DNA of 64,000 nt. Origin: Thalassospira profundimaris (GTDB taxonomy: Bacteria > Pseudomonadota > Alphaproteobacteria > Rhodospirillales > Thalassospiraceae). Shown in pieces: positions 1-64,000 of this stretch (the first letter of the stretch is position 1; each line of letters opens with the position of its first letter). The stretch spans positions 124,001 through 188,000 of the forward strand of contig NZ_JPWI01000004.1 in assembly GCF_003326795.1 (NCBI RefSeq). Reading direction: 5' to 3'. Under the pieces are notes generated by a model, which saw nothing but the letters and a program-made list of their open reading frames with translations, was not told the DNA's origin and did no database searches. A program made the position numbers and the translations under genes.

Positions 1-1
1 G

Positions 2-502
2 CGTTTCACAATTGATGGTACCGAATACGAAGCCTTCAATACGTCGGGCGGGGTTGGTGCGCTTTGTGACATGCTTGAAGGCAAGGTCGACAATCTTGAT
101 TACAAAACTGTCCGTTATCCGGGCCATCAGGAAATTCTGAAAATCCTGATTGAAGACCTTCGTCTGGGCGAACGCCCGGATATGATGAAGGAAATCTTTG
201 AAAATGCCCTGCCAGTCACGCAGCAGGATGTGATTGTGATCTTTGCTGATGCCGTCGGGACCCGTAACGGCGAACTTTGCGAAGAAAACTTCATCCGCAA
301 GGTCCATGGTACGGAAATTGGTGGCAAGAACTGGTCCGCCATCCAGATCACGACATCGGCCGGATTGTGTGCGGTGATGGATATGGTGCTTACCGGCAAG
401 CTACCGGGAACCGGTTATGTGCGTCAGGAAGAAGTCGGACTGGATGATCTTTTGGCCAACCGTTTTGGTCGCTATTACGCCAATCGTCAGCTTGCAGTCT
501 AA
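2..502 (+). CDS. Saccharopine dehydrogenase-like protein, C-terminal part
   Basis: The reading frame is open from base 2, so the gene begins outside the window and only about 166 C-terminal residues are visible. The segment YKTVRYPGH followed by a domain ending in GxGYVRQEEVGLDDLLANRFG resembles the C-terminal domain of the saccharopine dehydrogenase (Lys9-type) family, NAD(P)-dependent enzymes that cleave saccharopine in lysine metabolism. The Rossmann nucleotide-binding half is missing from the window, so cofactor and substrate cannot be judged. The gene stops at TAA 500-502 and is followed by a strong terminator. The family call is from recognition of the C-terminal domain; the exact role in lysine breakdown is inference. 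Confidence 0.72.
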   Translation, partial: RFTIDGTEYEAFNTSGGVGALCDMLEGKVDNLDYKTVRYPGHQEILKILIEDLRLGERPDMMKEIFENALPVTQQDVIVIFADAVGTRNGELCEENFIRKVHGTEIGGKNWSAIQITTSAGLCAVMDMVLTGKLPGTGYVRQEEVGLDDLLANRFGRYYANRQLAV

Positions 503-531
503 AATCTGATAATTGCCGGCAGGAAAGTCTC

Positions 532-568
532 GAAATCCCCCTGAAGTGCTTCAGGGGGATTTCTTTTG
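532..568 (+). terminator. Intrinsic terminator after saccharopine dehydrogenase-like gene
   Basis: A near-perfect 15-bp stem (532-546 pairs with 549-563, core CCCCCTGAAG/CTTCAGGGGG) is followed by TTTT at 564-567. It lies 30 bases after the stop codon, as expected for a Rho-independent terminator. Confidence 0.9.
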
Positions 569-712
569 CTATCAGCCTGTTATCAGCGTTCGCTTCATTC
601 GAATGTCAGCAAATTTTGAAGTATCCCAAAGCATGTCAGTCTTTTGGCAGGCAAGGCATGGTCAGAGCCGATTATTTGTGGCAAAGACGTTGTTTGTTAA
701 CGCTTGGCCCTT

Positions 713-3193
713 ATGGTGGCCGTTAATCAAACTCATTATGAAAACAGGTATTCCTTGTCTGATTTCGATGCCACATACCGATCTGCACTGGGCCTGTATG
801 AAGCAGGCCGGTTTGCGGAGGCCGAAGAAGCCTGTCGCATGCTGATCCGTGCATATCCGCAAGCCGCAGACGCCATGCATCTGGCGGGCCTGGTTGCGGC
901 AAAACAAGGAAATCAGGTTCTGGCTGCGGAACGAATGGGGCGCGCTGCGATTGCCGATGCCAATAGTGCCGAAATCCAGCACGACCACGCCCAGGCGCTC
1001 AAGGCGATCGGCAAGTTGCGCGATGCGGTTGGTGCGTTCAAGCGTGCCATTCGGCTTTGTCCGGATGCGCCAGCCCTTTACTGCAATATCGCCAATACCT
1101 ATCGCCAGCTTGATGAGTTGAAAGACGCGCGCGAGAACTATGAACACGCGCTTGAACTCGCCCCCGATATTGCGGAAATTCATGCCAATTATGCGACATG
1201 CCTTTATGCGATGGGCGATATCAACGGTGCCGAAACATCGTGCATGACTGCACTTAGGATGCGTGACGATATCGTCAATGCGCTGGTTCTGATCGGGCAA
1301 ATCCGCCTTGATCAGGGGCGTACAGTGTCGGCAAGCGAACCTTTGCGCCGGGCACTTACACTGGAACCGGGACATCAACGTGCATTGACCGCTTATGGTG
1401 ATGCGCTTTTCCGTCTTGGACAGTTTGCAGGTGCCCAGCATTGCCTGCGACAGGTTCTGGCGCTAGATCCCGATGACGCCAAGGCACGTCGAACACTGGC
1501 ATTGCTTAATCTGCGTGTCGGGCAGGGGATGGAGGCCATTGGCGCATTGGAGCCGTTACTTGCGGCCAATCCCCACGACCCGCAATTGCTTTTGATGATG
1601 GGCGAGGCCCTTAGCCTTGTTGGCCGTCATAGCGAAGCCGTTGAACGGTTCGGCGCTGCAATCGGGGCGGGCGGCGGTGACGATGCCGTGTTTCGTCTGG
1701 CTGTGGAACTTGCCGAGGAAGGTGATACCGGCTCGGCGCAATCGGTGTTGCAGAACGGTATTGATCGCAAAATTGCCGCTGGTGAAAACACTGCGCTGTT
1801 TCGTACTGCGCGCCGGTTACTGTTTGCGCCGGTTCCAACCAATCTTGCCGCACAGAATGACGAAGTTATTCGCGATCTTCTTGATGACACGCTTGATGAA
1901 GATGCGCTTGAACCAGACCTTTCGTTCGTGGGATCTGATCGCATTGACCCGATGATCCTCACGCGCTTTCCTCCGGTCTGGCGTGCGGCATTGCGTCCGG
2001 AAGGTGACAAGCAGTTGCGCGCGGTTGGTCATTACTGGGAACGGCTTGTTTCGGGCTATGATGTGCCCGAAGTCAATCTTTCGCGGGATCGAAAGGGTGG
2101 CAAGATCCGCCTTGGTGTTGTGTCAGCCAATATGTGTGATAACGGTATCGGGCGTTGGGTGCTTGGTCTTGTCGATGCCATTGATCGGGACCGGTTCGAT
2201 GTAACCGTCATTCGCCCGCCGACCGGTGAAGATGATATCACGATGCGGATCGATGAACATGCCGATCTGGTTGTGCCTTTGCCGCTTGATCCATTGCACT
2301 CGGCACGGGTGATTTCCGGCCTTGATCTGGATGTCCTGCATTATGCCGATCCGCAGGCAGATGCCTATACGATGTTGCTGGCAAGCTGGCGTTTGGCTCC
2401 GCTTCAGATTTCCGGAGGCGGTATTGCTGCGACCAGCGGCCTTTCAAACATCGACTATCATTTGATTGCAGAGGACTGGGAAACAGCAGGAGGCGAAAAG
2501 CGTTTCAGTGAAAAGCTTGTTCGTTTGCCCGGATTGTTCGTCAATGCCACGCCGCCTGAAAGCGTGGATATGACGACAACAGAATTGCAGCGTCTCTGGC
2601 GTCTGGCACAGGACCGAAATACCTATTTGTGTCCGCAGCCGCTTGATGTTCTGACCGCCGATTTTGATCCGCTGATCGCCGAGATTTTACGTCTGGACGA
2701 AACCGCCGAATTGTTATTGATCGCACCGGAACGTGACAGCTGGGACGCCGCATGGGGGCGCCGGTTTGCCGTAAATTATGCCGATGTCGCGGGACGTATG
2801 CGCTTTGTCAATGTGCGTAGCCGGGCAGACTTGCTGTCGCTTCTTTGTGCGGTTGATGTCGTGCTTGAAAGCCCGGCATGGAATGACGCAATGTTGGCCT
2901 TTGACTGTCTGGGGCTTGGTGTTCCACTGGTGACCTTGCCCGGAAGTGCGGCGCGATCCCGACGCAGCCATACCTGTTATCGCCAGATTTCGGTCTTTGA
3001 TTGTGTGGCATATCACTCGGCAGACTATGTCGATACGGCATTGACCCTGGCGACCGATAAACGCCGTCGTTCGGTGGTATCGCACGCCATAAAAAGCCGG
3101 TCGCATATCCTGTTCGGGCAGAAATCGTCCTTTGACGCCTATATGCAATTCCTTGAGGAATGTATGGCGGTTCCCGTCGAAAATGTGATGTAA
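713..3193 (+). CDS. TPR protein with divergent O-GlcNAc transferase (SPINDLY-like) domain
   Basis: About 826 residues. The N-terminal half (roughly residues 15-350) is a run of tetratricopeptide repeats, recognisable by 34-residue spacing and signatures such as ALxLxPxDAKAR. The C-terminal half (about 440-820) resembles the GT41 O-GlcNAc transferase/SPINDLY fold: IRLGVVSAN begins the N-lobe, and the later LESPAWNDAMLAFDCLGLGV and PLVTLPGSAARSR stretch matches the nucleotide-sugar-binding C-lobe. The catalytic-type histidine that usually follows the first beta strand (HPxxH) is not visible; the sequence there is SANMCDNGIGRW. The gene stands alone between two intergenic regions. The start is uncertain: ATG 713 is chosen, TTG 704 is in frame, and neither has a clear ribosome site. 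Bacterial relatives often glycosylate proteins such as flagellin, but the target here is unknown. Confidence 0.7.
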   Translation: MVAVNQTHYENRYSLSDFDATYRSALGLYEAGRFAEAEEACRMLIRAYPQAADAMHLAGLVAAKQGNQVLAAERMGRAAIADANSAEIQHDHAQALKAIGKLRDAVGAFKRAIRLCPDAPALYCNIANTYRQLDELKDARENYEHALELAPDIAEIHANYATCLYAMGDINGAETSCMTALRMRDDIVNALVLIGQIRLDQGRTVSASEPLRRALTLEPGHQRALTAYGDALFRLGQFAGAQHCLRQVLALDPDDAKARRTLALLNLRVGQGMEAIGALEPLLAANPHDPQLLLMMGEALSLVGRHSEAVERFGAAIGAGGGDDAVFRLAVELAEEGDTGSAQSVLQNGIDRKIAAGENTALFRTARRLLFAPVPTNLAAQNDEVIRDLLDDTLDEDALEPDLSFVGSDRIDPMILTRFPPVWRAALRPEGDKQLRAVGHYWERLVSGYDVPEVNLSRDRKGGKIRLGVVSANMCDNGIGRWVLGLVDAIDRDRFDVTVIRPPTGEDDITMRIDEHADLVVPLPLDPLHSARVISGLDLDVLHYADPQADAYTMLLASWRLAPLQISGGGIAATSGLSNIDYHLIAEDWETAGGEKRFSEKLVRLPGLFVNATPPESVDMTTTELQRLWRLAQDRNTYLCPQPLDVLTADFDPLIAEILRLDETAELLLIAPERDSWDAAWGRRFAVNYADVAGRMRFVNVRSRADLLSLLCAVDVVLESPAWNDAMLAFDCLGLGVPLVTLPGSAARSRRSHTCYRQISVFDCVAYHSADYVDTALTLATDKRRRSVVSHAIKSRSHILFGQKSSFDAYMQFLEECMAVPVENVM

Positions 3194-3273
3194 GACGCCG
3201 CTAAGCGTGAGCGTGAAGGTTAGTCTGTCAGTCTCTATATTGGCGTGGCTGACGGAATGGTTGCAGGATAAGA

Positions 3274-3777
3274 TCAGCTCAAGGCGTCAATGTCGGCTTC
3301 AGACAGAGCGGCAGGAACAATCGTCAGTGGCAGTCTAAGCTGGCCGACGGTGTCACTTTTGGTCAGGGCTGTAATCAGCGGGCCGGGGCCTTCTGACGTG
3401 GTGCCCGCTGCAAGAACCAGAATGGAAATCTGTTCTTCTTCATCAAGAAGGTTCAGCAATTCATCCTTAAGACGACCTTCGCGAATGAACAGAAGCGGCA
3501 TTGATCCAGTCTGTTCATGGACATAGGCAGCCAGTTCATTGACCCGCGATTCTGCTTCTTCGCGGGCTTCTTCCTTCATCAGGTCGCCAACAGCCATCCA
3601 GTGCTGAAACTCTGCAGGCTCAATGACACTGAGCAGGGCAACGCGACCTCCGGTATGTTGCGCACGGCGACACGCATAGCGCAGGGCCTTTGTCATTTCA
3701 TCACTGTTATCAACAACAACAAGAAATGTTCGGTTGGTCGAGGCGCGGAGTTCCTGATCGGCATCAAAGGACGTCAT
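3274..3777 (-). CDS. Universal stress protein (UspA family)
   Basis: 167 residues with the UspA alpha/beta fold: strand RTFLVVVDNSDEM, then helix KALRYACRRAQHTGG, strand RVALLSVIEP, and the late strand ISILVLAAGT. The canonical ATP-binding loop G-2x-G-9x-G(S/T) is not intact in AAGTTSEGPGPLITALTKSD, so nucleotide binding is doubtful. ATG at 3777 is the only convincing start. It is transcribed alone; 80 bases separate it from the convergent TPR gene. Members of this family are cytoplasmic stress-survival factors whose biochemical role is usually unclear. Confidence 0.88.
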   Translation of the reverse strand: MTSFDADQELRASTNRTFLVVVDNSDEMTKALRYACRRAQHTGGRVALLSVIEPAEFQHWMAVGDLMKEEAREEAESRVNELAAYVHEQTGSMPLLFIREGRLKDELLNLLDEEEQISILVLAAGTTSEGPGPLITALTKSDTVGQLRLPLTIVPAALSEADIDALS

Positions 3778-4017
3778 ATGGGCTCTCTGAATTGTTCATT
3801 CTGCCGACCGAATGCCTTTGTTGACGGGGCAAGGCATCGCTCGGATCAGTGAAGTTTGCCGTAAATCAGGCTGTGTTTCCAAGCGGTTTTTACTGTCACA
3901 GCGAAAGTTTCATGCTTCGCAGGTGCGAGTAAATATATGCTGCACTTGCGTAGCAACTGCTTGCATGGGGACAGTTCTAAAGCTAGATGGCGTGGATCAA
4001 AACTGACCCCAAACAGC

Positions 4018-4782
4018 TTAACGTTTGCGGAAGGCTACACTTGCGATCCAGCCTGCAACCACCGCGATGATAACGGCAATGATCCCGTAAAGGGCTGAAT
4101 AGCGATGGGCAAATTCGTAAACTTCGGCACTTATACCGGTTTTTGAAACCACAAGCGGCGTGGTTTTCACACTTGCGATACGACCATCACGGATCAGATA
4201 GACATTGATCGTATAAGTCCCGGTCGGTGTGTTGGCCGGGAAGTGAATGTCGGTCCGGAACAGCTGATTGGACAGGAAGCTGATCTTGGCCGGGCGTCGG
4301 TTGAACAGACCGGCATTTTGCATGTTGCGGACCAATGCCGCACGATAGACCTCCTGGTCGGTATCCGGATTGTCGCTTGTGGCAATAAAACGCTGATTTT
4401 CCAGCCCGATACGGTAATCCTGCAGAATGCTTTGCGGGGCAATGATATCCATCGGACGATTGGATGCACTGGCATAGTAGGCCGGGACATTCTTGTATCG
4501 TGCGCTTTCGGCATTCACCCAGATCCCGACTTTGCGTTCCTTGCGGCGAACCACCATGTCCTGATCCGGACCCCGCACCGTGACAATGACATCGCCTTCA
4601 TGCTGAACTGCGCCGAACAGTAACACGTCGGTTCCCGTAAAGCCGGTCGTGATTGCCACCAGATGGTTGGACAGATCAACAACCAGTGGGTCGGCAGATG
4701 CACGCTTGATCGGGCTTTCTACTGCGATAAAGGTCAATACGGTCATGCAGAACGACATGAAAATCCGGACCGGAGACGTCAT
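4018..4782 (-). CDS. TIGR02186 family membrane protein beside TauE
   Basis: 254 residues with an N-terminal signal/anchor (about residues 5-25), a periplasmic beta-rich region of about 190 residues, and one C-terminal transmembrane helix (YGIIAVIIAVVAGWIASV) followed by a short basic tail RKR. This layout and the position directly after a TauE/SafE gene match the alphaproteobacterial TIGR02186 family, whose function is not established. The start ATG at 4782 overlaps the tauE stop (TGATG), so the two are translationally coupled. I infer a joint role in export of a sulfur compound such as sulfite; nothing in the sequence proves the substrate. Confidence 0.8.
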   Translation of the reverse strand: MTSPVRIFMSFCMTVLTFIAVESPIKRASADPLVVDLSNHLVAITTGFTGTDVLLFGAVQHEGDVIVTVRGPDQDMVVRRKERKVGIWVNAESARYKNVPAYYASASNRPMDIIAPQSILQDYRIGLENQRFIATSDNPDTDQEVYRAALVRNMQNAGLFNRRPAKISFLSNQLFRTDIHFPANTPTGTYTINVYLIRDGRIASVKTTPLVVSKTGISAEVYEFAHRYSALYGIIAVIIAVVAGWIASVAFRKR

Positions 4783-5702
4783 CACAGGTCCCCCGGCATG
4801 ATCGAATAAAGCTCGCTTGGTTCGATCACCAGATCAAACAGAAGCTTGAGACACACCGAGAGCACCAGTAGTCCCAAAAGGGCACGAAGATGTTCTGCCT
4901 TAAGCCGCGCGCCGAACTGGGCTCCAAACTGCGCTCCGATAACGCCACCAATCAGAAGCAGGATGGCAAGGGCAACATCGACCGTTTGGGTTTGAACCGA
5001 CTGAAGGAAAGTCACGTTCGCCGTGACAAAGATGATCTGGAAAAGAGACGTTCCAATCACAACGCCGGTCGGCATGCCCAGCAGATAAATCATGGCAGGC
5101 ACCATGACAAAACCGCCCCCAACCCCCATCAGGGCGGTCAGCATACCAACAAAAAAGCCGACAGCCAGCGGCAACAGGGCGCTGATATAAAGACCAGAGC
5201 GGTAGAACCGCATCTTAAGCGGCAGACCATGGATAAAACTGTGCTGATGCTTCTTTGAACGGCGGATCGCACCTTTGCGACGGGTTCGGAAGATGGCACG
5301 TGTTGCTTCAAGCAGCATCATCCCGCCAATGATGCCAAGGAAAATGACATAGCAAAGTGAAATGACGAGATCAATTTGCCCCAGGGACCGCAACCAGGCA
5401 AATACCCAAACGCCTACAGTCGAGCCGACAATACCCCCGGCCAGCAGGACCAGCCCCATTTTCAGATCGACATTGCCGCGACGCCAGTGCGCAAACACAC
5501 CGGAAACCGATGATGCGACAATCTGGTTTGCAGCGGTTGCAACGGATACTGCCGGGGGGATGCCATAAAAAATCAAAAGCGGCGTAATCAGAAAGCCGCC
5601 GCCAACACCAAACAGGCCAGACAAAAAGCCTACACCGCCGCCCAGTCCCAAAATCAGAAAAATATTTACCGATATTTCGGCAATAGGGAGATAGATTTGC
5701 AT
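4782..5702 (-). CDS. TauE/SafE family sulfite/sulfonate exporter
   Basis: About 306 residues, mostly membrane helices. Two repeats carry the family signature: LSGLFGVGGGFLITPLLI near the N-terminus and LTALMGVGGGFVMVPAMI in the second half, as expected for the inverted-repeat TauE/SafE fold (PF01925). A basic cytoplasmic loop (RRKGAIRRSKKHQH) sits between the halves. I chose ATG 5702 because the in-frame extension to 5777 is A/T-rich, has no hydrophobic character and runs into the divergent promoter region. It precedes the TIGR02186 gene and is divergent from tusA. Family members export sulfite, sulfoacetate or related organosulfur ions; the substrate here is inferred from the neighbours. Confidence 0.88.
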   Translation of the reverse strand: MQIYLPIAEISVNIFLILGLGGGVGFLSGLFGVGGGFLITPLLIFYGIPPAVSVATAANQIVASSVSGVFAHWRRGNVDLKMGLVLLAGGIVGSTVGVWVFAWLRSLGQIDLVISLCYVIFLGIIGGMMLLEATRAIFRTRRKGAIRRSKKHQHSFIHGLPLKMRFYRSGLYISALLPLAVGFFVGMLTALMGVGGGFVMVPAMIYLLGMPTGVVIGTSLFQIIFVTANVTFLQSVQTQTVDVALAILLLIGGVIGAQFGAQFGARLKAEHLRALLGLLVLSVCLKLLFDLVIEPSELYSIMPGDL

Positions 5703-5823
5703 CGTGGGCAGGCTAACAGCGTTTGATTGATTGTTATTATTCAGTCTAACATATTGTGTAAATGCAACAATCGCCAATTACCGCTATATCAGGCCGAATT
5801 CCGATTTTTTTATAAGGTCTTTC

Positions 5824-6075
5824 ATGACGTCATCTTCAAGTGATAAATTTGATATCGTCCTCGATGCCAGAGGGTTGATCTGTCCCATGCCGGTCTTGCG
5901 TGCGAAGAAATCCCTGCGTGATGTTCAGAACGGCGGCATTCTGAAAGTTCTGGCGACGGATCCAGGATCGGTCGCCGATATGAAGTCATTTTGTGAAATG
6001 ACCGGAAACCGCCTGATTGCCTCGCACCAGGAAGATGACGTCTTTATTTATTTCATAGAAAAGATCGCCTCCTGA
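5824..6075 (+). CDS. tusA: TusA/SirA-like sulfur carrier protein
   Basis: 83 residues. After strand IVLDARG comes the family hallmark LICPMPVLRAKK, with the sulfur-carrying Cys about 17 residues from the start, then the alpha/beta TusA fold ending in FIYFIEKIAS. TusA-like proteins pass persulfide sulfur between enzymes in the cytoplasm. ATG 5824 gives a family-length protein; the longer in-frame ORF from 5731 runs through the intergenic promoter region. Divergent from the TauE-TIGR02186 pair across 121 bases, and followed 48 bases later by an acetyltransferase. Whether it serves tRNA thiolation or sulfur oxidation cannot be told. Confidence 0.88.
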   Translation: MTSSSSDKFDIVLDARGLICPMPVLRAKKSLRDVQNGGILKVLATDPGSVADMKSFCEMTGNRLIASHQEDDVFIYFIEKIAS

Positions 6076-6123
6076 TCGCAACTATTGGCGCGATCAACGG
6101 ATTTGTTCGGAAAGTGCATCTCA

Positions 6124-6618
6124 ATGTCTGATACATCTAGCGATCTGGCGTGGGTCGTCTGCCAGTTCGACGCCATGACGGCTCATCAGGTCCACAGTCT
6201 TCTGCGGCTGCGCCAACAAATATTCATCATCGAACAGGAATGTATCTTCCCTGAAATTGACGGGCTTGACCCGGTTTGCACCCATCTTTTGGCCTTGGAC
6301 GCCAAGAGCAACGGCAAGGATATTCTGGCTGCGGCCCGGATTGTCGCGCCGGGCATCGACCCGGATCACACAGAGCAGGGAGACCGTCCTGCAATCGGAC
6401 GCGTGGTCACCAGTGAACGTTTGCGCGGGCAAGGTGTCGGTCGTGAATTGATGGAACGTGCCATTTCGCTTTGTGATCAGCAATTTGTGTCAAAGCCGAT
6501 CTATCTTAATGCGCAGCTTTACCTCAGGGAGTTTTACCAAAGCCTTGGTTTTATTCAGTTTGGTGATGAATACATTGAAGATGGCATTCCTCATATCTGC
6601 ATGGAACGCCCGGCATAA
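6124..6618 (+). CDS. ElaA-type GNAT N-acetyltransferase
   Basis: 164 residues. The N-terminal LLRLRQQIFIIEQECIFPE followed by DGLDP is characteristic of the ElaA branch of the GNAT superfamily. The acetyl-CoA loop is visible as RLRGQGVGRELMERAI (Q/R-x-x-G-x-G), and the C-terminus has YLREFYQSLGFIQFG, the usual GNAT beta6-alpha4 region. ATG 6124 is chosen over the in-frame TTG 6085 because it starts just before the conserved domain. The acceptor substrate of ElaA proteins is unknown. A 7-bp stem (CGCCCGG/CCGGGCG, 6607-6627) overlaps the stop codon and may help separate it from the convergent DUF2336 gene. Confidence 0.85.
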   Translation: MSDTSSDLAWVVCQFDAMTAHQVHSLLRLRQQIFIIEQECIFPEIDGLDPVCTHLLALDAKSNGKDILAAARIVAPGIDPDHTEQGDRPAIGRVVTSERLRGQGVGRELMERAISLCDQQFVSKPIYLNAQLYLREFYQSLGFIQFGDEYIEDGIPHICMERPA

Positions 6619-6668
6619 AACCGGGCGTCACTGCATGATCAATTATGAGCAACGTGAAACCGGTATGT

Positions 6669-8051
6669 TTAACGCAGGCCCGTGGTTGCCATCCCGGTAA
6701 AGAATTCCAGCTGCCAGTTCATATCATCCTCGCCAAGCGGGTACTGGTTGCCTGCGCGCGGATTGAGGGTCTGGCTGGGCGGGACGTGGCCAAGTTTGAC
6801 CTGAATTTTCACCGCCAGATCAGCGGGAAGTCCTGCTTTCCAGGCAAGTGACACAACACCCTTTGCCGAATGGGTATTCAGAACCTTGGTGACAGCCTCC
6901 GGGGGAATGCCGGCAAGAACAGCAAGGGCCGCACGGGCAAATTTCACATCATTTGACGCCAGTGCCTTGGCCACTTCCTTGTCGGTCAGCTTTTTCTTGG
7001 CATGCAGGGCAAGGGCGGTCTCAAAGGCAGATTCACCTTCCTCTTCTTCCTGCTTTCCGACTTCTGCCGCGCCGGCCTTTGGTTGAGCAGGTGTTGCCTT
7101 GTCCGCTTTTTGCTTTTTGACCTGAGGGGCGTTTTCCGCAGCTTCGTCCCGCTTTTCAAATTCTCCAGATGCAATGCGACGCTGAACAACTTCACGGACC
7201 GCGTCGAGCTGGTCCTTTTTCAGATCCCTGCGACGTTCAAGAACACTGATCAGGTTCTCGGCAACAAAGCGCGCAAGTTTGCCAGCGGCTGTCGGTGGCA
7301 ATTTCGGACGATCAACCAGTGGCTGGTGCCATTCCGGATAATCCGGCGCCCGGTCAATAAGCTGGTCAAGAGTTTCTTCGCGAATTTGCGCCGACTTGTT
7401 GCCAAGAAGATGGGAAATTGCATCCTTGTCGCTGCTTGCGGCAATGGCATCGGCAAGCTTTTCGCCAACATTCCGACGACGCGACACAAAGCTCAGCGTG
7501 CCACGGCCTGAACTTCCTTGGATGATTTCAAGAAGGTCTTCTTCGGTAAGGACAGGTGAATATTGCAGAACCGGTCCACAAACGACACTTTCGGTGTCGC
7601 GTGCCAGTTGCTGAATAATCGGTTGGGGGGCCTCGGCTATATCCTTAAGCGTTTCCGAAATCACCTGACGGACGTGAACCGCCTGATCGCGCGCCAGCTT
7701 GTCGAGCGCCTCATATGTCATCCGGCGCAGTTTATCGGTCTCGTTCGGCGTCAGTCCGGCAGACAGATGCGCGATCTTTTCGGCAAGGCTTCCGCGCACA
7801 CCGTCATCAACGTCATCGGTCAGAAGAACGTCGGCCTGGACAGGTGTGGCTTCGTTGGCAGCAATATGACGACGAACCGATGAATCATTATCGGTCGCCA
7901 GGAAATAAAGGATTTCCGGTCGGGTATCATGACGCTGTGCCAGTTTGCCACGGATATTTGCGTCCGGGCTTGCTGCCATTTCCTTGGCTTCGTCATATGT
8001 GATCGGGGTTTCCCGGCGTTTGGTGAATACCCGCTGCAAAAATCCCTTCAT
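6669..8051 (-). CDS. DUF2336 domain protein (HEAT-like repeats)
   Basis: 460 residues. The N-terminal two thirds (about 20-300) has short helical repeats such as DNDSSVRRHIAANEATP and KSAQIREETLDQLIDRAP, matching DUF2336, a helical-repeat family found mostly in alphaproteobacteria. A charged, low-complexity Lys/Glu/Ala linker (about 310-350) precedes a second short repeat block. ATG 8051 has a clear ribosome site (AGGAGG, 8 bases upstream on the minus strand). It lies 12 bases after the PAS-GGDEF gene, so it is the last gene of a three-gene cyclic-di-GMP operon. I infer a scaffold or adaptor role; its biochemical function is not known to me. Confidence 0.82.
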   Translation of the reverse strand: MKGFLQRVFTKRRETPITYDEAKEMAASPDANIRGKLAQRHDTRPEILYFLATDNDSSVRRHIAANEATPVQADVLLTDDVDDGVRGSLAEKIAHLSAGLTPNETDKLRRMTYEALDKLARDQAVHVRQVISETLKDIAEAPQPIIQQLARDTESVVCGPVLQYSPVLTEEDLLEIIQGSSGRGTLSFVSRRRNVGEKLADAIAASSDKDAISHLLGNKSAQIREETLDQLIDRAPDYPEWHQPLVDRPKLPPTAAGKLARFVAENLISVLERRRDLKKDQLDAVREVVQRRIASGEFEKRDEAAENAPQVKKQKADKATPAQPKAGAAEVGKQEEEEGESAFETALALHAKKKLTDKEVAKALASNDVKFARAALAVLAGIPPEAVTKVLNTHSAKGVVSLAWKAGLPADLAVKIQVKLGHVPPSQTLNPRAGNQYPLGEDDMNWQLEFFTGMATTGLR

Positions 8052-8063
8052 CGGGCATTCCTC

Positions 8064-9800
8064 CTAATCTTCGATCTTTGCCGGGTCATCTGATCCGGGT
8101 GCGGCAGCGATGCCAAAACGACCTTTTCCACGTTTCTTGACCTGATACATGGTTTGATCTGCACGTTGCACAAGTTGTTGAAGACTTTCTTTTGAATCGG
8201 GTTCATGGACAGCGATGCCAACTGATATGCCCAGCGGATGTTCCTTGTCACCGGAATACTGGCGCAAGACCGCACTTTCGTTCATCAGAAGCCGTGCACG
8301 TTCGGATGCGGCGGCAATATCTGCGCCTTCAAGCCACAAAACGAACTCGTCACCGCCCAGTCTGGCAATCAAGTCAGCTGGTCGGACATTTTCCTGAAGA
8401 ACACGGGTAAGGGCAAGAATAGCTTCGTCCCCGGCCTGATGGCCGTGAATATCATTGACCAGTTTGAAGTTGTCCATATCGACATACATCAGGGCCGCCG
8501 GGGCACTTTCACGCTGTAGACGGCTGTGACGGCGTTTGAGTTCTTCAAAGAAGGCGCGGCGGTTAAGCAATCCGGTCATGCCATCGGTTCGTGACAGGGT
8601 CAGAATACGTTCATGCTGGATTGCCTGTTCGATGGCAATGCCGACCTGATCTGAAACCTCGGTCATGATGGCGCGTTCACCATCGGTCGGTTCGGGATGA
8701 TCGGCCGAGAACATGAAGATGACGGCACCATTGTTGCGCTGATGGTAATGACAGCGCAAAGCATAGATACGAAAATCACCAACATGGGCATCAAAGGTTT
8801 CGCCATCACCCAGCAACTGGTTCAGAGCCTGCTGGGCGATATCATTGACGTCCTTGCTATCGCCGCCTGCGGCAACTTCCAGTTCATCGGTTTCGTCGTT
8901 GCGCTTGAAGATGATGCAGTTTGAGCAGGCAAGCGCACGTGTACTTGCCTCGGATGCGCCTTTGAGAACAAGAAGCGGATCAATCTCGTCTCGCATTGTT
9001 CGCACAATATAGGTCATCAGACGGTCACGATTTCGCGCAGTAGCAACTTCACTTTCGCGGCGTCTTTGTTCGGTGATGTCATGGGCAAGACCGCGTGTGC
9101 CGGTCCATCGCCCATCGCGGGAATATACCGGTGTTGATGAGACAGAAAGACAGGCATCCTTGCCATTTGATCGCCGGAACCAGACCGGAACATCACGAAC
9201 GGCTTTCTGACTGCGAAACACATGTTCGCTATCCTGATCGGCGGTATCGAGCAGGAAGTTCTTCGGGAACCGCCCGACAATGTCATCTGCCCGGTAGCCA
9301 AGCGCACCACGTGGCGAAACAAAGATGAACTTGCCGCTTTCATCGGTTTCCCAGGCAAAGGCAGAAGAAACCTCGACGATGTCGCGGTAACGCTGACGGG
9401 AATCAATCAGCGCTTCACGCAGGTTACGATCCATACTGACATCGCGCGGCAGGATCATGACCTGATTGTTGGTGGTCGGAAGGGCCGTGAGCTCAAGCGT
9501 GGCCGTGCCGCGCTGGACTTCGAAAGTCATCATTTCGACAACCCCGCCCGGTGTGGTCAGGGTGCGTCGGATCAGCTGATAAATCTCGGGGAAAAGGCCA
9601 TCGCGAATACCCTTGGCAAAGCCAACAGCATTCTTGTTGGCGAATAGGGGCACGCCATGGGAATCCATCACGATAACCGGTGCTTCGGCCTGCGCCATGA
9701 CTTTGGGGTCAAGAGTAAAAACGTCTGCATCATAGCTGGTCAGGTCGTCTGGCGTACCCAGATCATCTTCCCTGGAACCAACAGGATGGTGGGGCGTCAT
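8064..9800 (-). CDS. PAS-GGDEF sensory diguanylate cyclase
   Basis: 578 residues, no membrane helix. N-terminal PAS-like region (about 30-120), a second PAS (about 140-250; ETDESGKFIFVSPRGALGY), a GAF-like region (about 260-400), then a GGDEF domain with intact ARLGGDEFVLWL. The inhibitory I-site RxxD is present five residues before the GGDEF motif (RPAD), so the enzyme should make cyclic di-GMP from GTP and be product-inhibited. ATG 9800 has GAGGAAAC just upstream and overlaps the EAL gene stop by four bases (ATGA). Downstream is the DUF2336 gene. The sensed signal is unknown. Confidence 0.9.
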   Translation of the reverse strand: MTPHHPVGSREDDLGTPDDLTSYDADVFTLDPKVMAQAEAPVIVMDSHGVPLFANKNAVGFAKGIRDGLFPEIYQLIRRTLTTPGGVVEMMTFEVQRGTATLELTALPTTNNQVMILPRDVSMDRNLREALIDSRQRYRDIVEVSSAFAWETDESGKFIFVSPRGALGYRADDIVGRFPKNFLLDTADQDSEHVFRSQKAVRDVPVWFRRSNGKDACLSVSSTPVYSRDGRWTGTRGLAHDITEQRRRESEVATARNRDRLMTYIVRTMRDEIDPLLVLKGASEASTRALACSNCIIFKRNDETDELEVAAGGDSKDVNDIAQQALNQLLGDGETFDAHVGDFRIYALRCHYHQRNNGAVIFMFSADHPEPTDGERAIMTEVSDQVGIAIEQAIQHERILTLSRTDGMTGLLNRRAFFEELKRRHSRLQRESAPAALMYVDMDNFKLVNDIHGHQAGDEAILALTRVLQENVRPADLIARLGGDEFVLWLEGADIAAASERARLLMNESAVLRQYSGDKEHPLGISVGIAVHEPDSKESLQQLVQRADQTMYQVKKRGKGRFGIAAAPGSDDPAKIED

Positions 9801-11680
9801 AGGTTTCCTCCTGTTGCGCTTGAGGCCGTTAAGCTGTCCTCTGTCGCGTCAACATGTACAATATCATTGGTCAATTTCTCGAAGGAATCATCATTGCCAA
9901 GGGTAACAGGCGGGCCGAGATGATATCCTTGCCCGTAATCAATTCCGAGATCGCGCACCATTTCATAGCTGGCCTGATCGTGGATCATTTCTGCAATGGT
10001 ATGAATACCCAGATCATTGCAAAGAAGGGCTGTCGCCTTAAGGAATGCTCGGCCTTTGGGATTGGCAAGGGCGGTACGCATCGCACCGCCGTCAAACTTG
10101 ATGATATCGACATCAAGCGCGCTCAGATATTCGAAGTTCGCAGCACCGGCCCCGAAATCATCTAGGCAAATCTCATGACCACGTTCGCGCAGAACCTGCA
10201 ATCCGTTATTCACTTCGGCCAAGGCGCGAATACGTGATGTTTCGGTGATTTCAAACAAAATGCGATCCGGCGCAATGTCATACTGATCAAGCAAATCTGC
10301 AATTGCAGGAAGAAAACCTGCCTGTTCAAGAGAGTGTCCGGAAAGGTTGACGGCGACCGGATGGGGAATCTTGTTTGCGTTGTCGCGCAGGTGATCAAGA
10401 ACCTTGCCGCACATTGCCAGATCAAACTCGGTGATCAGGCCTGTACCTTCGGCAAAATGGATGATTTGATCCACAGCAAGCGGGCTGTTGCCAATTGTAA
10501 AGCGCGCCAGCGCCTCGAAATGGTGCATTTCCTGGCTGCGCAAATGGACAATCGGCTGCAAGGCAACGGCAAAGGAGCCGTTTTCGACAATTTCGCGGAA
10601 TGCACGGACCGATTTCAGGGTCTCGTTGATCAGATGTGGCAGGCTTGCCGACAGGCGTGCTGCTGTAACCTCATTCTGGGCTTTGCGCTGCATCCTGTTC
10701 AGAGCATAGGCGACAGCACGCGTCAGATTGGTGTCGCGGTCATTTTTATCTTTGTTTATATCAAAATGATGGATGTTACGGGCACTGTCATAATCACGAC
10801 CAAATGGATCGCGGATATCTGTTTGCGCTGATTTCTTGTCAATCGTTCCGGAACTGTTGGTCAGTGATGCGAGGCCGTCATTGCCGGGGGATAAGGACTC
10901 GGATCGAATTTCATCTGCTATCGGTGTTTCGAGATCGGCGCGCAGTGCGCTGGCATAGGCAACGATGCGGCGTTCGAGCTCGATCATTGGTTCATCGACC
11001 GGATGAATCTGTGCTGATCGTCCCGATGACATGATTTCTGACGCGCTTAACGACGAGAGTCGCTTTGCGCCGATGCCGATCAGGCGTGCCAGCTCGCTGG
11101 TTGCAGCTGTTTCTGCCTGCGAACGGGATGCCGCAAGGTTTTCAAGTACAACCAGTGCTTCGCTATGGTAGCAGGTAGCTTCCTTGGTGTTGAGCAACTG
11201 GGTTTGCCGTGTTTCGGCATTCTGGTTCTGACGAATGACCGCGTTTTGCAAGATGATCCTGTCAATGCCGGATCGCGCGCGCGGGCGAATGGCCCGGTGA
11301 CGTGCTGCGATGTAATAACGCAGTGATGGATCGGCAATCACATAGCCGCTAAGCGACAAGGGGACCGCTTCCTTGACAGGCTGATCATCTGACTCGCAAA
11401 GCTGAAAATCGAGATCGAGTTCTTCAAGCCGTTTCAAACCATTACTGGTATGCAGATAGGCCCTTAGCAACGGGCGTTCCGATTTAACGACAATCTTTTC
11501 AAGAGCTTCGCCGATCAAGCGATCTGGCGTGCAGCCCAAAAGGCTCTCGGTTGCACCGGCCACAAACAGGATATAGCCGTTTTCATCGACCTCCAGCAAC
11601 ATGTCTGCCCAGCAGAATGCCATGGCGGCCAAAAGGTCTTGGTCATTTGTTTCCGCAGAGTAGCCAGTGCTTTCTGTCAT
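9797..11680 (-). CDS. PAS-EAL cyclic-di-GMP phosphodiesterase
   Basis: About 627 residues. An N-terminal PAS-like domain (VDENGYILFVAGATESLLG) and a long helical middle precede the EAL domain (about residues 370-605). The key positions look intact: FEALARF (EAL), VNLSGHS (Asn), LFEITETS (Glu), LDDFGAG (metal-binding Asp pair), IIKFDGG (Lys), TIAEMIHD (Glu), and GIDYGQGYHLGPP (Gln). It should therefore hydrolyse cyclic di-GMP. First gene of the EAL - GGDEF - DUF2336 operon, giving a synthesis/degradation pair. Start is uncertain: ATG 11680 is chosen; an in-frame GTG at 11731 lies inside a perfect palindrome and lacks a ribosome site. Confidence 0.88.
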   Translation of the reverse strand: MTESTGYSAETNDQDLLAAMAFCWADMLLEVDENGYILFVAGATESLLGCTPDRLIGEALEKIVVKSERPLLRAYLHTSNGLKRLEELDLDFQLCESDDQPVKEAVPLSLSGYVIADPSLRYYIAARHRAIRPRARSGIDRIILQNAVIRQNQNAETRQTQLLNTKEATCYHSEALVVLENLAASRSQAETAATSELARLIGIGAKRLSSLSASEIMSSGRSAQIHPVDEPMIELERRIVAYASALRADLETPIADEIRSESLSPGNDGLASLTNSSGTIDKKSAQTDIRDPFGRDYDSARNIHHFDINKDKNDRDTNLTRAVAYALNRMQRKAQNEVTAARLSASLPHLINETLKSVRAFREIVENGSFAVALQPIVHLRSQEMHHFEALARFTIGNSPLAVDQIIHFAEGTGLITEFDLAMCGKVLDHLRDNANKIPHPVAVNLSGHSLEQAGFLPAIADLLDQYDIAPDRILFEITETSRIRALAEVNNGLQVLRERGHEICLDDFGAGAANFEYLSALDVDIIKFDGGAMRTALANPKGRAFLKATALLCNDLGIHTIAEMIHDQASYEMVRDLGIDYGQGYHLGPPVTLGNDDSFEKLTNDIVHVDATEDSLTASSATGGNL

Positions 11681-11720
11681 TTGAGAACCGTCATCCAAAG
11701 CCGCCTGATCTTTATATATC

Positions 11721-11734
11721 GTAGTGTTCACTAC
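11721..11734. promoter_or_regulatory. Perfect 14-bp palindrome upstream of EAL gene
   Basis: GTAGTGTTCACTAC is a perfect inverted repeat with 6-bp arms and TT centre, about 40 bases upstream of the chosen ATG of the EAL gene. It could be an operator for the cyclic-di-GMP operon; the regulator is unknown. Confidence 0.35.
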
Positions 11735-11898
11735 GGTTGTTAGATGACGATCTTACAAAGGATATGAATGATTTGCACTTGATAAGCCAAAAAACGTAGC
11801 TGTTTCTGCGCAAATTCAGAAATTCCTGATGAATCGACCTTTCTGGCAATGTGTCTGTCCGCTGGGTTGTCGTGATGCGGGCAAAAACATCCAATCGA

Positions 11899-12594
11899 TT
11901 ATGCCGCGTCGGTGTCTTTTTTGCGGATGTTGTGGCTTTTGCGCGAAGCGTGTTTCTGTTCATACATTGCATCATCTGCAATGCGGATCAGTTCCGAGAT
12001 ATCGCTTTTTGCGTCATAGACCGTATGGCCAAAACTTGCCTTGATCGGTAATGCTTTGCCCTGCCATATCAGCGGAAAACGTGCGGTTGCCTGTTGAAGC
12101 TGGGTGATGCGTTTTTGTGCGGCATCCGGGCTGCTACCAGTCATCAGAATGGCAAATTCGTCACCGCCAAAGCGTGCAACATAGTCATCAGATCTGGTGT
12201 GGGTGCGCAGGTTCTGACCGAAATGCCGCAGCACCGCATCACCCGCAGCATGACCGTGTTCGTCGTTGATTTCCTTGAAACCGTCCAGATCGGCAATAAC
12301 CATCAGGCCGCGTTCGCCTGTGCGTGCCGCGCGTGCCAGTGCCTCGCGCGTGCGCCGCATGAAACCGCGACGGTTATAAAGGCCTGTAAGCTCGTCACTC
12401 TCGACCATCAGTTCTAGCTGACGAATGCGATTTTGTTGCTGATCAAGGCGGTTTTGCATGTCACGGGCAAGATCGACCAGTGTTGACAGGGCGTTGCTCT
12501 GCTCGGTTTGTTCCGAGGCGCGATTATTGATTGCCGTTTGCTGCTGAAAATCAGCGGCAAGTTCCATGAGCAATTCTATCTGCGACTTTTCCAT
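11899..12594 (-). CDS. GGDEF diguanylate cyclase, cytoplasmic
   Basis: 231 residues. A short N-terminal helical, probably coiled-coil segment (LARDMQNRLDQQQNRIRQLE, about residues 45-65) is followed directly by a GGDEF domain: LYNRRGFMRRTREAL, DGFKEINDEHGHAAGD, and RFGGDEFAILM. The I-site RxxD (RSDD) is present five residues before GGDEF. No sensor or membrane domain is seen, so activation probably works by dimerisation through the coiled coil. ATG 12594 is chosen over an in-frame TTG 12618. It is separated from the EAL operon by 218 bases and divergent from the lipoprotein gene, so it is its own unit. Confidence 0.9.
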   Translation of the reverse strand: MEKSQIELLMELAADFQQQTAINNRASEQTEQSNALSTLVDLARDMQNRLDQQQNRIRQLELMVESDELTGLYNRRGFMRRTREALARAARTGERGLMVIADLDGFKEINDEHGHAAGDAVLRHFGQNLRTHTRSDDYVARFGGDEFAILMTGSSPDAAQKRITQLQQATARFPLIWQGKALPIKASFGHTVYDAKSDISELIRIADDAMYEQKHASRKSHNIRKKDTDAA

Positions 12595-12739
12595 GGGCTG
12601 TCTTGTAATCAATGACAATGAAAGGTGGAACCCTTAAAAGGTAGCTATCGTTGTATCGTTGATGGCGTTACAAGAACCTTAACGCGACACGAAAGAGTTT
12701 GTGTTCAAAGAGAATCGTTCACGCACAGGAGAACGACCG

Positions 12740-13048
12740 ATGAAAAACCGGTTGATGGTTGGGTTTGCAAGGAAAGTCGCAGTGTTTGGCGTTGCTGTTG
12801 CGCTGTCTGCCTGTTCCGTTCTGGAGAAAGAAAACTTCACCGTTGCTGGTGAAATTACCGATCAGGGCAGGGAATGTGTAACCTTCCGTGCCGAAGATGG
12901 AACGCTTTATGCGCTGGCCAACAAGGCAAGCCGATTCCGTCCGGGGGATAAGGTTCGTGTGACCGGGCATAATGCCCTTATGACGACCTGTACCGAAGCA
13001 ACGACTCTGATCGTCGAAAAGATCGTGTTGCTGTCGCCGGGAAACTGA
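12740..13048 (+). CDS. Small outer-membrane or periplasmic lipoprotein
   Basis: 102 residues. Basic N-terminus, hydrophobic stretch, and lipobox LSAC near residue 25 indicate a lipoprotein signal peptide; residue +2 is Ser, which does not signal inner-membrane retention in the Enterobacteria rule. The mature part has a compact beta pattern with FTVAGEITDQG and FRPGDKVRVTGHNA that looks like a small OB/SH3-like barrel. A good ribosome site (CAGGAGAACGACCG) precedes ATG 12740. It is convergent with the SPOR gene, 15 bases apart. I do not recognise a specific family with a known function. Confidence 0.75.
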   Translation: MKNRLMVGFARKVAVFGVAVALSACSVLEKENFTVAGEITDQGRECVTFRAEDGTLYALANKASRFRPGDKVRVTGHNALMTTCTEATTLIVEKIVLLSPGN

Positions 13049-13063
13049 TCACGCGACCGCGTC

Positions 13064-13852
13064 CTAGCGATGTGTAGCAAAACAATCAGTGCCGTCAGAT
13101 TTAAGCTGGCGGCATTGTTGTTTTGCACCTTCATAACTGGCAAAGCCGGTAAGTTGAAGGCGATGATAAATGCCCTTGGTGCCAAGATCGGCCGTCACAA
13201 TCTGTTTGGTATGTGCTCTGGAAAGGTCGGGATACCTTACGAGGAAGCTCGCCCAATAGCTTTCGGCTGAAATGGTATCGCGAAATGCACCAAGCTGGAT
13301 CAGGTAAATCCCGCTTGTGTCGTTCCCAACAATATTTGGTGAACGGGACGCCGTTTCAGTCCTGATTGCAACCATCGGGGTTTGCTTTTCCGTTGCGCCG
13401 GTCGGGGCCGGTGCGGATGTGCCGGTTTCGGTTGTTTTGGTCGAAATCACCTTGGTCCTGGTGACGGTTGCATCTGGTGCTGTACGATTTTGACGCGCCG
13501 ATGCGGTTCCGGTCAGGGTCTGGTAATACTGGTTTGCCAATGACGGTATTTCTGCGTCGTCTTCAATACTGTTATCAACGGGAATGGTGCCGGGCAGCAA
13601 ACTTAAGGGCCGGTTTCGGTTCACCGGTTCAGAAGCATGTGCGGGCAAATCAGTCGGGATCATGTCGACACCGGTCGGCATGGTCGGGTTTTCCGGTGTC
13701 TGTGCGATTGCCAAAGGCGTTGAAGCAGTAGAAATCGCCCCGAAAGCCAGAAAGCCGACCAAAAGCAAAAGACCACCCCGGTTCCAGGATGCACAAACTC
13801 CATGCAACGCAGGTGCTGCATGTTGATTGCGATCACAGGGTGGTCTTGCCAT
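13064..13852 (-). CDS. SPOR domain protein with N-terminal signal/anchor
   Basis: 262 residues. An N-terminal hydrophobic segment (about residues 27-45, GGLLLLVGFLAFGAIS) followed by AIAQTPE suggests export or anchoring. The middle is Pro/Thr-rich and probably disordered. The last 75 residues form a SPOR domain (IYLIQLGAFRD...IYHRLQLTGFASYEGAKQQC), which in other proteins binds denuded glycan strands of septal peptidoglycan. The start lies 2 bases after the stop of the Lon-like protease gene, so the two are co-transcribed. I infer a cell-envelope or division role; pairing with a protease is unusual. Confidence 0.85.
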   Translation of the reverse strand: MARPPCDRNQHAAPALHGVCASWNRGGLLLLVGFLAFGAISTASTPLAIAQTPENPTMPTGVDMIPTDLPAHASEPVNRNRPLSLLPGTIPVDNSIEDDAEIPSLANQYYQTLTGTASARQNRTAPDATVTRTKVISTKTTETGTSAPAPTGATEKQTPMVAIRTETASRSPNIVGNDTSGIYLIQLGAFRDTISAESYWASFLVRYPDLSRAHTKQIVTADLGTKGIYHRLQLTGFASYEGAKQQCRQLKSDGTDCFATHR

Positions 13853-13854
13853 TG

Positions 13855-16299
13855 TTACATCTCCGCGCGCGGTGGATAGGCATAGCGGTCGCGCAATATG
13901 AGATCATTCTTGCGCAGCCGTTCCATGGCCTTGCCATAGACACTGTCCGTCGGATATTGGCCGTCTGTGCGGTCACCCGACGGCATGCCTGCCAAAAGTT
14001 CAATTGCGTCATTGATATGTTCAATGGTCCAGATGTTGAACTTGCCCTGACGGATCGCCTGAACGACTTCTTCACGCAGGACGACGTTTTCGGCATTGGC
14101 TTGTGGAATGATCACGCCCTGATCACCGGTGAAACCCTGATCGGCGCAGATACGATAGAAACCTTCGATCTTGTGCGAAATTCCGCCAACCGGTTGCGCT
14201 TCGCCAAACTGGTTCATCGAACCGGTGATGCCGATATTCTGGCGCATTGGAACGTTTGAGATTGCCGATATGATCGCACAAAGCTCTGCCATCGAAGCAG
14301 AATCCCCTTCGATCCCGCCATAGTTCTGTTCGAAGGTGACGTTACAGGCAAACGATAGCGGGAATTCCTGAGCAAAGCGCGATTTCAGGAAACCTTCAAT
14401 CGTCATGACAGATTTTTGTTGCAGCGGGCCGGACATGTCGACCATGCGTTCGATATTCAAAACACCCAGACTCCCGACATATGACCGCGCCGAAACACGG
14501 GCCGGAAGGCCAAAGGCATGGTCACCGTAGTCAAGCACGGTCAGGGCGTTGACCTGACCAACAACAGCGCCATAGCTGTCGATCAGGATTTCACGGCGTT
14601 GAACGCGTTCGTGTGATCTGTCTTCCAGGCGGGAATTGCGGTGACGTCGTTCTTCGATGGCACGTCTGACATCGGCAGCCCGGATGCTTTCACGGCCATC
14701 GGATTTGGCAAGGGCACCGGCCTCAATCCCGACATCTTCAACCCGCTCTATCTGGGCGGTCAGTTTGTCGCGTTCACCGGCCCAACGAGCGGCCTGTCCC
14801 AAAAGCTGGCGGATGGCACCGTTGTCGACCGGAATACCCGATCGAGCGAGTGCGGACTCCCGCAGAAGCCCGGTATAGATTGAAATATTGCGCCCGGCTG
14901 CGGGCATGTCGGCATCAATGTCGGCTTTCACGCGGAAATGGTTGCGGAAATCCACATCAAGCGAAAAGAAGGTATAGTAGAATTTTGGTGCACCAACGAT
15001 TACGACCTTGAGATCAAGCGGAATCGGGCGCGGTTCAGGGGCGCCAGCGGTGGGTGGACCGCCCTTGTGCGTTTCTTCGATGCGGATTTCCCGGTCGCGC
15101 AGGGCCGCTTTGAGGAACCCCCAGCATTCTTCATGTTCAAGCAGTGATTCAGCACGCAGAACCAGAACCCCGCCATTGGCACGGTGTAATGCGCCCGGCT
15201 TGATCAGGCTGAAATGCGGATGCATCCCGCCGCCCATCGGGCGGTACTGAATTTGCCCGAAAAGATTGTCGTAACTCGGACTTGGTTCAAGAACAACATC
15301 AGGACATTTGTCACGGGAATGGTCGATCAGAAGATTGACCGCATAACGATCATCGACGGTTTCCGGAATCTTGCCATCACCGCTTTCGATGGCGGGCTGG
15401 TCACTGGCTTCTTCGAACGCATCGATATTATCAAGGATGTCCTTTTCAAGCGCTTCGAACCATGCCTTCAGGCCGGGGCTTGTAAATTTGTCGCGCAGTT
15501 TCTTGATGCGCGGCTTCAGAACGACCTTTGCCGCACCCCGGCGCAAACTGTCGAGTGTATCTGCAATCTGTTCTTCAAGGTCACGGGTGGAAAGCAGGGT
15601 TTTGCGGGCTTCTTCGGCGACTTCTTCAAAGGCATCTTCGGCCTCGTTGCGACGTTCCTTGGGGATTTCGTCAAGTGAAACCGGCTCGCCTTCTTCGTTC
15701 AGCGCGACAATCATCACGCCTTTTTCGTTTTCCTGAACATCCAGACCGCGTTCGCGGGCATATTCGCGAAGGGCGTCGAACTTTTCGCGCAACTGCGTGC
15801 GGGCTTCTTCGGTCTGTGTCTGGGTTTCGGTCAGATGGGCCGGTGCGTTAAAGGCCGAAACGAAGGCTTCGCGTAAATGGGAAATCAGGGTTTCCATCGC
15901 CGATAGAAGTTTGCGACCTTCACCTGCGGGAAGGGCATAGGGGCGCGGACGGTTGGTGCGCGAAAAATTGTTCAGATAGACCCAGTCATCCGGGGCTGAA
16001 CGTTCTTCCATTGCCTTGTTCAGATAGTCAAGGGTCGCGGTCATGCGACCGGCACGATCCAGACCCAGAACAAAGATGTTAAAGCCTGGTTCTGACATGG
16101 ATAAGCCGAATTTAAGGGCTTCTGCGGCACGATAATGCGATGAGAAATCAAAGATTTTCGGCTGTTGGTCTTTATGAGGGCTGCGAATACGGAAATGCGG
16201 GAAACCGCAATCTTCTGCGTCAAGGCGGGAAACTGGCATCTGCTGACTTTCTGCTGCCCAAGATAACAAATCATCGGGGGCTTTTGCGCCCCGCAACAT
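13855..16299 (-). CDS. Lon-like ATP-dependent protease (LonB/COG1067 family)
   Basis: About 814 residues. The N-terminal part resembles the AAA_32 region of COG1067 Lon-like proteases; the P-loop there is degenerate (LGLDRAGRMTATL in place of GxxGxGKT). A helical insert (about 150-320) follows, then the ATPase core and a C-terminal S16 protease domain. The catalytic dyad is visible: Ser in YGGIEGDSASMAE and Lys in VGGISHKIEGF. ATG 16299 is chosen; TTG 16317 and ATG 16239 are in frame and possible. No membrane helix is seen. It heads a two-gene unit with the SPOR protein. Substrates are unknown; the weak Walker A raises the question of whether ATP hydrolysis occurs. Confidence 0.88.
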   Translation of the reverse strand: MLRGAKAPDDLLSWAAESQQMPVSRLDAEDCGFPHFRIRSPHKDQQPKIFDFSSHYRAAEALKFGLSMSEPGFNIFVLGLDRAGRMTATLDYLNKAMEERSAPDDWVYLNNFSRTNRPRPYALPAGEGRKLLSAMETLISHLREAFVSAFNAPAHLTETQTQTEEARTQLREKFDALREYARERGLDVQENEKGVMIVALNEEGEPVSLDEIPKERRNEAEDAFEEVAEEARKTLLSTRDLEEQIADTLDSLRRGAAKVVLKPRIKKLRDKFTSPGLKAWFEALEKDILDNIDAFEEASDQPAIESGDGKIPETVDDRYAVNLLIDHSRDKCPDVVLEPSPSYDNLFGQIQYRPMGGGMHPHFSLIKPGALHRANGGVLVLRAESLLEHEECWGFLKAALRDREIRIEETHKGGPPTAGAPEPRPIPLDLKVVIVGAPKFYYTFFSLDVDFRNHFRVKADIDADMPAAGRNISIYTGLLRESALARSGIPVDNGAIRQLLGQAARWAGERDKLTAQIERVEDVGIEAGALAKSDGRESIRAADVRRAIEERRHRNSRLEDRSHERVQRREILIDSYGAVVGQVNALTVLDYGDHAFGLPARVSARSYVGSLGVLNIERMVDMSGPLQQKSVMTIEGFLKSRFAQEFPLSFACNVTFEQNYGGIEGDSASMAELCAIISAISNVPMRQNIGITGSMNQFGEAQPVGGISHKIEGFYRICADQGFTGDQGVIIPQANAENVVLREEVVQAIRQGKFNIWTIEHINDAIELLAGMPSGDRTDGQYPTDSVYGKAMERLRKNDLILRDRYAYPPRAEM

Positions 16300-16401
16300 A
16301 TCTTGGAAGCAACGCAATCACGTGGTCAAGCGTTGCTTGCGGAAATAATTGAAATGCCGACAGGAAATCAGGGCGGGGGTGCTTTGGGCCAGAATGTTTG
16401 G

Positions 16402-16436
16402 CAGGGATGTTGGCGCGTGTTGCGCCGCGATCCCTG
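16402..16436 (-). terminator. Possible terminator hairpin after MocR-type regulator gene
   Basis: A long imperfect hairpin has outer arms CAGGGAT/ATCCCTG and inner arms GGCGC/GCGCC. It lies 16 bases past the regulator's stop codon. There is no T-run on the minus strand, so termination is uncertain. Confidence 0.4.
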
Positions 16437-16451
16437 ACCAATCAGCAGTCC

Positions 16452-17909
16452 TTACATGACAACGGCATTGCCGAAATCACTGCTTTTTAGCAATCGATCA
16501 ACGATTTGGACCCCGCGCCGCAGACGTTCGGTGGAACGTTCCGCACCAAAACAGAGTCGCAATCCGCGCGGGACGTGACCGACAGAAAACTGTTGAGCTG
16601 CCGTCAAAAGAACGCCGCTATTTGCCGCATTCATAACAAGCTCGCCCGGATCGATATGGTCGGGCAGTTCAAGCCAGATATGGTAGTTGGTCGGATGGAA
16701 GCGGACGTCATATCCTTTGAGTGTTCCCAAAATGACAGCAAGGCGTTGTGCAGCTTCATCACGGTGCCATGCTTCGTACTGGCCAAGGCTGCCATCCATG
16801 ATCATCCGTGTGACCAGTTCCAGATTGATGGTCGATACCATCCAGCAGGTCGACCGGATCGCACTGGCAAGTTTGCCGATCATTTCGCCAGGGGCATGGA
16901 TATAGCCGACACGCAAACCGCCGCCGATGCTTTTGGAAACGCCATCAAGATAGATGCTGCGTTCCGGGGCGAAGCAGGAAAGTGGCGGTGGGGCATCGGG
17001 ATCAAGGAAGTGATAGATGCCATCTTCAATCAGTGTCAGGTCATATTTGCGCAGGATTTCGGCAATCTCGATGCGACGTTGCTGATCCATGGTGCTGCAT
17101 AGCGGATTGTGCAGCGTCGGCATCAGATAGATCGCGCGCGGGCTTTGGGTGCGGCAGGCATTCTCCAATGCCTCGGGGATGATGCCCTGATCATCCATGG
17201 CAACGCCGCGCAGGCGGAATTGCAGCAAGTTGGCAAGGCTTCGCAAATTGGGATAGGTCAGTTCTTCACACAGGACCAAATCACCCGGTCGTACTGTTGC
17301 AAGAAGGGATACAGTCATCCCGTGCTGAACACCGGCCGTTGGAAGGACGCGCTCCGGATTGTCATCCAGTCCGACAAGACCGGCAGCATGTGCCAGAGCT
17401 TGGCGTTGATGGGGGACACCATATTCGGATTTATATGACACCATGTCGTCAATCGGCATTGATCCCGCAATTTCAAGCAATGTCTGACGAATATGGCCTT
17501 CCTGCGGGGGAAGGGGGCAATTCATGCGGAAATTGATCGGGCCGGTATCTTCGTTGTCGTCTTCAGCGCCATGCGCAAAAGGCGGCTTGCGACCCAACTG
17601 GGCCAGATTGTTGGTAAAGGCAAGCGGGATCGGCGCGGTTGCGGCCATATCCAGTTCGGACTGGATGTTATCAAGAACATAGGTCCCCCGTCCGACTTCA
17701 CCTGCGACAAGTCCCAATCGTTCTGCCTCGCGATACGATCGTGTAATCGTACCGACTGTCACGCCCAGATGATAGGCGAGGTCACGGTGGGTTGGCAGTC
17801 GGTCCCCGGGCTTCAAAGAGCCGTCCTTAACCGCTGCGCGAATGGCCTGCGCGATCTGTCGATAAACAGGACCGCCGGCGTCAGAAAGGTTTGGAAGCCA
17901 TATTGTCAT
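16452..17909 (-). CDS. MocR-type transcriptional regulator (GntR HTH plus aminotransferase domain)
   Basis: 485 residues. An N-terminal GntR winged-helix domain (residues 10-75: VYRQIAQAIRAAVKDG, KPGDRLPTHRDLAYHLGVT) is joined to a fold-type I aminotransferase-like domain (about 115-480). The PLP lysine is visible in LDGVSKSIGGGLRVGYI, and the acidic residue that pairs with the PLP ring nitrogen in LIEDGIYHF. MocR proteins sense PLP-bound amino compounds and control neighbouring metabolic genes. ATG 17909 lies inside a palindrome (17902-17918), consistent with autoregulation. Divergent from the DUF1127 gene and the PLP-enzyme cluster, which it probably controls; the effector is unknown. Confidence 0.92.
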   Translation of the reverse strand: MTIWLPNLSDAGGPVYRQIAQAIRAAVKDGSLKPGDRLPTHRDLAYHLGVTVGTITRSYREAERLGLVAGEVGRGTYVLDNIQSELDMAATAPIPLAFTNNLAQLGRKPPFAHGAEDDNEDTGPINFRMNCPLPPQEGHIRQTLLEIAGSMPIDDMVSYKSEYGVPHQRQALAHAAGLVGLDDNPERVLPTAGVQHGMTVSLLATVRPGDLVLCEELTYPNLRSLANLLQFRLRGVAMDDQGIIPEALENACRTQSPRAIYLMPTLHNPLCSTMDQQRRIEIAEILRKYDLTLIEDGIYHFLDPDAPPPLSCFAPERSIYLDGVSKSIGGGLRVGYIHAPGEMIGKLASAIRSTCWMVSTINLELVTRMIMDGSLGQYEAWHRDEAAQRLAVILGTLKGYDVRFHPTNYHIWLELPDHIDPGELVMNAANSGVLLTAAQQFSVGHVPRGLRLCFGAERSTERLRRGVQIVDRLLKSSDFGNAVVM

Positions 17910-17951
17910 GGTGACAATGTTTAAATTGACACAATGACAATGTCAATGACA
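17902..17951. promoter_or_regulatory. Operator array between MocR and DUF1127 genes
   Basis: Repeated TTGTCA/TGACAA-type half sites occupy this segment: a perfect palindrome ATTGTCA-TGG-TGACAAT (17902-17918), a second inverted pair ATTGACA (17925-17931) and TGTCAAT (17941-17947), and direct repeats AATGACA at 17933 and 17945, 12 bases apart. The array overlaps the regulator's own start codon and faces the divergent genes, as MocR/GntR operators commonly do. Binding by this MocR protein is inference. Confidence 0.6.
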
Positions 17952-17988
17952 AAACAATATCGAGACAATTAACCGATAGGAGATGGAA

Positions 17989-18273
17989 ATGGTAAATTGT
18001 AACGATACAATCCAGCTTCCCGACATTCATGTCAGTGATCGCGCATTGATGAACGGCAAGCAGGGTGAAAAGCCTGCGACCTGGCGCGCGGCGATGATGG
18101 ATGTTGTCATCTCTGCGGTGGAATATCTTGCGCGTCTGCAGGCCCGGTCCCGCGACCGTCATGCAATCCAGTTGCTTGATGATCATATGTTAAAGGATGT
18201 CGGTCTTTCGCGTGCCGACATAGATGAAGAACTGTCAAAACCGTTCTGGACCAGATTACCACCACGCAGTTAG
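17989..18273 (+). CDS. DUF1127 (YjiS-like) small protein
   Basis: 94 residues. The C-terminal half (VEYLARLQARSRDRHAIQLL and the following DVGLSRADIDEELSKPFW) is the DUF1127 motif, an arginine-containing helix-turn-helix-like region ending in the typical D(V/I)GLSRxDI. ATG 17989 is chosen because AGGAG lies 6-7 bases upstream; the ATG at 17983 has no room for a ribosome site. It sits directly opposite the MocR gene and is followed by a terminator-like hairpin, so it may be a separate short transcript. Some DUF1127 proteins in alphaproteobacteria affect phosphate/carbon metabolism and small-RNA stability; the role here is unknown. Confidence 0.85.
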   Translation: MVNCNDTIQLPDIHVSDRALMNGKQGEKPATWRAAMMDVVISAVEYLARLQARSRDRHAIQLLDDHMLKDVGLSRADIDEELSKPFWTRLPPRS

Positions 18274-18287
18274 TCACTGCTGCGTGT

Positions 18288-18340
18288 GACGGAGGTGCGT
18301 GCTCCCATCGTGCCTCCGTCCGGTACATTGTACCGGTTTT
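18288..18340 (+). terminator. Tandem hairpins after DUF1127 gene
   Basis: First hairpin GACGGAGG/CCTCCGTC (18288-18295 with 18313-18320) is followed by CCGGTAC-ATT-GTACCGG (18320-18336) and TTTT. The second unit fits an intrinsic terminator and would separate the DUF1127 transcript from the enzyme genes. Confidence 0.65.
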
Positions 18341-18382
18341 GATTAATTGTCTTGATTTGTTAATTTCAGGGATACAATCAGA

Positions 18383-19345
18383 ATGTTCTCCTTGACCGAA
18401 TTGCGTGCGGCTGCCGATTTCGTGCATCAATATGTGGCACCGACACCTACAATTCACTGGCCGTTGCTGGATCGTGGTACGGGATTGTCCCTGTATGTCA
18501 AACATGAAAACCATACCCGACTTGGGGCATTCAAGATTCGGGGCGGTCTGACCTTTTGCCGTTATCTCGGCAGTCAGGCCCATAGCAATCGCGGTATCGT
18601 GTCGGCAACCCGGGGTAATCACGGACAAAGTCTTGCCCATGCCGCCAGCCGGTTTGGTATGGCAGCAACGATTGTCGTCCCGCACGGAAACTCGGTTGAG
18701 AAGAATGCTGCCATGCGGGCATGGGGTGCGGAAGTCATAGAACATGGAGATGATTTTCAGGCCGCGGCTGAATATGCGCAGTCCTATGCCACCCGAGAAG
18801 GCGTCGTGATGGTGCCGCCATTCCATGCAGAACTTGTGCGTGGTGTTGCATCCTACGGTCTTGAGTTGTTTGAAGATGTAAAGGGCATTGATCGGGTTTA
18901 TGTGCCGGTCGGTATGGGGTCGGGCATCTGTTCATTGATTGCCGCGCGCGATGCGCTCGGGATTGATACCGAGATTGTCGGTGTGGTCGCGACCGGCGCG
19001 GATGCAGTGCGCCAGTCCTTTATGGCCGGGAAGGTTATTCAGACGTCAGAAGCAAAAACCTTTGCCGATGGTGTTGCCTGTCGCAGTCCGGATCCGAAAG
19101 TGATCGAAATCATTAAAAATGGGGCTTCCGACATTGTCGCAGTCGATGACAATCAGATCGCTGATGCCATGCGGCTGTATTTCAGTTGTTGCCATACCCT
19201 TGCCGAAGGTGCCGGTGCGCTACCGCTTGCTGCTGCAATTGCAGACCGCGACCGCAATATCGGCAAAAAGGTTGCCCTTATATTGACCGGGGCAAATATC
19301 GATCGGGCTGATTTCGCCCGCATCCTTTCAGGAGAGAAAAGATGA
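18383..19345 (+). CDS. Threonine/serine dehydratase-like PLP enzyme (fold type II)
   Basis: 320 residues. The PLP lysine motif is visible as LGAFKIRGG (Lys about residue 52), followed by SATRGNHGQSLAHAA, the Asn loop of serine/threonine dehydratases, and the phosphate-binding loop VPVGMGSGICS. The length matches biosynthetic or catabolic dehydratases lacking the regulatory ACT domain. A late SCCHTLAEGAGALPLAA matches the conserved C-terminal region. ATG 18383 gives the family start. The stop overlaps the next gene's start by four bases (ATGA). Substrate is unknown: threonine, serine or a hydroxy-amino acid are possible. Probably controlled by the divergent MocR regulator. Confidence 0.87.
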   Translation: MFSLTELRAAADFVHQYVAPTPTIHWPLLDRGTGLSLYVKHENHTRLGAFKIRGGLTFCRYLGSQAHSNRGIVSATRGNHGQSLAHAASRFGMAATIVVPHGNSVEKNAAMRAWGAEVIEHGDDFQAAAEYAQSYATREGVVMVPPFHAELVRGVASYGLELFEDVKGIDRVYVPVGMGSGICSLIAARDALGIDTEIVGVVATGADAVRQSFMAGKVIQTSEAKTFADGVACRSPDPKVIEIIKNGASDIVAVDDNQIADAMRLYFSCCHTLAEGAGALPLAAAIADRDRNIGKKVALILTGANIDRADFARILSGEKR

Positions 19346-20772
19346 ACCGCATTTCAAATCGTGCAGCTGTCAGCCCCACTGCGGATGCACGTCATCTCAT
19401 GTTTGATGACCTTGAAAAGCTTGGCCGCATCCTTGTGGAAACAGGGGATGTCGCCCATGGCTTCATTCAGGGGGCGGATGACATGGATGTAACCTGCCGC
19501 GATTTCTCTGCTTTTGACCCCTCGCGCCCCTTATCAGGGCAGGGAAGCGGCACGCTTGATGCGTTGCGGGCAGCCAAGGAAGAAATTCTGCCGCTGCTCG
19601 CCGCATCAATCGGACCCCGGTATCTTGGCTTTGTGACGGGGGGCACGACGCCGGCTGCCCTTGCCGGTGACTGGCTGGCTTCGGCGATTGATCAGAATGC
19701 AACCGGTCCCGAAGGATCGGTCAATGCCGCTGTCGAAGAGCAAGTCATTAACTGGCTTTGCGACATGGGCGGATTGCCGCATGACCGCTTTGATGGTGTT
19801 TTGACGACCGGCGCAACTGTTTCAAATCTGCTTGGGCTGGTTACTGCACGTCAATGGTGTGGTGAACGGATCGGCGTCAATATTGATGCTGATGGCGCAT
19901 CTGTCTTGCCTGACCTGGCGATCTTTGCAGCAAGTCCCCATGCCAGCATGATCAAGGATCTGTCAATCACCGGGATTGGTCGCAACAGCTTTGTCAAGGT
20001 CGCTACACTTCCGGACTCGGAAGAAACTGATATCGTCGATCTGAAGGCAAAGCTTGATGCCAGCGATGCGCGTGGCAAGATTGTGATTGCATCGTCAGGG
20101 ACGGTGAATGCGACCGATTTCGATAATCTCAACGCCATTGCTGATTTGTGTGCGGCTTATGGCGCTTGGTTGCATGTTGATGCAGCATTTGGCCTTTTTG
20201 CTGCTCTTGATGATCGCAGGGCGCATTTTCTGGCCGGGATTGAACGGGCGGACTCAGTCACCTCGGACGGTCACAAATGGTTAAATGTGCCATACGATTG
20301 CGGGATTTTCCTGACCCGGCATGTCTCTGTTCTGGAAACGTGTTGTCGGGCGTTCGCGCCATATCTTGACACCAAGGCGGATGGCAATAGCTATATCAAT
20401 CGCGGGGTGGAAAATTCACGTCGTTTTCGGGCCTTGCCGCTGTGGATGGCGATCAAAGCCTATGGCCGCGATGGCATGGCGGGCATTGTACGTGCCAACT
20501 GTGATCAGGCAGCAGATCTGGCTGCGTGGGTGCGCACCCACGAAAAGCTGGAACTGCTGCGCGAGCCAAAGCTTAACGTTACGATGTTCAGAGCCCTTGG
20601 TGCTGACGACGATAATCGTGCCTTGCTGGATCGCATTAACGCGACGGGGAAGGTGTTCCTCACGCCAACGGTGTATGGCGGGCATTTTGGATTCCGCGCG
20701 GCATTTTCCAACTGGCGTACGCAGGACCATGATCTGGTGATTATCAAGGACGCGATTGAGATGGCTCTGTAA
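19342..20772 (+). CDS. Group II PLP-dependent decarboxylase-like protein
   Basis: 476 residues of fold type I. The PLP lysine is visible in VTSDGHKWLNVPYDCG, and the ring-nitrogen Asp in WLHVDAAFGLFA. The N-terminal region with GFVTGGTTPAALAGDWLASA and PEGSVNAAVEEQVINWL matches the glutamate/aromatic amino acid decarboxylase superfamily. Translationally coupled to the dehydratase-like gene. The residues that set substrate choice cannot be read reliably, so decarboxylase versus another PLP reaction such as aldehyde synthase stays open. With the dehydratase and PhzF-like genes it suggests a short amino-acid-derivative pathway. Confidence 0.85.
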   Translation: MNRISNRAAVSPTADARHLMFDDLEKLGRILVETGDVAHGFIQGADDMDVTCRDFSAFDPSRPLSGQGSGTLDALRAAKEEILPLLAASIGPRYLGFVTGGTTPAALAGDWLASAIDQNATGPEGSVNAAVEEQVINWLCDMGGLPHDRFDGVLTTGATVSNLLGLVTARQWCGERIGVNIDADGASVLPDLAIFAASPHASMIKDLSITGIGRNSFVKVATLPDSEETDIVDLKAKLDASDARGKIVIASSGTVNATDFDNLNAIADLCAAYGAWLHVDAAFGLFAALDDRRAHFLAGIERADSVTSDGHKWLNVPYDCGIFLTRHVSVLETCCRAFAPYLDTKADGNSYINRGVENSRRFRALPLWMAIKAYGRDGMAGIVRANCDQAADLAAWVRTHEKLELLREPKLNVTMFRALGADDDNRALLDRINATGKVFLTPTVYGGHFGFRAAFSNWRTQDHDLVIIKDAIEMAL

Positions 20773-20837
20773 AACGCTTTTCAACGGGGTGCGATCCAGC
20801 CTTCAAGAATCAAAGAATTCCTATTCAGGATACCGAC

Positions 20838-21665
20838 ATGACGACCCAGACTTTGCCGATATATCAGATTGATGCCTTTACTGATCTTTTGTTTGCAGGA
20901 AATCCGGCAGCAGTTGTGCCATTGACCCAATGGTTGCCTGATGACGTGCTGCAAAAAATTGCCATGGAAAACAATTTGTCTGAAACGGCGTTCTTTGTTC
21001 CATGCGACAATTCGGAAGAAGCCGATTTTCACATTCGCTGGTTCACGCCAACCGTGGAAGTGCCGCTATGTGGGCATGCGACCCTTGCCAGTGCATTTGT
21101 CATCTTCAATCATCTGGGTTTCCAGAGAGATTTGGTGAAGTTGCAAAGCCAAAGCGGTATTTTGACCGCGGGACGGGACGGGGACGCAATTGTTCTGAAC
21201 TTCCCCAGGCAGCCAATCACTGCACAGGCAATTTCGGACGAGGTTCTGACTGCACTGGGCGGCGTAAAGCCGGTCGAGGCATATGTGGTTTTAAGCAGGG
21301 ATACAGATATTGTTGCAGTATATGACGATGCCGCAGCTGTGCGTGGCATGAAACCCGACATGTCGGTGCTGGGCAGGCTTGCAGGCCGTGGTGTGATTGT
21401 CACAGCCCCCGGGGATAAAACCGGACTTGATATGGTGTCGCGCTTCTTCGTTCCGGCGATAGGGATTAACGAAGATCCGGTCACCGGTTATATGCATTGT
21501 GTGGTTGCACCATATTGGGCAGACAGGCTTGGTCAGGCGGAAGTGGTTGGTTATCAGGCATCGGCACGCGGTGGCGTGGTTGTCTGCAAGATTGATGGTG
21601 AGCGTGTCCATCTTAAGGGCGAAGCGGTTCTGTATCTCAAGGGTGAAATCGTCATCCCGGCCTGA
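20838..21665 (+). CDS. PhzF family isomerase/epimerase
   Basis: 275 residues. N-terminal IYQIDAFTDLLFAGNPAAVV and LSETAFFV (the conserved catalytic-type Glu) plus RWFTPTVEVPLCGHATLAS are hallmarks of the PhzF/diaminopimelate-epimerase-like fold. The C-terminal half mirrors it with SRFFVPAIGINEDPVTGYMHC. PhzF itself isomerises a phenazine precursor, but most family members act on unknown metabolites. It lies 65 bases after the decarboxylase-like gene and ends at a terminator, so it is the last gene of the MocR-linked cluster. No phenazine genes are nearby, so a phenazine role is not supported. Confidence 0.9.
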   Translation: MTTQTLPIYQIDAFTDLLFAGNPAAVVPLTQWLPDDVLQKIAMENNLSETAFFVPCDNSEEADFHIRWFTPTVEVPLCGHATLASAFVIFNHLGFQRDLVKLQSQSGILTAGRDGDAIVLNFPRQPITAQAISDEVLTALGGVKPVEAYVVLSRDTDIVAVYDDAAAVRGMKPDMSVLGRLAGRGVIVTAPGDKTGLDMVSRFFVPAIGINEDPVTGYMHCVVAPYWADRLGQAEVVGYQASARGGVVVCKIDGERVHLKGEAVLYLKGEIVIPA

Positions 21666-21695
21666 GGGAAGGGCACTTTTTATCTTCATCGTGAC

Positions 21696-21728
21696 AAACG
21701 GGCAGCTTGATCGTTGCCCGTTTTTTTC
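21696..21728 (+). terminator. Intrinsic terminator after phzF-like gene
   Basis: AACGGGCA (21697-21704) pairs with TGCCCGTT (21715-21722) and a T-run extends to 21727. It lies about 30 bases after the stop codon. Confidence 0.9.
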
Positions 21729-21940
21729 TTGTGTAACAGGCCCCTGAAATTGCTGTTTTTCAATGAAATGCGTCTACCGATTAATCCGCATTGCGCCTGT
21801 CCGATGCCGTTTTTTTATTGACCGGCCTATGGGGCTTTCGTCTAAGTAAAGGCAAAATACGATGAATGCGGACCGGGCACACGGCGTTGAAGCTATGCCT
21901 TAAACCGCAAGGATGCTGGTTTTACAGGGGTAGATTTATC

Positions 21941-23812
21941 GTGATCGAAAGTGTTGTCGCCAGTTCTGCGACGTCGATGCAGATGTGGGTGGTCCTTGCA
22001 CTCGTTGCGGGGTCGCTGGTTCTGTATGGGCTTGAGCGCATTTCGCTCGAACTGACCAGCATGGCGCTGATTGCAACCCTGTTGCTGTTCTTTGAATTCT
22101 TTCCGCTTCTGGATGCAGACGGTCACAACATGATGGGGGCCGATACCATCATGTCGGGCTTTGCCAATCCGGCTTTGCTGACTGTTCTGTCGTTACTTGT
22201 TGTCGGGCAGGGCATGGTTCTGACCGGTGGTGTTAGCTATATCGCCGGTTTGATTACTGAACATGGCGGGAAAAACGCGTCCGTTGCAATTTTCATCGGC
22301 CTGTTTGTTGTGATGCTGATGTCGGCATTTCTCAACAATACCCCGGTTGTTGTTATCTTTATCCCGATTATTCAAGCTCTTGCAGAGCGTATTGAGCGTT
22401 CGCCGAGCGCGTTGATGATCCCGCTATCCTATGCGGCGATCCTTGGCGGGATGACAACCTTGATTGGTTCTTCTACCAACCTTCTGGTGTCGAGTTCGCT
22501 GATTGAACTGGGGATGCCGGGGCTTGAGTTCTTCGAATTCACGGCGATTGGCAGTGTGCTTGCGATCAGCGGCTTTATCTATGTCCTGTTTGTCGCTCCA
22601 AGACTTTTGCCTGCCCTTGCATCCATGCGCAGCAAGCTCACCAATCCCGATAGCAGTGGCAAACAGTTCATCGCCCAGATCACGGTGGGACCGGCATCAC
22701 AGATGATCGGAACCCGTCCTGTTGCCGGTTTTTTCAAGAATCTTCCAAACATCACCATTCAGATGATCGTTCGTCGTGAACATGCTGAATTACCGCCATT
22801 TGAAAGCGACATGGAAATTCAGGCCGGTGACGTTCTGGTAGTTGCGGCCACGCGCAAGGCATTGACCGAGGCACTTCAAAAAGACCCCGGTCTTTTGCAT
22901 GCCGATGCTGCGGCGGTTAACAGTGACGGCGAAGAAACCCCGCAAAAGGCAACACAGCTTCTTGCAGAGGTTATGTTGCCGCCGGGCTCGCGTCTGATCG
23001 GTTTTAACCTTGAACAGATCGGTTTCCGGTATCAGTACAAATGCCTTGTTCTGGGCATTCAACGTCGTTCGCGCATGATCCGAACACAAATGACCGAAAT
23101 CCGGCTTGAGGCTGGTGACGTGCTTTTGGTGCAGGGGCGTTCCGAAGATGTTGAAGCACTTCGGACCATTCGCGATGTGGTGCTGCTGGAATGGTCAACG
23201 CGTACATTGCCCCGTCCGTTCCATGCCCGTCGTGCGGCGACCATTTTCCTTGGCGTCATTGCGTTGGCGGCAACCGGTGTAGTACCGATTGTGGTTTCGA
23301 GCTTCATCGGTGCGGGTTTGATGATCGCATCGGGCGCGCTTAACTTGCGTCAGGCATCGCGTGCAATTGATCGAAAAATTGTGCTTCTGGTTGCTGCTGC
23401 ACTGGCACTTGGCAATGCCCTGCAACTGACCGGTGGTGCGGAATTCGTTGCCGATCAGCTTTTGACTGCGACGCGCGGGGCGCCAGCACCTGTGATCCTG
23501 TCGATGTTCTTCCTGATCGTGGCGGCCTTTACCAACGTTTTGTCAAACAATGCCTGCGCTGTGTTGTTCACGCCGATCGGAATCGGAATGGCGCAGCAGC
23601 TTGGCGTACCTCCGCATATCTTTGCGATTGCGGTGGTGATGGCGGCAAACTGTTCGTTTGCATCGCCGGTTGGCTACCAGACCAACCTGCTTGTCATGGG
23701 GCCGGGGCACTATCGGTTCGTTGACTTCCTGAAGGCTGGAACGCCGCTGATCATTGTGCTTTGGATTGTTTTTAGCCTGTTTGCGCCCTGGTATTACGAT
23801 ATCCCGTTCTAG
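21941..23812 (+). CDS. SLC13/DASS family transporter with two RCK_C domains
   Basis: About 623 residues. An N-terminal membrane half contains FLNNTPVVVIFIPI and LIGSSTNLLVSS (the SNT sodium/substrate motif). Two soluble RCK_C/TrkA_C-like domains follow (about 225-310 and 325-410; FESDMEIQAGDVLVVAA and EIRLEAGDVLLVQG). The C-terminal membrane half repeats the motif as NVLSNNACAVLFTPI and FASPVGYQTNLLV. Relatives move dicarboxylates, sulfate or related anions across the inner membrane. Start is uncertain: GTG 21941 has AGGGG upstream; ATG 21977 is a fallback; the ORF extension to 21866 has no membrane-protein character. It stands alone between two terminators. Confidence 0.85.
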   Translation: MIESVVASSATSMQMWVVLALVAGSLVLYGLERISLELTSMALIATLLLFFEFFPLLDADGHNMMGADTIMSGFANPALLTVLSLLVVGQGMVLTGGVSYIAGLITEHGGKNASVAIFIGLFVVMLMSAFLNNTPVVVIFIPIIQALAERIERSPSALMIPLSYAAILGGMTTLIGSSTNLLVSSSLIELGMPGLEFFEFTAIGSVLAISGFIYVLFVAPRLLPALASMRSKLTNPDSSGKQFIAQITVGPASQMIGTRPVAGFFKNLPNITIQMIVRREHAELPPFESDMEIQAGDVLVVAATRKALTEALQKDPGLLHADAAAVNSDGEETPQKATQLLAEVMLPPGSRLIGFNLEQIGFRYQYKCLVLGIQRRSRMIRTQMTEIRLEAGDVLLVQGRSEDVEALRTIRDVVLLEWSTRTLPRPFHARRAATIFLGVIALAATGVVPIVVSSFIGAGLMIASGALNLRQASRAIDRKIVLLVAAALALGNALQLTGGAEFVADQLLTATRGAPAPVILSMFFLIVAAFTNVLSNNACAVLFTPIGIGMAQQLGVPPHIFAIAVVMAANCSFASPVGYQTNLLVMGPGHYRFVDFLKAGTPLIIVLWIVFSLFAPWYYDIPF

Positions 23813-23853
23813 GGGCCGCATTGCGCCAAACCATTAGCGACCCTCATACACGG

Positions 23854-23884
23854 GCCAGCCATGCAAAATTGGCTGGCTTGTTTG
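23854..23884 (+). terminator. Intrinsic terminator after SLC13 transporter gene
   Basis: GCCAGCCA (23854-23861) pairs with TGGCTGGC (23870-23877), followed by TTGTTTGT. It lies 42 bases beyond the transporter's stop codon. Confidence 0.75.
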
Positions 23885-23987
23885 TGTCGAAGGCGTTTGA
23901 CTTTTGCCTTTGTCTCAATAGGATCAGCCCCCTAATTTGATCAGGAATGATCCGCGCGGATTGTTCCAGCTGCTCAGGAATATGCCG

Positions 23988-25178
23988 ATGGCCCAGAATG
24001 CCGAGAATACTGCTTTCGCAAAGCCCGCACTTCGTCCAGCAAGCCCGCATTTTTCGTCGGGTCCGTGCAAAAAGCGCCCGGGCTGGTCTGCATCTGCACT
24101 CGAAACGGAAATTCTTGGTCGTTCCCATCGTTCCAAACTGGGCAAACAGCGCCTTGAAGAGGTTATCGACCGTTCGCGCGCGATCCTGAATCTGCCGGAT
24201 GATTATCTTTTGGGTGTGGTTCCGGCGTCTGATACCGGTGCTGTTGAAATGACGCTTTGGTCGATGCTTGGTGCGCGTGGTGTTGATATGCTGGCTTGGG
24301 AAAGCTTTGGTGCGACCTGGGTCAGTGACGTTATCAAACAGCTGAAACTCGAAGATGTTCGCACCCTTGAAGCGGATTACGGCAAGTTGCCCGATCTTGG
24401 TGCTGTCGATTTTGACCGAGACGTTGTCTTTACCTGGAACGGTACGACGGCAGGCGTGCGTGTGCCCAATGGCGACTGGATTGCTAATGATCGCAAAGGT
24501 CTGACGATCTGCGATGCGACCTCGGCGATCTTTGCGATGGAACTGCCATGGGACAAGCTCGACGTTGTAACCTATAGCTGGCAGAAAGTCCTGGGCGGCG
24601 AGGGCGGTCACGGTGTGATCATTCTGAGCCCGCGTGCGGTTGCGCGTCTGGAAAGCCATGAGCCTGCATGGCCGATGCCCAAAATCTTCCGCATGACCAA
24701 GGGCGGCAAGTTGATTGATGGTATTTTCCGTGGCGAAACCATCAATACACCCTCGATGCTGGTGGTCGAAGATGCGATTGACGCCCTGAAATGGGCCGAA
24801 GACATCGGCGGCCTAGAAGGCCTTTTGGCTCGAACCCGGGAAAATCGTGCGCATCTTGATGCCTGGCTGGCGACAAGTGACTGGGCCGCTGATCTTGCAG
24901 AAGATCCGGCAACGGCGTCGAACACGTCGATGTGCATCAAGATTGTTGATCCTTGGGCGCTTTCGCTTTCGGCGGATCAGCAGGCTGCATTGCCGAAAAA
25001 GATATCGCAGCTTCTTGAAGCGGAAAATGTTGCACTTGATATCAATGGCTATCGCGACGCGCCGGCTGGACTGAGGATTTGGGGCGGCGCGACGGTCGAA
25101 CCAAGTGATATCAAGGCACTTTTGCCTTGGCTTGACTGGGCGTATTCGGTGGTAAAAGCCGAATTTAACGCTGGCTAA
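23988..25178 (+). CDS. serC: Phosphoserine aminotransferase (Methanosarcina-type)
   Basis: About 396 residues of fold type I aminotransferase. The N-terminal [14 protein letters not shown] and [16 protein letters not shown], and the PLP lysine in [14 protein letters not shown], match the second (Methanosarcina/alphaproteobacterial) phosphoserine transaminase class. The enzyme converts 3-phosphohydroxypyruvate and glutamate to phosphoserine in serine biosynthesis. ATG 23988 is chosen because AGGA lies 8 bases upstream; ATG 23982 and an extension to 23937 are in frame. The usual partner serA is not next to it here; hisZ follows after 161 bases of structured intergenic DNA. Confidence 0.9.
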
Positions 25179-25209
25179 CGGATATTTCGTACGTATTATT
25201 TGCGTTTTT

Positions 25210-25287
25210 GGGGTTTTCCCCGTTGCTCTGTCCGGCACAACGCGGTAGTAACCGCTACCGGATAGTGAGCCCTGAGTAAAACTCGGG
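25210..25287 (+). ncRNA. Structured leader between serC and hisZ (candidate)
   Basis: Three hairpins follow each other: GGGG-TTTT-CCCC (25210-25221); a switch segment where GCGGT/ACCGC (25242-25255) and CGGTAG/CTACCG (25243-25260) are mutually exclusive; and a bulged stem CCCTGAGT/ACTCGGG (25270-25287). They sit in the 161-base serC-hisZ gap, about 50 bases before the hisZ ATG. The mutually exclusive pairing suggests a regulatory leader. I do not match it to a named RNA family. Confidence 0.35.
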
Positions 25288-25339
25288 ACGTTATCGAGCC
25301 TAATTGAATTTGCGCGCCTCGTCCGGGAAAGCACACAAT

Positions 25340-26506
25340 ATGACCGAACTCGCCAGGAAAGCACTTTTGCCCGCCGGCCTCCAGGATGTCCTGCCAGGAA
25401 CCGCCGCACGGGAAGCCGAAATCCGCGAAAAGCTGATGGCCAGTCTGGCACATGCAGGCTATGACCGGGTCAAGACCCCGCTGGTCGAGTTTGAGGAAAG
25501 CCTGCTTGAAGGTGCGGCGCCTGAACTTGCTACCCAGACTTTCCGTCTTATGGATCCTGAATCTAGTCGTATGATGGGTGTGCGTTCCGACATGACCCCG
25601 CAGGTCGGTCGAATTGCAGCAACCCGTCTTGGCGATGCACCACGTCCGCTGCGTCTGTCCTATTCGGGCGATGTCTTGCGGATCAAAGGATCTCATCTGC
25701 GCCCGGAACGTCAGTTCGCCCAGGTTGGTGCGGAACTGATCGGTGTTTCAAGTGCGGCTGCAGATACCGAGATTGTTCTTCTTGCACTGGAAGCGCTTGA
25801 AAGCATCGGTCTTGCAGATGTTTCGGTCGATCTTAATCTTCCGACACTTCCTGTTCGTCTGTTTGATGCATTCGGTGTGTCGCGTGATGATCGCGAAGCC
25901 CTGACCGAAGCACTTGAGCGCCGGGATGTTGCTGCTCTTCGTGCGCTTGATGGCAAGGTGACCGACGTTCTTGTCGCCTTGCTCGAAGCAGCCGGTCCGG
26001 CAACTACGGCACTGCCAAAGCTTAAAAAACTTGAATTGCCGCTGGGTGCATCCGAAGAGCTGTATCGCCTGATAGATGTGGCAGAGCGCGTGCTGGCATC
26101 TGACCTTGATGCTGCTCTTACCATTGATCCTGTCGAAATGGCCGGTTTCCGATATCAGACAGGTGTCAGCTTCACGCTGTTTGCCCGCAATGTGCGCGGC
26201 GAGATCGGTCGCGGTGGCCGTTATCGTGCAGGCGGCGCATCTGGCGAGGCCGCAACCGGGATGTCGCTTTATATGGACAGTATTCTGCGCGGTCTTCCTG
26301 ATGCAGAACCGCTTTCGCGTGTTTATCTGCCGCTTGGTACGCCACAGCGTGAAGCGCGTCAGTTGCGCGCAGAAGGTCATTACACCGTTGCCGCCCTTGA
26401 AGGGGCCGCCGAAGCAAAAACAGAAGATGCCGCGCGGATCGAAGCGCGCCGTATGGGCTGTGACTTTATTTACCTTGGCGGCCAGGTCGTGCCGCTCAAC
26501 GCCTAA
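25340..26506 (+). CDS. hisZ: ATP phosphoribosyltransferase regulatory subunit
   Basis: 388 residues resembling a histidyl-tRNA synthetase catalytic core without the anticodon-binding domain. Class II aaRS-like pieces are visible: [51 protein letters not shown], and [10 protein letters not shown]. HisZ partners with the short form of HisG to start histidine biosynthesis and makes it sensitive to histidine. ATG 25340 is chosen; the frame extends upstream only through the structured leader. purA follows after 35 bases, as in many alphaproteobacteria. No hisG is in the window. Confidence 0.93.
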
Positions 26507-26541
26507 TCGAACGAAATTTTTATCGCGCAAGGAGTTTTGCG

Positions 26542-27837
26542 ATGACCAATGTTGCCGTGATCGGTTCCCAGTGGGGGGACGAAGGTAAAGGCAAGATCGT
26601 CGACTGGCTGTCCGAACGGGCAGACGTCGTTGTGCGTTTTCAGGGTGGTCATAACGCCGGTCATACTTTGGTGATCGACGGTGTTACCTACAAGCTGAGC
26701 CTGTTGCCGTCGGGTATTGTTCGCCAGAACAAGCTGTCGGTAATCGGCAACGGTGTTGTTGTTGATCCCTGGGCACTGCTTGCGGAAATTGCGCGCCTGA
26801 AAGAGCAGGGCGTCGACATTACCCCGGACAACCTGCGTCTGGCGGAAAATGCCTGCCTGATCCTGCCGCTGCATGGCAACCTTGATCGCGCACGTGAAGC
26901 TGCTGCATCGGGTGACAACAAGATCGGCACCACCGGCCGTGGTATCGGTCCGGCATATGAAGACCGTGTTGGTCGTCGTGCAATCCGTGTTGGTGATCTT
27001 GCTGATGCTGACCTGCTGGAGGCAAAGGTTGAAAACCTGCTGACCCACCATAATGCGCTTCTGCGTGGTCTTGGTCAGCCGGAAGTCGATGGCGCAGAAC
27101 TGCTCGCGCAGCTCAAGGAAATTGCACCGAAAATCCTGCCATTCTCTGACACCGTCTGGAAATCGCTGAACCAGTTCAAAGAAGCTGGCAAGCGCATCCT
27201 GTTCGAAGGTGCGCAGGGCACGATGCTTGATATCGACCACGGCACGTATCCGTTCGTGACCTCGTCGAACACTGTATCGGGGCAGGCTGCTGCCGGTTCT
27301 GGCATGGGCCCGTCGGGGGTCGGTTATGTTCTTGGTATCACCAAGGCCTATACCACCCGCGTTGGCGAAGGTCCGTTCCCGTCCGAACTGTTTGACGCAG
27401 ATGGCGACCGCCTTGGTGAGCGTGGTCATGAATTCGGTGTTGTTACCGGTCGCAAGCGTCGTTGCGGCTGGTTCGATGCTGCTCTTGTCCGCCAGTCGGT
27501 CAAGGTTAACGGTATCACCGGTATTGCACTGACCAAGCTTGACGTTCTTGATGGCTTTGATGAAATCAAGATCTGTACCGGATATGACATTGATGGCAAA
27601 ATCTATGATCATCTTCCGGCAAACCAGCGTCTGCAGGCAAAAGCAAAGCCGGTTTATGAAACCATTGAAGGCTGGTCTGAAACGACCATGGGTGCGCGCA
27701 GCTGGGCCGATCTTCCGGCCGCAGCGATCAAATATGTGCGCCGGGTCGAAGAACTGATCGAAGCGCCGGTTGCGCTGCTTTCAACCAGTCCTGAGCGTGA
27801 CGACACCATTCTGGTTCACGACCCGTTCAGCGCCTGA
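26542..27837 (+). CDS. purA: Adenylosuccinate synthetase
   Basis: 431 residues, the usual family length. The GTP-binding loop [16 protein letters not shown] is at the N-terminus and the catalytic His motif GGHNAGHTL follows near residue 41; later [17 protein letters not shown] and [13 protein letters not shown] match the IMP and GTP contact regions. The enzyme makes adenylosuccinate from IMP and aspartate in AMP synthesis in the cytoplasm. ATG 26542 has AAGGAG about 6 bases upstream. Probably co-transcribed with hisZ; a strong terminator follows. Confidence 0.97.
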
Positions 27838-27861
27838 TTGCCAATTTGTGCTCTGCACTGC

Positions 27862-27892
27862 AAAGCCACCAGTTCCGACTGGTGGCTTTTTT
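27862..27892 (+). terminator. Intrinsic terminator after purA
   Basis: AAAGCCACCAGT (27862-27873), loop TCCG, ACTGGTGGCTTT (27878-27889), then further T residues to 27892. A strong GC-rich stem 25 bases after the stop codon. Confidence 0.95.
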
Positions 27893-28083
27893 CGTTTTGT
27901 CTGAATGCCTTGGCTGTGAACAGGCCTGCGTGGCAGGTGCATAACAACTTGCCCCTATGCGATATCAGAAGTATCGTTTTATCAACCTTTTAAAGGTAGC
28001 GTACTGAAGGACGCGTCAGGAAGACCGTAATTCAGGATATACGCGCCCCTATAAATGATAACTCGTAAAGAAATATCGGGATC

Positions 28084-30216
28084 ATGGTAGAGCAAGCAGA
28101 AGACCAGGAACAGGAAGTTTCGGACGGTACTTCACAAGCTCCGGTGATGGATGCACCGGGCGGCGGGACATCTGCGCCCGCTGATCAGGATGACGTCACG
28201 GAAGACATTCTGGAGATCTCCACTGGCGGAAAAAGTGTCGAGATCGGAAACTTCAGGATATTCCTTGATCTTCGCATGCCTGAATTCGATATGGGACATT
28301 GCAAGGCCTATTCCGCAGATAACCTGCGTCGGGATGAAGGCAGTGCCTTTGCGGTTGTCACCGATCCGGTTTTGCCAACACGTCATGATCACATCCAGTT
28401 TCTGACCGGTATGCACATGGCAGGTCAGATTGATCTGATTGACCATGAAATCGCCTACTGGCCGCCGTTCGGGCGCAACACAATGGTTTTGTTCTACGAA
28501 AAACCATCTGGTGGTCGTGTTGTTCTTGGCGAAGGCAAAAAGCCAATCATTGACGAACACGATATTTCAACAGTTGTCGTCGAACCGATCATCGGTGTCT
28601 TGCAGGCATTTGCAGATAAGGGACTTGCCCATCGTAATATCCGGGCGGGTAACCTGTTTTTTGGTGATCCGTTACGCCAAAAGGTTGTTCTGGGGGACTG
28701 TTGTGCGGCTCCTCCAGGTTATTCGCAGCCTTTGGTATATGAAACCACGGCACGCATGAGTGCCGATATTGCCGGGCGTGGTGCTGGCACCCCGGCTGAT
28801 GATCTTTATGCGCTTGGTGTGACACTGGCGGAGCTTGGCATTGGCCACAGACCGCTGAGCAAGCTGAGCGATCAGGAAATTATGGATCTCAAGCTTTCAA
28901 AGGGATCGTTCCAAGCGATTGCCTCTCAGGAAAGGTTGCCTCTTATCCTGATTGAGCCGGTGCGTGGGTTGCTGTGTGATGACGCAGAAGAGCGTTGGGG
29001 CTTCAACGAGCTTAATGCATGGCTTGACGGGCGACGTACCAAGCCGGTTCAGTCCAATACCGAAAAGCGTGCGGCGCGTTCACAAAACCTTTCAGGCCGG
29101 GATTACTATACCGTTCGTGCCCTTGCACAAGGCATGGCAAAAAACTGGGTCAGTGCGCTGGCACCATTGCGTGAAGGTACAATTGAAATCTGGCTAAGGC
29201 GTGGTCTTGGAGACAATGACCGTGCAAAGGCACTGGCCGATGCGATGCGCCAGTTGCAATGGGCCGGTGCCGACAAACGTTCTGCCGAGGATGTTCTCGT
29301 CGCACGTGCCATTTTGATCATGGATCATGAAGGGCCGGTCCGGTTCAAGGGATTTTCGGCCATGATTGACGGGGTCGGCTACATGCTGTCCTATGATGTT
29401 CAGCATGGTCGCGGACCACAACGTTTTGCTGATGTGATTGTTCGCGATATTCCGTCCTACTGGTTCGGTCGACAGGAAGGCTATAGCTCGGAAGTTCAGA
29501 AGCTCCAGCAGCTCTATAAGAACCTGCGCTACTACATTCAGCAACAAAGTGCCGGTTACGGGTATGAGCGTTGCCTTTACACGCTGGTACGCAATCAGCA
29601 TTGTCTGAGCCCGTTGATCGAACAGGATTATGTTGTCGAGATTTCGCAACTTCTACCTGCTTTGGAAAAGGCCGCAGAAAATGCGTCCGAGGATACCTGG
29701 CCGGTTGATCGTCACATTGCTGCTTTTATCGCAACGCGCCTTGAAGATGATATTGAAGGTCAGTTGATGGCAATGCAAAACCCGTCTGACGAGGTGGAGT
29801 ATAGCCGGGCAATTATCAGCATGCTGGCGATTGTTCAGTGGCGTCACGGACCAGACAACCTGCAAAACCTGTCGCACTGGGTTGCACGTTTGATGGAACC
29901 GGCCATCAAGGTCTTCCATAGCAAGGCGCGCCGTGAACGGGTTGAAACCGAAATCCCGAAACTGGCAAAGCGCGGTAATCTCGTTGAACTTTACAATCTG
30001 ATCAATGACGAGCAGGAGCGCCGCAAGGATCAGTCCGAGTTTGTCGAGGCCGTTGCCGAATATTCCGAGGCGGAAAGCGAGGTCTTTGATCTCGAATCGT
30101 CTGGCCCGGCACGCCTGGAGCTCGCCGAAAAAGTCGGGCAACAGGCAGCAGCCTTTGCTTCGACCATGATTGCGTTGCTGACGGTATCAGCGCTGTTTCT
30201 GATCCATATCTTTTAG
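28084..30216 (+). CDS. Membrane-anchored Ser/Thr pseudokinase-like protein
   Basis: 710 residues. An acidic, Gly/Asp-rich N-terminus (1-45) precedes a kinase-like region (about 50-330): GLAHRNIRAGNLFF (residues 181-193) occupies the catalytic-loop place, but the HRD Asp is Asn185 and the loop Lys is Arg187; Asn190 is kept, and LGDCCA stands where DFG belongs (Asp205 kept). PADDLYALGVTLAEL (237-251) matches helix F. No clear VAIK-type lysine is seen. A helical middle of about 350 residues follows, with an Arg/Glu-rich coiled region near 640. The protein ends in a hydrophobic segment (about 690-710), a tail anchor. The next gene begins 9 bases later and encodes a small membrane protein. I infer a scaffold or nucleotide sensor, not an active kinase. 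Confidence 0.72.
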   Translation: MVEQAEDQEQEVSDGTSQAPVMDAPGGGTSAPADQDDVTEDILEISTGGKSVEIGNFRIFLDLRMPEFDMGHCKAYSADNLRRDEGSAFAVVTDPVLPTRHDHIQFLTGMHMAGQIDLIDHEIAYWPPFGRNTMVLFYEKPSGGRVVLGEGKKPIIDEHDISTVVVEPIIGVLQAFADKGLAHRNIRAGNLFFGDPLRQKVVLGDCCAAPPGYSQPLVYETTARMSADIAGRGAGTPADDLYALGVTLAELGIGHRPLSKLSDQEIMDLKLSKGSFQAIASQERLPLILIEPVRGLLCDDAEERWGFNELNAWLDGRRTKPVQSNTEKRAARSQNLSGRDYYTVRALAQGMAKNWVSALAPLREGTIEIWLRRGLGDNDRAKALADAMRQLQWAGADKRSAEDVLVARAILIMDHEGPVRFKGFSAMIDGVGYMLSYDVQHGRGPQRFADVIVRDIPSYWFGRQEGYSSEVQKLQQLYKNLRYYIQQQSAGYGYERCLYTLVRNQHCLSPLIEQDYVVEISQLLPALEKAAENASEDTWPVDRHIAAFIATRLEDDIEGQLMAMQNPSDEVEYSRAIISMLAIVQWRHGPDNLQNLSHWVARLMEPAIKVFHSKARRERVETEIPKLAKRGNLVELYNLINDEQERRKDQSEFVEAVAEYSEAESEVFDLESSGPARLELAEKVGQQAAAFASTMIALLTVSALFLIHIF

Positions 30217-30225
30217 GGGGCCGAC

Positions 30226-30702
30226 ATGGCAAGAGGTAGAAGCCCTAAAAAGGGGCGCAGCGCATTTTCCGGATTGTCGGTTGTTGCCTCGGCAGTGCTG
30301 TTATTTATCGTCGCACTCCCGACCTTTATCACCCTGGTTGTCGGGTTGTTGCCATCGATGGTTGCTTTCATTTTTGATCGCAGCCCGGGACGGACAATGG
30401 CACGCTGTGTCTTTGGTCTGAATTTTTCGGGTGTTGCACCCTATATCCTTGAGCTCTGGCTTGTCCCTGCCCAAACCGTTGGTGGTGCAACCCAGCAAAT
30501 CTTTCAGCCATTGGCCCTGTCAATTATGTATGGCGCCGCCGGGCTCGGCTGGCTGCTGTATTTGGCAATGCCGCCAATTGTTGCGAATGTACTGAACCTC
30601 TCAGCCCAGCGTCGGGTAGGGGAGCTGCGTAAAAAACAGCGCACTCTGATCAAGACATGGGGGGACAGTTTGATTAAGGAAGTGGATCGATCCGGCAACT
30701 GA
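30226..30702 (+). CDS. Small multi-pass membrane protein, partner of pseudokinase
   Basis: 158 residues. A basic start (RGRSPKKGR) is followed by two or three hydrophobic segments: about 18-50 (ASAVLLFIVALPTFITLVVG), a middle one near 63-80, and LSIMYGAAGLGWLLYLAMPP (about 104-124), then a basic cytoplasmic tail (RRVGELRKKQRTLIKTW). ATG 30226 lies 9 bases after the pseudokinase stop, with GGGGG upstream, so the pair is translated from one message. I recognise no named family. Tight pairing with a tail-anchored protein suggests a two-component membrane complex. Confidence 0.75.
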   Translation: MARGRSPKKGRSAFSGLSVVASAVLLFIVALPTFITLVVGLLPSMVAFIFDRSPGRTMARCVFGLNFSGVAPYILELWLVPAQTVGGATQQIFQPLALSIMYGAAGLGWLLYLAMPPIVANVLNLSAQRRVGELRKKQRTLIKTWGDSLIKEVDRSGN

Positions 30703-30746
30703 TCCCACTACTTTCTGTCTCAAAAATTCCTGAACAGAACAAAAGA

Positions 30747-30769
30747 ACGGCGGACTTTATGTCCGCCGT
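30747..30769. terminator. Bidirectional hairpin between pseudokinase operon and rpoH
   Basis: ACGGCGGAC (30747-30755), loop TTTAT, GTCCGCCGT (30761-30769). On the minus strand it is followed by a TTCTTTTG stretch; on the plus strand by a weak GTTTG. It separates the convergent genes. Confidence 0.75.
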
Positions 30770-30817
30770 AGTTTGTTGCAAGGGGGGAAATATAAGCAGA
30801 CTATTCCTGCAATTTGA

Positions 30818-31684
30818 TTAGTGTGGCAGATCGCTATGGATCGATTTACGGACTTTTTCAAAGGCCCGAACTTCGATTTGCCGGATGCGTTCGCGTGAAA
30901 TACCGTAAGCAACGCTAAGATTTTCCAGTGTTACCGGGCTTTCAAGCAGGCGACGCTGTGTCAGGATGTCGCGTTCGCGGTCATTGAGATGTGACATCGC
31001 GCTCTTGAGCATATTCATGCGCTGAAGGAATTCTTCGCGTTTGCCAAAAAGCGTTTCCTGGTCTTCATCTTCGCTTTCGATCCAGTCCATCCATTCGCCA
31101 TCACCGTCAATCCGGACAGGCGCATTAAGTGAATGATCCGGACCGGCAAGACGGCGGTTCATCATGATCACGTCGTCTTCGGAAACATTCAGCTTGGTCG
31201 CGATGAGCTCGACCTGTTCAGGCAACAGATCCCCTTCATCAATGGCCTGCATCTGGCTTTTGAGTTTGCGAAGGTTAAAGAACAGCTTCTTCTGTGCTGC
31301 TGTGGTGCCCATTTTCACAAGTGACCAGGAATGAAGGATATATTCCTGAATTGCTGCGCGGATCCACCACATGGCGTAGGTTGCAAGACGGAAACCCTTG
31401 TCAGGGTCGAAACGTTTGACGGATTGCAGCAGGCCGACATTGCCTTCGGAAATCAGTTCATTCAAAGGCAAGCCATAGCCGCGATAGCTCATGGCGATCT
31501 TGGCAACCAGCCGAAGGTGGCTGGTGATCAGTTTTTCCGCCGACTTGTCGCATTCCTTGTCACGGAAATTACAGGCGTACGTCGTTTCCTGTTCCGGGGT
31601 AAGCATCGGGTAACGGCGGATACGCTGTAGATATACTGTCAGACCATCCTGAGAGATTACTGGAAGAGCATTTCCCTGTTTCAT
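30818..31684 (-). CDS. rpoH: RNA polymerase sigma-32 (heat-shock) factor
   Basis: 288 residues. Region 2 is clear (LVAKIAMSYRGYGLPLNELI, GNVGLLQSVKRFDPDKGFRL, TYAMWWIRAAIQEYIL), followed by the RpoH-specific box KMGTTAAQKKLFFNLRKLK, and region 4.2 SVAYGISRERIRQIEVRAFEKVR at the C-terminus. It directs transcription of heat-shock genes. ATG 31684 has GGGAGG about 7 bases upstream. The 5' leader carries a perfect 8-bp inverted repeat that could affect translation. Convergent with the pseudokinase operon; many alphaproteobacteria have more than one RpoH, which cannot be judged here. Confidence 0.96.
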   Translation of the reverse strand: MKQGNALPVISQDGLTVYLQRIRRYPMLTPEQETTYACNFRDKECDKSAEKLITSHLRLVAKIAMSYRGYGLPLNELISEGNVGLLQSVKRFDPDKGFRLATYAMWWIRAAIQEYILHSWSLVKMGTTAAQKKLFFNLRKLKSQMQAIDEGDLLPEQVELIATKLNVSEDDVIMMNRRLAGPDHSLNAPVRIDGDGEWMDWIESEDEDQETLFGKREEFLQRMNMLKSAMSHLNDRERDILTQRRLLESPVTLENLSVAYGISRERIRQIEVRAFEKVRKSIHSDLPH

Positions 31685-31708
31685 TGAAGCCTCCCGTTAT
31701 GCTTCGTA

Positions 31709-31734
31709 ATGGTGCTGTTATCCCCTAGCACCAT
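31709..31734 (-). promoter_or_regulatory. Hairpin in rpoH 5' leader
   Basis: ATGGTGCT (31709-31716) and AGCACCAT (31727-31734) form a perfect 8-bp stem with a 10-base loop, 25-50 bases upstream of the rpoH start. It could be an operator or an mRNA structure affecting translation. Function is inferred only from its position. Confidence 0.45.
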
Positions 31735-31793
31735 CTGAAGCTTATACGGGGGTATTAGATGTCGTCAATGACTTTTCGACCATAAAGGTTAGG

Positions 31794-32792
31794 TCAACCT
31801 ACCCCATGGGATAGGTTTAGGCTTTCAATGAGGTCTTTCAGGTCGTCTGGCAAGGGGGCGGTTGTAGAAATATATTTACCGGTACGGGGGTGGACAAAGC
31901 CAAGTGTTCTGGCGTGTAGAGCCTGTTTGTTGAATGCGTTCAGTAATTCTTGCGTCTTGAAGTTGCACTTCTGTGAATTTTTATTCCTGCCATAGACCGG
32001 ATCACAAACAAGTGAGTGACCGATATGGGTCATATGAACCCTGATTTGGTGCGTCCGACCGGTTGCGAGGCGGCACTCAACCAGAGATGCTAACGAGTCG
32101 TCACGAATCTCGAGGGTTTTGTAATGAGTTAGTGCGTATTTTCCCGCATTTTTAAGAACGGCCATCTTCTTACGGTTGCGCGGGCTGCGCCCGATATTGC
32201 CTTCTATATCGCCTTCCAGTGGTTTTGGAACGCCCCACACTACGGCAAGATATGCTCGATCAATATTCTCCTTGTCTTCGGAAAACAGGGTCGAGAGGGC
32301 TCTGTGGGCCATATCATTTTTGGCAACGACCATTGCGCCGCTGGTGTCCTTGTCCAGGCGATGAACGATACCCGGCCGCTTCACGCCCCCAATCCCCGAC
32401 AGACTGTCACCACAATGGGCCAGCAACGCGTTCACAAGTGTTCCGCTTTCATTACCCGCAGCCGGATGTACAACCATGCCAGCCGGCTTGTTGATCACCA
32501 AAAGGTCATCATCCTCATATAGAATGTCGAGTTTGATATCCTCGGCAACCGGCTCTGCAGCCTCGGCGGGCGGAATAACAAGGCTGAAAACATCACCCTG
32601 TTTGACCTTTGCCGACATTTTGCGTGCGACAGTCCCGTTCAGACTAAGGTGGCCGTCCTCGATCAATGACTTGATGCGCGAACGCGACTGTTCGGGCCAT
32701 GCGGTTGCCAGCACCTTGTCAAGGCGGGCTCCTTCGTCATCGGCGGTCGCGATATAGCTGAGTTCTTCTGGCATCTGGTCACAATCGGTCAT
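31794..32792 (-). CDS. rluD: RluD-type 23S rRNA pseudouridine synthase
   Basis: 332 residues. An N-terminal S4 RNA-binding domain (about 20-75: ARLDKVLATAWPEQSRSRIK) precedes the RluA/RluD catalytic domain. The catalytic Asp motif GIVHRLDKDTSGAMVVAK is intact, preceded by LVINKPAGMVVHPA, and TGRTHQIRVHMTHIGHSLVCD follows. RluD-type enzymes make pseudouridines in helix 69 of 23S rRNA. ATG 32792 is used; ATG 32774 is possible. The gene lies upstream of rpoH on the same strand, 109 bases apart, and is divergent from a small membrane protein gene, a neighbourhood I recall from other alphaproteobacteria. RluC/RluA-type specificity cannot be excluded. Confidence 0.88.
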   Translation of the reverse strand: MTDCDQMPEELSYIATADDEGARLDKVLATAWPEQSRSRIKSLIEDGHLSLNGTVARKMSAKVKQGDVFSLVIPPAEAAEPVAEDIKLDILYEDDDLLVINKPAGMVVHPAAGNESGTLVNALLAHCGDSLSGIGGVKRPGIVHRLDKDTSGAMVVAKNDMAHRALSTLFSEDKENIDRAYLAVVWGVPKPLEGDIEGNIGRSPRNRKKMAVLKNAGKYALTHYKTLEIRDDSLASLVECRLATGRTHQIRVHMTHIGHSLVCDPVYGRNKNSQKCNFKTQELLNAFNKQALHARTLGFVHPRTGKYISTTAPLPDDLKDLIESLNLSHGVG

Positions 32793-33078
32793 GTGTCTGA
32801 ATGTTATTGTATGGGGGATATGCTTTGAAACTGGTTAAGCCGTCTTCAGCGCAGCTTGTAGCCGTTTTGTGCGCGATTGCAACGAAATGCAAGAAATCGG
32901 ATCAGACAGACAAACGACAATAAATACCTGTTGTGCCCAAACAGGACCGGCGTGCGCAAGTGATGTTGTTACCTTGCATTTATCCTTACTTGTCGCTATG
33001 GCCTTGAAAAGTGTTTTGCGTGATTGGGTCCATTATCCGATCATACTATTTTCCAACAGGTTGGGCGGTTGAAAGACG

Positions 33079-33459
33079 ATGCGTGTAGTTAAGGCCTTGG
33101 TGTTGTTTATGGGCGTGCTGATCGTGATCGGCATCGGGCTTGTTGCCTATGGATTGTCGCTTGATAAAAACGCCAAGGACGAAAACGTGTCGAATGTCAT
33201 GCCAGCCCCGGTCGTCCCGATCGCGGGCGAGAATGCAGCAGAAGGCATTCAAACGCTGTCTGTGACGTCGATCCCCGCATTTGGTGATATCAAGATAAAG
33301 ATTGAACCGGGTGAGCTTCTGGTCGGCTATAGCGTGCAGGGCACGCAGGCGATTTTGCAGATCGAAGACCCGAATGGAATGGGGGCTCGTCTTGTTGTCG
33401 TTTCGCTGACAGACAAAAAAGTAATCGGGCGCATCCTGCTGGAGCCGGACGCTCAATAA
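33079..33459 (+). CDS. Small single-pass membrane protein (DUF6476-like)
   Basis: 126 residues. A single N-terminal transmembrane helix (ALVLFMGVLIVIGIGLVAYG, about 6-25) is followed by a linker and a periplasmic beta-rich domain (SIPAFGDIKIKIEPGELLVG, QAILQIEDPNGM, RLVVVSLTDKKVIGRILL). The position divergent from an RluD-type gene and the layout resemble the alphaproteobacterial DUF6476 family; this is recall, not a search. Function is unknown. The JAMM protease gene follows 36 bases later on the same strand. Confidence 0.7.
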   Translation: MRVVKALVLFMGVLIVIGIGLVAYGLSLDKNAKDENVSNVMPAPVVPIAGENAAEGIQTLSVTSIPAFGDIKIKIEPGELLVGYSVQGTQAILQIEDPNGMGARLVVVSLTDKKVIGRILLEPDAQ

Positions 33460-33495
33460 GCGGTGTGAAGGTCGCCAAACAGGGCAGGGCGAGTA

Positions 33496-33984
33496 ATGGA
33501 AGATCAGGGAAATTCTGATGATATCGCAACTGTATTCATTTCGTCCGCCCTGCATGACGAAATCTGCGATCTTGCCGCCCGGTGCTGGCCTGAGGAATGT
33601 TGTGGTCTTTTGATCGCTTCAAATCAAAGCCCCACTCATATCCGTCGTATTGTTCCGGCGCGCAATATTGCTACAGAGCCACGCAAAACCTTTGAAATTG
33701 ATCCCCAGACCCTGATTGATACCTATCGCGCCGTGCGGGGCCGTGACGAGGCTGTTGTCGGCTGTTTCCATTCCCATCCCAACGGCAATGTTCTGCCATC
33801 GACCACAGATCGCGCTCGCGCTGATGTGCATGGTTTTCTTTGGCTGATCATCGCTACCGATCAAAGCGGTGTCTTGCAATTTGGAATGTACCGCGCGCAA
33901 CACCAGTCACCTGCACAGATTAATGGTGGTGAAACCATCCGCTATTTTCGCCGTTGTCAGGTCATCCAATCGGCAACGGCTTAA
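33496..33984 (+). CDS. JAMM/MPN+ metalloprotease (Mov34/M67 family)
   Basis: 162 residues. A full JAMM zinc motif is present: the early Glu in WPEECCGLLIA and HSHPNGNVLPSTTD with H-x-H, seven residues, then S-x-x-D. The fold matches prokaryotic stand-alone JAB proteases, which cut C-terminal tails from ubiquitin-like sulfur carriers (ThiS/MoaD-like) in known cases. No ThiS/MoaD or E1-like gene adjoins it here; the neighbours are a small membrane protein and convergent proV. Four cysteines (in CDLAARCWPEECC) near the active-site Glu are notable. Confidence 0.9.
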   Translation: MEDQGNSDDIATVFISSALHDEICDLAARCWPEECCGLLIASNQSPTHIRRIVPARNIATEPRKTFEIDPQTLIDTYRAVRGRDEAVVGCFHSHPNGNVLPSTTDRARADVHGFLWLIIATDQSGVLQFGMYRAQHQSPAQINGGETIRYFRRCQVIQSATA

Positions 33985-33993
33985 CGGATCGTC

Positions 33994-35031
33994 TTAATTG
34001 GCCGGTGAATGAGACAGGGCGGTGATGACCTGTTGTCTTTTGATCGTGCCGATCAGCTTGTCATTGCGATCCAGAACCCTGATCGCCTGATCACTCGCCA
34101 GTGCCATTGGCAGTATGTCGTCAAGGACCGTATCAGGACGCACCACTTGGCTTGTATCCGCCTGATCTCCTGAAATCGTGCCGGTTGTGGGTTCCATGAT
34201 GCTTTTGGCACGAAGAACTTTTCCGCGGTTTACATCGCGCGTGAAGGCCTGAACGTAATCATCAGCAGGGTTAAGGATGATTTCTTCGGGGCGCCCAACC
34301 TGAACAAGCTTGCCGTCCTTGAGGATCGCGATCCGATCCCCGATCCTCAGTGCCTCGTCGAGATCATGGGTGATAAAGACGATGGTTTTGTGAAGCTCCG
34401 CCTGAAGCTTCATCAACTCTTCCTGCATGTCTGAGCGGATCAGCGGATCAAGGGCCGAAAATGCCTCGTCCATCAGAAGAACTTCCGGGTCGGTGGCAAG
34501 GGCACGGGCAAGGCCGACGCGTTGCTGCATGCCGCCGGAAAGCTGATCGGGAAACTTGTTTTCGTAGCCCGCAAGCCCGACCCGTTCGATCCATTTGCGT
34601 GCAATGTCTTCGCGGGTCTTGCGATCTGTGCCCTGAATTTCCAGACCATAAGCCACATTATCCATCACGTTACGATGGGGCAGAAGGCCGAACCGCTGGA
34701 ATACCATGCCAAGACGCTTGCGTCTAAAGGCATTCAGGGTCGGGATATCCATTGCCAGAATATTTTCTCCGCCAAAGGAAATTTCGCCAGCAGTCGGGTC
34801 AATCAGGCGGTTCAGGTGCCGGATAAGGGTCGATTTTCCCGATCCCGAAAGGCCCATGATGACAAAGGTTTCCCCCTGTTCGATTGACAGGGATACGTCA
34901 TCAAGACCAACTGTGTGTCCGGTTTTGGCAAGGATTTCCTCCTTGTCTGATCCCGATTTTGCCAGTTCAAGTGCAGCTTGTGGGTTTGGTCCGAAAATTT
35001 TGAAAATATTGCGTATTTCAATGTAGCTCAT
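33994..35031 (-). CDS. proV: Glycine betaine/proline ABC transporter ATPase (second copy)
   Basis: 345 residues. ABC motifs: Walker [19 protein letters not shown]-loop FQRFGLLPHRN, signature [15 protein letters not shown], Walker [16 protein letters not shown], switch His in FITHDLDEAL. The N-terminal IFGPNPQAALELAKSG and the C-terminal CBS-like remnant (about 300-340) are typical of ProV/OpuAA, but only one CBS unit remains, so it is shorter than the 401-residue paralogue at 38.3-39.5 kb. ATG 35031 overlaps the permease stop (TGATG). It energises osmoprotectant uptake with the adjacent ProW-like protein. Confidence 0.93.
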   Translation of the reverse strand: MSYIEIRNIFKIFGPNPQAALELAKSGSDKEEILAKTGHTVGLDDVSLSIEQGETFVIMGLSGSGKSTLIRHLNRLIDPTAGEISFGGENILAMDIPTLNAFRRKRLGMVFQRFGLLPHRNVMDNVAYGLEIQGTDRKTREDIARKWIERVGLAGYENKFPDQLSGGMQQRVGLARALATDPEVLLMDEAFSALDPLIRSDMQEELMKLQAELHKTIVFITHDLDEALRIGDRIAILKDGKLVQVGRPEEIILNPADDYVQAFTRDVNRGKVLRAKSIMEPTTGTISGDQADTSQVVRPDTVLDDILPMALASDQAIRVLDRNDKLIGTIKRQQVITALSHSPAN

Positions 35032-35894
35032 CACGCATCCTCCCCACTGGAGGTGCGCTGGGATCTCTTGCCATAGGCCTGACCGATCCGGTCAAAGACA
35101 ACCGCCAGAAGGACGATGGCAATACCGGCTTCCATGCCGGCGCCAACATCAAGGCGCTGAATGCCCATCAGGACCTGTTCACCCAGACCGCGTGCGCCAA
35201 TCATTGAGGCAATTACAACCATCGAGATCGACATCATCGTCGTCTGGTTAATTCCGGCCATGATATTGGGAAGCGCAAGGGGAAGCTGGACGCCAAACAG
35301 GATCTGTTTGCGGCTTGCACCAAATGACCGGGATGCTTCAAGAACTTCCGGATCGACAAGGCGAATGCCCAGATCGGTAAGGCGAATGACGGGTGGTGCT
35401 GCATAAATAACGGTTGCCAGAATGGCCGGAACCTTGCCCAGTCCAAACAGCATCAAGGCAGGGATCAGATACACAAAACTTGGCATCGTTTGCATGGTAT
35501 CAAGGATCGGTAACATGATCGCGCGCAGACGATTTGACATCGCCATGGCAATCCCGACCGGAACCCCGATAATGACAGAAAGGGATGTGGCCACAATCAT
35601 CAGCGCGAGTGTTTGCATTGCCTTGTCCCAAAGGCCCAGTGTCCCAATGACAAACATTGCAACCACCAAGCCAAGGACAAGCTTCCAGTTCCGGCTTGCA
35701 TGCCAGGTGATGGCAGCAATGGCAATCAGCACCAGCCACCAGGGCGCACCGCGCAATACCTGTTCCAGTGCGACCAGAACAGTTAACAGGCTGTCTGCAA
35801 AGGCCTCGAACGCGGCACCATAATTGATGACCAGCCAATCAACGAACTGATTGACCCACTTGCCCAAAGGCACATTCAACTGTTCTGGAAACAT
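35031..35894 (-). CDS. proW: Glycine betaine/proline ABC transporter permease (second copy)
   Basis: 287 residues, about six membrane helices. The permease EAA-type motif is visible as EASRSFGASRKQILFGVQLPLALPNI, and the N-terminal WVNQFVDWLVINYG is typical of ProW/OpuAB. Lacks the long N-terminal extension of the paralogue at 37.2-38.3 kb. It has no binding protein of its own between it and its ATPase; proX lies just upstream but behind a terminator, so this permease-ATPase pair may borrow ProX or the orphan binding protein at 40.4-41.4 kb. Confidence 0.92.
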   Translation of the reverse strand: MFPEQLNVPLGKWVNQFVDWLVINYGAAFEAFADSLLTVLVALEQVLRGAPWWLVLIAIAAITWHASRNWKLVLGLVVAMFVIGTLGLWDKAMQTLALMIVATSLSVIIGVPVGIAMAMSNRLRAIMLPILDTMQTMPSFVYLIPALMLFGLGKVPAILATVIYAAPPVIRLTDLGIRLVDPEVLEASRSFGASRKQILFGVQLPLALPNIMAGINQTTMMSISMVVIASMIGARGLGEQVLMGIQRLDVGAGMEAGIAIVLLAVVFDRIGQAYGKRSQRTSSGEDA

Positions 35895-35984
35895 GGCGGT
35901 GAGGTGCCCGTTTTGCTCAAAAAATCAATGAGCCTCAAAGCCTAACAAGATCGTTCTTCTCATGCGACCGTAAATCGAAGGGTG

Positions 35985-36001
35985 CCTGACATCTCCTGAC
36001 A
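35985..36001. promoter_or_regulatory. 17-base motif upstream of second proW, repeated at 41.68 kb
   Basis: CCTGACATCTCCTGACA lies 91 bases upstream of proW. The same 17 bases occur on the other strand at 41682-41698, upstream of the orphan binding protein and the exonuclease. It contains two CCTGACA units 10 bases apart, one helical turn, as expected for a protein-binding site. Confidence 0.5.
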
Positions 36002-36026
36002 GATTTTGGTTGGTCCTGGCACGAAA

Positions 36027-36056
36027 ACACCCCGCAGAATTTCTTCTGCGGGGTGT
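36027..36056 (-). terminator. Intrinsic terminator after proX
   Basis: ACACCCCGCAGAA (36027-36039), loop TTTC, TTCTGCGGGGTGT (36044-36056). On the minus strand a TTTT run follows. It separates the V-W-X transcript from the second W-V pair. Confidence 0.93.
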
Positions 36057-36098
36057 GGTATTTGCCAATCTGAAACTGGTCAGATGTGCATACCGGAA

Positions 36099-37115
36099 TT
36101 ACTTCGCAGCAGCACGTGCTTCTTCGAGCCATTTGTCGAAGATTTCGCGATGGCCCTTGATCCATGCATCCGCATGACGGCCGATATCCTCGGCGGATTT
36201 TTCACCATCGCGCATGCGCAGGTTCTGGGCCGAGATGTCATTTGCGGAAACTTCCATGACTTCAAACAGTTTTGCAGCCGCCGGGTTGGCTTCTGCCCAT
36301 GCCTTGTTGGCGATGATCTGCTGATTGTTCACCTGGAAGCCGAAGTCCGAACCATCCGGCAGGGAAGTATCAGCGTCTTTACGCTCGCCCGGAAGTGACG
36401 AGAACGGAACCTGCAACCAGGTTACGTCTTTGCCCGGTACGAGAACGCCGGAAACCCAATACGGGGTCCAGGTGTAATAGAGGATCGACTCACCGGCTTT
36501 GTAACGGGTGATGGTATCGGCGATAATGGCCGAATAGGAACCCTGATTATGGGTGACGGTGTCGCGCAGATCATAGGCATCAAGGTGATGCTCGATCACA
36601 GCTTCGCAGCCCCAGCCCGGGTTGCAACCCGAAAGGTCGGCTTTGCCGTCGCCGTTATTGTCAAACAGTTTGGCTATTTCCGGATCAGCAAGCTGGCTGA
36701 CATTGGTGATGTTGTGTTCATCAGCCGTTTTCTTGTCGATCAGGTAACCCTGAAGCGCGCCCGGTGAATACACACCTTTGCGATAGATTTTGTCATCTCC
36801 ACCAGCAGCCGTGAAGAAATCGGCATGTAGCGGGTTCCAGTGGTCAGCAAGGAAGGTCGCGTCACCATTGCCAATTGCAACGTGACCGGCGGCATATTCG
36901 ATTTCCTGGATTGGCTTGACGTCGTAGCCAAGTTCTTCAAGTGCCTTCATGACCAGCAGGGTCTGGAAGGTTTCTTCGGCGATCGAGCTTTTAAGCGGCT
37001 GTACTTCAACACCTTTGCCCGGCATGTGATGGTCGGCAAAGGCCGTGCCGGTCATCAGCATCGAGCCGGTAACAGCGATCACAGCGCCAGTTGTCAGTTT
37101 CTTAAGGATCGTCAT
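36099..37115 (-). CDS. proX: Glycine betaine ABC transporter binding protein
   Basis: 338 residues. A signal peptide ending GTAFADHH is followed by a mature protein with ProX features: [20 protein letters not shown] near the N-terminus, [11 protein letters not shown] with the paired Cys typical of this branch, and [13 protein letters not shown] giving the aromatic box that binds quaternary ammonium groups. It captures betaine in the periplasm for ProW/ProV. ATG 37115 has AGGAGAAG about 4 bases upstream. Preceded by two intercistronic hairpins and followed by a strong terminator, so its expression may be set separately from proVW. Confidence 0.94.
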
Positions 37116-37140
37116 GAGCTTCTCCTGGTTTTATGAGCCT

Positions 37141-37198
37141 GGGACAGTTTGTCTGTCCCTGTTCTCCAAACCGATGGAACCGGGAATGGTTCCATCGG
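37141..37198 (-). repeat. Two intercistronic hairpins between proW and proX
   Basis: GGGACAG-TTTGT-CTGTCCC (37141-37159) and CCGATGGAACC-GGGAAT-GGTTCCATCGG (37171-37198) are perfect stems of 7 and 11 bp. Neither has a T-run, so mRNA stabilisation or partial attenuation is more likely than full termination. Confidence 0.75.
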
Positions 37199-37216
37199 CT
37201 ATTTCGGGAATGGATG

Positions 37217-38341
37217 TTACTTTTTGCCAAATACGGACCGGACGACGGCCGCAGGGCCGCTTTCGTACCAGTGGCGCGTACCCTTGGACCGCTGATCGCG
37301 ACCCAGTGCCTGGGTCATCCGGTCAAGGACGATGGCAAGCAGGACGATGCCAATGCCGCCAATGGTCGCCAGCCCCATGTCCAGTCGGCCAATGCCACGC
37401 AGAACCATCTGGCCCAGACCGCCAACCGCGATCATGGAGGCAATCACCACCATCGAAAGAGCCAGCATCAGTGTCTGGTTCACACCAGCCATGATGGTTG
37501 GCATGGCCAGCGGAAGCTGAACACGAAACAGAAGCTGTTTGGGGCTGGCACCAAACGAACGGGCAGCCTCGACCAGATCGCCGGGGACCTGACGGATGCC
37601 AAGAATGGTCAGTCTGATCAGCGGGGGCAGGGCAAAGATAATGGTCACGACCACGCCCGGCACATTGCCAATGCCAAACAGCATGACAATCGGCACCAGA
37701 TAGACAAAGGCCGGGGTCGTCTGCATTGCATCAAGGATCGGACGCACCGCATTGGATGCCCGTTCGTTGCGCGCAAGCCAGATGCCGGTCGGAAGTCCGA
37801 TGACAACGCAGAAAAATACAGATGTGATGACAAGTGAAAGGGTGACCATGGCTTCGGACCAGGCCCCGATCAAACCAACCACAATCATTGAAATCAGGGT
37901 TCCGATAGCCAGTCGACGGCCGGAAAGCTGCCACGCAATCAGGGCCATGATGAGAATGACAATGATCGCCGGTGTTGCCTGGAGGCCGGACTCAACGCCG
38001 GTCAGAACTGCATCAATCGGCCAGCGAATGGCCTGGAATACACCGCGGAAATGCGTAACAATCCATTCAAGACCGTCATTGACCCAGCCATCAAGCGGGA
38101 TCACCGCATCCTGAAATGGGTGAAGGATATCGAAATGTTTTTCCGGGGCGGGGGCCGCGTTGGACAGCCAGTCTGTTGACCCGGCCGCATCACCACCCGC
38201 ACTGCCGCCCGGACCGCTTGCGGCTGAATCCGGGGTTGCCGGGGCCGCGCTTCCCCAAGGATTGCTGCCTGCTGTGGTTCCAGATGTTTCTGCGGAGCCG
38301 GTGTCAGTGGTCTGGCCCCAGGGATTGCTACTATCAGCCAT
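37217..38341 (-). CDS. proW: Glycine betaine/proline ABC transporter permease (first copy)
   Basis: 374 residues. The first 75 residues are a Gly/Ala/Ser/Thr-rich, probably disordered cytoplasmic tail carrying the pentapeptide SNPWG twice. The permease core follows ([20 protein letters not shown], then about six helices) with the EAA-type motif [29 protein letters not shown] 38341 overlaps the proV stop by eight bases, so translation is coupled; an in-frame ATG at 38365 is possible. Long hydrophilic N-terminal extensions occur in other ProW proteins, but the SNPWG repeat is unusual to me. Confidence 0.92.
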
Positions 38342-39539
38342 TGGTGCCGTCTCCTTCCCGGTCAAGGGTCGCCAAAAGGTTGGCTTTCTTGATTACGCCC
38401 ATATATTTCCCGTCTTCTCCGACAACCGGAACGCCGCATGGCGCGTGGGCCACAGTGCCGATCAGTTCGGAAAGCTGGGTGTCGTGCGACACAGGTTCGA
38501 CATTCGGAAGGAAGGCGGCCGAGAGCTTGTCTGCTCCGGACTTGATGGCTTCATCAAGGGTGTCGACGGAAATGATGCCGTGGAAATCAAGCTTGTCGCC
38601 AACAATATAGCCATACTCGCGGTCTTCGTTGCGCAGACGGTTAAGCGCGGTTTTAAGGCCGACACCTTCGCGTTCGATCACTGTTACCTGGCGCTTGGAT
38701 GCGATGTCCTTGGCGCTCAGGATGGTTGATACATCAACGCCGCGGAAGAATGACTTGACGTAGTCATTGGCCGGACTGTTGAGGATTTCTTCGGGGCTTC
38801 CAACCTGAACGACGATCCCGCCTTCCATGATCGCGATGCGATCACCGATCCGCATGGCTTCATCAAGGTCATGCGAAATGAAGATGATTGTGCGTTTATG
38901 TTCGCGCTGAAGTGTAAGCAGCTCGTCCTGCATCTCGGTCCGGATTAGCGGATCAAGGGCAGAGAAAGCTTCATCCATAAGCATGACGGCGGGGTCGTTG
39001 GCCAGTGCGCGCGCAAGGCCTACGCGCTGCTGCATGCCGCCCGACAATTCATCCGGATAAGAATTTGCATGTGCCTTAAGCCCGACCTGATCAAGGGCTG
39101 TAAGGGCGCGCTTGTGCCGCTCTGCCTCGTCGATTCCAGCGAGTTCAAGGCCGAAGGACGCATTGTCGATAACCGAAAGGTGAGGCATCAGGGCAAAGGA
39201 CTGAAACACCATGGCCATGTCGCGACGACGCAAGGCGCGGAGTTCTTCGTCCGACATTGCTGCAATATCGACGCCATCATACAGAACCTGACCGGATGTC
39301 GGTTCGATCAAGCGGTTGAGCAAACGAACCAGCGTGGATTTGCCAGAACCTGAAAGACCCATCACAACAAAAATTTCACCCTCATGGACGGTGAAATTGG
39401 CGCCGCATACACCCACGGTCTGTCCGGTTCTGTCAAAAATTTCGTCTTTGTCGATACCGTCATTGATCATTTGCATGGCCTGATCAGGACGTTCGCCAAA
39501 GACTTTATAAAGGTCTTTTACAACGATTTTTTCGGTCAT
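38334..39539 (-). CDS. proV: Glycine betaine/proline ABC transporter ATPase (first copy)
   Basis: 401 residues. N-terminal [16 protein letters not shown], Walker [18 protein letters not shown], signature [15 protein letters not shown], Walker [15 protein letters not shown], and switch His [10 protein letters not shown]. Two C-terminal CBS-like units (about 280-395) are present, the region that senses ionic strength or nucleotides in OpuA-type systems. ATG 39539 is chosen; the in-frame extension to 39584 crosses into the promoter region. First gene of the V-W-X operon, divergent from the MarR regulator, with a perfect palindrome in between. Confidence 0.94.
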
Positions 39540-39724
39540 GAGTCCTTGTCGATTTTTGGCAATGAACATGCCTGACATCGCCAAAGGAAAAGCTTTGACG
39601 TAGCCGGATTGCTCATCGGTTTTTCATTGTGAGACCCGCAAAACGCTGGCGGTATTGCCGTCATTCGGGCGCAGGTTCCCCCAAGTCTCGTTATATTCGC
39701 CAAACAGATAGTTACAGTTCAAAA

Positions 39725-39740
39725 CATTTGATGTCAAATG
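39725..39740. promoter_or_regulatory. Perfect 16-bp palindrome between proV and marR-type gene
   Basis: CATTTGATGTCAAATG has 7-bp arms and a TG centre. MarR proteins bind palindromes of this size in divergent intergenic regions. It covers the in-frame ATG at 39731, which argues for the later start at 39791. A nearby CCTGACAT (39571-39578) matches half of the 17-base motif. Confidence 0.6.
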
Positions 39741-39790
39741 ATAGTGACGTTAAGTTAGGCCAAATCAGCAAGTGTGGGAGCGACGTCAAT

Positions 39791-40333
39791 ATGAGATCGG
39801 AACAGCCAAAGCGTAAGGAATTTCTAGATGTTCTTGTCGCTTTGAGACAAATCATCCGGGCAACAGACCTTCATTCAAAACATGTGATGAAGGTTTGTGG
39901 TCTTACTGTTCCGCAGCTGGTTGTTTTGCTGGCGATTGAGGAGTTGGGGGCAGTGACTGTCCGCGAGATTTCACGCCATGTCTCGCTTAGTCAGGCAACC
40001 GTAACGACGATCCTGAACCGTCTTGAGGCGCGCGGTTTCATTACGCGCGCGCGCAATGCTTGTGACAAGCGCGTGGTAAATAGCAGCCTGACGGAGAAGG
40101 GGCGCGATGTTCTGATCAATACACCGCCACTGATGGACGGGCATTTCATGCAATCCTATGAAATGCTGGGACAGAAGGAACGTGAGAAAATTCTGGCGTC
40201 ACTGCAACAGGTCGCCCATCTGATGGCGCCTGATGATGTGGATCCGCGTCCGCCAACGGGTCGTAACATTATTTCTGCAGATGACGAACCGACCGATCAA
40301 CAATATGGAAATCTATTCAATGAAGACGCATAG
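39791..40333 (+). CDS. MarR family regulator (CosR/EctR-like) of osmoprotectant genes
   Basis: 180 residues. Winged helix-turn-helix typical of MarR: LTVPQLVVLLAIEELGAVTV, REISRHVSLSQATVTTILNR as helix-turn-helix, and ARNACDKRVVNSSLTEKG as the wing. The N-terminal LRQIIRATDLHSKHVMKVCG resembles the CosR/EctR branch, which in other bacteria represses ectoine and betaine genes under low salinity. ATG 39791 has GGAG about 10 bases upstream and avoids the palindrome at 39725-39740; ATG 39731 is in frame. Divergent from the ProVWX operon, which it probably controls; this link is inference. Confidence 0.88.
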   Translation: MRSEQPKRKEFLDVLVALRQIIRATDLHSKHVMKVCGLTVPQLVVLLAIEELGAVTVREISRHVSLSQATVTTILNRLEARGFITRARNACDKRVVNSSLTEKGRDVLINTPPLMDGHFMQSYEMLGQKEREKILASLQQVAHLMAPDDVDPRPPTGRNIISADDEPTDQQYGNLFNEDA

Positions 40334-40346
40334 ACATATCTGCACA

Positions 40347-40380
40347 AAACAAGGCGCAGATATCTCGCTGCGCCTTGTTT
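40347..40380. terminator. Terminator between convergent MarR and orphan binding-protein genes
   Basis: AAACAAGGCGCAG (40347-40359) pairs with CTGCGCCTTGTTT (40368-40380) around an 8-base loop. The A/T ends give U-rich tails in both directions. Confidence 0.92.
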
Positions 40381-40414
40381 GATTTGTTCAGATCGTTTCT
40401 CGGGCCGCCAAATC

Positions 40415-41449
40415 TTAAAGCGCGCTTTCGACCCGTTCCGCGATGGCATCTGGCACCCATGGCTTCCAGATTTCAGGTTTCTGTTGCAGGAAATAAAGGG
40501 CGGCCCCTTCGGGTTTTTCGTTGTTTTCCTGCATATAGGCCAGCATTTCTGAAACCAGTGAATTACTTGTTTCGTAATGGGTCAGGAATGTGACCAGTTT
40601 GGGTGCAGATTTCATGAAATCGGTATTGACGCCAACTGTCACCGTGCTTTGCGGATAGGCTGTTGCCTTGGCCGGGGCGGGATCGGTTTTGAGCTTGTCA
40701 AAAATCGCCGCATCATAGGCGGGTTCTTCAAGCCGGTAACTGTCATAAAGCCCCATGACCCACGTTGGTCCCCAATAATAATAAAGGGCCGGTTTCCCGC
40801 GTTTGTGGGCTGATGCAATGGCCGCAGAAAGTGCCGCACCTGTGCCAGGACGGAAGTTTGTGTAACTTTCATCAAGATTATAGGCGTGTAATTTTGCCGA
40901 ATTGACCTTTTCACAAACCCAGCCCGACGGGCAGTTATAGAAACGTCCTTTGCCGGGTTCTTCGGGGTCATCAAAAAGATCGATATATTTGGGCAAGTCG
41001 GAAACCGACTTAAGACCCGGTGCCATCGGTTCGATCCCGCGTTCGGCGTTGCCTTCGACCACATAGCGTGGCACGAACCAGCCTTCGATTGCATCGTCAA
41101 AATTTACGCCGATCTGGCTTACGGTTCCTGCGGCTTCTGCCTTTTTCCATGCATCAGCAACATTGTCGCGCCAGATTTCCATGACGACATCAACATCGCC
41201 TCTGCCAGCCCCGGTCAAAAGTGGAATGACGTCGCCGGGCAGTGCGTCGGTTTTACAGCCATATCCCTTTTCAATAATGAAACGTGCAACGGCATTGTGA
41301 AACAGTGCGCTGTCATAGTTCAATCCGGCAAACATCACCGGACGATCTATTTCGCAGGACGTTTCCTGTGCCTGCGCGCTTGAACTGAATGTGGAAAATG
41401 CAAGGCCTGCGGCCATAAGCATTGCGGCTCCGGTAGGCAGGGTTTTCAT
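40415..41449 (-). CDS. Orphan glycine betaine-type ABC binding protein (OpuAC family)
   Basis: 344 residues. Signal peptide ending SSSAQAQE, then an OpuAC-type domain: VMFAGLNYDSALFHNAVARF, GRGDVDVVMEIWRDNVADAW, and YYYWGPTWVMGLYD giving aromatic residues for quaternary amine binding. A cysteine pair (NCPSGWVCE) mirrors ProX. No permease or ATPase adjoins it; it probably feeds one of the two ProWV pairs at 34-39.5 kb. Divergent from the exonuclease gene across 336 bases that carry the shared 17-base motif. The bound ligand could be betaine, choline or another methylamine. Confidence 0.88.
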   Translation of the reverse strand: MKTLPTGAAMLMAAGLAFSTFSSSAQAQETSCEIDRPVMFAGLNYDSALFHNAVARFIIEKGYGCKTDALPGDVIPLLTGAGRGDVDVVMEIWRDNVADAWKKAEAAGTVSQIGVNFDDAIEGWFVPRYVVEGNAERGIEPMAPGLKSVSDLPKYIDLFDDPEEPGKGRFYNCPSGWVCEKVNSAKLHAYNLDESYTNFRPGTGAALSAAIASAHKRGKPALYYYWGPTWVMGLYDSYRLEEPAYDAAIFDKLKTDPAPAKATAYPQSTVTVGVNTDFMKSAPKLVTFLTHYETSNSLVSEMLAYMQENNEKPEGAALYFLQQKPEIWKPWVPDAIAERVESAL

Positions 41450-41785
41450 CCTTCTGTCCCTTCGTGGTTGCGGTCCGGAATCGCATCAAATGCACCGTCT
41501 TTGCGGTATATGCGCGTGCTCAATTTGGTTTTGGTTTTATAATGAGCCAGACCGTGCCCCTGATACAGGTGGTGCAAGTTTAACCGTGGGTTCAAAAATC
41601 TTGCAACCCCCGGCATGTCAGATAACCGTTACGTGATGACGTTTGGTTGTCGGGATCATTGCATACCGCTCCTGACAGTTATGTCAGGAGATGTCAGGTA
41701 AACTGCTGTCAGTTCGCGCCAATATTCCTGTGAATTTCGAAACGCTTGTCGTTATGTTGGGCAAAACAAACCTTTGGGGCCAGCC
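41450..41785. other. Intergenic region with inverted repeats and shared motif
   Basis: This 336-base divergent gap holds no convincing gene. It contains a perfect inverted repeat CTCCTGACA-GTTA-TGTCAGGAG (41669-41690), the motif TGTCAGGAGATGTCAGG (41682-41698), and further TGTCAG units near 41616 and 41709. I read it as a regulatory region for the orphan binding protein, the exonuclease, or both. I see no tRNA or repeat element. Confidence 0.55.
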
Positions 41786-42619
41786 ATGATGCATTCCAGT
41801 CTTTTCGTTTTTGATATCGAAACCGTGCCCGATATCGATGTGCTGCCGCAACTGACCGGGGAAACCGCACCAGACCCCGAAACCGGTCGCAAGATGCTTG
41901 AAGAGTACCACCTGGAAATCACCAGTGGGCGCAATGGGTTCCCGCGCCAACCGTTTCACAAGGTTGTTGCGATCAGTTTCCTTCGGGCAACCATCCAGCG
42001 TGACGGTGATCTTGAGATGTACGAGATCGAAGAGTTGCGATCAGGCGGAGAATTGTCATCCGAGGAAAAGGACCTGGTGAACGGGTTCTTTGCCTATTGC
42101 GGCAAGCTTTACCCGAGGCTTGTGAGCTTCAATGGCCGTGGTTTCGACTTGCCGGTCCTGAAATACCGGGCGATGAAACATGGTGTCACGGCGCGCTGGT
42201 TGCATCAGGCAACAAACAAGTGGGAAAATTACACCTCACGCTATGCGCCAAACTGGCATTGTGATCTGGCGGAAGTCCTGTCTGATTACGGGGCATCAGC
42301 GCGTACCAAAATGAACGAAGTCTGTGCGGCCCTTGATCTGCCGGGCAAGACCGGGGTTGATGGCAGCAAGGTCTCGGACATGTATGACAATGGCGAGATT
42401 GACGCTATTCGACGCTATTGCGAGACCGATGTCCTCAATACCTATCTGTTGTATCTGCGACATGCGCTTCATACCGGACTGACCGATCATGATGGCTATA
42501 ATCACGCCATTAATTTGACTGTTGGCTGGCTTGAAGAACGGGCAGGGGACGTTCCGGCCTATCAGGAGTTTCTGGATGCCTGGCGTGTATCAAGTGGCGG
42601 ATCATTCAACGTTCTTTGA
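41786..42619 (+). CDS. PolB-like 3'-5' exonuclease (RNase H fold)
   Basis: About 277 residues. The DEDD-type exonuclease motifs are readable: Exo I FVFDIETVPDID, Exo II SFNGRGFDLPVLKYRA, and Exo III YCETDVLNTYLLYLR. This set matches the predicted 3'-5' exonuclease PolB-like family (PF10108), a stand-alone proofreading-type domain; biological role not established. ATG 41786 is used; ATG 41789 is equally possible. The gene is alone on its strand before the iron-uptake genes, and no terminator is seen after it. Confidence 0.87.
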   Translation: MMHSSLFVFDIETVPDIDVLPQLTGETAPDPETGRKMLEEYHLEITSGRNGFPRQPFHKVVAISFLRATIQRDGDLEMYEIEELRSGGELSSEEKDLVNGFFAYCGKLYPRLVSFNGRGFDLPVLKYRAMKHGVTARWLHQATNKWENYTSRYAPNWHCDLAEVLSDYGASARTKMNEVCAALDLPGKTGVDGSKVSDMYDNGEIDAIRRYCETDVLNTYLLYLRHALHTGLTDHDGYNHAINLTVGWLEERAGDVPAYQEFLDAWRVSSGGSFNVL

Positions 42620-42654
42620 TCCGGAAAATTACCGTGAATTAACAGTTTCTAATG

Positions 42655-42670
42655 TGTGACATTGTTCACA
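42655..42670. promoter_or_regulatory. CRP/FNR-type palindrome upstream of first iron-binding protein gene
   Basis: TGTGACATTGTTCACA fits TGTGA-N6-TCACA, the classical CRP consensus, and the arms extend to GTGTGA/TCACAC. It lies 129 bases before the ATG at 42799. A CRP-like regulator is inferred from sequence only. Confidence 0.6.
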
Positions 42671-42724
42671 CTTGCGATGGTCCATTTGACAATGGCTGTT
42701 GAACTGCGTGCGGATTGCTCTTAA

Positions 42725-42753
42725 TTGCAAGTGCGGTTGCAAGTGATTTGCAA
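42725..42753. promoter_or_regulatory. Triple TTGCAA repeats, possible Fur/Mur-type site
   Basis: TTGCAA occurs at 42725, 42737 and 42748. The last two with TGCAAGTGATTTGCA (42738-42752) form a 15-base inverted repeat like metal-responsive Fur/Mur sites of alphaproteobacteria as I remember them. It lies 46 bases upstream of an iron-binding protein gene, which supports iron control. Confidence 0.5.
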
Positions 42754-42798
42754 TTAGGTGGAATAGAGACGTAATCACGTTCAACAGGGATCGTTCAA

Positions 42799-43815
42799 AT
42801 GGAATTCAGGAAGATTATCGGTGCTGCTGCATTTGGTGCGACGGTTGTTGCCGCAAGCCTTGCCAGTGCGCAGGAAGTAAATGTCTACTCCTTGCGTCAG
42901 GAATTTCTGGTTGCACCATTGTTTGAAAAGTTCACCGAAGAGACCGGCGTTAAGGTCAATGTGATCTTTGCTGAAAAAGGTCTGGTTGAACGCATCAAGC
43001 AGGAAGGTGCCAACAGCCCGGCAGATATCCTGATGACGGTTGATATCAGTCGTATTCAGCAGGCCGTGGACGCCGGTGTGACCGACAGTTTGTCCAATGA
43101 CGTGATCAATGCGAATATTCCTGCGCATCTGCGTGATCCGGAAGGTCGCTGGTTCGCCCTGACCCAGCGTGGACGTGCTATCTATGCCTCCAAGGATCGT
43201 GTGGGTGAAGGTGAAATCACCTCCTATGAAGACCTTGCTGATCCGAAATGGAAGGGGCGCGTCTGCACGCGCTCGGGTACGCACGTTTATAACGTCGCGT
43301 TGTTTGCGTCGATGATTGCTGTCCATGGCGAAGAAAAGGCGCAGGAATGGCTTGAAGGCCTGAAAAACAACCTTGCCCGCAAACCACAGGGTAATGACCG
43401 TGGTCAGGTCAAGGCGATCAAGGAAGGCGTCTGCGATATTGCCATCGGCAATACCTATTATTACGGCAAGATGCTTGAGAATGAAGAGCAGCGCCCGTGG
43501 GCAGAGTCGGTAAATATCGTATTCCCCAACCAGAATGATCGTGGCATGTCGATGAATATTTCCGGCATGAGCCTGATCAAGGATGCTCCGAACCGCGACA
43601 ATGCGGTCAAGCTGATGGAATTTCTGACGGGCGACGTTGCACAGAAAATCTATGCCGAGGTCAACTACGAATATCCGGTCAAGCCGGGTGTCGACTGGGC
43701 GGAGAATGTCAAATCATGGGGCACGTTCAAAGCAGATAAACTGCCGCTTGCCGATATTGCTCGCTTGAATCCCGATGCGATCAAAATGGTCGATACCATC
43801 GGCTATAACGAGTAG
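42799..43815 (+). CDS. Ferric-iron ABC transporter binding protein (FbpA/FutA-like), first copy
   Basis: 338 residues. Signal peptide ends ASLASAQE; the mature start EVNVYSLRQEFL is typical of FutA/FbpA-type class II binding proteins. The tandem tyrosines that coordinate Fe(III) are visible in IAIGNTYYYGKMLEN. It captures ferric iron in the periplasm. ATG 42799 follows AGGGAT. Upstream are a CRP-type palindrome and Fur-like repeats; a terminator closes it, so it is monocistronic and separate from the permease transcript. Confidence 0.93.
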   Translation: MEFRKIIGAAAFGATVVAASLASAQEVNVYSLRQEFLVAPLFEKFTEETGVKVNVIFAEKGLVERIKQEGANSPADILMTVDISRIQQAVDAGVTDSLSNDVINANIPAHLRDPEGRWFALTQRGRAIYASKDRVGEGEITSYEDLADPKWKGRVCTRSGTHVYNVALFASMIAVHGEEKAQEWLEGLKNNLARKPQGNDRGQVKAIKEGVCDIAIGNTYYYGKMLENEEQRPWAESVNIVFPNQNDRGMSMNISGMSLIKDAPNRDNAVKLMEFLTGDVAQKIYAEVNYEYPVKPGVDWAENVKSWGTFKADKLPLADIARLNPDAIKMVDTIGYNE

Positions 43816-43848
43816 GTCCTTTGAGACCTTCCAGTCGAACTTCTTCAG

Positions 43849-43874
43849 GGGATGGCATCTTGCCATCCCTTTTT
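43849..43874 (+). terminator. Intrinsic terminator after first iron-binding protein gene
   Basis: GGGATGGCA (43849-43857), loop TCT, TGCCATCCC (43861-43869), then TTTTT. It closes the gene 34 bases after its stop codon. Confidence 0.95.
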
Positions 43875-44053
43875 GCATTCATGCGCAGTGCCGGGAAGCG
43901 CCGGATTTGCAGGTGAGGCGGCCCTTTAACATGGCTCATATGTGGTTTTGGGACTTGCAAGGAATGCCATCTGACCTTTAGTTTCGCCAGAGGCGAATAC
44001 AAATCATTCCTAATTGCTGCGCATTCTTGCGGCGTATCTATCAAGAGGCACTC

Positions 44054-45079
44054 ATGATCTTTCTGCGCAAAACGGTCTATGGTCTGGTCGCGGCTGCAAT
44101 GGGGCTTTCGATGGTTCAGGCCGCACATGCAGCAGAAGAAGTGAATGTCTATTCCTTGCGACAGCCGTTCCTGATTGAGCCGATGTTCAAACGCTTTACC
44201 GAGGAAACCGGTATTCGTGTCAATACTCTGTTTTCGCAAAGCGGTCTGGTGGAGCGCATCAAGCATGAAGGTCGCAACAGTCCGGCGGACCTGCTCCTGA
44301 CAGTTGATATCGGTCGTATTCAGGATGCGGTTGATGCCGATATCGCTCAGCCTATTTCAAGTGATGTTCTCGAAGCAAACATCCCTGCGCAATTCCGTGA
44401 CGAGAATGATCTCTGGATTGGTCTGACGACCCGTGCGCGCGTGCTTTACACCTCTATCGACCGCGTGGCACCGGCTGCGATTTCGACTTATGAAGATCTT
44501 GCCGATCCGAAATGGAAGGGACGCATTTGTGTGCGTTCGGGCATGCATGTTTACAATATCGCCCTGATAGCCTCAATGATCGCCCACCATGGTCTGGAAG
44601 ACACCAAAACCTGGCTGATGGCGCTCAAGGACAATCTCGCGCGCAAGCCGCAGGGGGCTGACATTGATCAGATCGAGGCCGTTTCACAGGGTGTTTGTGA
44701 TGTCGCTATCGGTAACTCCTACTATTACGGCAAGATGCTTGATGACCCGAACAAGGCGCCCGCCGCAAAGCAGGTAAGGATCGTCTTCCCCAATCAGGGC
44801 GACCGTGGCACGCATGTCAATATCTCCGGTGTTGCCTTGATGAAAAACGCTCCGAACAAGGGAAATGCGATCAAGCTGGTCGAATTCCTGTCCGGGGATG
44901 AAGCGCAGCACATGTATGCTGATGTTAATTTCGAATATCCGGTCAAACCGGGGGTAGCCTGGTCCGAAATGGTTCGTTCTTGGGGAACCTTTACGCATGA
45001 TGAACTGTCTTTGAACACGATTGCGGACAATCGCGGCGCTGCGATCCGTCTGATTGATGAAGTGGGATTCAACGAATAG
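44054..45079 (+). CDS. Ferric-iron ABC transporter binding protein, second copy
   Basis: 341 residues, a clear paralogue of the preceding binding protein (shared VNVYSLRQ, FTEETG, GLVERIK, YEDLADPKWKGR and NLARKPQG). Signal peptide ends AAHAAEE. The iron tyrosines are in VAIGNSYYYGKMLDD. ATG 44054 has GAGG about 5 bases upstream; the ORF extension to 44027 starts before the signal peptide. A small hairpin (43983-43997) lies in the upstream gap, which also lacks the CRP and TTGCAA sites of the first copy, so regulation probably differs. The permease gene follows after 122 bases without a terminator. Confidence 0.93.
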   Translation: MIFLRKTVYGLVAAAMGLSMVQAAHAAEEVNVYSLRQPFLIEPMFKRFTEETGIRVNTLFSQSGLVERIKHEGRNSPADLLLTVDIGRIQDAVDADIAQPISSDVLEANIPAQFRDENDLWIGLTTRARVLYTSIDRVAPAAISTYEDLADPKWKGRICVRSGMHVYNIALIASMIAHHGLEDTKTWLMALKDNLARKPQGADIDQIEAVSQGVCDVAIGNSYYYGKMLDDPNKAPAAKQVRIVFPNQGDRGTHVNISGVALMKNAPNKGNAIKLVEFLSGDEAQHMYADVNFEYPVKPGVAWSEMVRSWGTFTHDELSLNTIADNRGAAIRLIDEVGFNE

Positions 45080-45201
45080 GGGCAAGGCCCTTGATCATGA
45101 CTGGTTGACCGGGAATATCGAGTTCTTTGGGTGAATTTCGTCTGAACGTTTGCCTTTGACGATCATTGCAGGCTATCAGAACCTGGCCTAACAGCTTCTT
45201 G

Positions 45202-46998
45202 ATGAAGTTGCCTTCGACGACTGAGACGGAAACTGCCTTGAACAACGCATGTCATACGCCAAAGGACGATGATATTCGTCCAGCCGCAGTCACAGAAACA
45301 CTTGATCCGATGCGCATGCCAAGTGGCAATGTTGCCATGCGCTGGTTGCCGCGCGGGCAGTCGGCTCTATGGCTGATTGGTGCCTTTGTCATTGCAATGA
45401 TGGTGGCAGCGCCGATCATTGCCGTCGCTTATCTGGCATTCTTTCCGACAGAGAATATCTGGCCGCATCTGGCATCGACCATGTTGCCACGGTATGTCAA
45501 GAATACCGCTGTTTTGATGCTTGGCGTTGGCATCGGGGTGACGCTGATCGGTGTATCGGCAGCTTGGGTTGTCACCATGTGCAAACTGCCGGGAAAACGG
45601 TTTTTTGAATGGGCGATGCTGCTTCCGATGGCCGTACCGGCCTATATTGTTGCCTATGTCTATACCGACCTTCTGGAATATGCCGGGCCGGTGCAGGGTA
45701 TTCTGCGTGACATTTATGGGTGGCAGTCGGCTGCCGATTACTGGTTCCCTGATATCCGGACCAAGGGCGGGGCGATCATGGTGTTGAGCCTGACACTTTA
45801 TCCCTATGTCTATATGCTGGCCCGCGCGGCTTTTCTAGCACAGTCAATTTGCGTTATCGAAGCGGCCCGTGTTTTGGGGCGTAGCGCCTGGAGCTCGTTT
45901 GTGACCGTGGCCTTGCCCCTGGCACGTCCCGCAATCGTTGTTGGTGTCGTGATCGCGCTGATGGAAACGCTGAATGATTTCGGCACCATCGATTTCTTTG
46001 CTGTTCACACTCTTACCGCTGGCGTTTTTAACGTCTGGCTTGGCATGGGGAATGCGGGCGGTGCTGCCCAGATCGCACTGACTATGTTGGCAGTGGTGAT
46101 TGCACTTCTGGTGATTGAACGCTATTCCCGTCGTCGTCAGCGCTTTCATGATACGACAAACCGGTATCAGGAACTGCCGGGTTATGACCTCGGCCCGGTG
46201 GCCAAGGCAGGTGCGCTTGCAATCTGTATTTTGCCGATCGTTCTTGGTTTTGTGATCCCGTCAACGGTACTGATCTACTATTCAGTCGGCTATTTCGATC
46301 AGAGCTGGACGGCGGATTTCTTCGAGTTTGCAGGCAACAGCCTTCTTGTTTCGGGCCTGGCAACAGCGCTTGCCGTTGGGTGTGCGTTGTTTATGGCCTA
46401 TGCATTGCGTCTGTTCCCGCAGCCGGTTTTGAAGTTCTTTGTTCGCCTGTCATCGGTCGGCTATGCCGTTCCCGGCGCGGTTCTGGCAATCGGCGTGCTT
46501 ATTCCGTTTGCACGGTTTGACAATGCCCTGGACGCGATCATGCGTGATACGTTCGGGATATCGACGGGGCTTTTGCTTAGCGGGACAGTATTTGCGCTTG
46601 TGTTCGCCTATGCCGTACGTTTCATGGCAGTGTCTTACGGCTCGATCGAGGCCGCACTCGGCAAAGTGCGACCCAGCATGGATGATGCGGCACGAACCCT
46701 TGGCGAAAGTCCTTGGGGAACCCTCAAGCGCATTCACTTCCCAATGGTGCGCGGCGGCATTCTGGCGGCATCTGTTCTGGTGTTTGTCGACGGGATGAAA
46801 GAGCTGCCAGCAACCCTTATTCTGCGACCATTTAATTTTGATACCCTGGCGACCCACGTTTACCAGTATGCCAAGGACGAAATGATCGAACAGGCGGCTC
46901 TTGGTGCCTTGACAATTGTTCTTGTCGGCGTGGTGCCAGTCATTATGCTCAGCCGGGCGATTTCCAAATCACGTCCGGGCCACGGCGGTAAATCCTGA
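45202..46998 (+). CDS. Ferric-iron ABC transporter permease (FbpB-like, fused double)
   Basis: About 598 residues with roughly 12 membrane helices, two permease units in one chain. EAA loops are visible in each half: EAARVLGRSAWSSFVTVALP and DDAARTLGESPWGTLKRIHF. A hydrophilic N-terminal tail of about 50 residues precedes the first helix. ATG 45202 is chosen; the frame is open to 45166. It moves iron delivered by either binding protein. No FbpC/FutC ATPase gene adjoins; moeA follows 34 bases later, so the ATPase must be encoded elsewhere. Confidence 0.92.
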   Translation: MKLPSTTETETALNNACHTPKDDDIRPAAVTETLDPMRMPSGNVAMRWLPRGQSALWLIGAFVIAMMVAAPIIAVAYLAFFPTENIWPHLASTMLPRYVKNTAVLMLGVGIGVTLIGVSAAWVVTMCKLPGKRFFEWAMLLPMAVPAYIVAYVYTDLLEYAGPVQGILRDIYGWQSAADYWFPDIRTKGGAIMVLSLTLYPYVYMLARAAFLAQSICVIEAARVLGRSAWSSFVTVALPLARPAIVVGVVIALMETLNDFGTIDFFAVHTLTAGVFNVWLGMGNAGGAAQIALTMLAVVIALLVIERYSRRRQRFHDTTNRYQELPGYDLGPVAKAGALAICILPIVLGFVIPSTVLIYYSVGYFDQSWTADFFEFAGNSLLVSGLATALAVGCALFMAYALRLFPQPVLKFFVRLSSVGYAVPGAVLAIGVLIPFARFDNALDAIMRDTFGISTGLLLSGTVFALVFAYAVRFMAVSYGSIEAALGKVRPSMDDAARTLGESPWGTLKRIHFPMVRGGILAASVLVFVDGMKELPATLILRPFNFDTLATHVYQYAKDEMIEQAALGALTIVLVGVVPVIMLSRAISKSRPGHGGKS

Positions 46999-47032
46999 AC
47001 ACTTAGCGCGTTCCAATCGGGTGAAGACCAAG

Positions 47033-48286
47033 ATGCAGAATATCAAACCCGGACTGACATTGCTTTCAGAGGCGATCGACATCGCATTTTCCGAAGTGCC
47101 GGTGCACCATGATGTCGAAGATCGGTTTTTGACCGACTGTTACGGTGCTGTCCTTCGCCAAGATGTGACGGCCCGGGTTTCAGTACCCTCGGTCGATAAT
47201 TCGGCGATGGATGGCTATGCGCTGCGTTTTGCCGATCTTGCGGCGATAAACGGGCCGGTTGACGTTGTTGGAGCTTCGCTGGCCGGGCATCCCTATGAAG
47301 GAAACCTTCCGGATCGTTGCGCTATTCGGATAGCCACCGGAGCGGCCATTCCCGACGGGGCTGATTGCGTCATCATTCAGGAGAATGTGAGCGCGAACGA
47401 GGCTGAAACATGTATCGAGATCAGTTCCGATGTCATCGCACGAACGGTGTTGCATCAAAATATTCGATGGGCTGGTGAAGATATCAGGCAAGGTGACATC
47501 GTTCTGAAAGCAGGCGCCATATTGCGCCCGCAGGACGTTGCGATCGCCGCCGGTCAGGGCTATGGCAGCCTTAAGGTATCCAGACCCTTGCGTGTTGCTG
47601 TTTTTTCGACCGGTGATGAACTTGCAAAGCCCGGTGATCCTTTGCCGCCTGGTGGCATATATGACTCCAACCGCTTTGCGATGATTGGAATGCTGCGCGA
47701 GATCGGATGTGTGGTAACCGATCTGGGATTGTTGGCAGACGATTTTGACGTTTTGCGCAATGCGCTTCAGGATGCGGCGAATAGTCATGATGTCGTGATG
47801 ACATCAGGCGGCGTTTCTGTAGGCAAGGCTGATTTGCTCAAGCCGGTTGTCGATCAACTTGGCGAAATTACGGCCTGGAAGCTTGCCATAAAGCCGGGCA
47901 AGCCGCTGATGCGTGGTAAAATCGGTGATTGTCTGGTGATCGGGCTTCCGGGGAACCCGGTTTCGGTTCTGGTTTCGGGGCTTCTTTATGTGATGCCGTT
48001 GCTGCGTCATGTGATGGGGGCAGACAAGTCGCAAACAGTACCGGTGCGCATGCCGGTTCGTGCGGGTTTTGAATTCAGTCGGGGTACAGGCCGTCGGGAG
48101 TGGTTGCGTGCCCGGCTGATTCAGAATGATGATGGTGAATTCGAAGCCGAGGTATTTGCTTCGACCAGTTCGGGGATGCTGTCATCCATGGTGTGGGCCG
48201 AAGGGCTTGTTGAAATTCCCGAAGATTGCGGCAAGGTGTCGAAGGGGGATGTGGTGTTGTATTTGCCGCTGTGCGGTTTGCAATAA
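47033..48286 (+). CDS. moeA: Molybdopterin molybdenumtransferase
   Basis: 417 residues. MoeA motifs in order: VPSVDNSAMDGYALR, IATGAAIPDGADCVI, FSTGDELAKPGDPLPPG, YDSNRFAMIGMLRE, TSGGVSVGKADLLK, AIKPGKPLMRGK, and GLPGNPVSVLV. The protein inserts molybdate into adenylylated molybdopterin in the cytoplasm. ATG 47033 is used; an in-frame GTG 47021 is possible. It follows the iron permease by 34 bases and may be read through from it. No other molybdenum-cofactor gene is present in the window. Confidence 0.95.
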   Translation: MQNIKPGLTLLSEAIDIAFSEVPVHHDVEDRFLTDCYGAVLRQDVTARVSVPSVDNSAMDGYALRFADLAAINGPVDVVGASLAGHPYEGNLPDRCAIRIATGAAIPDGADCVIIQENVSANEAETCIEISSDVIARTVLHQNIRWAGEDIRQGDIVLKAGAILRPQDVAIAAGQGYGSLKVSRPLRVAVFSTGDELAKPGDPLPPGGIYDSNRFAMIGMLREIGCVVTDLGLLADDFDVLRNALQDAANSHDVVMTSGGVSVGKADLLKPVVDQLGEITAWKLAIKPGKPLMRGKIGDCLVIGLPGNPVSVLVSGLLYVMPLLRHVMGADKSQTVPVRMPVRAGFEFSRGTGRREWLRARLIQNDDGEFEAEVFASTSSGMLSSMVWAEGLVEIPEDCGKVSKGDVVLYLPLCGLQ

Positions 48287-48375
48287 ACCATTCCAAAAGT
48301 GATCCATATCATTGCAATGACAGGGTGATTCCTGAAACCTTGCAGACTTGTTGACGTGCAGAAGGAAGAACAGGA

Positions 48376-49950
48376 ATGACCGTATCAGTTACGTTTTGTG
48401 GTGCTGCTGGTGGTGTCACCGGGTCATGCTATTTGCTGCAAACCGATCATGGAAAGTTCCTGGTTGATTGCGGGATGTTCCAGGGCAGTAAAACTGTCCG
48501 TGAACTGAACTATGGTCCGTTCCCGTTCAAGGCCGAAGAAATATCGGCAGTTCTTCTAACCCACGCACATATCGATCACTCGGGATTGCTACCCAAACTG
48601 GTAAAGGCGGGATTTGACAATTCCATTCTTGCGACAGAACCGACCTGTGATCTGCTGACTTATATGCTTCCGGATTCCGGATATATTCAGGAAAGCGAGG
48701 TCGAACGCCTGAACCGGCGCAATGCGCGGCGGGGACGACCGGAAGTAACCCCCATCTATACTCGCAAGGATGCAGAGCACACGCTTTCGAAGCTAAAACC
48801 TGTCGAATATCACGAATGGCAGGTTGTTATCGAAGGCGTGCGCGCCCGTTTCTGGGATGCAGGTCATTTGCTTGGATCTGCCTCAATCGAGATTGAGTGC
48901 GCAGCGAAGGACAAGGATGCCAAGCCGACACGATTGCTGTTTTCAGGTGATGTCGGTACGGGCGAGGCCGTGTTTAACGAGGCCCCCGAGGCACCGTCGG
49001 ATATTGACTATCTGTTTGTCGAGACAACCTATGGCGATCGCAATCGTCCCAATCTTAATGACGAAGAACGTCGTGCCATGCTGGGCAAAGAAGTTCGCGA
49101 AGCATTATCAGCCGGTGGAAACCTTGTCATCCCGAGCTTTGCGGTCGCACGTACCCAGGAGCTTCTGGTTGATCTCGCACATCTGTTTAATCGTGGCCAA
49201 TTGCCCGAAGCAAATGTCTTCATTGATAGTCCGCTTGCCCAGCACGCGACCGAAGTCTTTGCCCGGCATCTGAATGCAGATGATGCGCGTGCATTGGAAC
49301 ATCCCAAGTTCCACATGATTCCGGATGTCGAGGCCAGCAAGCAGCTTGCCCGCATCACAAGCGGCGCCATCATTTTGTCGGCCAGTGGCATGTGTGATGC
49401 CGGACGTATCCGTTATCACCTCAAGAACAATTTGTGGCGGTCGAATTGCACGGTGTTGCTGGTCGGTTTCCAGGCGGCCGGATCGTTCGGGCGTGTCTTG
49501 CAACAGGGGGCCAAGCATGTCCGAATTCACGGTGAAGAAATAGAAGTACATGCGCGTATTCGAACGCTTGATGTCTATTCCGGACATGCAGATCAGAACA
49601 TGCTCTTGCGCTGGACACGTGACAGACTACCTGTGTCCAAGCGGATTTTCCTTACGCATGGTGAGGAGGGCGCGCGTACGGCGTTCCAGCATGTTCTGAT
49701 TGCCAATGAGATCCCGGCTGAAAAGATTTCCATGCCAATGCTTGATGAAACGGTGACCTTGCAAAAAGGTACGCTGCATATCGTTCAGAACAAGCCCAGA
49801 CTCTCGGGCAAAGAACTTTCATGTGATGATTGGCATAATATGTATGCAGGCACGATTACGGCGCTTTCCGAGAAGCTACAGGGACTTAAAACAGGAAGCG
49901 AAAGGTGTGAACTGCTCGAAAAACTCTTGCGCGATATCCGGTCAGTGTGA
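48376..49950 (+). CDS. Beta-CASP metallo-beta-lactamase RNA-processing protein
   Basis: 524 residues. Metallo-beta-lactamase motif LTHAHIDHSG (HxHxDH), followed by DAGHLLGSASIEIE, a beta-CASP insert (IPSFAVARTQELLVDLAHL, LSASGMCDAGRIRYHL), and a C-terminal RMMBL segment with VYSGHADQNMLLRW and FLTHGEEGARTAF. This layout matches the Ysh1/CPSF-73-like exoribonuclease family found in archaea and many bacteria; cleavage of RNA is the expected activity. ATG 48376 has AGGAAGAACAGGA upstream. Stands alone between moeA and the glycan gene chain. Confidence 0.92.
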   Translation: MTVSVTFCGAAGGVTGSCYLLQTDHGKFLVDCGMFQGSKTVRELNYGPFPFKAEEISAVLLTHAHIDHSGLLPKLVKAGFDNSILATEPTCDLLTYMLPDSGYIQESEVERLNRRNARRGRPEVTPIYTRKDAEHTLSKLKPVEYHEWQVVIEGVRARFWDAGHLLGSASIEIECAAKDKDAKPTRLLFSGDVGTGEAVFNEAPEAPSDIDYLFVETTYGDRNRPNLNDEERRAMLGKEVREALSAGGNLVIPSFAVARTQELLVDLAHLFNRGQLPEANVFIDSPLAQHATEVFARHLNADDARALEHPKFHMIPDVEASKQLARITSGAIILSASGMCDAGRIRYHLKNNLWRSNCTVLLVGFQAAGSFGRVLQQGAKHVRIHGEEIEVHARIRTLDVYSGHADQNMLLRWTRDRLPVSKRIFLTHGEEGARTAFQHVLIANEIPAEKISMPMLDETVTLQKGTLHIVQNKPRLSGKELSCDDWHNMYAGTITALSEKLQGLKTGSERCELLEKLLRDIRSV

Positions 49951-49955
49951 GAGCA

Positions 49956-50009
49956 ATTATCATGGGAAACCAATTGCAAGCCGGATTGGTCGATTACGGA
50001 TCGGCTTGC
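49956..50009 (+). repeat. Long-loop hairpin before glycan gene chain
   Basis: GCAAGCCG (49956-49963) pairs with CGGCTTGC (50002-50009) over a 38-base loop. There is no T-run, so it is a weak terminator at best. It lies between the beta-CASP gene and the first glycosyltransferase gene. Confidence 0.4.
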
Positions 50010-50083
50010 CAATAAGAGATATGCTGTCACCCTGAGGTCAGGTTGGCAGAATATTTAGGATCACTACGCATACGGGCGGGTAT

Positions 50084-51286
50084 ATGTCTATCGTGGGGAA
50101 CACCGGCTATCGGGTTCTAATTTACAGTCATGATACGTTCGGGCTCGGCCATTTGCGCCGTTGCCGGACAATTGCACACGCACTTGTTTCACGTCGTGAT
50201 GATGTTTCAGTTCTGATTCTTTCGGGGTCGCCGATTATTGGCAGTTTCGAGTTCCGTTCGCGAGTCGATTTTGTCCGTATTCCGGGGGTTATAAAACTCT
50301 CTAACGGTGAATATACGTCGCTTAATCTGAATATCGATGTCGATCAGATTTTAGCGATGCGCGAGTCAATCATTCAGCATACTGCCGATGTGTTTAACCC
50401 CGACATCTTTATCGTGGATAAAGAACCGCTTGGCCTGCGCGGCGAGGTGGAATCCACGCTCAAGATGTTGCGCCATCGGCGCACCCGCTTGGTGATGGGC
50501 TTGCGCGATGTGATGGATGATCCGGTCAATCTGCGTGAGGAATGGGATCGCAAGCAATGTGTTCCGGCTCTTGCCGATCTCTATGACGAGATCTGGGTTT
50601 ATGGTCTGCAGGAAATCTGTAATCCGCTTGAAGGTATCGACTTGCCTGAAGGTGTGGAAGACAAGATGGCCTATACCGGTTATCTGCCGCGTACCGCGAC
50701 CCGGCGTCCAACGCCCGAGCATGGTGCCCTTGGTCTAGAAGAGCCCTATTACCTTGTTACCACCGGCGGTGGCGGGGATGGCATCAATCTGGTCGATTGG
50801 GTGATCAGTGCCTATGAGACAGATCCGACCATTGCTGTTCCGTCTCTGGTGGTTTTGGGGCCGTTCATGCCTCCTGCCGAACAAAAAGCCTTCATGGAAC
50901 GTGCCGAGAAGATCGATAAACTCTCGGTTATTACCTTTGATGCCAATGTTGAGATGCTGATGGACAGATCGGCTGGTGTCATTGCAATGGGTGGATACAA
51001 TACGTTCTGCGAAATCCTGTCCTTTGACAAGCCGGCCGTAATCGTGCCGCGAACGGTACCGCGACTTGAACAGTACGTTCGTGCGTCAGCAGCTGAAAAG
51101 CTTGGTTTGGTTAAGATGCTGACCGAGAGGGGTGGTCGTGATCCGCGCAAAATGGCAGATGCCCTTCACGGACTGATCAACCAGCCAAAGCCGTCGCACG
51201 TGACGGTGCCGAACCTGATGGGCGGGCTTGATCGCGTTGGCGATCTGGTTGACCGCTGGCTTCCGCCGCAAATGGCTGCTGAATAA
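50084..51286 (+). CDS. MurG-like glycosyltransferase (COG4671-type), first copy
   Basis: 400 residues. N-terminal domain starts VLIYSHDTFGLGHLRRC, like MurG's glycine-rich loop, and the C-terminal domain has GVIAMGGYNTFCEILSFDKP followed by AVIVPRTVPRLEQYVRASAA, typical of GT-B nucleotide-sugar binding. Relatives are annotated as predicted glycosyltransferases of unknown substrate. First gene of a chain of tightly spaced plus-strand genes (next start 21 bases on). It has a paralogue at 54.3 kb. The sugar and acceptor are unknown. Confidence 0.82.
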   Translation: MSIVGNTGYRVLIYSHDTFGLGHLRRCRTIAHALVSRRDDVSVLILSGSPIIGSFEFRSRVDFVRIPGVIKLSNGEYTSLNLNIDVDQILAMRESIIQHTADVFNPDIFIVDKEPLGLRGEVESTLKMLRHRRTRLVMGLRDVMDDPVNLREEWDRKQCVPALADLYDEIWVYGLQEICNPLEGIDLPEGVEDKMAYTGYLPRTATRRPTPEHGALGLEEPYYLVTTGGGGDGINLVDWVISAYETDPTIAVPSLVVLGPFMPPAEQKAFMERAEKIDKLSVITFDANVEMLMDRSAGVIAMGGYNTFCEILSFDKPAVIVPRTVPRLEQYVRASAAEKLGLVKMLTERGGRDPRKMADALHGLINQPKPSHVTVPNLMGGLDRVGDLVDRWLPPQMAAE

Positions 51287-51307
51287 GTATCACCGGGAAC
51301 AGAATTA

Positions 51308-52579
51308 ATGACACGCGACAATCTCGCAATCGTGGTGAAGGGGTATCCGCGATTGTCGGAAACCTTTATTGCGCAGGAAATTCTGGGCATTCAGCAGGCG
51401 GGTATCCCGTATCGCATCGTGTCTTTGCGTCACCCGACAGATAAAAAACGCCACCCGATCAATGATCGCATCACCGGTGCGGTCGACTACCTGCCTGAAT
51501 ATGTCTATCAGGAACCAATGCGGGTTCTGCGTGGATGGCTAAAGGCACGCAAGCTGCCGGGCTATCGTCGTGCTTTAAATATCTGGTGGCAGGACTATCG
51601 CCGGGATCGTACATCAAACCGTGCGCGCCGCTTTGCGCAGGCGCTGGTGATGGCAGCCGAACTTCCCGACGATATCACACGCATCTATGCCCATTTCCTG
51701 CATACCCCGGCATCTGTTGCACGTTACTGCGCGATCATACGGGGACTGCCATGGTCATGTTCGGCCCATGCCAAGGATATTTACACCAGTGAAGACTGGG
51801 ACATGCGCGAGAAGCTGCGCGATATGGACTGGCTTGTGACATGTACGAAGGCCAATGTGGATTATCTGCGCCAGCTTGCAGAAGATCCTGAAAAGGTGAA
51901 CCTGCTTTATCACGGTCTGGATTTTTCGCGCTTTCCGGAAGAACTTCCACAACGCCCAAGCCGGGACGGTCGTGATGCCAATGATCCGGTAACGATCCTT
52001 TCGGTCGGACGTCTGGTGGGGAAGAAGGGCTATGATGACTTGCTCCGTGCATTTGCCAAGCTTCCTGCGGATTTGCATTGGCGATTTATCCATATTGGCG
52101 GTGGCAGCGATGGCAAATACAAACAATTGGCGTCCGATCTCGGGATCGCCGCGAAATGTGACTGGCGTGGCGCACGTGATCAGAAGGAAGTCATTACAGC
52201 CTGTCAGTCATCCGATCTCTTTGTACTTGCCAGCCGGATCGAACAGGACGGTGACCGCGATGGTCTGCCCAATGTCTTGATGGAAGCACAGCTTTGTGGC
52301 CTGGCTGCTGTGTCGACCTCTATTTCCGCGATCCCCGAACTGATTGCCGATGGTGTGAATGGTAAACTGGTACCGGAACGCGATCCTGATGCATTGGCCA
52401 AGGCATTGGAAACGGTGATTTCCGACCCCGCCTTGCGCCATGAAATGGGCAGCAAAGGCAACGAAATCGTGCGTCGGGATTTTTCGTTCTATCGTGGTAT
52501 GAAGGAGCTTGCGCACCGGTTTGGTGTCACAGACTCCAAAGATAACAAAACGATCACCCGACAACCCGAAGCAGTTTAG
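51308..52579 (+). CDS. GT4-type glycosyltransferase
   Basis: 423 residues. GT-B fold with the GT4 signature: VTILSVGRLVGKKGYDDLL starts the C-terminal domain and the E-x7-E motif is in EQDGDRDGLPNVLMEAQLCG. The N-terminal part (VVKGYPRLSETFIAQEILG) is typical of colanic-acid-type or exopolysaccharide glycosyltransferases. Cytoplasmic, no signal peptide. ATG 51308 is the family-like start. The next gene's TTG start lies 11 bases downstream. Donor and acceptor are unknown. Confidence 0.87.
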   Translation: MTRDNLAIVVKGYPRLSETFIAQEILGIQQAGIPYRIVSLRHPTDKKRHPINDRITGAVDYLPEYVYQEPMRVLRGWLKARKLPGYRRALNIWWQDYRRDRTSNRARRFAQALVMAAELPDDITRIYAHFLHTPASVARYCAIIRGLPWSCSAHAKDIYTSEDWDMREKLRDMDWLVTCTKANVDYLRQLAEDPEKVNLLYHGLDFSRFPEELPQRPSRDGRDANDPVTILSVGRLVGKKGYDDLLRAFAKLPADLHWRFIHIGGGSDGKYKQLASDLGIAAKCDWRGARDQKEVITACQSSDLFVLASRIEQDGDRDGLPNVLMEAQLCGLAAVSTSISAIPELIADGVNGKLVPERDPDALAKALETVISDPALRHEMGSKGNEIVRRDFSFYRGMKELAHRFGVTDSKDNKTITRQPEAV

Positions 52580-52590
52580 GAGACACGCGA

Positions 52591-53727
52591 TTGCAGGTCG
52601 CCTTTTATGCGCCGCTGAAACCTGTTGACCATCCGGTGCCATCGGGGGATCGGCTGATTGCGCAGCTTTTGTGCGATGCGCTTGAGGTTGCTGACATGAA
52701 GGTCGACATTGCATCACGCCTCAGAAGCCGGGTTGCAGATGGCAATGGCCTTAAACAGGCGCGGCTTTCAGAACTCGGGGGCAAGCTCGCCGGACGGTTA
52801 TTGCGGCAATATCAGTCCGGTTTTCGTCCACGTCCGGATGTCTGGTTTACCTATCATCTTTATTACAAGGCACCTGACTGGATCGGACCGATCGTTGCTC
52901 ATGCACTTGATATTCCCTATGTGGTCGCCGAGGCATCTTTTGCACCTAAAAGATCGGATGGTCCCTGGCGCCAAAGCCATGCCGCGGTTGAAACCGCTTT
53001 GCGTCAATCTGAAGCGGTGTTTTCATTAAACCGATCGGATATGACCTGTTTGCAGGATGTTTGCAGGGACGACGTTCTGCATTTCATCGCACCCTTTACC
53101 CATGTCGACCGCTGGATCGTTAAAGATCGTGCGGGCATTGATCCGGATTGCCTCAGGTTGGTGACAACAGCGATGATGCGAGACGGAGACAAGCTGAAGT
53201 CATTTGCTGTCTTGGCGCGCGCGTTGGGGCGACTTCTGCGCAATGGTGTGACCAACTGGCATCTGACCGTTATTGGCGATGGCCCGGCCCGACATCGTGT
53301 CGAGTATCTCTTTGACGAGCAGGGTATCGCATCAGACCAGGTGAGTTTTTCCGGATTGTGTGTACCCGAAGAAACCCGGGATATCCTTGGGCAGTCTGAC
53401 CTGTTTGTATGGCCAGCAATAAACGAGGCATTCGGGATGGCGATGCTTGAAGCACAGGCGTCCGGCTTGCCTGTTCTGGCGGGAGATTCCGGGGGCGTGT
53501 CCGGTATCATATCAAACGGCACAACCGGCTGGCTGGTCCCGGTGGGGGATGAGGAGGCATTTTCTGATCGTCTTGCCAGTTGTCTGACCACGGATCTGGA
53601 TGTACTTCGACCATTTGGACAAGCTGGTGCATCTAAGGCATCGCAGCATCACACTGTTGCTGCGGCGGCAAACATCCTTGGCACGTCGCTTCGCAAGATT
53701 GCCTGTGATCATCAAAGGGGCGGATAA
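52591..53727 (+). CDS. GT4-type glycosyltransferase with TTG start
   Basis: 378 residues. N-terminal VAFYAPLKPVDHPVPSGDRL and the GT4 E-x7-E motif in NEAFGMAMLEAQASGLPVLA, followed by GGVSGIISNGTTGWLVP. The start is TTG 52591 because AGGAGA lies 8 bases upstream and the domain begins at once; no ATG gives a full-length protein. The stop overlaps the next start by one base (TAATG), so translation is coupled. A second GT4 step in the same pathway is inferred. Confidence 0.85.
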   Translation: MQVAFYAPLKPVDHPVPSGDRLIAQLLCDALEVADMKVDIASRLRSRVADGNGLKQARLSELGGKLAGRLLRQYQSGFRPRPDVWFTYHLYYKAPDWIGPIVAHALDIPYVVAEASFAPKRSDGPWRQSHAAVETALRQSEAVFSLNRSDMTCLQDVCRDDVLHFIAPFTHVDRWIVKDRAGIDPDCLRLVTTAMMRDGDKLKSFAVLARALGRLLRNGVTNWHLTVIGDGPARHRVEYLFDEQGIASDQVSFSGLCVPEETRDILGQSDLFVWPAINEAFGMAMLEAQASGLPVLAGDSGGVSGIISNGTTGWLVPVGDEEAFSDRLASCLTTDLDVLRPFGQAGASKASQHHTVAAAANILGTSLRKIACDHQRGG

Positions 53728-54335
53728 TGAAAGCCGTCCGATTTGCATTGCTCCGCCACGGTGTAACTGAGTGGAATGCTCAAAAACGTATTCAGGGACA
53801 TTCCGATGTATCGCTGAGTACTGATACCGTTGCTTCCTACCGGAAGCTTCGCCTGCCTGACGTTTGGCGTTCTGTTCCATGGTATTGTACCCCCTTGTCG
53901 CGTACCCGCGAGACAGCGGATGCCTTGTCCATTACGCCGGTTTCGCCTGAACCTGAGCTGATTGAAATGAACTGGGGGCAATGGGAAGGCAGAAGACTTC
54001 CTGAATTGCGTGCAGAACTTGGGGATACCATGCGCGAGAACGAGGATCGGGGTTGGGATTTTCGTCCCGATGGTGGTGAAAGTCCCCGCGATGTGTTGCA
54101 ACGGGTCGAGGGATTCTTGCGTCGCTCACCTGTGCCGGAATTTGGTGCCATTACCCACAAGGGCGTCATACGTGCAGTTTATGCCGCAGCAAAACCCTGG
54201 AATATGATGGGGAAAATACCCGACACGCTCGATTGGCAACGTTTGCATGTTTTTGAATGGAACGAGAAGGACGGGTTTTCAGTGTCCGAACTTAATGTGC
54301 CACTGATCGCTGTATCGGGGCTAAATGATGTCTGA
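53727..54335 (+). CDS. Histidine phosphatase (phosphoglycerate mutase-like)
   Basis: 202 residues. The RHG motif is at the start: ALLRHGVTEWNAQKRIQGHS, and the second catalytic His is in ITHKGVIRAVYA; Arg in CTPLSRTRETADAL supports phosphate binding. Enzymes of this family hydrolyse phosphate from sugars, nucleotides or proteins. Here it sits in the middle of glycosyltransferase genes with coupled starts, so dephosphorylation of a sugar-phosphate or lipid-linked intermediate is my inference; a housekeeping role is possible. Confidence 0.88.
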   Translation: MKAVRFALLRHGVTEWNAQKRIQGHSDVSLSTDTVASYRKLRLPDVWRSVPWYCTPLSRTRETADALSITPVSPEPELIEMNWGQWEGRRLPELRAELGDTMRENEDRGWDFRPDGGESPRDVLQRVEGFLRRSPVPEFGAITHKGVIRAVYAAAKPWNMMGKIPDTLDWQRLHVFEWNEKDGFSVSELNVPLIAVSGLNDV

Positions 54336-55458
54336 TGTCTTTGTTTATGTTCAGCATTTGCTGGGGATCGGCCATGTCAGACGCATGGCGTTGATCAATC
54401 AGGCAATGCGCGATAACGGGCTTTCGATCACCGTGGCGAGTGGTGGTGTGCCGGATGACGGGATTGATTTTGCCGCAGACCGGGTTGTTCAGCTTTCACC
54501 GTGTAAAACAGCAGACAGCAATTTCTCCGGTCTTGAGGACCCGAATGGCAATCTGCTTGGGGATGAGTGGAAAGAGCGCCGCAAGACAGAACTTCTTGCT
54601 GCATTCAAGGCTTCAGCTCCGAAACTGGTCCTGATCGAGATGTTCCCCTTTGGACGTCGGGCCTTTCGTTTTGAGCTGATCCCGTTATTGGAAGCCGCCA
54701 AAAAAGCTGGAATTCCAATCATCTGTTCGGTGCGTGATCTCCTGGTGCGCAAAAAGGACCCGGCCAAGACGCAATGGATGGCAGATATTGCGCGAAAATA
54801 TCTTGATGCGGTTCTGGTTCATGGCGATCCACAGTTGTTTGGCTTTGATCGCAGCTTTGCCCAAGCCGACCAGATTCCTGATTTAATTGTTCATACGGGA
54901 TATGTCGCACCGGCCATGAAAACTGGCGCGACGGTATCGCGCGAAGGAGTTCTGGTTTCGGCGGGTGGTGGTGCTGTCGGCGCAGAGCTGATCGAACTTG
55001 CTATTAATGCCCGCAGCCATTCCTCAAAATTTGGACAATCGCGCTGGGATATTGTCACCGGACCGCATTTTCCCGCCGCACGTTTTGATGCTGTTGCGCG
55101 GAATTTACCAGAAGGAATCACTCTTCATCGTTTTCTCCCTGACTTCCGGGAACGTATGGCCGGGGCCGCAGTTTCTGTGTCACAGGCTGGTTATAACACG
55201 CTGATGGACGTGCTTGCGACCAGAACACCTGCTGTTATGGTTCCTTTTGCCGAGGGGGGCGAAAGCGAGCAAACAGAGCGTGCAGAAATTCTTTCAAAAG
55301 AAGGGGTTATTTCCCTGCTTGATCTTGATGGCCTGTCTGCGCAATCATTAGCAAAACAGATTGATCGCGCCAGCCAACCGGCAAACGTAAAAATTGCATT
55401 GGATGGCGCGCAAAAGACTGCGTCAATTGTCGCAGGAATGATTAAGGGGCAGGTATGA
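54325..55458 (+). CDS. MurG-like glycosyltransferase (COG4671-type), second copy
   Basis: 377 residues. N-terminal FVYVQHLLGIGHVRRMALIN with a GxGHVRR loop and C-terminal VSVSQAGYNTLMDVLATRTP followed by AVMVPFAEGGESEQ give a GT-B nucleotide-sugar site. It parallels the protein at 50.1-51.3 kb at these motifs, though the overall sequences have diverged. ATG 54325 (or 54328) lies inside the preceding gene's end. The stop overlaps the deacetylase start by four bases. Confidence 0.8.
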   Translation: MMSDVFVYVQHLLGIGHVRRMALINQAMRDNGLSITVASGGVPDDGIDFAADRVVQLSPCKTADSNFSGLEDPNGNLLGDEWKERRKTELLAAFKASAPKLVLIEMFPFGRRAFRFELIPLLEAAKKAGIPIICSVRDLLVRKKDPAKTQWMADIARKYLDAVLVHGDPQLFGFDRSFAQADQIPDLIVHTGYVAPAMKTGATVSREGVLVSAGGGAVGAELIELAINARSHSSKFGQSRWDIVTGPHFPAARFDAVARNLPEGITLHRFLPDFRERMAGAAVSVSQAGYNTLMDVLATRTPAVMVPFAEGGESEQTERAEILSKEGVISLLDLDGLSAQSLAKQIDRASQPANVKIALDGAQKTASIVAGMIKGQV

Positions 55459-56213
55459 GCGGTTGGGATCAGTTGCGCACGGAGCTTGATCTGTGGCAAG
55501 CCGAAGGCGGCATTGCCACGGCTTGGTGGCGCGACGACGATGCCGTGACGGTTACCGCGGAACTTGAAACCATTCTTGCATTTGAGCAGGATTACAAAGT
55601 TCCGCTAGCGCTTGCAGTGATCCCGGCTCTGTTGGAGGACGCCCTTGTCGAGCGTCTGGTGGAAACCGTGGACACCCGTGTATTGCAGCATGGATGGTCT
55701 CATCAAAACCATATGCCGGAAGGTTGCAAAAAACAGGAACTTGACGACGTTCGTGATATCGGGGCGGTGGTTGCTGACTTGCGACAGGGGTTTCATGTTC
55801 TTGAAACGCGCTTTGGAAGCCGGTTCCTGCCTGTCGTGGTTCCGCCCTGGAACCGCATTGCCAGCGATGTTGTGGCGAGCCTGCACTCACTTGGGTTCCG
55901 GGGGCTAAGTACCTTTAATGCGCGCAAGACAGCCGAACCTTTCGAAGGACTTCTTCAGGTCAACACACATGTCGATGTCATCGATTGGCGCGGAACACGC
56001 GGCTTTGTTGGTGAAGATGTTGCTCTTGCTATGATGGTCAATCACCTGAAAGCCAGAAGAACAGGGCAGGTTGACAGGGATGAGCCAACCGGCATCCTGA
56101 CCCATCATCTTGTTCATGACGATCCAACGACCAAGTTTCTCGATAATTTGTTCTCTATGGAGCATGCTGCATTAAGCTGGCTTAGAATACCCGGGGTATT
56201 TCCATGGCAATAA
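55455..56213 (+). CDS. Polysaccharide deacetylase-like protein
   Basis: 252 residues. NodB-like metal triad looks present: Asp in AWWRDDDAVTV and two His in VLQHGWSHQNHMPEG; PPWNRIASDVVASLHSLGFR is another family motif. The HLVHDDPTTKFL stretch near the end gives a late catalytic-type His. No signal peptide is visible, which is unusual if it acts on an exported polymer, so it may act on a cytoplasmic glycan intermediate. Coupled to its neighbours by overlaps of 4 and 10 bases. Confidence 0.82.
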   Translation: MSGWDQLRTELDLWQAEGGIATAWWRDDDAVTVTAELETILAFEQDYKVPLALAVIPALLEDALVERLVETVDTRVLQHGWSHQNHMPEGCKKQELDDVRDIGAVVADLRQGFHVLETRFGSRFLPVVVPPWNRIASDVVASLHSLGFRGLSTFNARKTAEPFEGLLQVNTHVDVIDWRGTRGFVGEDVALAMMVNHLKARRTGQVDRDEPTGILTHHLVHDDPTTKFLDNLFSMEHAALSWLRIPGVFPWQ

Positions 56214-56836
56214 GTCCCAAAGATCATTTGCAAGCTGAATCCGCCGAAGGGCTAACTACCCATGCGGATCCTGTTAAACCTGTCGGGGTGGGGGACAGTG
56301 ATGTTCAGGTGATGGCTTATCCGGCCAAACTGATGGCGCCTGATCTGGCAAAATCAACTGTCGGCCTGTTGATCTGTGGTGTGATCGCGCTTATCCCCGA
56401 CATGCTTGAAATCATTCAATGGACGGCGGCCGGTCTGGCATTGCTGTTCATCTTTTATTTTGCTCGAACCCTGATCAGGCTGCAGTCCAAGCTGTTTGTC
56501 TCTGAATACGGTATTCGACTTTCAAGCCTGCGCGGGGGGACGGCTTTTGCATGGCCGGAACTTTCAAAGTTCCGTTTGCGTTATTTCAGTACCAAACGCG
56601 ATGGAAATAAAGGCTGGTTCGAACTAACGCTTCATGCTGGCGAAACCAAAATTGTCGCAGAATCAACACTGGACGGATTTGACGATCTGCTTGAAATTTC
56701 ACGGGATTGGGCGAAAGATAACCAAATTCTTGTTGACGACGTTACAAGAACAAACCTGATGCGTCTGGATGAGGCTGAAACACTTGTTCAGGCTGCTGCG
56801 GCAGAGCGCTCAAATGGTGGTGCCAAACGAACATGA
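56204..56836 (+). CDS. Two-helix membrane protein with PH-like domain, unknown function
   Basis: 210 residues. A hydrophilic N-terminus of about 50 residues is followed by two closely spaced membrane helices (about 52-66, and WTAAGLALLFIFYFARTLI near 75-93) and a C-terminal soluble part that looks like a bacterial PH-type beta domain (SKLFVSEYGIRLSSLRGG, FAWPELSKFRLRYFSTKR, KGWFELTLHAGE). I recognise no named family. It begins inside the deacetylase gene and ends inside the ABC ATPase gene, so it is physically tied to both and may link glycan synthesis to transport. Confidence 0.72.
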   Translation: MAISPKDHLQAESAEGLTTHADPVKPVGVGDSDVQVMAYPAKLMAPDLAKSTVGLLICGVIALIPDMLEIIQWTAAGLALLFIFYFARTLIRLQSKLFVSEYGIRLSSLRGGTAFAWPELSKFRLRYFSTKRDGNKGWFELTLHAGETKIVAESTLDGFDDLLEISRDWAKDNQILVDDVTRTNLMRLDEAETLVQAAAAERSNGGAKRT

Positions 56837-58761
56837 CTGACATTCTGCGTATCAAGGATCTGAAAGTTGAGTTCGTCTTGCCGCATATGCGGGTCAAGGC
56901 TGTCGAAAACGTAAGCTTTCGCATCGGTGCGCAGGAAACGGTCGCTCTGGTCGGGGAGTCCGGATCAGGCAAAAGCACAATCTCGCAAGCAATCATGGGA
57001 CTGTTGCCGAAATCAGCACAGATTACCAAAGGATCAATAATCTTCGCGGACCCGAAGAAACCGGGAACGCGTGTTGATCTTGCCATGCTTGATCGTTCGG
57101 GTGCCGAAATGCGTGCGATCCGCGGTGGTCGCATTTCAATGATCTTCCAGGAACCGATGAGTTCCCTGTCACCGCTTCATACCATTGGTGACCAGATTTG
57201 TGAGGCCGTCCGCCTTCATCGCAAGGTAGGCCGGGCAGAGGCCAACGAACTTGCAATCGAAATGTTGACCCTGATCGGTTTCCCGCAGCCAAAGAGGGCG
57301 CTTAAAACATATCCGTTTGAATTGTCCGGTGGTCTGCGACAGCGCGCGATGATCGCAATGGCAATGGTCTGTCGCCCGGCTTTGCTGGTGGCGGATGAAC
57401 CGACAACCGCCCTTGATGTAACAATTCAGGCGCAAATTCTTCGCCTTATCAAGGAAGTGCAAAGCGAACTGCAGATGTCGGTTTTGCTGATCACGCACGA
57501 TCTGGGTGTGGTCGCCAACATGGCAGACCGGATGGTCGTCGTATATGATGGCCGGGTTGTCGAGGCAGGGAAGACCGATGATGTTTTCATCAATCCCGGT
57601 CATGCATATACCCGGTCACTTTTGGCTGCCGTACCGCATTTCAATATGGGCCCGGACGAGCGGTTGCGTCCTTTACGGGAAATCAAACCCAAAACCGGAA
57701 GTCTGTTTTCCGAAAGCAACCAGACAGATGGTACGCGAGATGCGCCGGAAATTCCGCCGTCACTTGCGTTGCATCCGGCCATGGCAAGCGAGCCTGTCCT
57801 GGCGGTGCGCCATCTCAGCAAAAGCTTTAGCACGCGCAAGGGCAACTGGATCAAATCAGAAGAACGGCTGGTTCCCGCTGTTGATGATGTGTCCATCACG
57901 GTTAATCGTGGCGAATGCGTCGGTCTGGTCGGGGAAAGCGGATGTGGCAAGACAACACTTTCCAAACTGATCATGCGGGCGATGGAGCCTGATACCGGTT
58001 CGATCCTGTTTCGCGGTGAAAGTGGTCAGATGACCGAGTTGACCGGTCTTGATGAAGATCAGCTCAATCCATACCGGAAGCGGATACAATTCGTGTTTCA
58101 GGACCCGTTTGGATCGCTTAACCCACGAATGACAGTTCAGGATATCATTGCAGAACCAATGATCATTCACGGGGTCGGGGATAGTGCATATCGCAAACAG
58201 ATGGTGCTTGAGCTGATGGATCTTGTCGGGCTTGATCCACGTTTTCTAAGTCGCTATCCGCACAGTTTTTCAGGGGGGCAGCGTCAGCGCATCGGCATTG
58301 CACGCGCACTTAGCCTGAAGCCGGATTTGCTGATCTTTGATGAACCGACCTCTGCGCTTGATGTGTCTGTTCAGGCGCAAATACTTAATTTGTTGAAAGA
58401 CTTGCAGCGTAATCTTAATCTGACATATCTGTTTATTTCTCACAATCTGGCAGTCGTCGATTACATCGCGGACCGGATTGCTGTGATGTGTGCAGGCCGC
58501 ATTGTTGAGTCAGCCCCTCGCGAACAGCTGTTTAAGAACCCGGTGCATCCATATACGCAGGCGTTGCTGAATGCCGTGCCGTTTGCCGATCTGGATCATT
58601 TGCTCGACTTCGACAAAATTGTTGATGGCAAGGCATCTGATCCGGCACGCTGGCCAGCACCCTTTACGATCAATGACACCAGTGCGCCCAAGATGATGCA
58701 ATTTGCAGAAGACCATTTTGTACGCGCTGAACGTGCCGATTTTACGGAGGTCGCAATATGA
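56833..58761 (+). CDS. Peptide-class ABC transporter, fused double ATPase
   Basis: 642 residues, two ATPase units in one chain of the Dpp/Opp kind. First: Walker A GESGSGKSTIS, signature LSGGLRQRAMIAMAM, Walker B LLVADEPTTALD. Second: GESGCGKTTLSK, FSGGQRQRIGIARAL, LLIFDEPTSALD. Each is followed by the family's C-terminal zipper (YTRSLLAAVPHF; YTQALLNAVPF). Fused ATPases of this type serve importers of peptides, nickel, opines or oligosaccharides. ATG 56833 overlaps the previous stop by four bases and its own stop overlaps the binding-protein start, so the transporter is coupled to the glycan genes. Confidence 0.93.
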   Translation: MTDILRIKDLKVEFVLPHMRVKAVENVSFRIGAQETVALVGESGSGKSTISQAIMGLLPKSAQITKGSIIFADPKKPGTRVDLAMLDRSGAEMRAIRGGRISMIFQEPMSSLSPLHTIGDQICEAVRLHRKVGRAEANELAIEMLTLIGFPQPKRALKTYPFELSGGLRQRAMIAMAMVCRPALLVADEPTTALDVTIQAQILRLIKEVQSELQMSVLLITHDLGVVANMADRMVVVYDGRVVEAGKTDDVFINPGHAYTRSLLAAVPHFNMGPDERLRPLREIKPKTGSLFSESNQTDGTRDAPEIPPSLALHPAMASEPVLAVRHLSKSFSTRKGNWIKSEERLVPAVDDVSITVNRGECVGLVGESGCGKTTLSKLIMRAMEPDTGSILFRGESGQMTELTGLDEDQLNPYRKRIQFVFQDPFGSLNPRMTVQDIIAEPMIIHGVGDSAYRKQMVLELMDLVGLDPRFLSRYPHSFSGGQRQRIGIARALSLKPDLLIFDEPTSALDVSVQAQILNLLKDLQRNLNLTYLFISHNLAVVDYIADRIAVMCAGRIVESAPREQLFKNPVHPYTQALLNAVPFADLDHLLDFDKIVDGKASDPARWPAPFTINDTSAPKMMQFAEDHFVRAERADFTEVAI

Positions 58762-60689
58762 TGAAGCATTGTGCCAGTTCGACTGTATCAGCGCACCGCA
58801 TGTTCGGTGGCCTGATCATCGGGATGGGGCTTGTTGGTGCTTCTTTGATGCCGGTGATGGCACAGGCAGAAGTTCCGTATTTTGAGGACGCTGTCGCCAA
58901 GGGTACCTTGCCGGCAATGCTCGAGCGGCTTCCGGAACATCCAAACGTCATTGATTTTGGTGCCGAGGATAAAACCATCGGAAAATATGGTGGTGAATTC
59001 GTCACCATTATGGGGCGTTCCAAGGATATCCGTATGGCTGTCGTATATGGCTATGCGCGTCTGGTCGGTTATGATCAGGACCTGAATTTACAGCCCGATA
59101 TTCTAGAAGCACTGGACGTGAACGAAGAAGGTAACGTGTTTACGCTTCATCTGCGCAAGGGGCACAAATGGTCCGATGGTGAGCCCTTCACTGCCGAGGA
59201 TTTCAGATATTATTGGGAAGACATCGTCAATAACGACGAATTGTTCCCGGTTGGTCCGCCGCGCTTCCTGTTTGTTGGTGATGAACCGGCAACCTTCGAA
59301 GTTCTGGACGAATACACCGTTCGCTACAGCTGGTCACAGCCCAATCCGTTTTTCCTGACCGAGCTGGCAGCAACCCGTCCGCCGTTTATTTATCGCCCGG
59401 CGCATTACCTTAAACAGTTCCATGAAAAATATCGTGACCATGATGAGCTTGAGCAACTGGTTCACGAACGTGGATTGCGCAGTTGGGCTGTTCTTCACAC
59501 GGATCTGGACCGCCCCTATAAGCTTTCGAACATCAACCGCCCGTCGCTTGAACCCTGGCTGATCACAACGGAGGAACCGTCTGACCGGTTCGTGTTTGTG
59601 CGCAACCCGTATTATCACCGTGTCGATCCCGAGGGAAATCAGCTGCCTTATATCGACAAGATGATCTTCAATATCTCGAACTCGAAACTGGTGCCGGCCA
59701 AAGTTGGGGCAGGAGAGGTCGATCTCCAAAGCCGTATCCTGTCTCTTAAGGATTACACTTTCCTCAAGCAGTCCGAGGGCAAACAGAATTATCAGGTTCG
59801 CCTTTGGGATGTCGGTGCAGGTTCCTATGCGGCCCTTTATCCCAATCTGACATGTTCGGATCCGGTTTGGCGCGATGTCATGCGCGATGTACGTTTTCGC
59901 CGCGCCCTGTCGCTTGGGATCAACCGTACTGAAATCAACCGGGTTCTGTTCTTTGGGCTAGCGCAACCCACCAACAATACGGTTCTGCCAAAAAGCCCGC
60001 TTTTCAAACCCGAATATCGCGAGAATTACGTCAAGTTTGATGTAAAGGCGGCCAACGCATTGCTCGATGACATGGGCCTTGATCAGCGCAACGATGATGG
60101 CATCCGTTTGCTGCCTGACGGCCGCCCGATGGAAATCATCGTCGAGACTACTGGCGAGAATCCTGAACATGACGACATGCTCGAGCTGATTGGTGACAGC
60201 TGGCGTCAGATCGGCATCAAGATGTTTGTCAAAGGCTTGCAGCGCGAGGTTCTTCGTAATCGCGCCTATAGTGGCGAAACCATCATGTCGATCTTTAACG
60301 GGGTCGATAACGGTCTGGCGACGGCCAACTCTGTTCCATCTGAATTCGTTCCCGTACAGCAAGACAGTCTGCAATGGCCGAAATGGGGGCAGTATTATCA
60401 GACCGACGGCGAGGCAGGCGAAACGCCAGACATGCCCGCTGCCAAGGAACTGATGGATCTGTATCGCAAATGGCAGACCAGCAATGAAAAGGGCCGGAGG
60501 GAAGCCTGGCAGGGCATTCTTGATATCAACTCTGAAAACATGTTCTCGATCGGACTGATCGGCAATGTGCCGCAGCCTGTCGTCGTTGACAAAGACCTGC
60601 GCAATGTCCCGGAAAAAGGCATTCATAGCTGGGAACCAGGTGCATTCTTCGGGATTTATCGTCCGGACACATTCTGGTGGGACAGATAA
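58758..60689 (+). CDS. Peptide-class ABC transporter, large solute-binding protein
   Basis: 643 residues. Signal peptide ends VMAQAEVPY; SBP_bac_5 features include FTLHLRKGHKWSDGEPFTAE and PLFKPEYRENYVKFDVKAAN. At over 600 residues it is longer than dipeptide or oligopeptide binding proteins (about 530), and fits the large subgroup that I recall for alpha-galactoside (AgpA-like) uptake. GGAGG precedes ATG 58758 by 8 bases. An 8-bp hairpin (60712-60745) follows, possibly protecting this message from decay. Ligand is unknown. Confidence 0.92.
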   Translation: MMKHCASSTVSAHRMFGGLIIGMGLVGASLMPVMAQAEVPYFEDAVAKGTLPAMLERLPEHPNVIDFGAEDKTIGKYGGEFVTIMGRSKDIRMAVVYGYARLVGYDQDLNLQPDILEALDVNEEGNVFTLHLRKGHKWSDGEPFTAEDFRYYWEDIVNNDELFPVGPPRFLFVGDEPATFEVLDEYTVRYSWSQPNPFFLTELAATRPPFIYRPAHYLKQFHEKYRDHDELEQLVHERGLRSWAVLHTDLDRPYKLSNINRPSLEPWLITTEEPSDRFVFVRNPYYHRVDPEGNQLPYIDKMIFNISNSKLVPAKVGAGEVDLQSRILSLKDYTFLKQSEGKQNYQVRLWDVGAGSYAALYPNLTCSDPVWRDVMRDVRFRRALSLGINRTEINRVLFFGLAQPTNNTVLPKSPLFKPEYRENYVKFDVKAANALLDDMGLDQRNDDGIRLLPDGRPMEIIVETTGENPEHDDMLELIGDSWRQIGIKMFVKGLQREVLRNRAYSGETIMSIFNGVDNGLATANSVPSEFVPVQQDSLQWPKWGQYYQTDGEAGETPDMPAAKELMDLYRKWQTSNEKGRREAWQGILDINSENMFSIGLIGNVPQPVVVDKDLRNVPEKGIHSWEPGAFFGIYRPDTFWWDR

Positions 60690-60711
60690 GCCTTTTGAAC
60701 CAATAACAGGG

Positions 60712-60745
60712 CGTTTTGCTGCCAACGAGGGAAGGGCGCAAAACG
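60712..60745 (+). repeat. Intercistronic hairpin after binding-protein gene
   Basis: CGTTTTGC (60712-60719) pairs with GCAAAACG (60738-60745) around an 18-base loop, between the binding-protein stop and the first permease start. No T-run follows, so it fits message stabilisation rather than termination. Confidence 0.55.
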
Positions 60746-60766
60746 ACAGGGGGAGCGATTTCGCCG

Positions 60767-61765
60767 ATGCTGACTTACTTGGCAAGACGGCTTTTTGTAA
60801 TGGTGCCAACACTGATCATGATCAGTGTGCTGGTATTCGTGATCATTCAGCTCCCGCCGGGCGATTTCCTAAGTACCTATCTGAACGAACTTCAGGCCCA
60901 GGGCGAAGCAGTCGACCCCGCAAAGATCGAATTTCTGAAGCGGCAATACGGCCTCGATCAGCCGATCTATGTCCAGTATGTGGAATGGGCATGGGGGCTA
61001 CTGCATGGTGATCTTGGCTTTTCGTTTGAATATAACCTGCCGGTAACCGATGTGGTCGGTGACCGCCTTTGGCTGTCGATGGTGCTGAATTTCAGCACCG
61101 TGATTTTCATCTATATCGTCAGTTTTCCGATCGGGATTTATTCGGCTACCCGCCAGTATAGCTGGGGCGATTACGGTTTTACCCTGTTAGGATTCCTTGG
61201 CCTTGCGATGCCAAACTTCCTGTTTGCGCTGATCCTGCTTTATTATGCGAATGTCATTTTCGGTACATCGATCGGCGGCTTGATGGACCCGGAATTCATC
61301 AATCAGGGGTGGTCCTTTGCCAAGATCATGTCAGTTGCGGAGCATCTTTGGGCACCTGTCGTCGTGATCGGGACATCGGGTACGGCTTCGATGATCCGTC
61401 GGTTGCGCGCAAACCTCCTTGATGAACTGAGCAAGCAATATGTTGTTACCGCACATGCCAAGGGACTGTCGCCAACCAAGGTTCTATTCAAGTATCCGCT
61501 ACGGATGGCGCTGAACCCGTTTATTGCGGACATCGGTAATATCCTGCCGCAGGTGGTATCAGGATCGGTTCTGGTGTCTGTTGTGATGTCCTTGCCGACA
61601 ACAGGTCCGATGCTGCTCGCTGCGCTGCAGAGCCAGGACATGTATCTGGCGGGCTCGTTCCTGATGTTTCTGGCACTTCTGACTGTGGTCGGTATGTTCA
61701 TATCCGATGTTTTGCTGGCCTGGCTTGACCCCCGCATTCGTTTGCAGGGAGGTGTGATGAAATGA
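60767..61765 (+). CDS. Peptide-class ABC transporter permease (DppB-like)
   Basis: 332 residues, about six helices. The N-terminus LTYLARRLFVMVPTLIMISV and VFVIIQLPPGDFLSTYL are typical of DppB/OppB; the conserved loop QYVVTAHAKGLSPTKVLFKY precedes the last helices. ATG 60767 has GGGGAG about 11 bases upstream; the ORF start at 60716 lies inside the preceding hairpin. The stop overlaps the next permease start (ATGA). Confidence 0.93.
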   Translation: MLTYLARRLFVMVPTLIMISVLVFVIIQLPPGDFLSTYLNELQAQGEAVDPAKIEFLKRQYGLDQPIYVQYVEWAWGLLHGDLGFSFEYNLPVTDVVGDRLWLSMVLNFSTVIFIYIVSFPIGIYSATRQYSWGDYGFTLLGFLGLAMPNFLFALILLYYANVIFGTSIGGLMDPEFINQGWSFAKIMSVAEHLWAPVVVIGTSGTASMIRRLRANLLDELSKQYVVTAHAKGLSPTKVLFKYPLRMALNPFIADIGNILPQVVSGSVLVSVVMSLPTTGPMLLAALQSQDMYLAGSFLMFLALLTVVGMFISDVLLAWLDPRIRLQGGVMK

Positions 61766-62931
61766 GCACGGACAGCAACAAGCGCAACGAACATTACGTC
61801 GATGCGACACCGTTCGATCCATGGGATCGCGAAGCCCTGACGCCGGAACAGGAAAAATACTATCTGGCATCACAGTGGCAATTGATGTGGTGGCGACTTA
61901 AACGCCATCGGTTGGCGTATTTTTCGCTGATCATTCTGGCCATCATGTATGCGTCTGTGCTGATTGTTGAGTTCATCGCACCCTATGCGCAAGAAAGCAG
62001 AAATTCAGAATTCATTCATCATCCGCCGCAAGGTATTCATCTGTTCCATGATGGGAAATTTGTTGGTCCGTTTACCTATGGCACCGATTTCTCGGTTGAT
62101 ATGGAAACGCTCAAGCCGACTTATGTTGTCAATAAGGACCGCGTAAACCCCATCAGATTTTTCTGCTCAGGCGATGAATATGCGTTCTGGGGGATGGTCG
62201 ATATGGATTTCCATTTCGTCTGTCCGGCAGATGATGGAACGCTGTTTATCTTTGGTACGGATCGACTGGGGCGAGACATGTTTTCGCGCATTATATATGG
62301 CGCGCGCGTTTCACTGACCATCGGACTTGTCGGTATATCGGTCAGCTTCCTTCTTGGTGTCCTGATCGGCGGGGCGGCTGGGTATTACGGTGGCTGGGTT
62401 GACGCAACAGCTCAGCGCACCATCGAGGTCATCCGGTCACTACCGGAAATCCCGCTCTGGATGGCGCTTTCCGCAGCCTTGCCGGTAACCTGGAGCCCGG
62501 TTCTGATCTATTTCGGGATCACCATCATTCTCGGCCTTATTGACTGGACAGGGCTTGCCCGCGCTGTGCGTTCAAAGCTCCTTGCCCTTAGGGAAGAAGA
62601 TTATGCATTGGCGGCACGCCTTATGGGGGCAAAGCCAAAGCGTATTATTGCCCGCCATCTTTTGCCGAACTTTGCAAGCCATCTGATTGCGTCTGTAACA
62701 CTTTCCATTCCAAACATGATCCTTGGTGAAACGGCGCTAAGCTTTCTGGGACTGGGATTGCGCGCGCCGGTAACCAGTTGGGGAGTTCTTTTGAACGATG
62801 CCCAGAATATCAACGCCGTGGCGGTTTATCCGTGGCTGATGTTGCCGGTGGTACCGGTTGTGATCGTGGTGCTGGCGTTCAATTTCCTCGGTGACGGGCT
62901 GCGTGATGCGGCCGATCCCTATAAGAACTGA
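61762..62931 (+). CDS. Peptide-class ABC transporter permease (DppC-like, with large periplasmic insert)
   Basis: 389 residues. Basic N-terminal tail, one helix near 55-75, then an insert of about 100 residues (FIHHPPQGIHLFHDGKFVGP through FHFVCPADDGTLFIFGTDRL) before the permease core GLVGISVSFLLGVLIGGAAG. The EAA-type loop is EEDYALAARLMGAKPKRIIA. The insert is absent from dipeptide DppC and resembles that of the alpha-galactoside-type AgpC permeases as I remember them. It supports a sugar-oligomer substrate, but this is inference. Confidence 0.9.
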   Translation: MSTDSNKRNEHYVDATPFDPWDREALTPEQEKYYLASQWQLMWWRLKRHRLAYFSLIILAIMYASVLIVEFIAPYAQESRNSEFIHHPPQGIHLFHDGKFVGPFTYGTDFSVDMETLKPTYVVNKDRVNPIRFFCSGDEYAFWGMVDMDFHFVCPADDGTLFIFGTDRLGRDMFSRIIYGARVSLTIGLVGISVSFLLGVLIGGAAGYYGGWVDATAQRTIEVIRSLPEIPLWMALSAALPVTWSPVLIYFGITIILGLIDWTGLARAVRSKLLALREEDYALAARLMGAKPKRIIARHLLPNFASHLIASVTLSIPNMILGETALSFLGLGLRAPVTSWGVLLNDAQNINAVAVYPWLMLPVVPVVIVVLAFNFLGDGLRDAADPYKN

Positions 62932-62938
62932 TTCTGCG

Positions 62939-63445
62939 ATGACTTCGGCCATCCCGAGACTTGAAACAGATCGTCTGATATTGCGTGAGATCTCGATCGC
63001 AGATTGGCCAGAATATCGGTCTATGTTGATGTCCGAACGCGCCATTCATATGGGCGGCCCGTACTCATTGGCCGGTGCTTGGGGAATGTTCTGTGCGGAT
63101 ACCGCGCAATGGTCGCTGTTTGGCGTCGGAGCATTGATGATTGAGGAAAAATCAACGGGGCTTTGTGTTGGTCAGGTCGGCATCAATCATGGACCACTTT
63201 TCCCCGAACACGAACTGGGTTGGCTGCTTTATCAAGATGCCGAAGGACGCGGAATAGCGACCGAAGCCGCTATTGCCATGCGTGCATGGGCCTTTGGTGT
63301 CCGCAAATTGACGACACTCGTCAGCTATATTACGCCCGATAATCATCGATCCATCGGGCTTGCCAGACGGCTTGGCGCAGTCCTCGATCATGATGCACAA
63401 CGTCCCGATCCCGAAGACCTCGTCTTTCGGCATCAGGCTCCTTAA
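62939..63445 (+). CDS. GNAT N-acetyltransferase (RimJ/RimL-like)
   Basis: 168 residues. N-terminal LETDRLILREISIADWPEY is typical of the RimJ/RimL type; the acetyl-CoA loop is DAEGRGIATEAAIAMRAWAF and VSYITPDNHRSIGLARRLGA follows. ATG 62939 is chosen; the frame is open to 62891 inside the permease gene. It starts 7 bases after the permease stop, so it is probably the last gene of the chain. It could acetylate a sugar, an amino acid or a protein; the substrate is unknown. Confidence 0.85.
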   Translation: MTSAIPRLETDRLILREISIADWPEYRSMLMSERAIHMGGPYSLAGAWGMFCADTAQWSLFGVGALMIEEKSTGLCVGQVGINHGPLFPEHELGWLLYQDAEGRGIATEAAIAMRAWAFGVRKLTTLVSYITPDNHRSIGLARRLGAVLDHDAQRPDPEDLVFRHQAP

Positions 63446-63452
63446 CGCATCC

Positions 63453-64000
63453 TTATTTCTTACGGAGCCACAAGCTGGTTTCAAGCGCGCCGTCAGGAAG
63501 GTGGATGCCGTTGGCAATTGATTTTTCAATCAGTCCGCCAAGTCGTGTCGTCGCATAGGCGCTCGACCACAAGACTTCAAACCCGTTACCGGCAAGAAGC
63601 GATGCAACGCCTTGTTGCTCGTTATATCCGCGCCATTGCCAGATTTCCGGATAGTCATCGGGAAGCGTGATGTCATGGATATGGATGATGGTACCGCTTG
63701 GCAGAACCGGGATGACAGTTGAAAACAACAAGTCGACATCTGTGCCAGGCATCAGGATATGGCTCGAATCAATCGACAGAATGTCTGATCCTGCAAGCGT
63801 TGCGAATACGGCCGGATCGGCCTTTTGTACTATGGCTCGTTCAATCGTGATTGGAAGTTTTGCAATATCGGCACGCGGGGCGGGATCAATGGCGTGGAAG
63901 TCGGTGGCAAGTTCGCCGTCGCGGATGGCACGATGATAAAACCGTGTTGAATGTCCTGAACCGATTTCAACGATACGGTTCGGGCGGAATTCACGGGTAA
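63453..64000 (-). CDS. Class I SAM-dependent methyltransferase, C-terminal part
   Basis: The frame is open to the window edge, so the N-terminus lies outside; about 182 residues are visible. Motif I reads RIVEIGSGHSTRFYHRA and HIHDITLPDDYP supplies a later catalytic-type segment, as in the methyltransferase-24 family. The stop at 63453-63455 is eight bases from the convergent GNAT gene. Relatives often lie in surface-polysaccharide gene regions and modify sugars, which fits the neighbouring glycan genes; the substrate is not shown. Confidence 0.82.
   Translation of the reverse strand, partial: TREFRPNRIVEIGSGHSTRFYHRAIRDGELATDFHAIDPAPRADIAKLPITIERAIVQKADPAVFATLAGSDILSIDSSHILMPGTDVDLLFSTVIPVLPSGTIIHIHDITLPDDYPEIWQWRGYNEQQGVASLLAGNGFEVLWSSAYATTRLGGLIEKSIANGIHLPDGALETSLWLRKK

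Follow-up and report, generated by a model that had tools for sequence, protein, structure and literature searches.

Conserved linkage of glycan-synthesis and ABC importer genes in Thalassospira and other Alphaproteobacteria

Organization of the gene block

The window, that is, the whole 64,000-nucleotide stretch of Thalassospira profundimaris DNA that was analysed, contains a block of twelve closely packed genes with junctions between -11 and +77 bases. They are listed here together with the gene at their downstream edge.

50084..51286, + strand: MG1, GT-B glycosyltransferase with a GT28 C-terminal domain (PF04101)
51308..52579, + strand: G4a, GT4 glycosyltransferase (PF00534, 113.6 bits)
52591..53727, + strand: G4b, GT4 glycosyltransferase with a TTG start (PF00534, 92.1 bits)
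53727..54335, + strand: HPh, histidine phosphatase (PF00300, 112.2 bits)
54325..55458, + strand: MG2, second GT28-type glycosyltransferase (PF04101, 46 bits)
55455..56213, + strand: DAC, CE4-like deacetylase as predicted from conserved residues and AF2 fold
56204..56836, + strand: PHm, small membrane protein with a possible bPH domain (hydropathy; bPH_6 below cut-off)
56833..58761, + strand: importer ATPase with two fused nucleotide-binding domains (two ABC_tran and oligo_HPY)
58758..60689, + strand: SBP, periplasmic binding protein (SBP_bac_5, 217 bits)
60767..61765, + strand: importer permease 1 (BPD_transp_1, BPD_transp_1_N; start sites)
61762..62931, + strand: importer permease 2, OppC-type (BPD_transp_1, OppC_N)
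62939..63445, + strand: GNAT acetyltransferase (Acetyltransf_3, 87.6 bits)
63453..64000, continuing past the window, - strand: SMT2, methyltransferase-like gene (likeness to neighbours' genes)

An earlier note on this DNA had described the twelve genes as one chain, and the open reading frames indeed stand where it placed them, all on the forward strand. The start-stop overlaps that it had listed were reproduced to the base, at 53727 (1 base), 54325 (11), 55455 (4), 56204 (10), 56833 (4), 58758 (4) and 61762 (4); gaps of 21 bases (51286/51308) and 11 bases (52579/52591) separate the first three genes. The gap before permease 1 measures 26 bases with the listed TTG start at 60716 and 77 bases with the ATG at 60767, which we prefer, and GNAT probably starts at the ATG at 62939. 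This tight packing exceeds chance, the core junctions being similarly close in 28 other Thalassospira stretches (27 genomes), where the ten of them range from -87 to +80 bases with -4 as the commonest value, gene starts being script estimates. No promoter-like site was found at 56.8 kb, where, according to the earlier note, an internal promoter and terminator could have split the chain. Between 49.5 and 64 kb, 7 promoter-like sites were counted where 12.6 were expected; three, at 51836, 53699 and 57520, lie on the forward strand within the block. Terminator-like sites numbered 21 where 15.4 were expected, and one of these, at 56556-56574, falls within the PHm gene.

GNAT, previously counted as a member, has a homologue in only 5 of the 28 Thalassospira stretches and is probably a variable passenger outside the core. 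On the reverse strand, SMT2 converges on GNAT, ending 7 bases after it, and runs out of the window. It shares 50% identity with the gene after permease 2 in another stretch (L072), and homologues occur in 11 of 40 stretches from the class and 6 of 20 from the order; we take it to be methyltransferase-like, partly from the annotation of neighbours.

Synthesis enzymes and importer

Most family assignments were borne out by Pfam, namely two GT28 C-terminal domains, two GT4 transferases, the histidine phosphatase, two ABC_tran domains with oligo_HPY, SBP_bac_5, two BPD_transp_1 permeases and GNAT. Two labels held less well: the bPH_6 match behind the label "PH-like" reaches 15.1 bits, under the cut-off of 22, and the Pfam match behind "deacetylase" lies at 13.6 bits, below the cut-off of 23.1, with a predicted CE4-like fold backing the latter label. 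MG1 exceeds the PF04101 cut-off with 28.4 bits and stays under those of the MurG and MJ1255 models; it is COG4671-like. It had no sequence match in the PDB, and the structural neighbours of its AF2 model (pLDDT 81) are general UGT/GT-B enzymes that point to no sugar donor. The distant PDB relatives of G4a include mannosyl- and mycothiol-type GT4 enzymes.

In DAC, the residues W24-W25-R26-D27-D28-D29, H79, H83, PPWNR and H217-H218 are invariant across 36 sequences, and we read D27-D29, H79 and H83 as the Asp-His-His metal motif of CE4 enzymes. Its AF2 model (pLDDT 95) agrees with the CE4 (NodB) fold, a deformed barrel with an Asp-His-His metal site. The top PDB neighbours are polysaccharide or peptidoglycan deacetylases, the first five all being deacetylases and the best 3rxz (E 4.9e-8, TM 0.64). 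DAC thus resembles NodB and other CE4 deacetylases in its predicted fold and in its invariant Asp and two His residues, but differs from them in showing just 15% identity to the best structure and no Pfam match above the cut-off. We therefore regard it as a CE4-like deacetylase with predicted activity, probably cytoplasmic judging from an N-terminus devoid of a signal peptide-like segment. HPh likewise has no such segment; its PDB relatives are of the alpha-ribazole-phosphatase type, and R10, H11, E80 and H144 are conserved in 90% or more of 50 orthologue rows. Hydropathy gives PHm two hydrophobic segments, and its gene occurs in 27 of 40 class stretches. Among the twelve genes, Pfam searches revealed no lipid-carrier enzyme, polymerase or flippase, and no Wzx/Wzy, ABC-2 permease or synthase export gene; nor is there a glycan-cleaving enzyme among them.

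The binding protein, the OppB- and OppC-type permeases and the oligo_HPY ATPase domains all exceed their Pfam cut-offs, placing the importer in the Opp/Dpp (SBP_bac_5) type, and the N-terminus of SBP is signal peptide-like. The best solved relative of SBP, 5ipw (313 bits), was deposited as an oligopeptide binder, and others include the oligosaccharide binders SPH1118 (251 bits across 579 residues, same SBP family) and MelB (123 bits). SPH1118 is a pectin-binding protein of Sphingomonas sp. A1, for which PMC9314435 singles out Arg57, Arg438 and Trp594. Trp594, Arg466 and Arg294 have counterparts in SBP that are conserved in 46, 49 and 47 of the 53 rows of orthologues, whereas Arg57 and Arg438 align with Val95 and Asn468 (HMMER alignment, by eye). 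As only Trp594 of the three stressed residues has a counterpart, SPH1118-type pectin specificity was rejected.

Conservation across Alphaproteobacteria and a co-occurring exporter

Strong matches to MG1 were found in 92 of 289 alphaproteobacterial genomes and to SBP in 91; 88 genomes carry both, 4 only MG1 and 3 only SBP (counts that ignore kinship). The gene set is thus carried by about one third of the sampled alphaproteobacteria, model rhizobia included. The earlier note had named unlinked ABC and glycan genes in relatives as the main observation that would speak against it. Instead, most of the related genomes examined retain the linkage: MG1 and SBP lie within 15 kb of each other in 63 of the 67 genomes having both on one contig. 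The neighbourhood of synthesis and import genes is conserved, and its genes recur in other families of the order. Gene presence in the relatives' stretches was counted by tblastn, because automated picks of open reading frames gave spurious antisense frames in GC-rich loci.

The set varies at its margins. Pieces of it are scattered in one genome (G274), SBP stands away from the other importer genes in three (G144, G356 and G171), and the importer genes precede MG1 in the stretch L066 and in Rhizobium etli. An Azospirillum oryzae plasmid carries MG1 without the remaining block, a Jiella stretch has no MG1, and no phosphatase was found in the rhizobial stretches. Some versions add genes for a UDP-sugar dehydrogenase (linked in one of the 40 class stretches and in none of the 20 order stretches), a polysaccharide lyase or an MscS-type channel; the lyase gene is present in the Sinorhizobium meliloti and Phyllobacterium versions and absent from the twelve window genes.

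In relatives, the surroundings of MG1 also encode an ABC exporter that resembles MsbA and carries a cyclic-nucleotide-binding domain. Of the stretches with MG1, 24 of 36 from the class and 11 of 14 from the order contain the exporter gene as well. MG1 and the exporter occur together in 90 of the 289 genomes, with 2 having only MG1 and 6 only the exporter (again ignoring kinship). In Thalassospira, the exporter gene is unlinked to the block; the earlier note did not mention it. Four members scanned gave PF00664 scores of 95, 84, 85 and 71 bits, identifying the family as type I ABC exporters. The ATPase site is degenerate: not one of 44 rows retains all five residues checked (Walker A Lys and Ser/Thr, Walker B Asp and Glu, switch His), and the protein may therefore not be a normal exporter. 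For comparison, 6 of the nine other PF00664 hits in the T. profundimaris genome match the Walker A, Walker B and His patterns. NdvA and ChvA export cyclic glucan, which is synthesised in the cytoplasm and resides in the periplasm. Like them, the linked family is MsbA-like; it differs in possessing a cyclic-nucleotide-binding domain and a degenerate ATPase domain with a long insert.

Among the papers listed by a literature search of partial coverage, including few subscription papers, none described the locus or its product, as judged by titles and the opening lines of abstracts. One of the closest known systems is the S. meliloti msbA2 operon (SMb21188-SMb21191), which, according to PMC3687685 and PMC12239276, contains two glycosyltransferase genes and an MsbA-type exporter, and is proposed to make and export an undefined polysaccharide. 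Like the cluster in relatives, it pairs glycosyltransferase genes with such an exporter; an Opp-type importer-like set, at just 25-43% identity, is located about 2 kb beyond the operon (945-950 kb). On pSymB of S. meliloti strain 1021 the two loci are distinct, msbA2 lying at 938 kb and the cluster at 837 kb. At 932-950 kb, tblastn found no match to the cluster transferases, only ABC-domain and Opp-type importer matches, so that identity of the two was ruled out. A 600-residue open reading frame at 941.3-943.1 kb, taken from its position to be MsbA2, matches the Walker A and B patterns but not that for His.

The S. meliloti version adds genes for a UDPG dehydrogenase and for a lyase of family PF14099, the latter with no PDB sequence match beyond chance. 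Glucuronan biosynthesis genes were still termed unknown in 2023 in PMC10180729, and the S. meliloti locus may be considered a candidate for them, nothing more. As the window block has neither dehydrogenase nor lyase, glucuronan was not adopted as its product and serves as a lead only. A capsule link via smb20804/smb20805, raised by PMC5539429, was considered as well; we make no claim on it, the pSymB locus tags not being assignable.

A possible envelope-glycan cycle and its alternatives

From gene order, conservation, domain families, the predicted CE4-like fold and the co-occurrence of enzymes, importer and exporter, we infer that all parts act on one product, an envelope glycan that is made, sent out and partly taken back, a reading whose probability we judge to be about even. 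Two GT28-type and two GT4 transferases would build a short or repeating glycan in the cytoplasm, where DAC, a probably cytoplasmic CE4-like enzyme, and HPh would finish or prime it. The MsbA/NdvA-like exporter with its cyclic-nucleotide-binding domain would then carry it over the inner membrane to the periplasm, from which the SBP_bac_5-type importer would take oligosaccharide pieces back. The glycan would contain an N-acetylated sugar and, where one of the few versions encodes a UDP-sugar dehydrogenase, perhaps a uronate. Several observations weigh against this reading: the degenerate ATPase residues of the exporter, the lack of a lipid-carrier enzyme, polymerase, flippase or cleaving enzyme among the twelve genes, an importer ATPase scoring above the NikD, NikE, CntF and CntD cut-offs, an oligopeptide binder as the best solved relative of SBP, the versions with scattered or missing pieces, and the rarity of a linked UDP-sugar dehydrogenase. 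The earlier note had likewise proposed that a glycan, or an intermediate linked to lipid, is made, trimmed and partly recovered. The conserved synthesis-import neighbourhood agrees with this, trimming is hinted at by the lyase of some relatives, and the exit step that such a cycle needs, missing from that proposal, is where the co-occurring exporter family extends it.

Uptake could also serve synthesis without any recovery, the importer feeding foreign or environmental oligosaccharides to the transferases and deacetylase for extension or modification. The characterised SBP relatives do serve nutrient uptake (SPH1118 for pectin, PMC9314435, and MelB for alpha-galactosides), and deacetylase and phosphatase look cytoplasmic, where an imported sugar would land. 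However, the association with the exporter is as strict as that with the importer, the twelve genes include none for a glycoside hydrolase or for sugar catabolism, and Arg57 and Arg438 of SPH1118 are not retained, leaving this explanation credible but unlikely. The staphylopine cnt operon sets a precedent for export followed by re-import with cargo, and a locus combining synthesis, exporter and Opp/Nik-type importer has the layout expected if a small glycoconjugate, be it metal carrier or signal, were shuttled in this way. The importer ATPase even exceeds the NikD, NikE, CntF and CntD cut-offs while remaining below those of GsiA and YejF, scores that are whole-protein and add both fused domains. 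We nevertheless consider such a shuttle decidedly improbable: SBP reaches 91 bits against a NikA cut-off of 393 and 63 against 800 for CntA, permease 1 178 against 447 for NikB, leading us to reject a nickel/staphylopine-type importer, and neither an outer-membrane receptor among the four recurrent flank gene families nor amino-acid or opine chemistry among the twelve genes was found.

Recovery of cell-wall glycan by an ABC importer has a precedent in YejBEF-YepA of Agrobacterium, as described in PMC9790009, and the Yej models place the block importer in the same superfamily (YejF 585 bits on the ATPase, cut-off 834; YejB 130 on the permease, cut-off 445). That the importer is itself the Yej-type importer of muropeptides or microcin C, with the transferases acting in cell-wall recycling, is nonetheless largely refuted and retains a very slim chance, since a block permease scores 119.5 bits against the YejB cut-off of 445 and the same genome encodes a separate permease above it (about 553 bits, C1:690148). 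Finally, two ancient operons might travel jointly without sharing a pathway, as the scattered or separate importer genes in G274, G144, G356 and G171 and the inverted order in L066 and R. etli would allow. We give this little credence, because MG1 and SBP occur together in 88 of the 95 genomes with either, also off one contig, and the overlaps joining both halves are kept in most Thalassospira stretches.

Within the reading of a glycan made, exported and partly recovered, a bolder version is conceivable, though we hold it to be rather unlikely: the deacetylated glycan might leave through a cyclic-nucleotide-responsive ABC protein that has lost its normal ATP hydrolysis, in gated rather than pumped export, with a dedicated ATP-driven importer of the same operon recovering it in a class-wide cycle. 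The linked ABC protein, with its degenerate ATPase site and its domain for binding cyclic nucleotides, would be an unusual kind of transporter. Because biosynthesis, export and recovery are tied together in one gene set, the product can be sought by gene deletion and glycan profiling and, if recovery is real, these bacteria would possess a route of envelope-glycan recycling alongside that of peptidoglycan.

Gene content and junctions of the block

The ORF listing of the window bore out the twelve named genes on the forward strand at 50084..63445, and their coordinates confirmed the start-stop overlaps that the earlier note had read between them. Pfam placed a GT28 C-terminal domain in genes 1 (MG1, 50084..51286) and 5 and GT4 in genes 2 and 3, and recognized the histidine phosphatase, the fused double ATPase, the SBP_bac_5 binding protein (58758..60689), two permeases and the GNAT (62939..63445). 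The labels of the deacetylase (55455..56213) and the PH-like membrane protein had Pfam matches below cut-off only; for this reason, a structure model of the deacetylase was built from 36 sequences (pLDDT 95), whose top five solved neighbors are all polysaccharide or peptidoglycan deacetylases, backing this label. Asp and His residues of the putative metal site, which we take from the CE4 motifs to be that of CE4 enzymes, are invariant in the deacetylase sequences. Hydropathy revealed no signal peptide-like segment in this protein, suggesting that it is probably cytoplasmic.

In 28 other Thalassospira stretches, from 27 genomes, that span the block, core junctions (ten per block) ranged from -87 to +80 bases, most often -4; gene starts here are script estimates, and the single -87 probably reflects a misplaced start. 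At 56.8 kb, where a break in the chain had been suspected, the genus stretches showed gaps of -4 to +16. A terminator-like site lies at 56556-56574, inside the membrane-protein gene, so transcription may stop within the block. Overall, promoter-like sites were fewer than in shuffled sequence (7 versus 12.6), and terminator-like sites numbered 21 versus 15.4 (sd 3.7). The GNAT, previously counted as a chain member, is present in 5/28 Thalassospira stretches and is therefore a passenger.

Conservation and a linked ABC exporter

Among 80 genomes (our own, 28 of the genus and 51 of the order), the deacetylase was matched in our own, all 28 genus and 19/51 order genomes. Twenty further stretches represent the order's other families, and 14 of them hold MG1. 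The neighborhood comparison in Rhodospirillales upheld the linkage of synthesis and import, with importer genes beside MG1 in 12 of these 14 stretches, the remaining two ending at contig ends. Identity to the window proteins was lowest for the membrane protein (about 28%) and highest for a permease (77%).

Many relatives also encode an MsbA-like exporter of about 880-1190 residues close to MG1, frequently in divergent orientation, which would supply the exit step absent from the scheme of the earlier note. It combines the transmembrane domain of ABC exporters with an ATPase domain that is split and bears a long insert; a cyclic-nucleotide-binding domain is either fused to it or encoded by the next gene. 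One of three scanned exporters (L072) further contains a GGDEF domain. The exporter shared a stretch with MG1 in 24/36 class and 11/14 order stretches. Co-occurrence was counted in an even sample of 289 class genomes, including our own, of which 92 held MG1 at E<=1e-100; weaker rows were left out of these strict sets (looser limits give 97 genomes for MG1 and 94 for the binding protein).

Co-occurrence with MG1 in 289 class genomes (last column: genomes with both genes on one contig)
Partner	E limit	Genomes	Both	MG1 alone	Partner alone	Within 15 kb
Binding protein	1e-100	91/289	88	4	3	63/67
Deacetylase	1e-15	84/289	82	10	2	64/66
Exporter	1e-90	96/289	90	2	6	61/68

Fisher tests gave p <1e-57, a value that ignores kinship among these related genomes. 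Of the 94 class genomes that have MG1 or the deacetylase, 39 supplied 40 stretches, long contigs being preferred, and importer genes accompanied MG1 in 33 of the 36 that hold it; in two of the other three (L132, L138) the binding protein lies just beyond the stretch edge, and in the third (G274) the parts are truly scattered. In three stretches (L108, L111, L115) the block retains importer ATPase and permeases and lacks the binding protein, which is matched elsewhere in the genome. Sampling 349 genomes across the phylum, our own included, gave 26 with MG1 at E<=1e-60, of which 24 belong to the class.

Within Thalassospira, our own genome and 28/28 genus genomes searched hold an exporter orthologue (E<=1e-154). 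None falls within the genus stretches retrieved for the block, and where a single contig carries both, in five genomes (G005, G010, G013, G019, G027), more than 1 Mb separates them. The orthologue in our own genome is an ORF of 1073 residues whose end resembles a cyclic-nucleotide domain. A second ORF (G000:C16:19525-20433, 404 aa) matches the exporter's first 321 residues only, at 45% identity.

The ATPase domain was aligned over 44 exporter rows, a few near-identical and three from Thalassospira:
L070:1789-4428, minus strand, exporter
L143:7773-10994, minus strand, exporter
42 further exporter rows

Conserved were the Walker A Lys in 25/44, the following Ser/Thr in 8/44, the Walker B Asp in 11/44, the catalytic Glu in 20/44 and the switch His in 13/44 rows; none of the 44 kept all five. 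The three Thalassospira exporters retain four, lacking the His as well as the LSGGQ signature. Among nine other PF00664 matches of our own genome, taken as a control and judged by simple patterns rather than by this alignment, six showed Walker A, Walker B and His, and the others A and B (L153), A and His (L154) or none (L155). These degenerate residues suggest that either the ATPase domain works in an unusual mode or it does not power export. An 'xxDNLLFG'-like segment occurs in 2-3 copies in 32/44 rows.

Product and cargo

On S. meliloti pSymB, genes for a UDP-sugar dehydrogenase, an adenylate cyclase, a PF14099 lyase, an MscS-type channel and a methyltransferase surround the common core, versions of which also occur in Rhizobium etli p42e, Phyllobacterium, Sulfitobacter and Azospirillum ramasamyi; an Azospirillum oryzae plasmid holds MG1 without the rest, and a Jiella stretch lacks MG1. 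As the dehydrogenase is linked to the block in just 1/40 class and 0/20 order stretches, uronate cannot be generally inferred as a product component. The deacetylase, in turn, suggests an N-acetylated sugar. The four gene families recurrent in the flanks include no outer-membrane partner, an absence that favors a periplasmic or membrane-bound product.

Several neighbors were noted besides. A second small, presumably methyltransferase-like gene recurs close to the block in 21 stretches (for example L126:15996-16592, plus strand). An ORF recurrent close to the block in L102, L103, L104 and L124 (for example L102:17666-18499), which we take to be an undecaprenyl-diphosphatase UppP look-alike, could bear on a lipid-linked intermediate. 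Just upstream of MG1, L077:15917-18407 (minus strand) holds a second deacetylase paralogue beside presumed GNAT-like and radical-SAM-like genes. In S. meliloti 1021 pSymB, the matches of exporter and adenylate cyclase (L141:26724-29433 and 13468-14813) are both split over two frames, which resembles a frameshift in each gene; the 2011 and R28 records show an uninterrupted exporter ORF. Distant versions on E. coli plasmid pCFSAN004181P (L098) and a Manganitrophus plasmid (L097) combine GT28 and GT4 transferases with kinase-like genes, genes of ABC transporters and one for an 'alginate export' protein; the Manganitrophus plasmid also encodes a histidine phosphatase and a member of the alginate lyase family.

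The best solved relatives of the binding protein are Thermotoga 5ipw (deposited as oligopeptide-binding), the pectin-binding SPH1118 and MelB. Unlike SPH1118, the block's protein lacks two of the three residues stressed by the SPH1118 authors; numbering agreed with Arg47, Asn49, Asn53 and Arg57 of the published paper (PMC9314435). Orthologue rows keep Arg92 (50/53), Arg326 (47/53), Arg496 (49/53) and Trp625 (46/53). The importer ATPase exceeds nickel- and staphylopine-type cut-offs, while binding protein and first permease fall below them. Judged by its sequences, the importer is likely of oligosaccharide type. Yej was rejected as its identity.

Readings of the block

The simplest account, to which we give about even chances, is a make-export-recover cycle, in which a glycan would be made by the block enzymes, exported and then partly recovered by the importer. 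That the importer instead feeds an outside sugar into synthesis appears unlikely, and a secreted shuttle or mere neighborhood of the genes seems improbable. Literature searches of partial coverage returned no published description of the locus; the nearest described analogue found, the msbA2 operon, is a different locus. An Opp-type importer-like gene set (L156:13193-18001, pSymB 945-950 kb) closely follows that operon and may be another case in which glycan export is paired with import.
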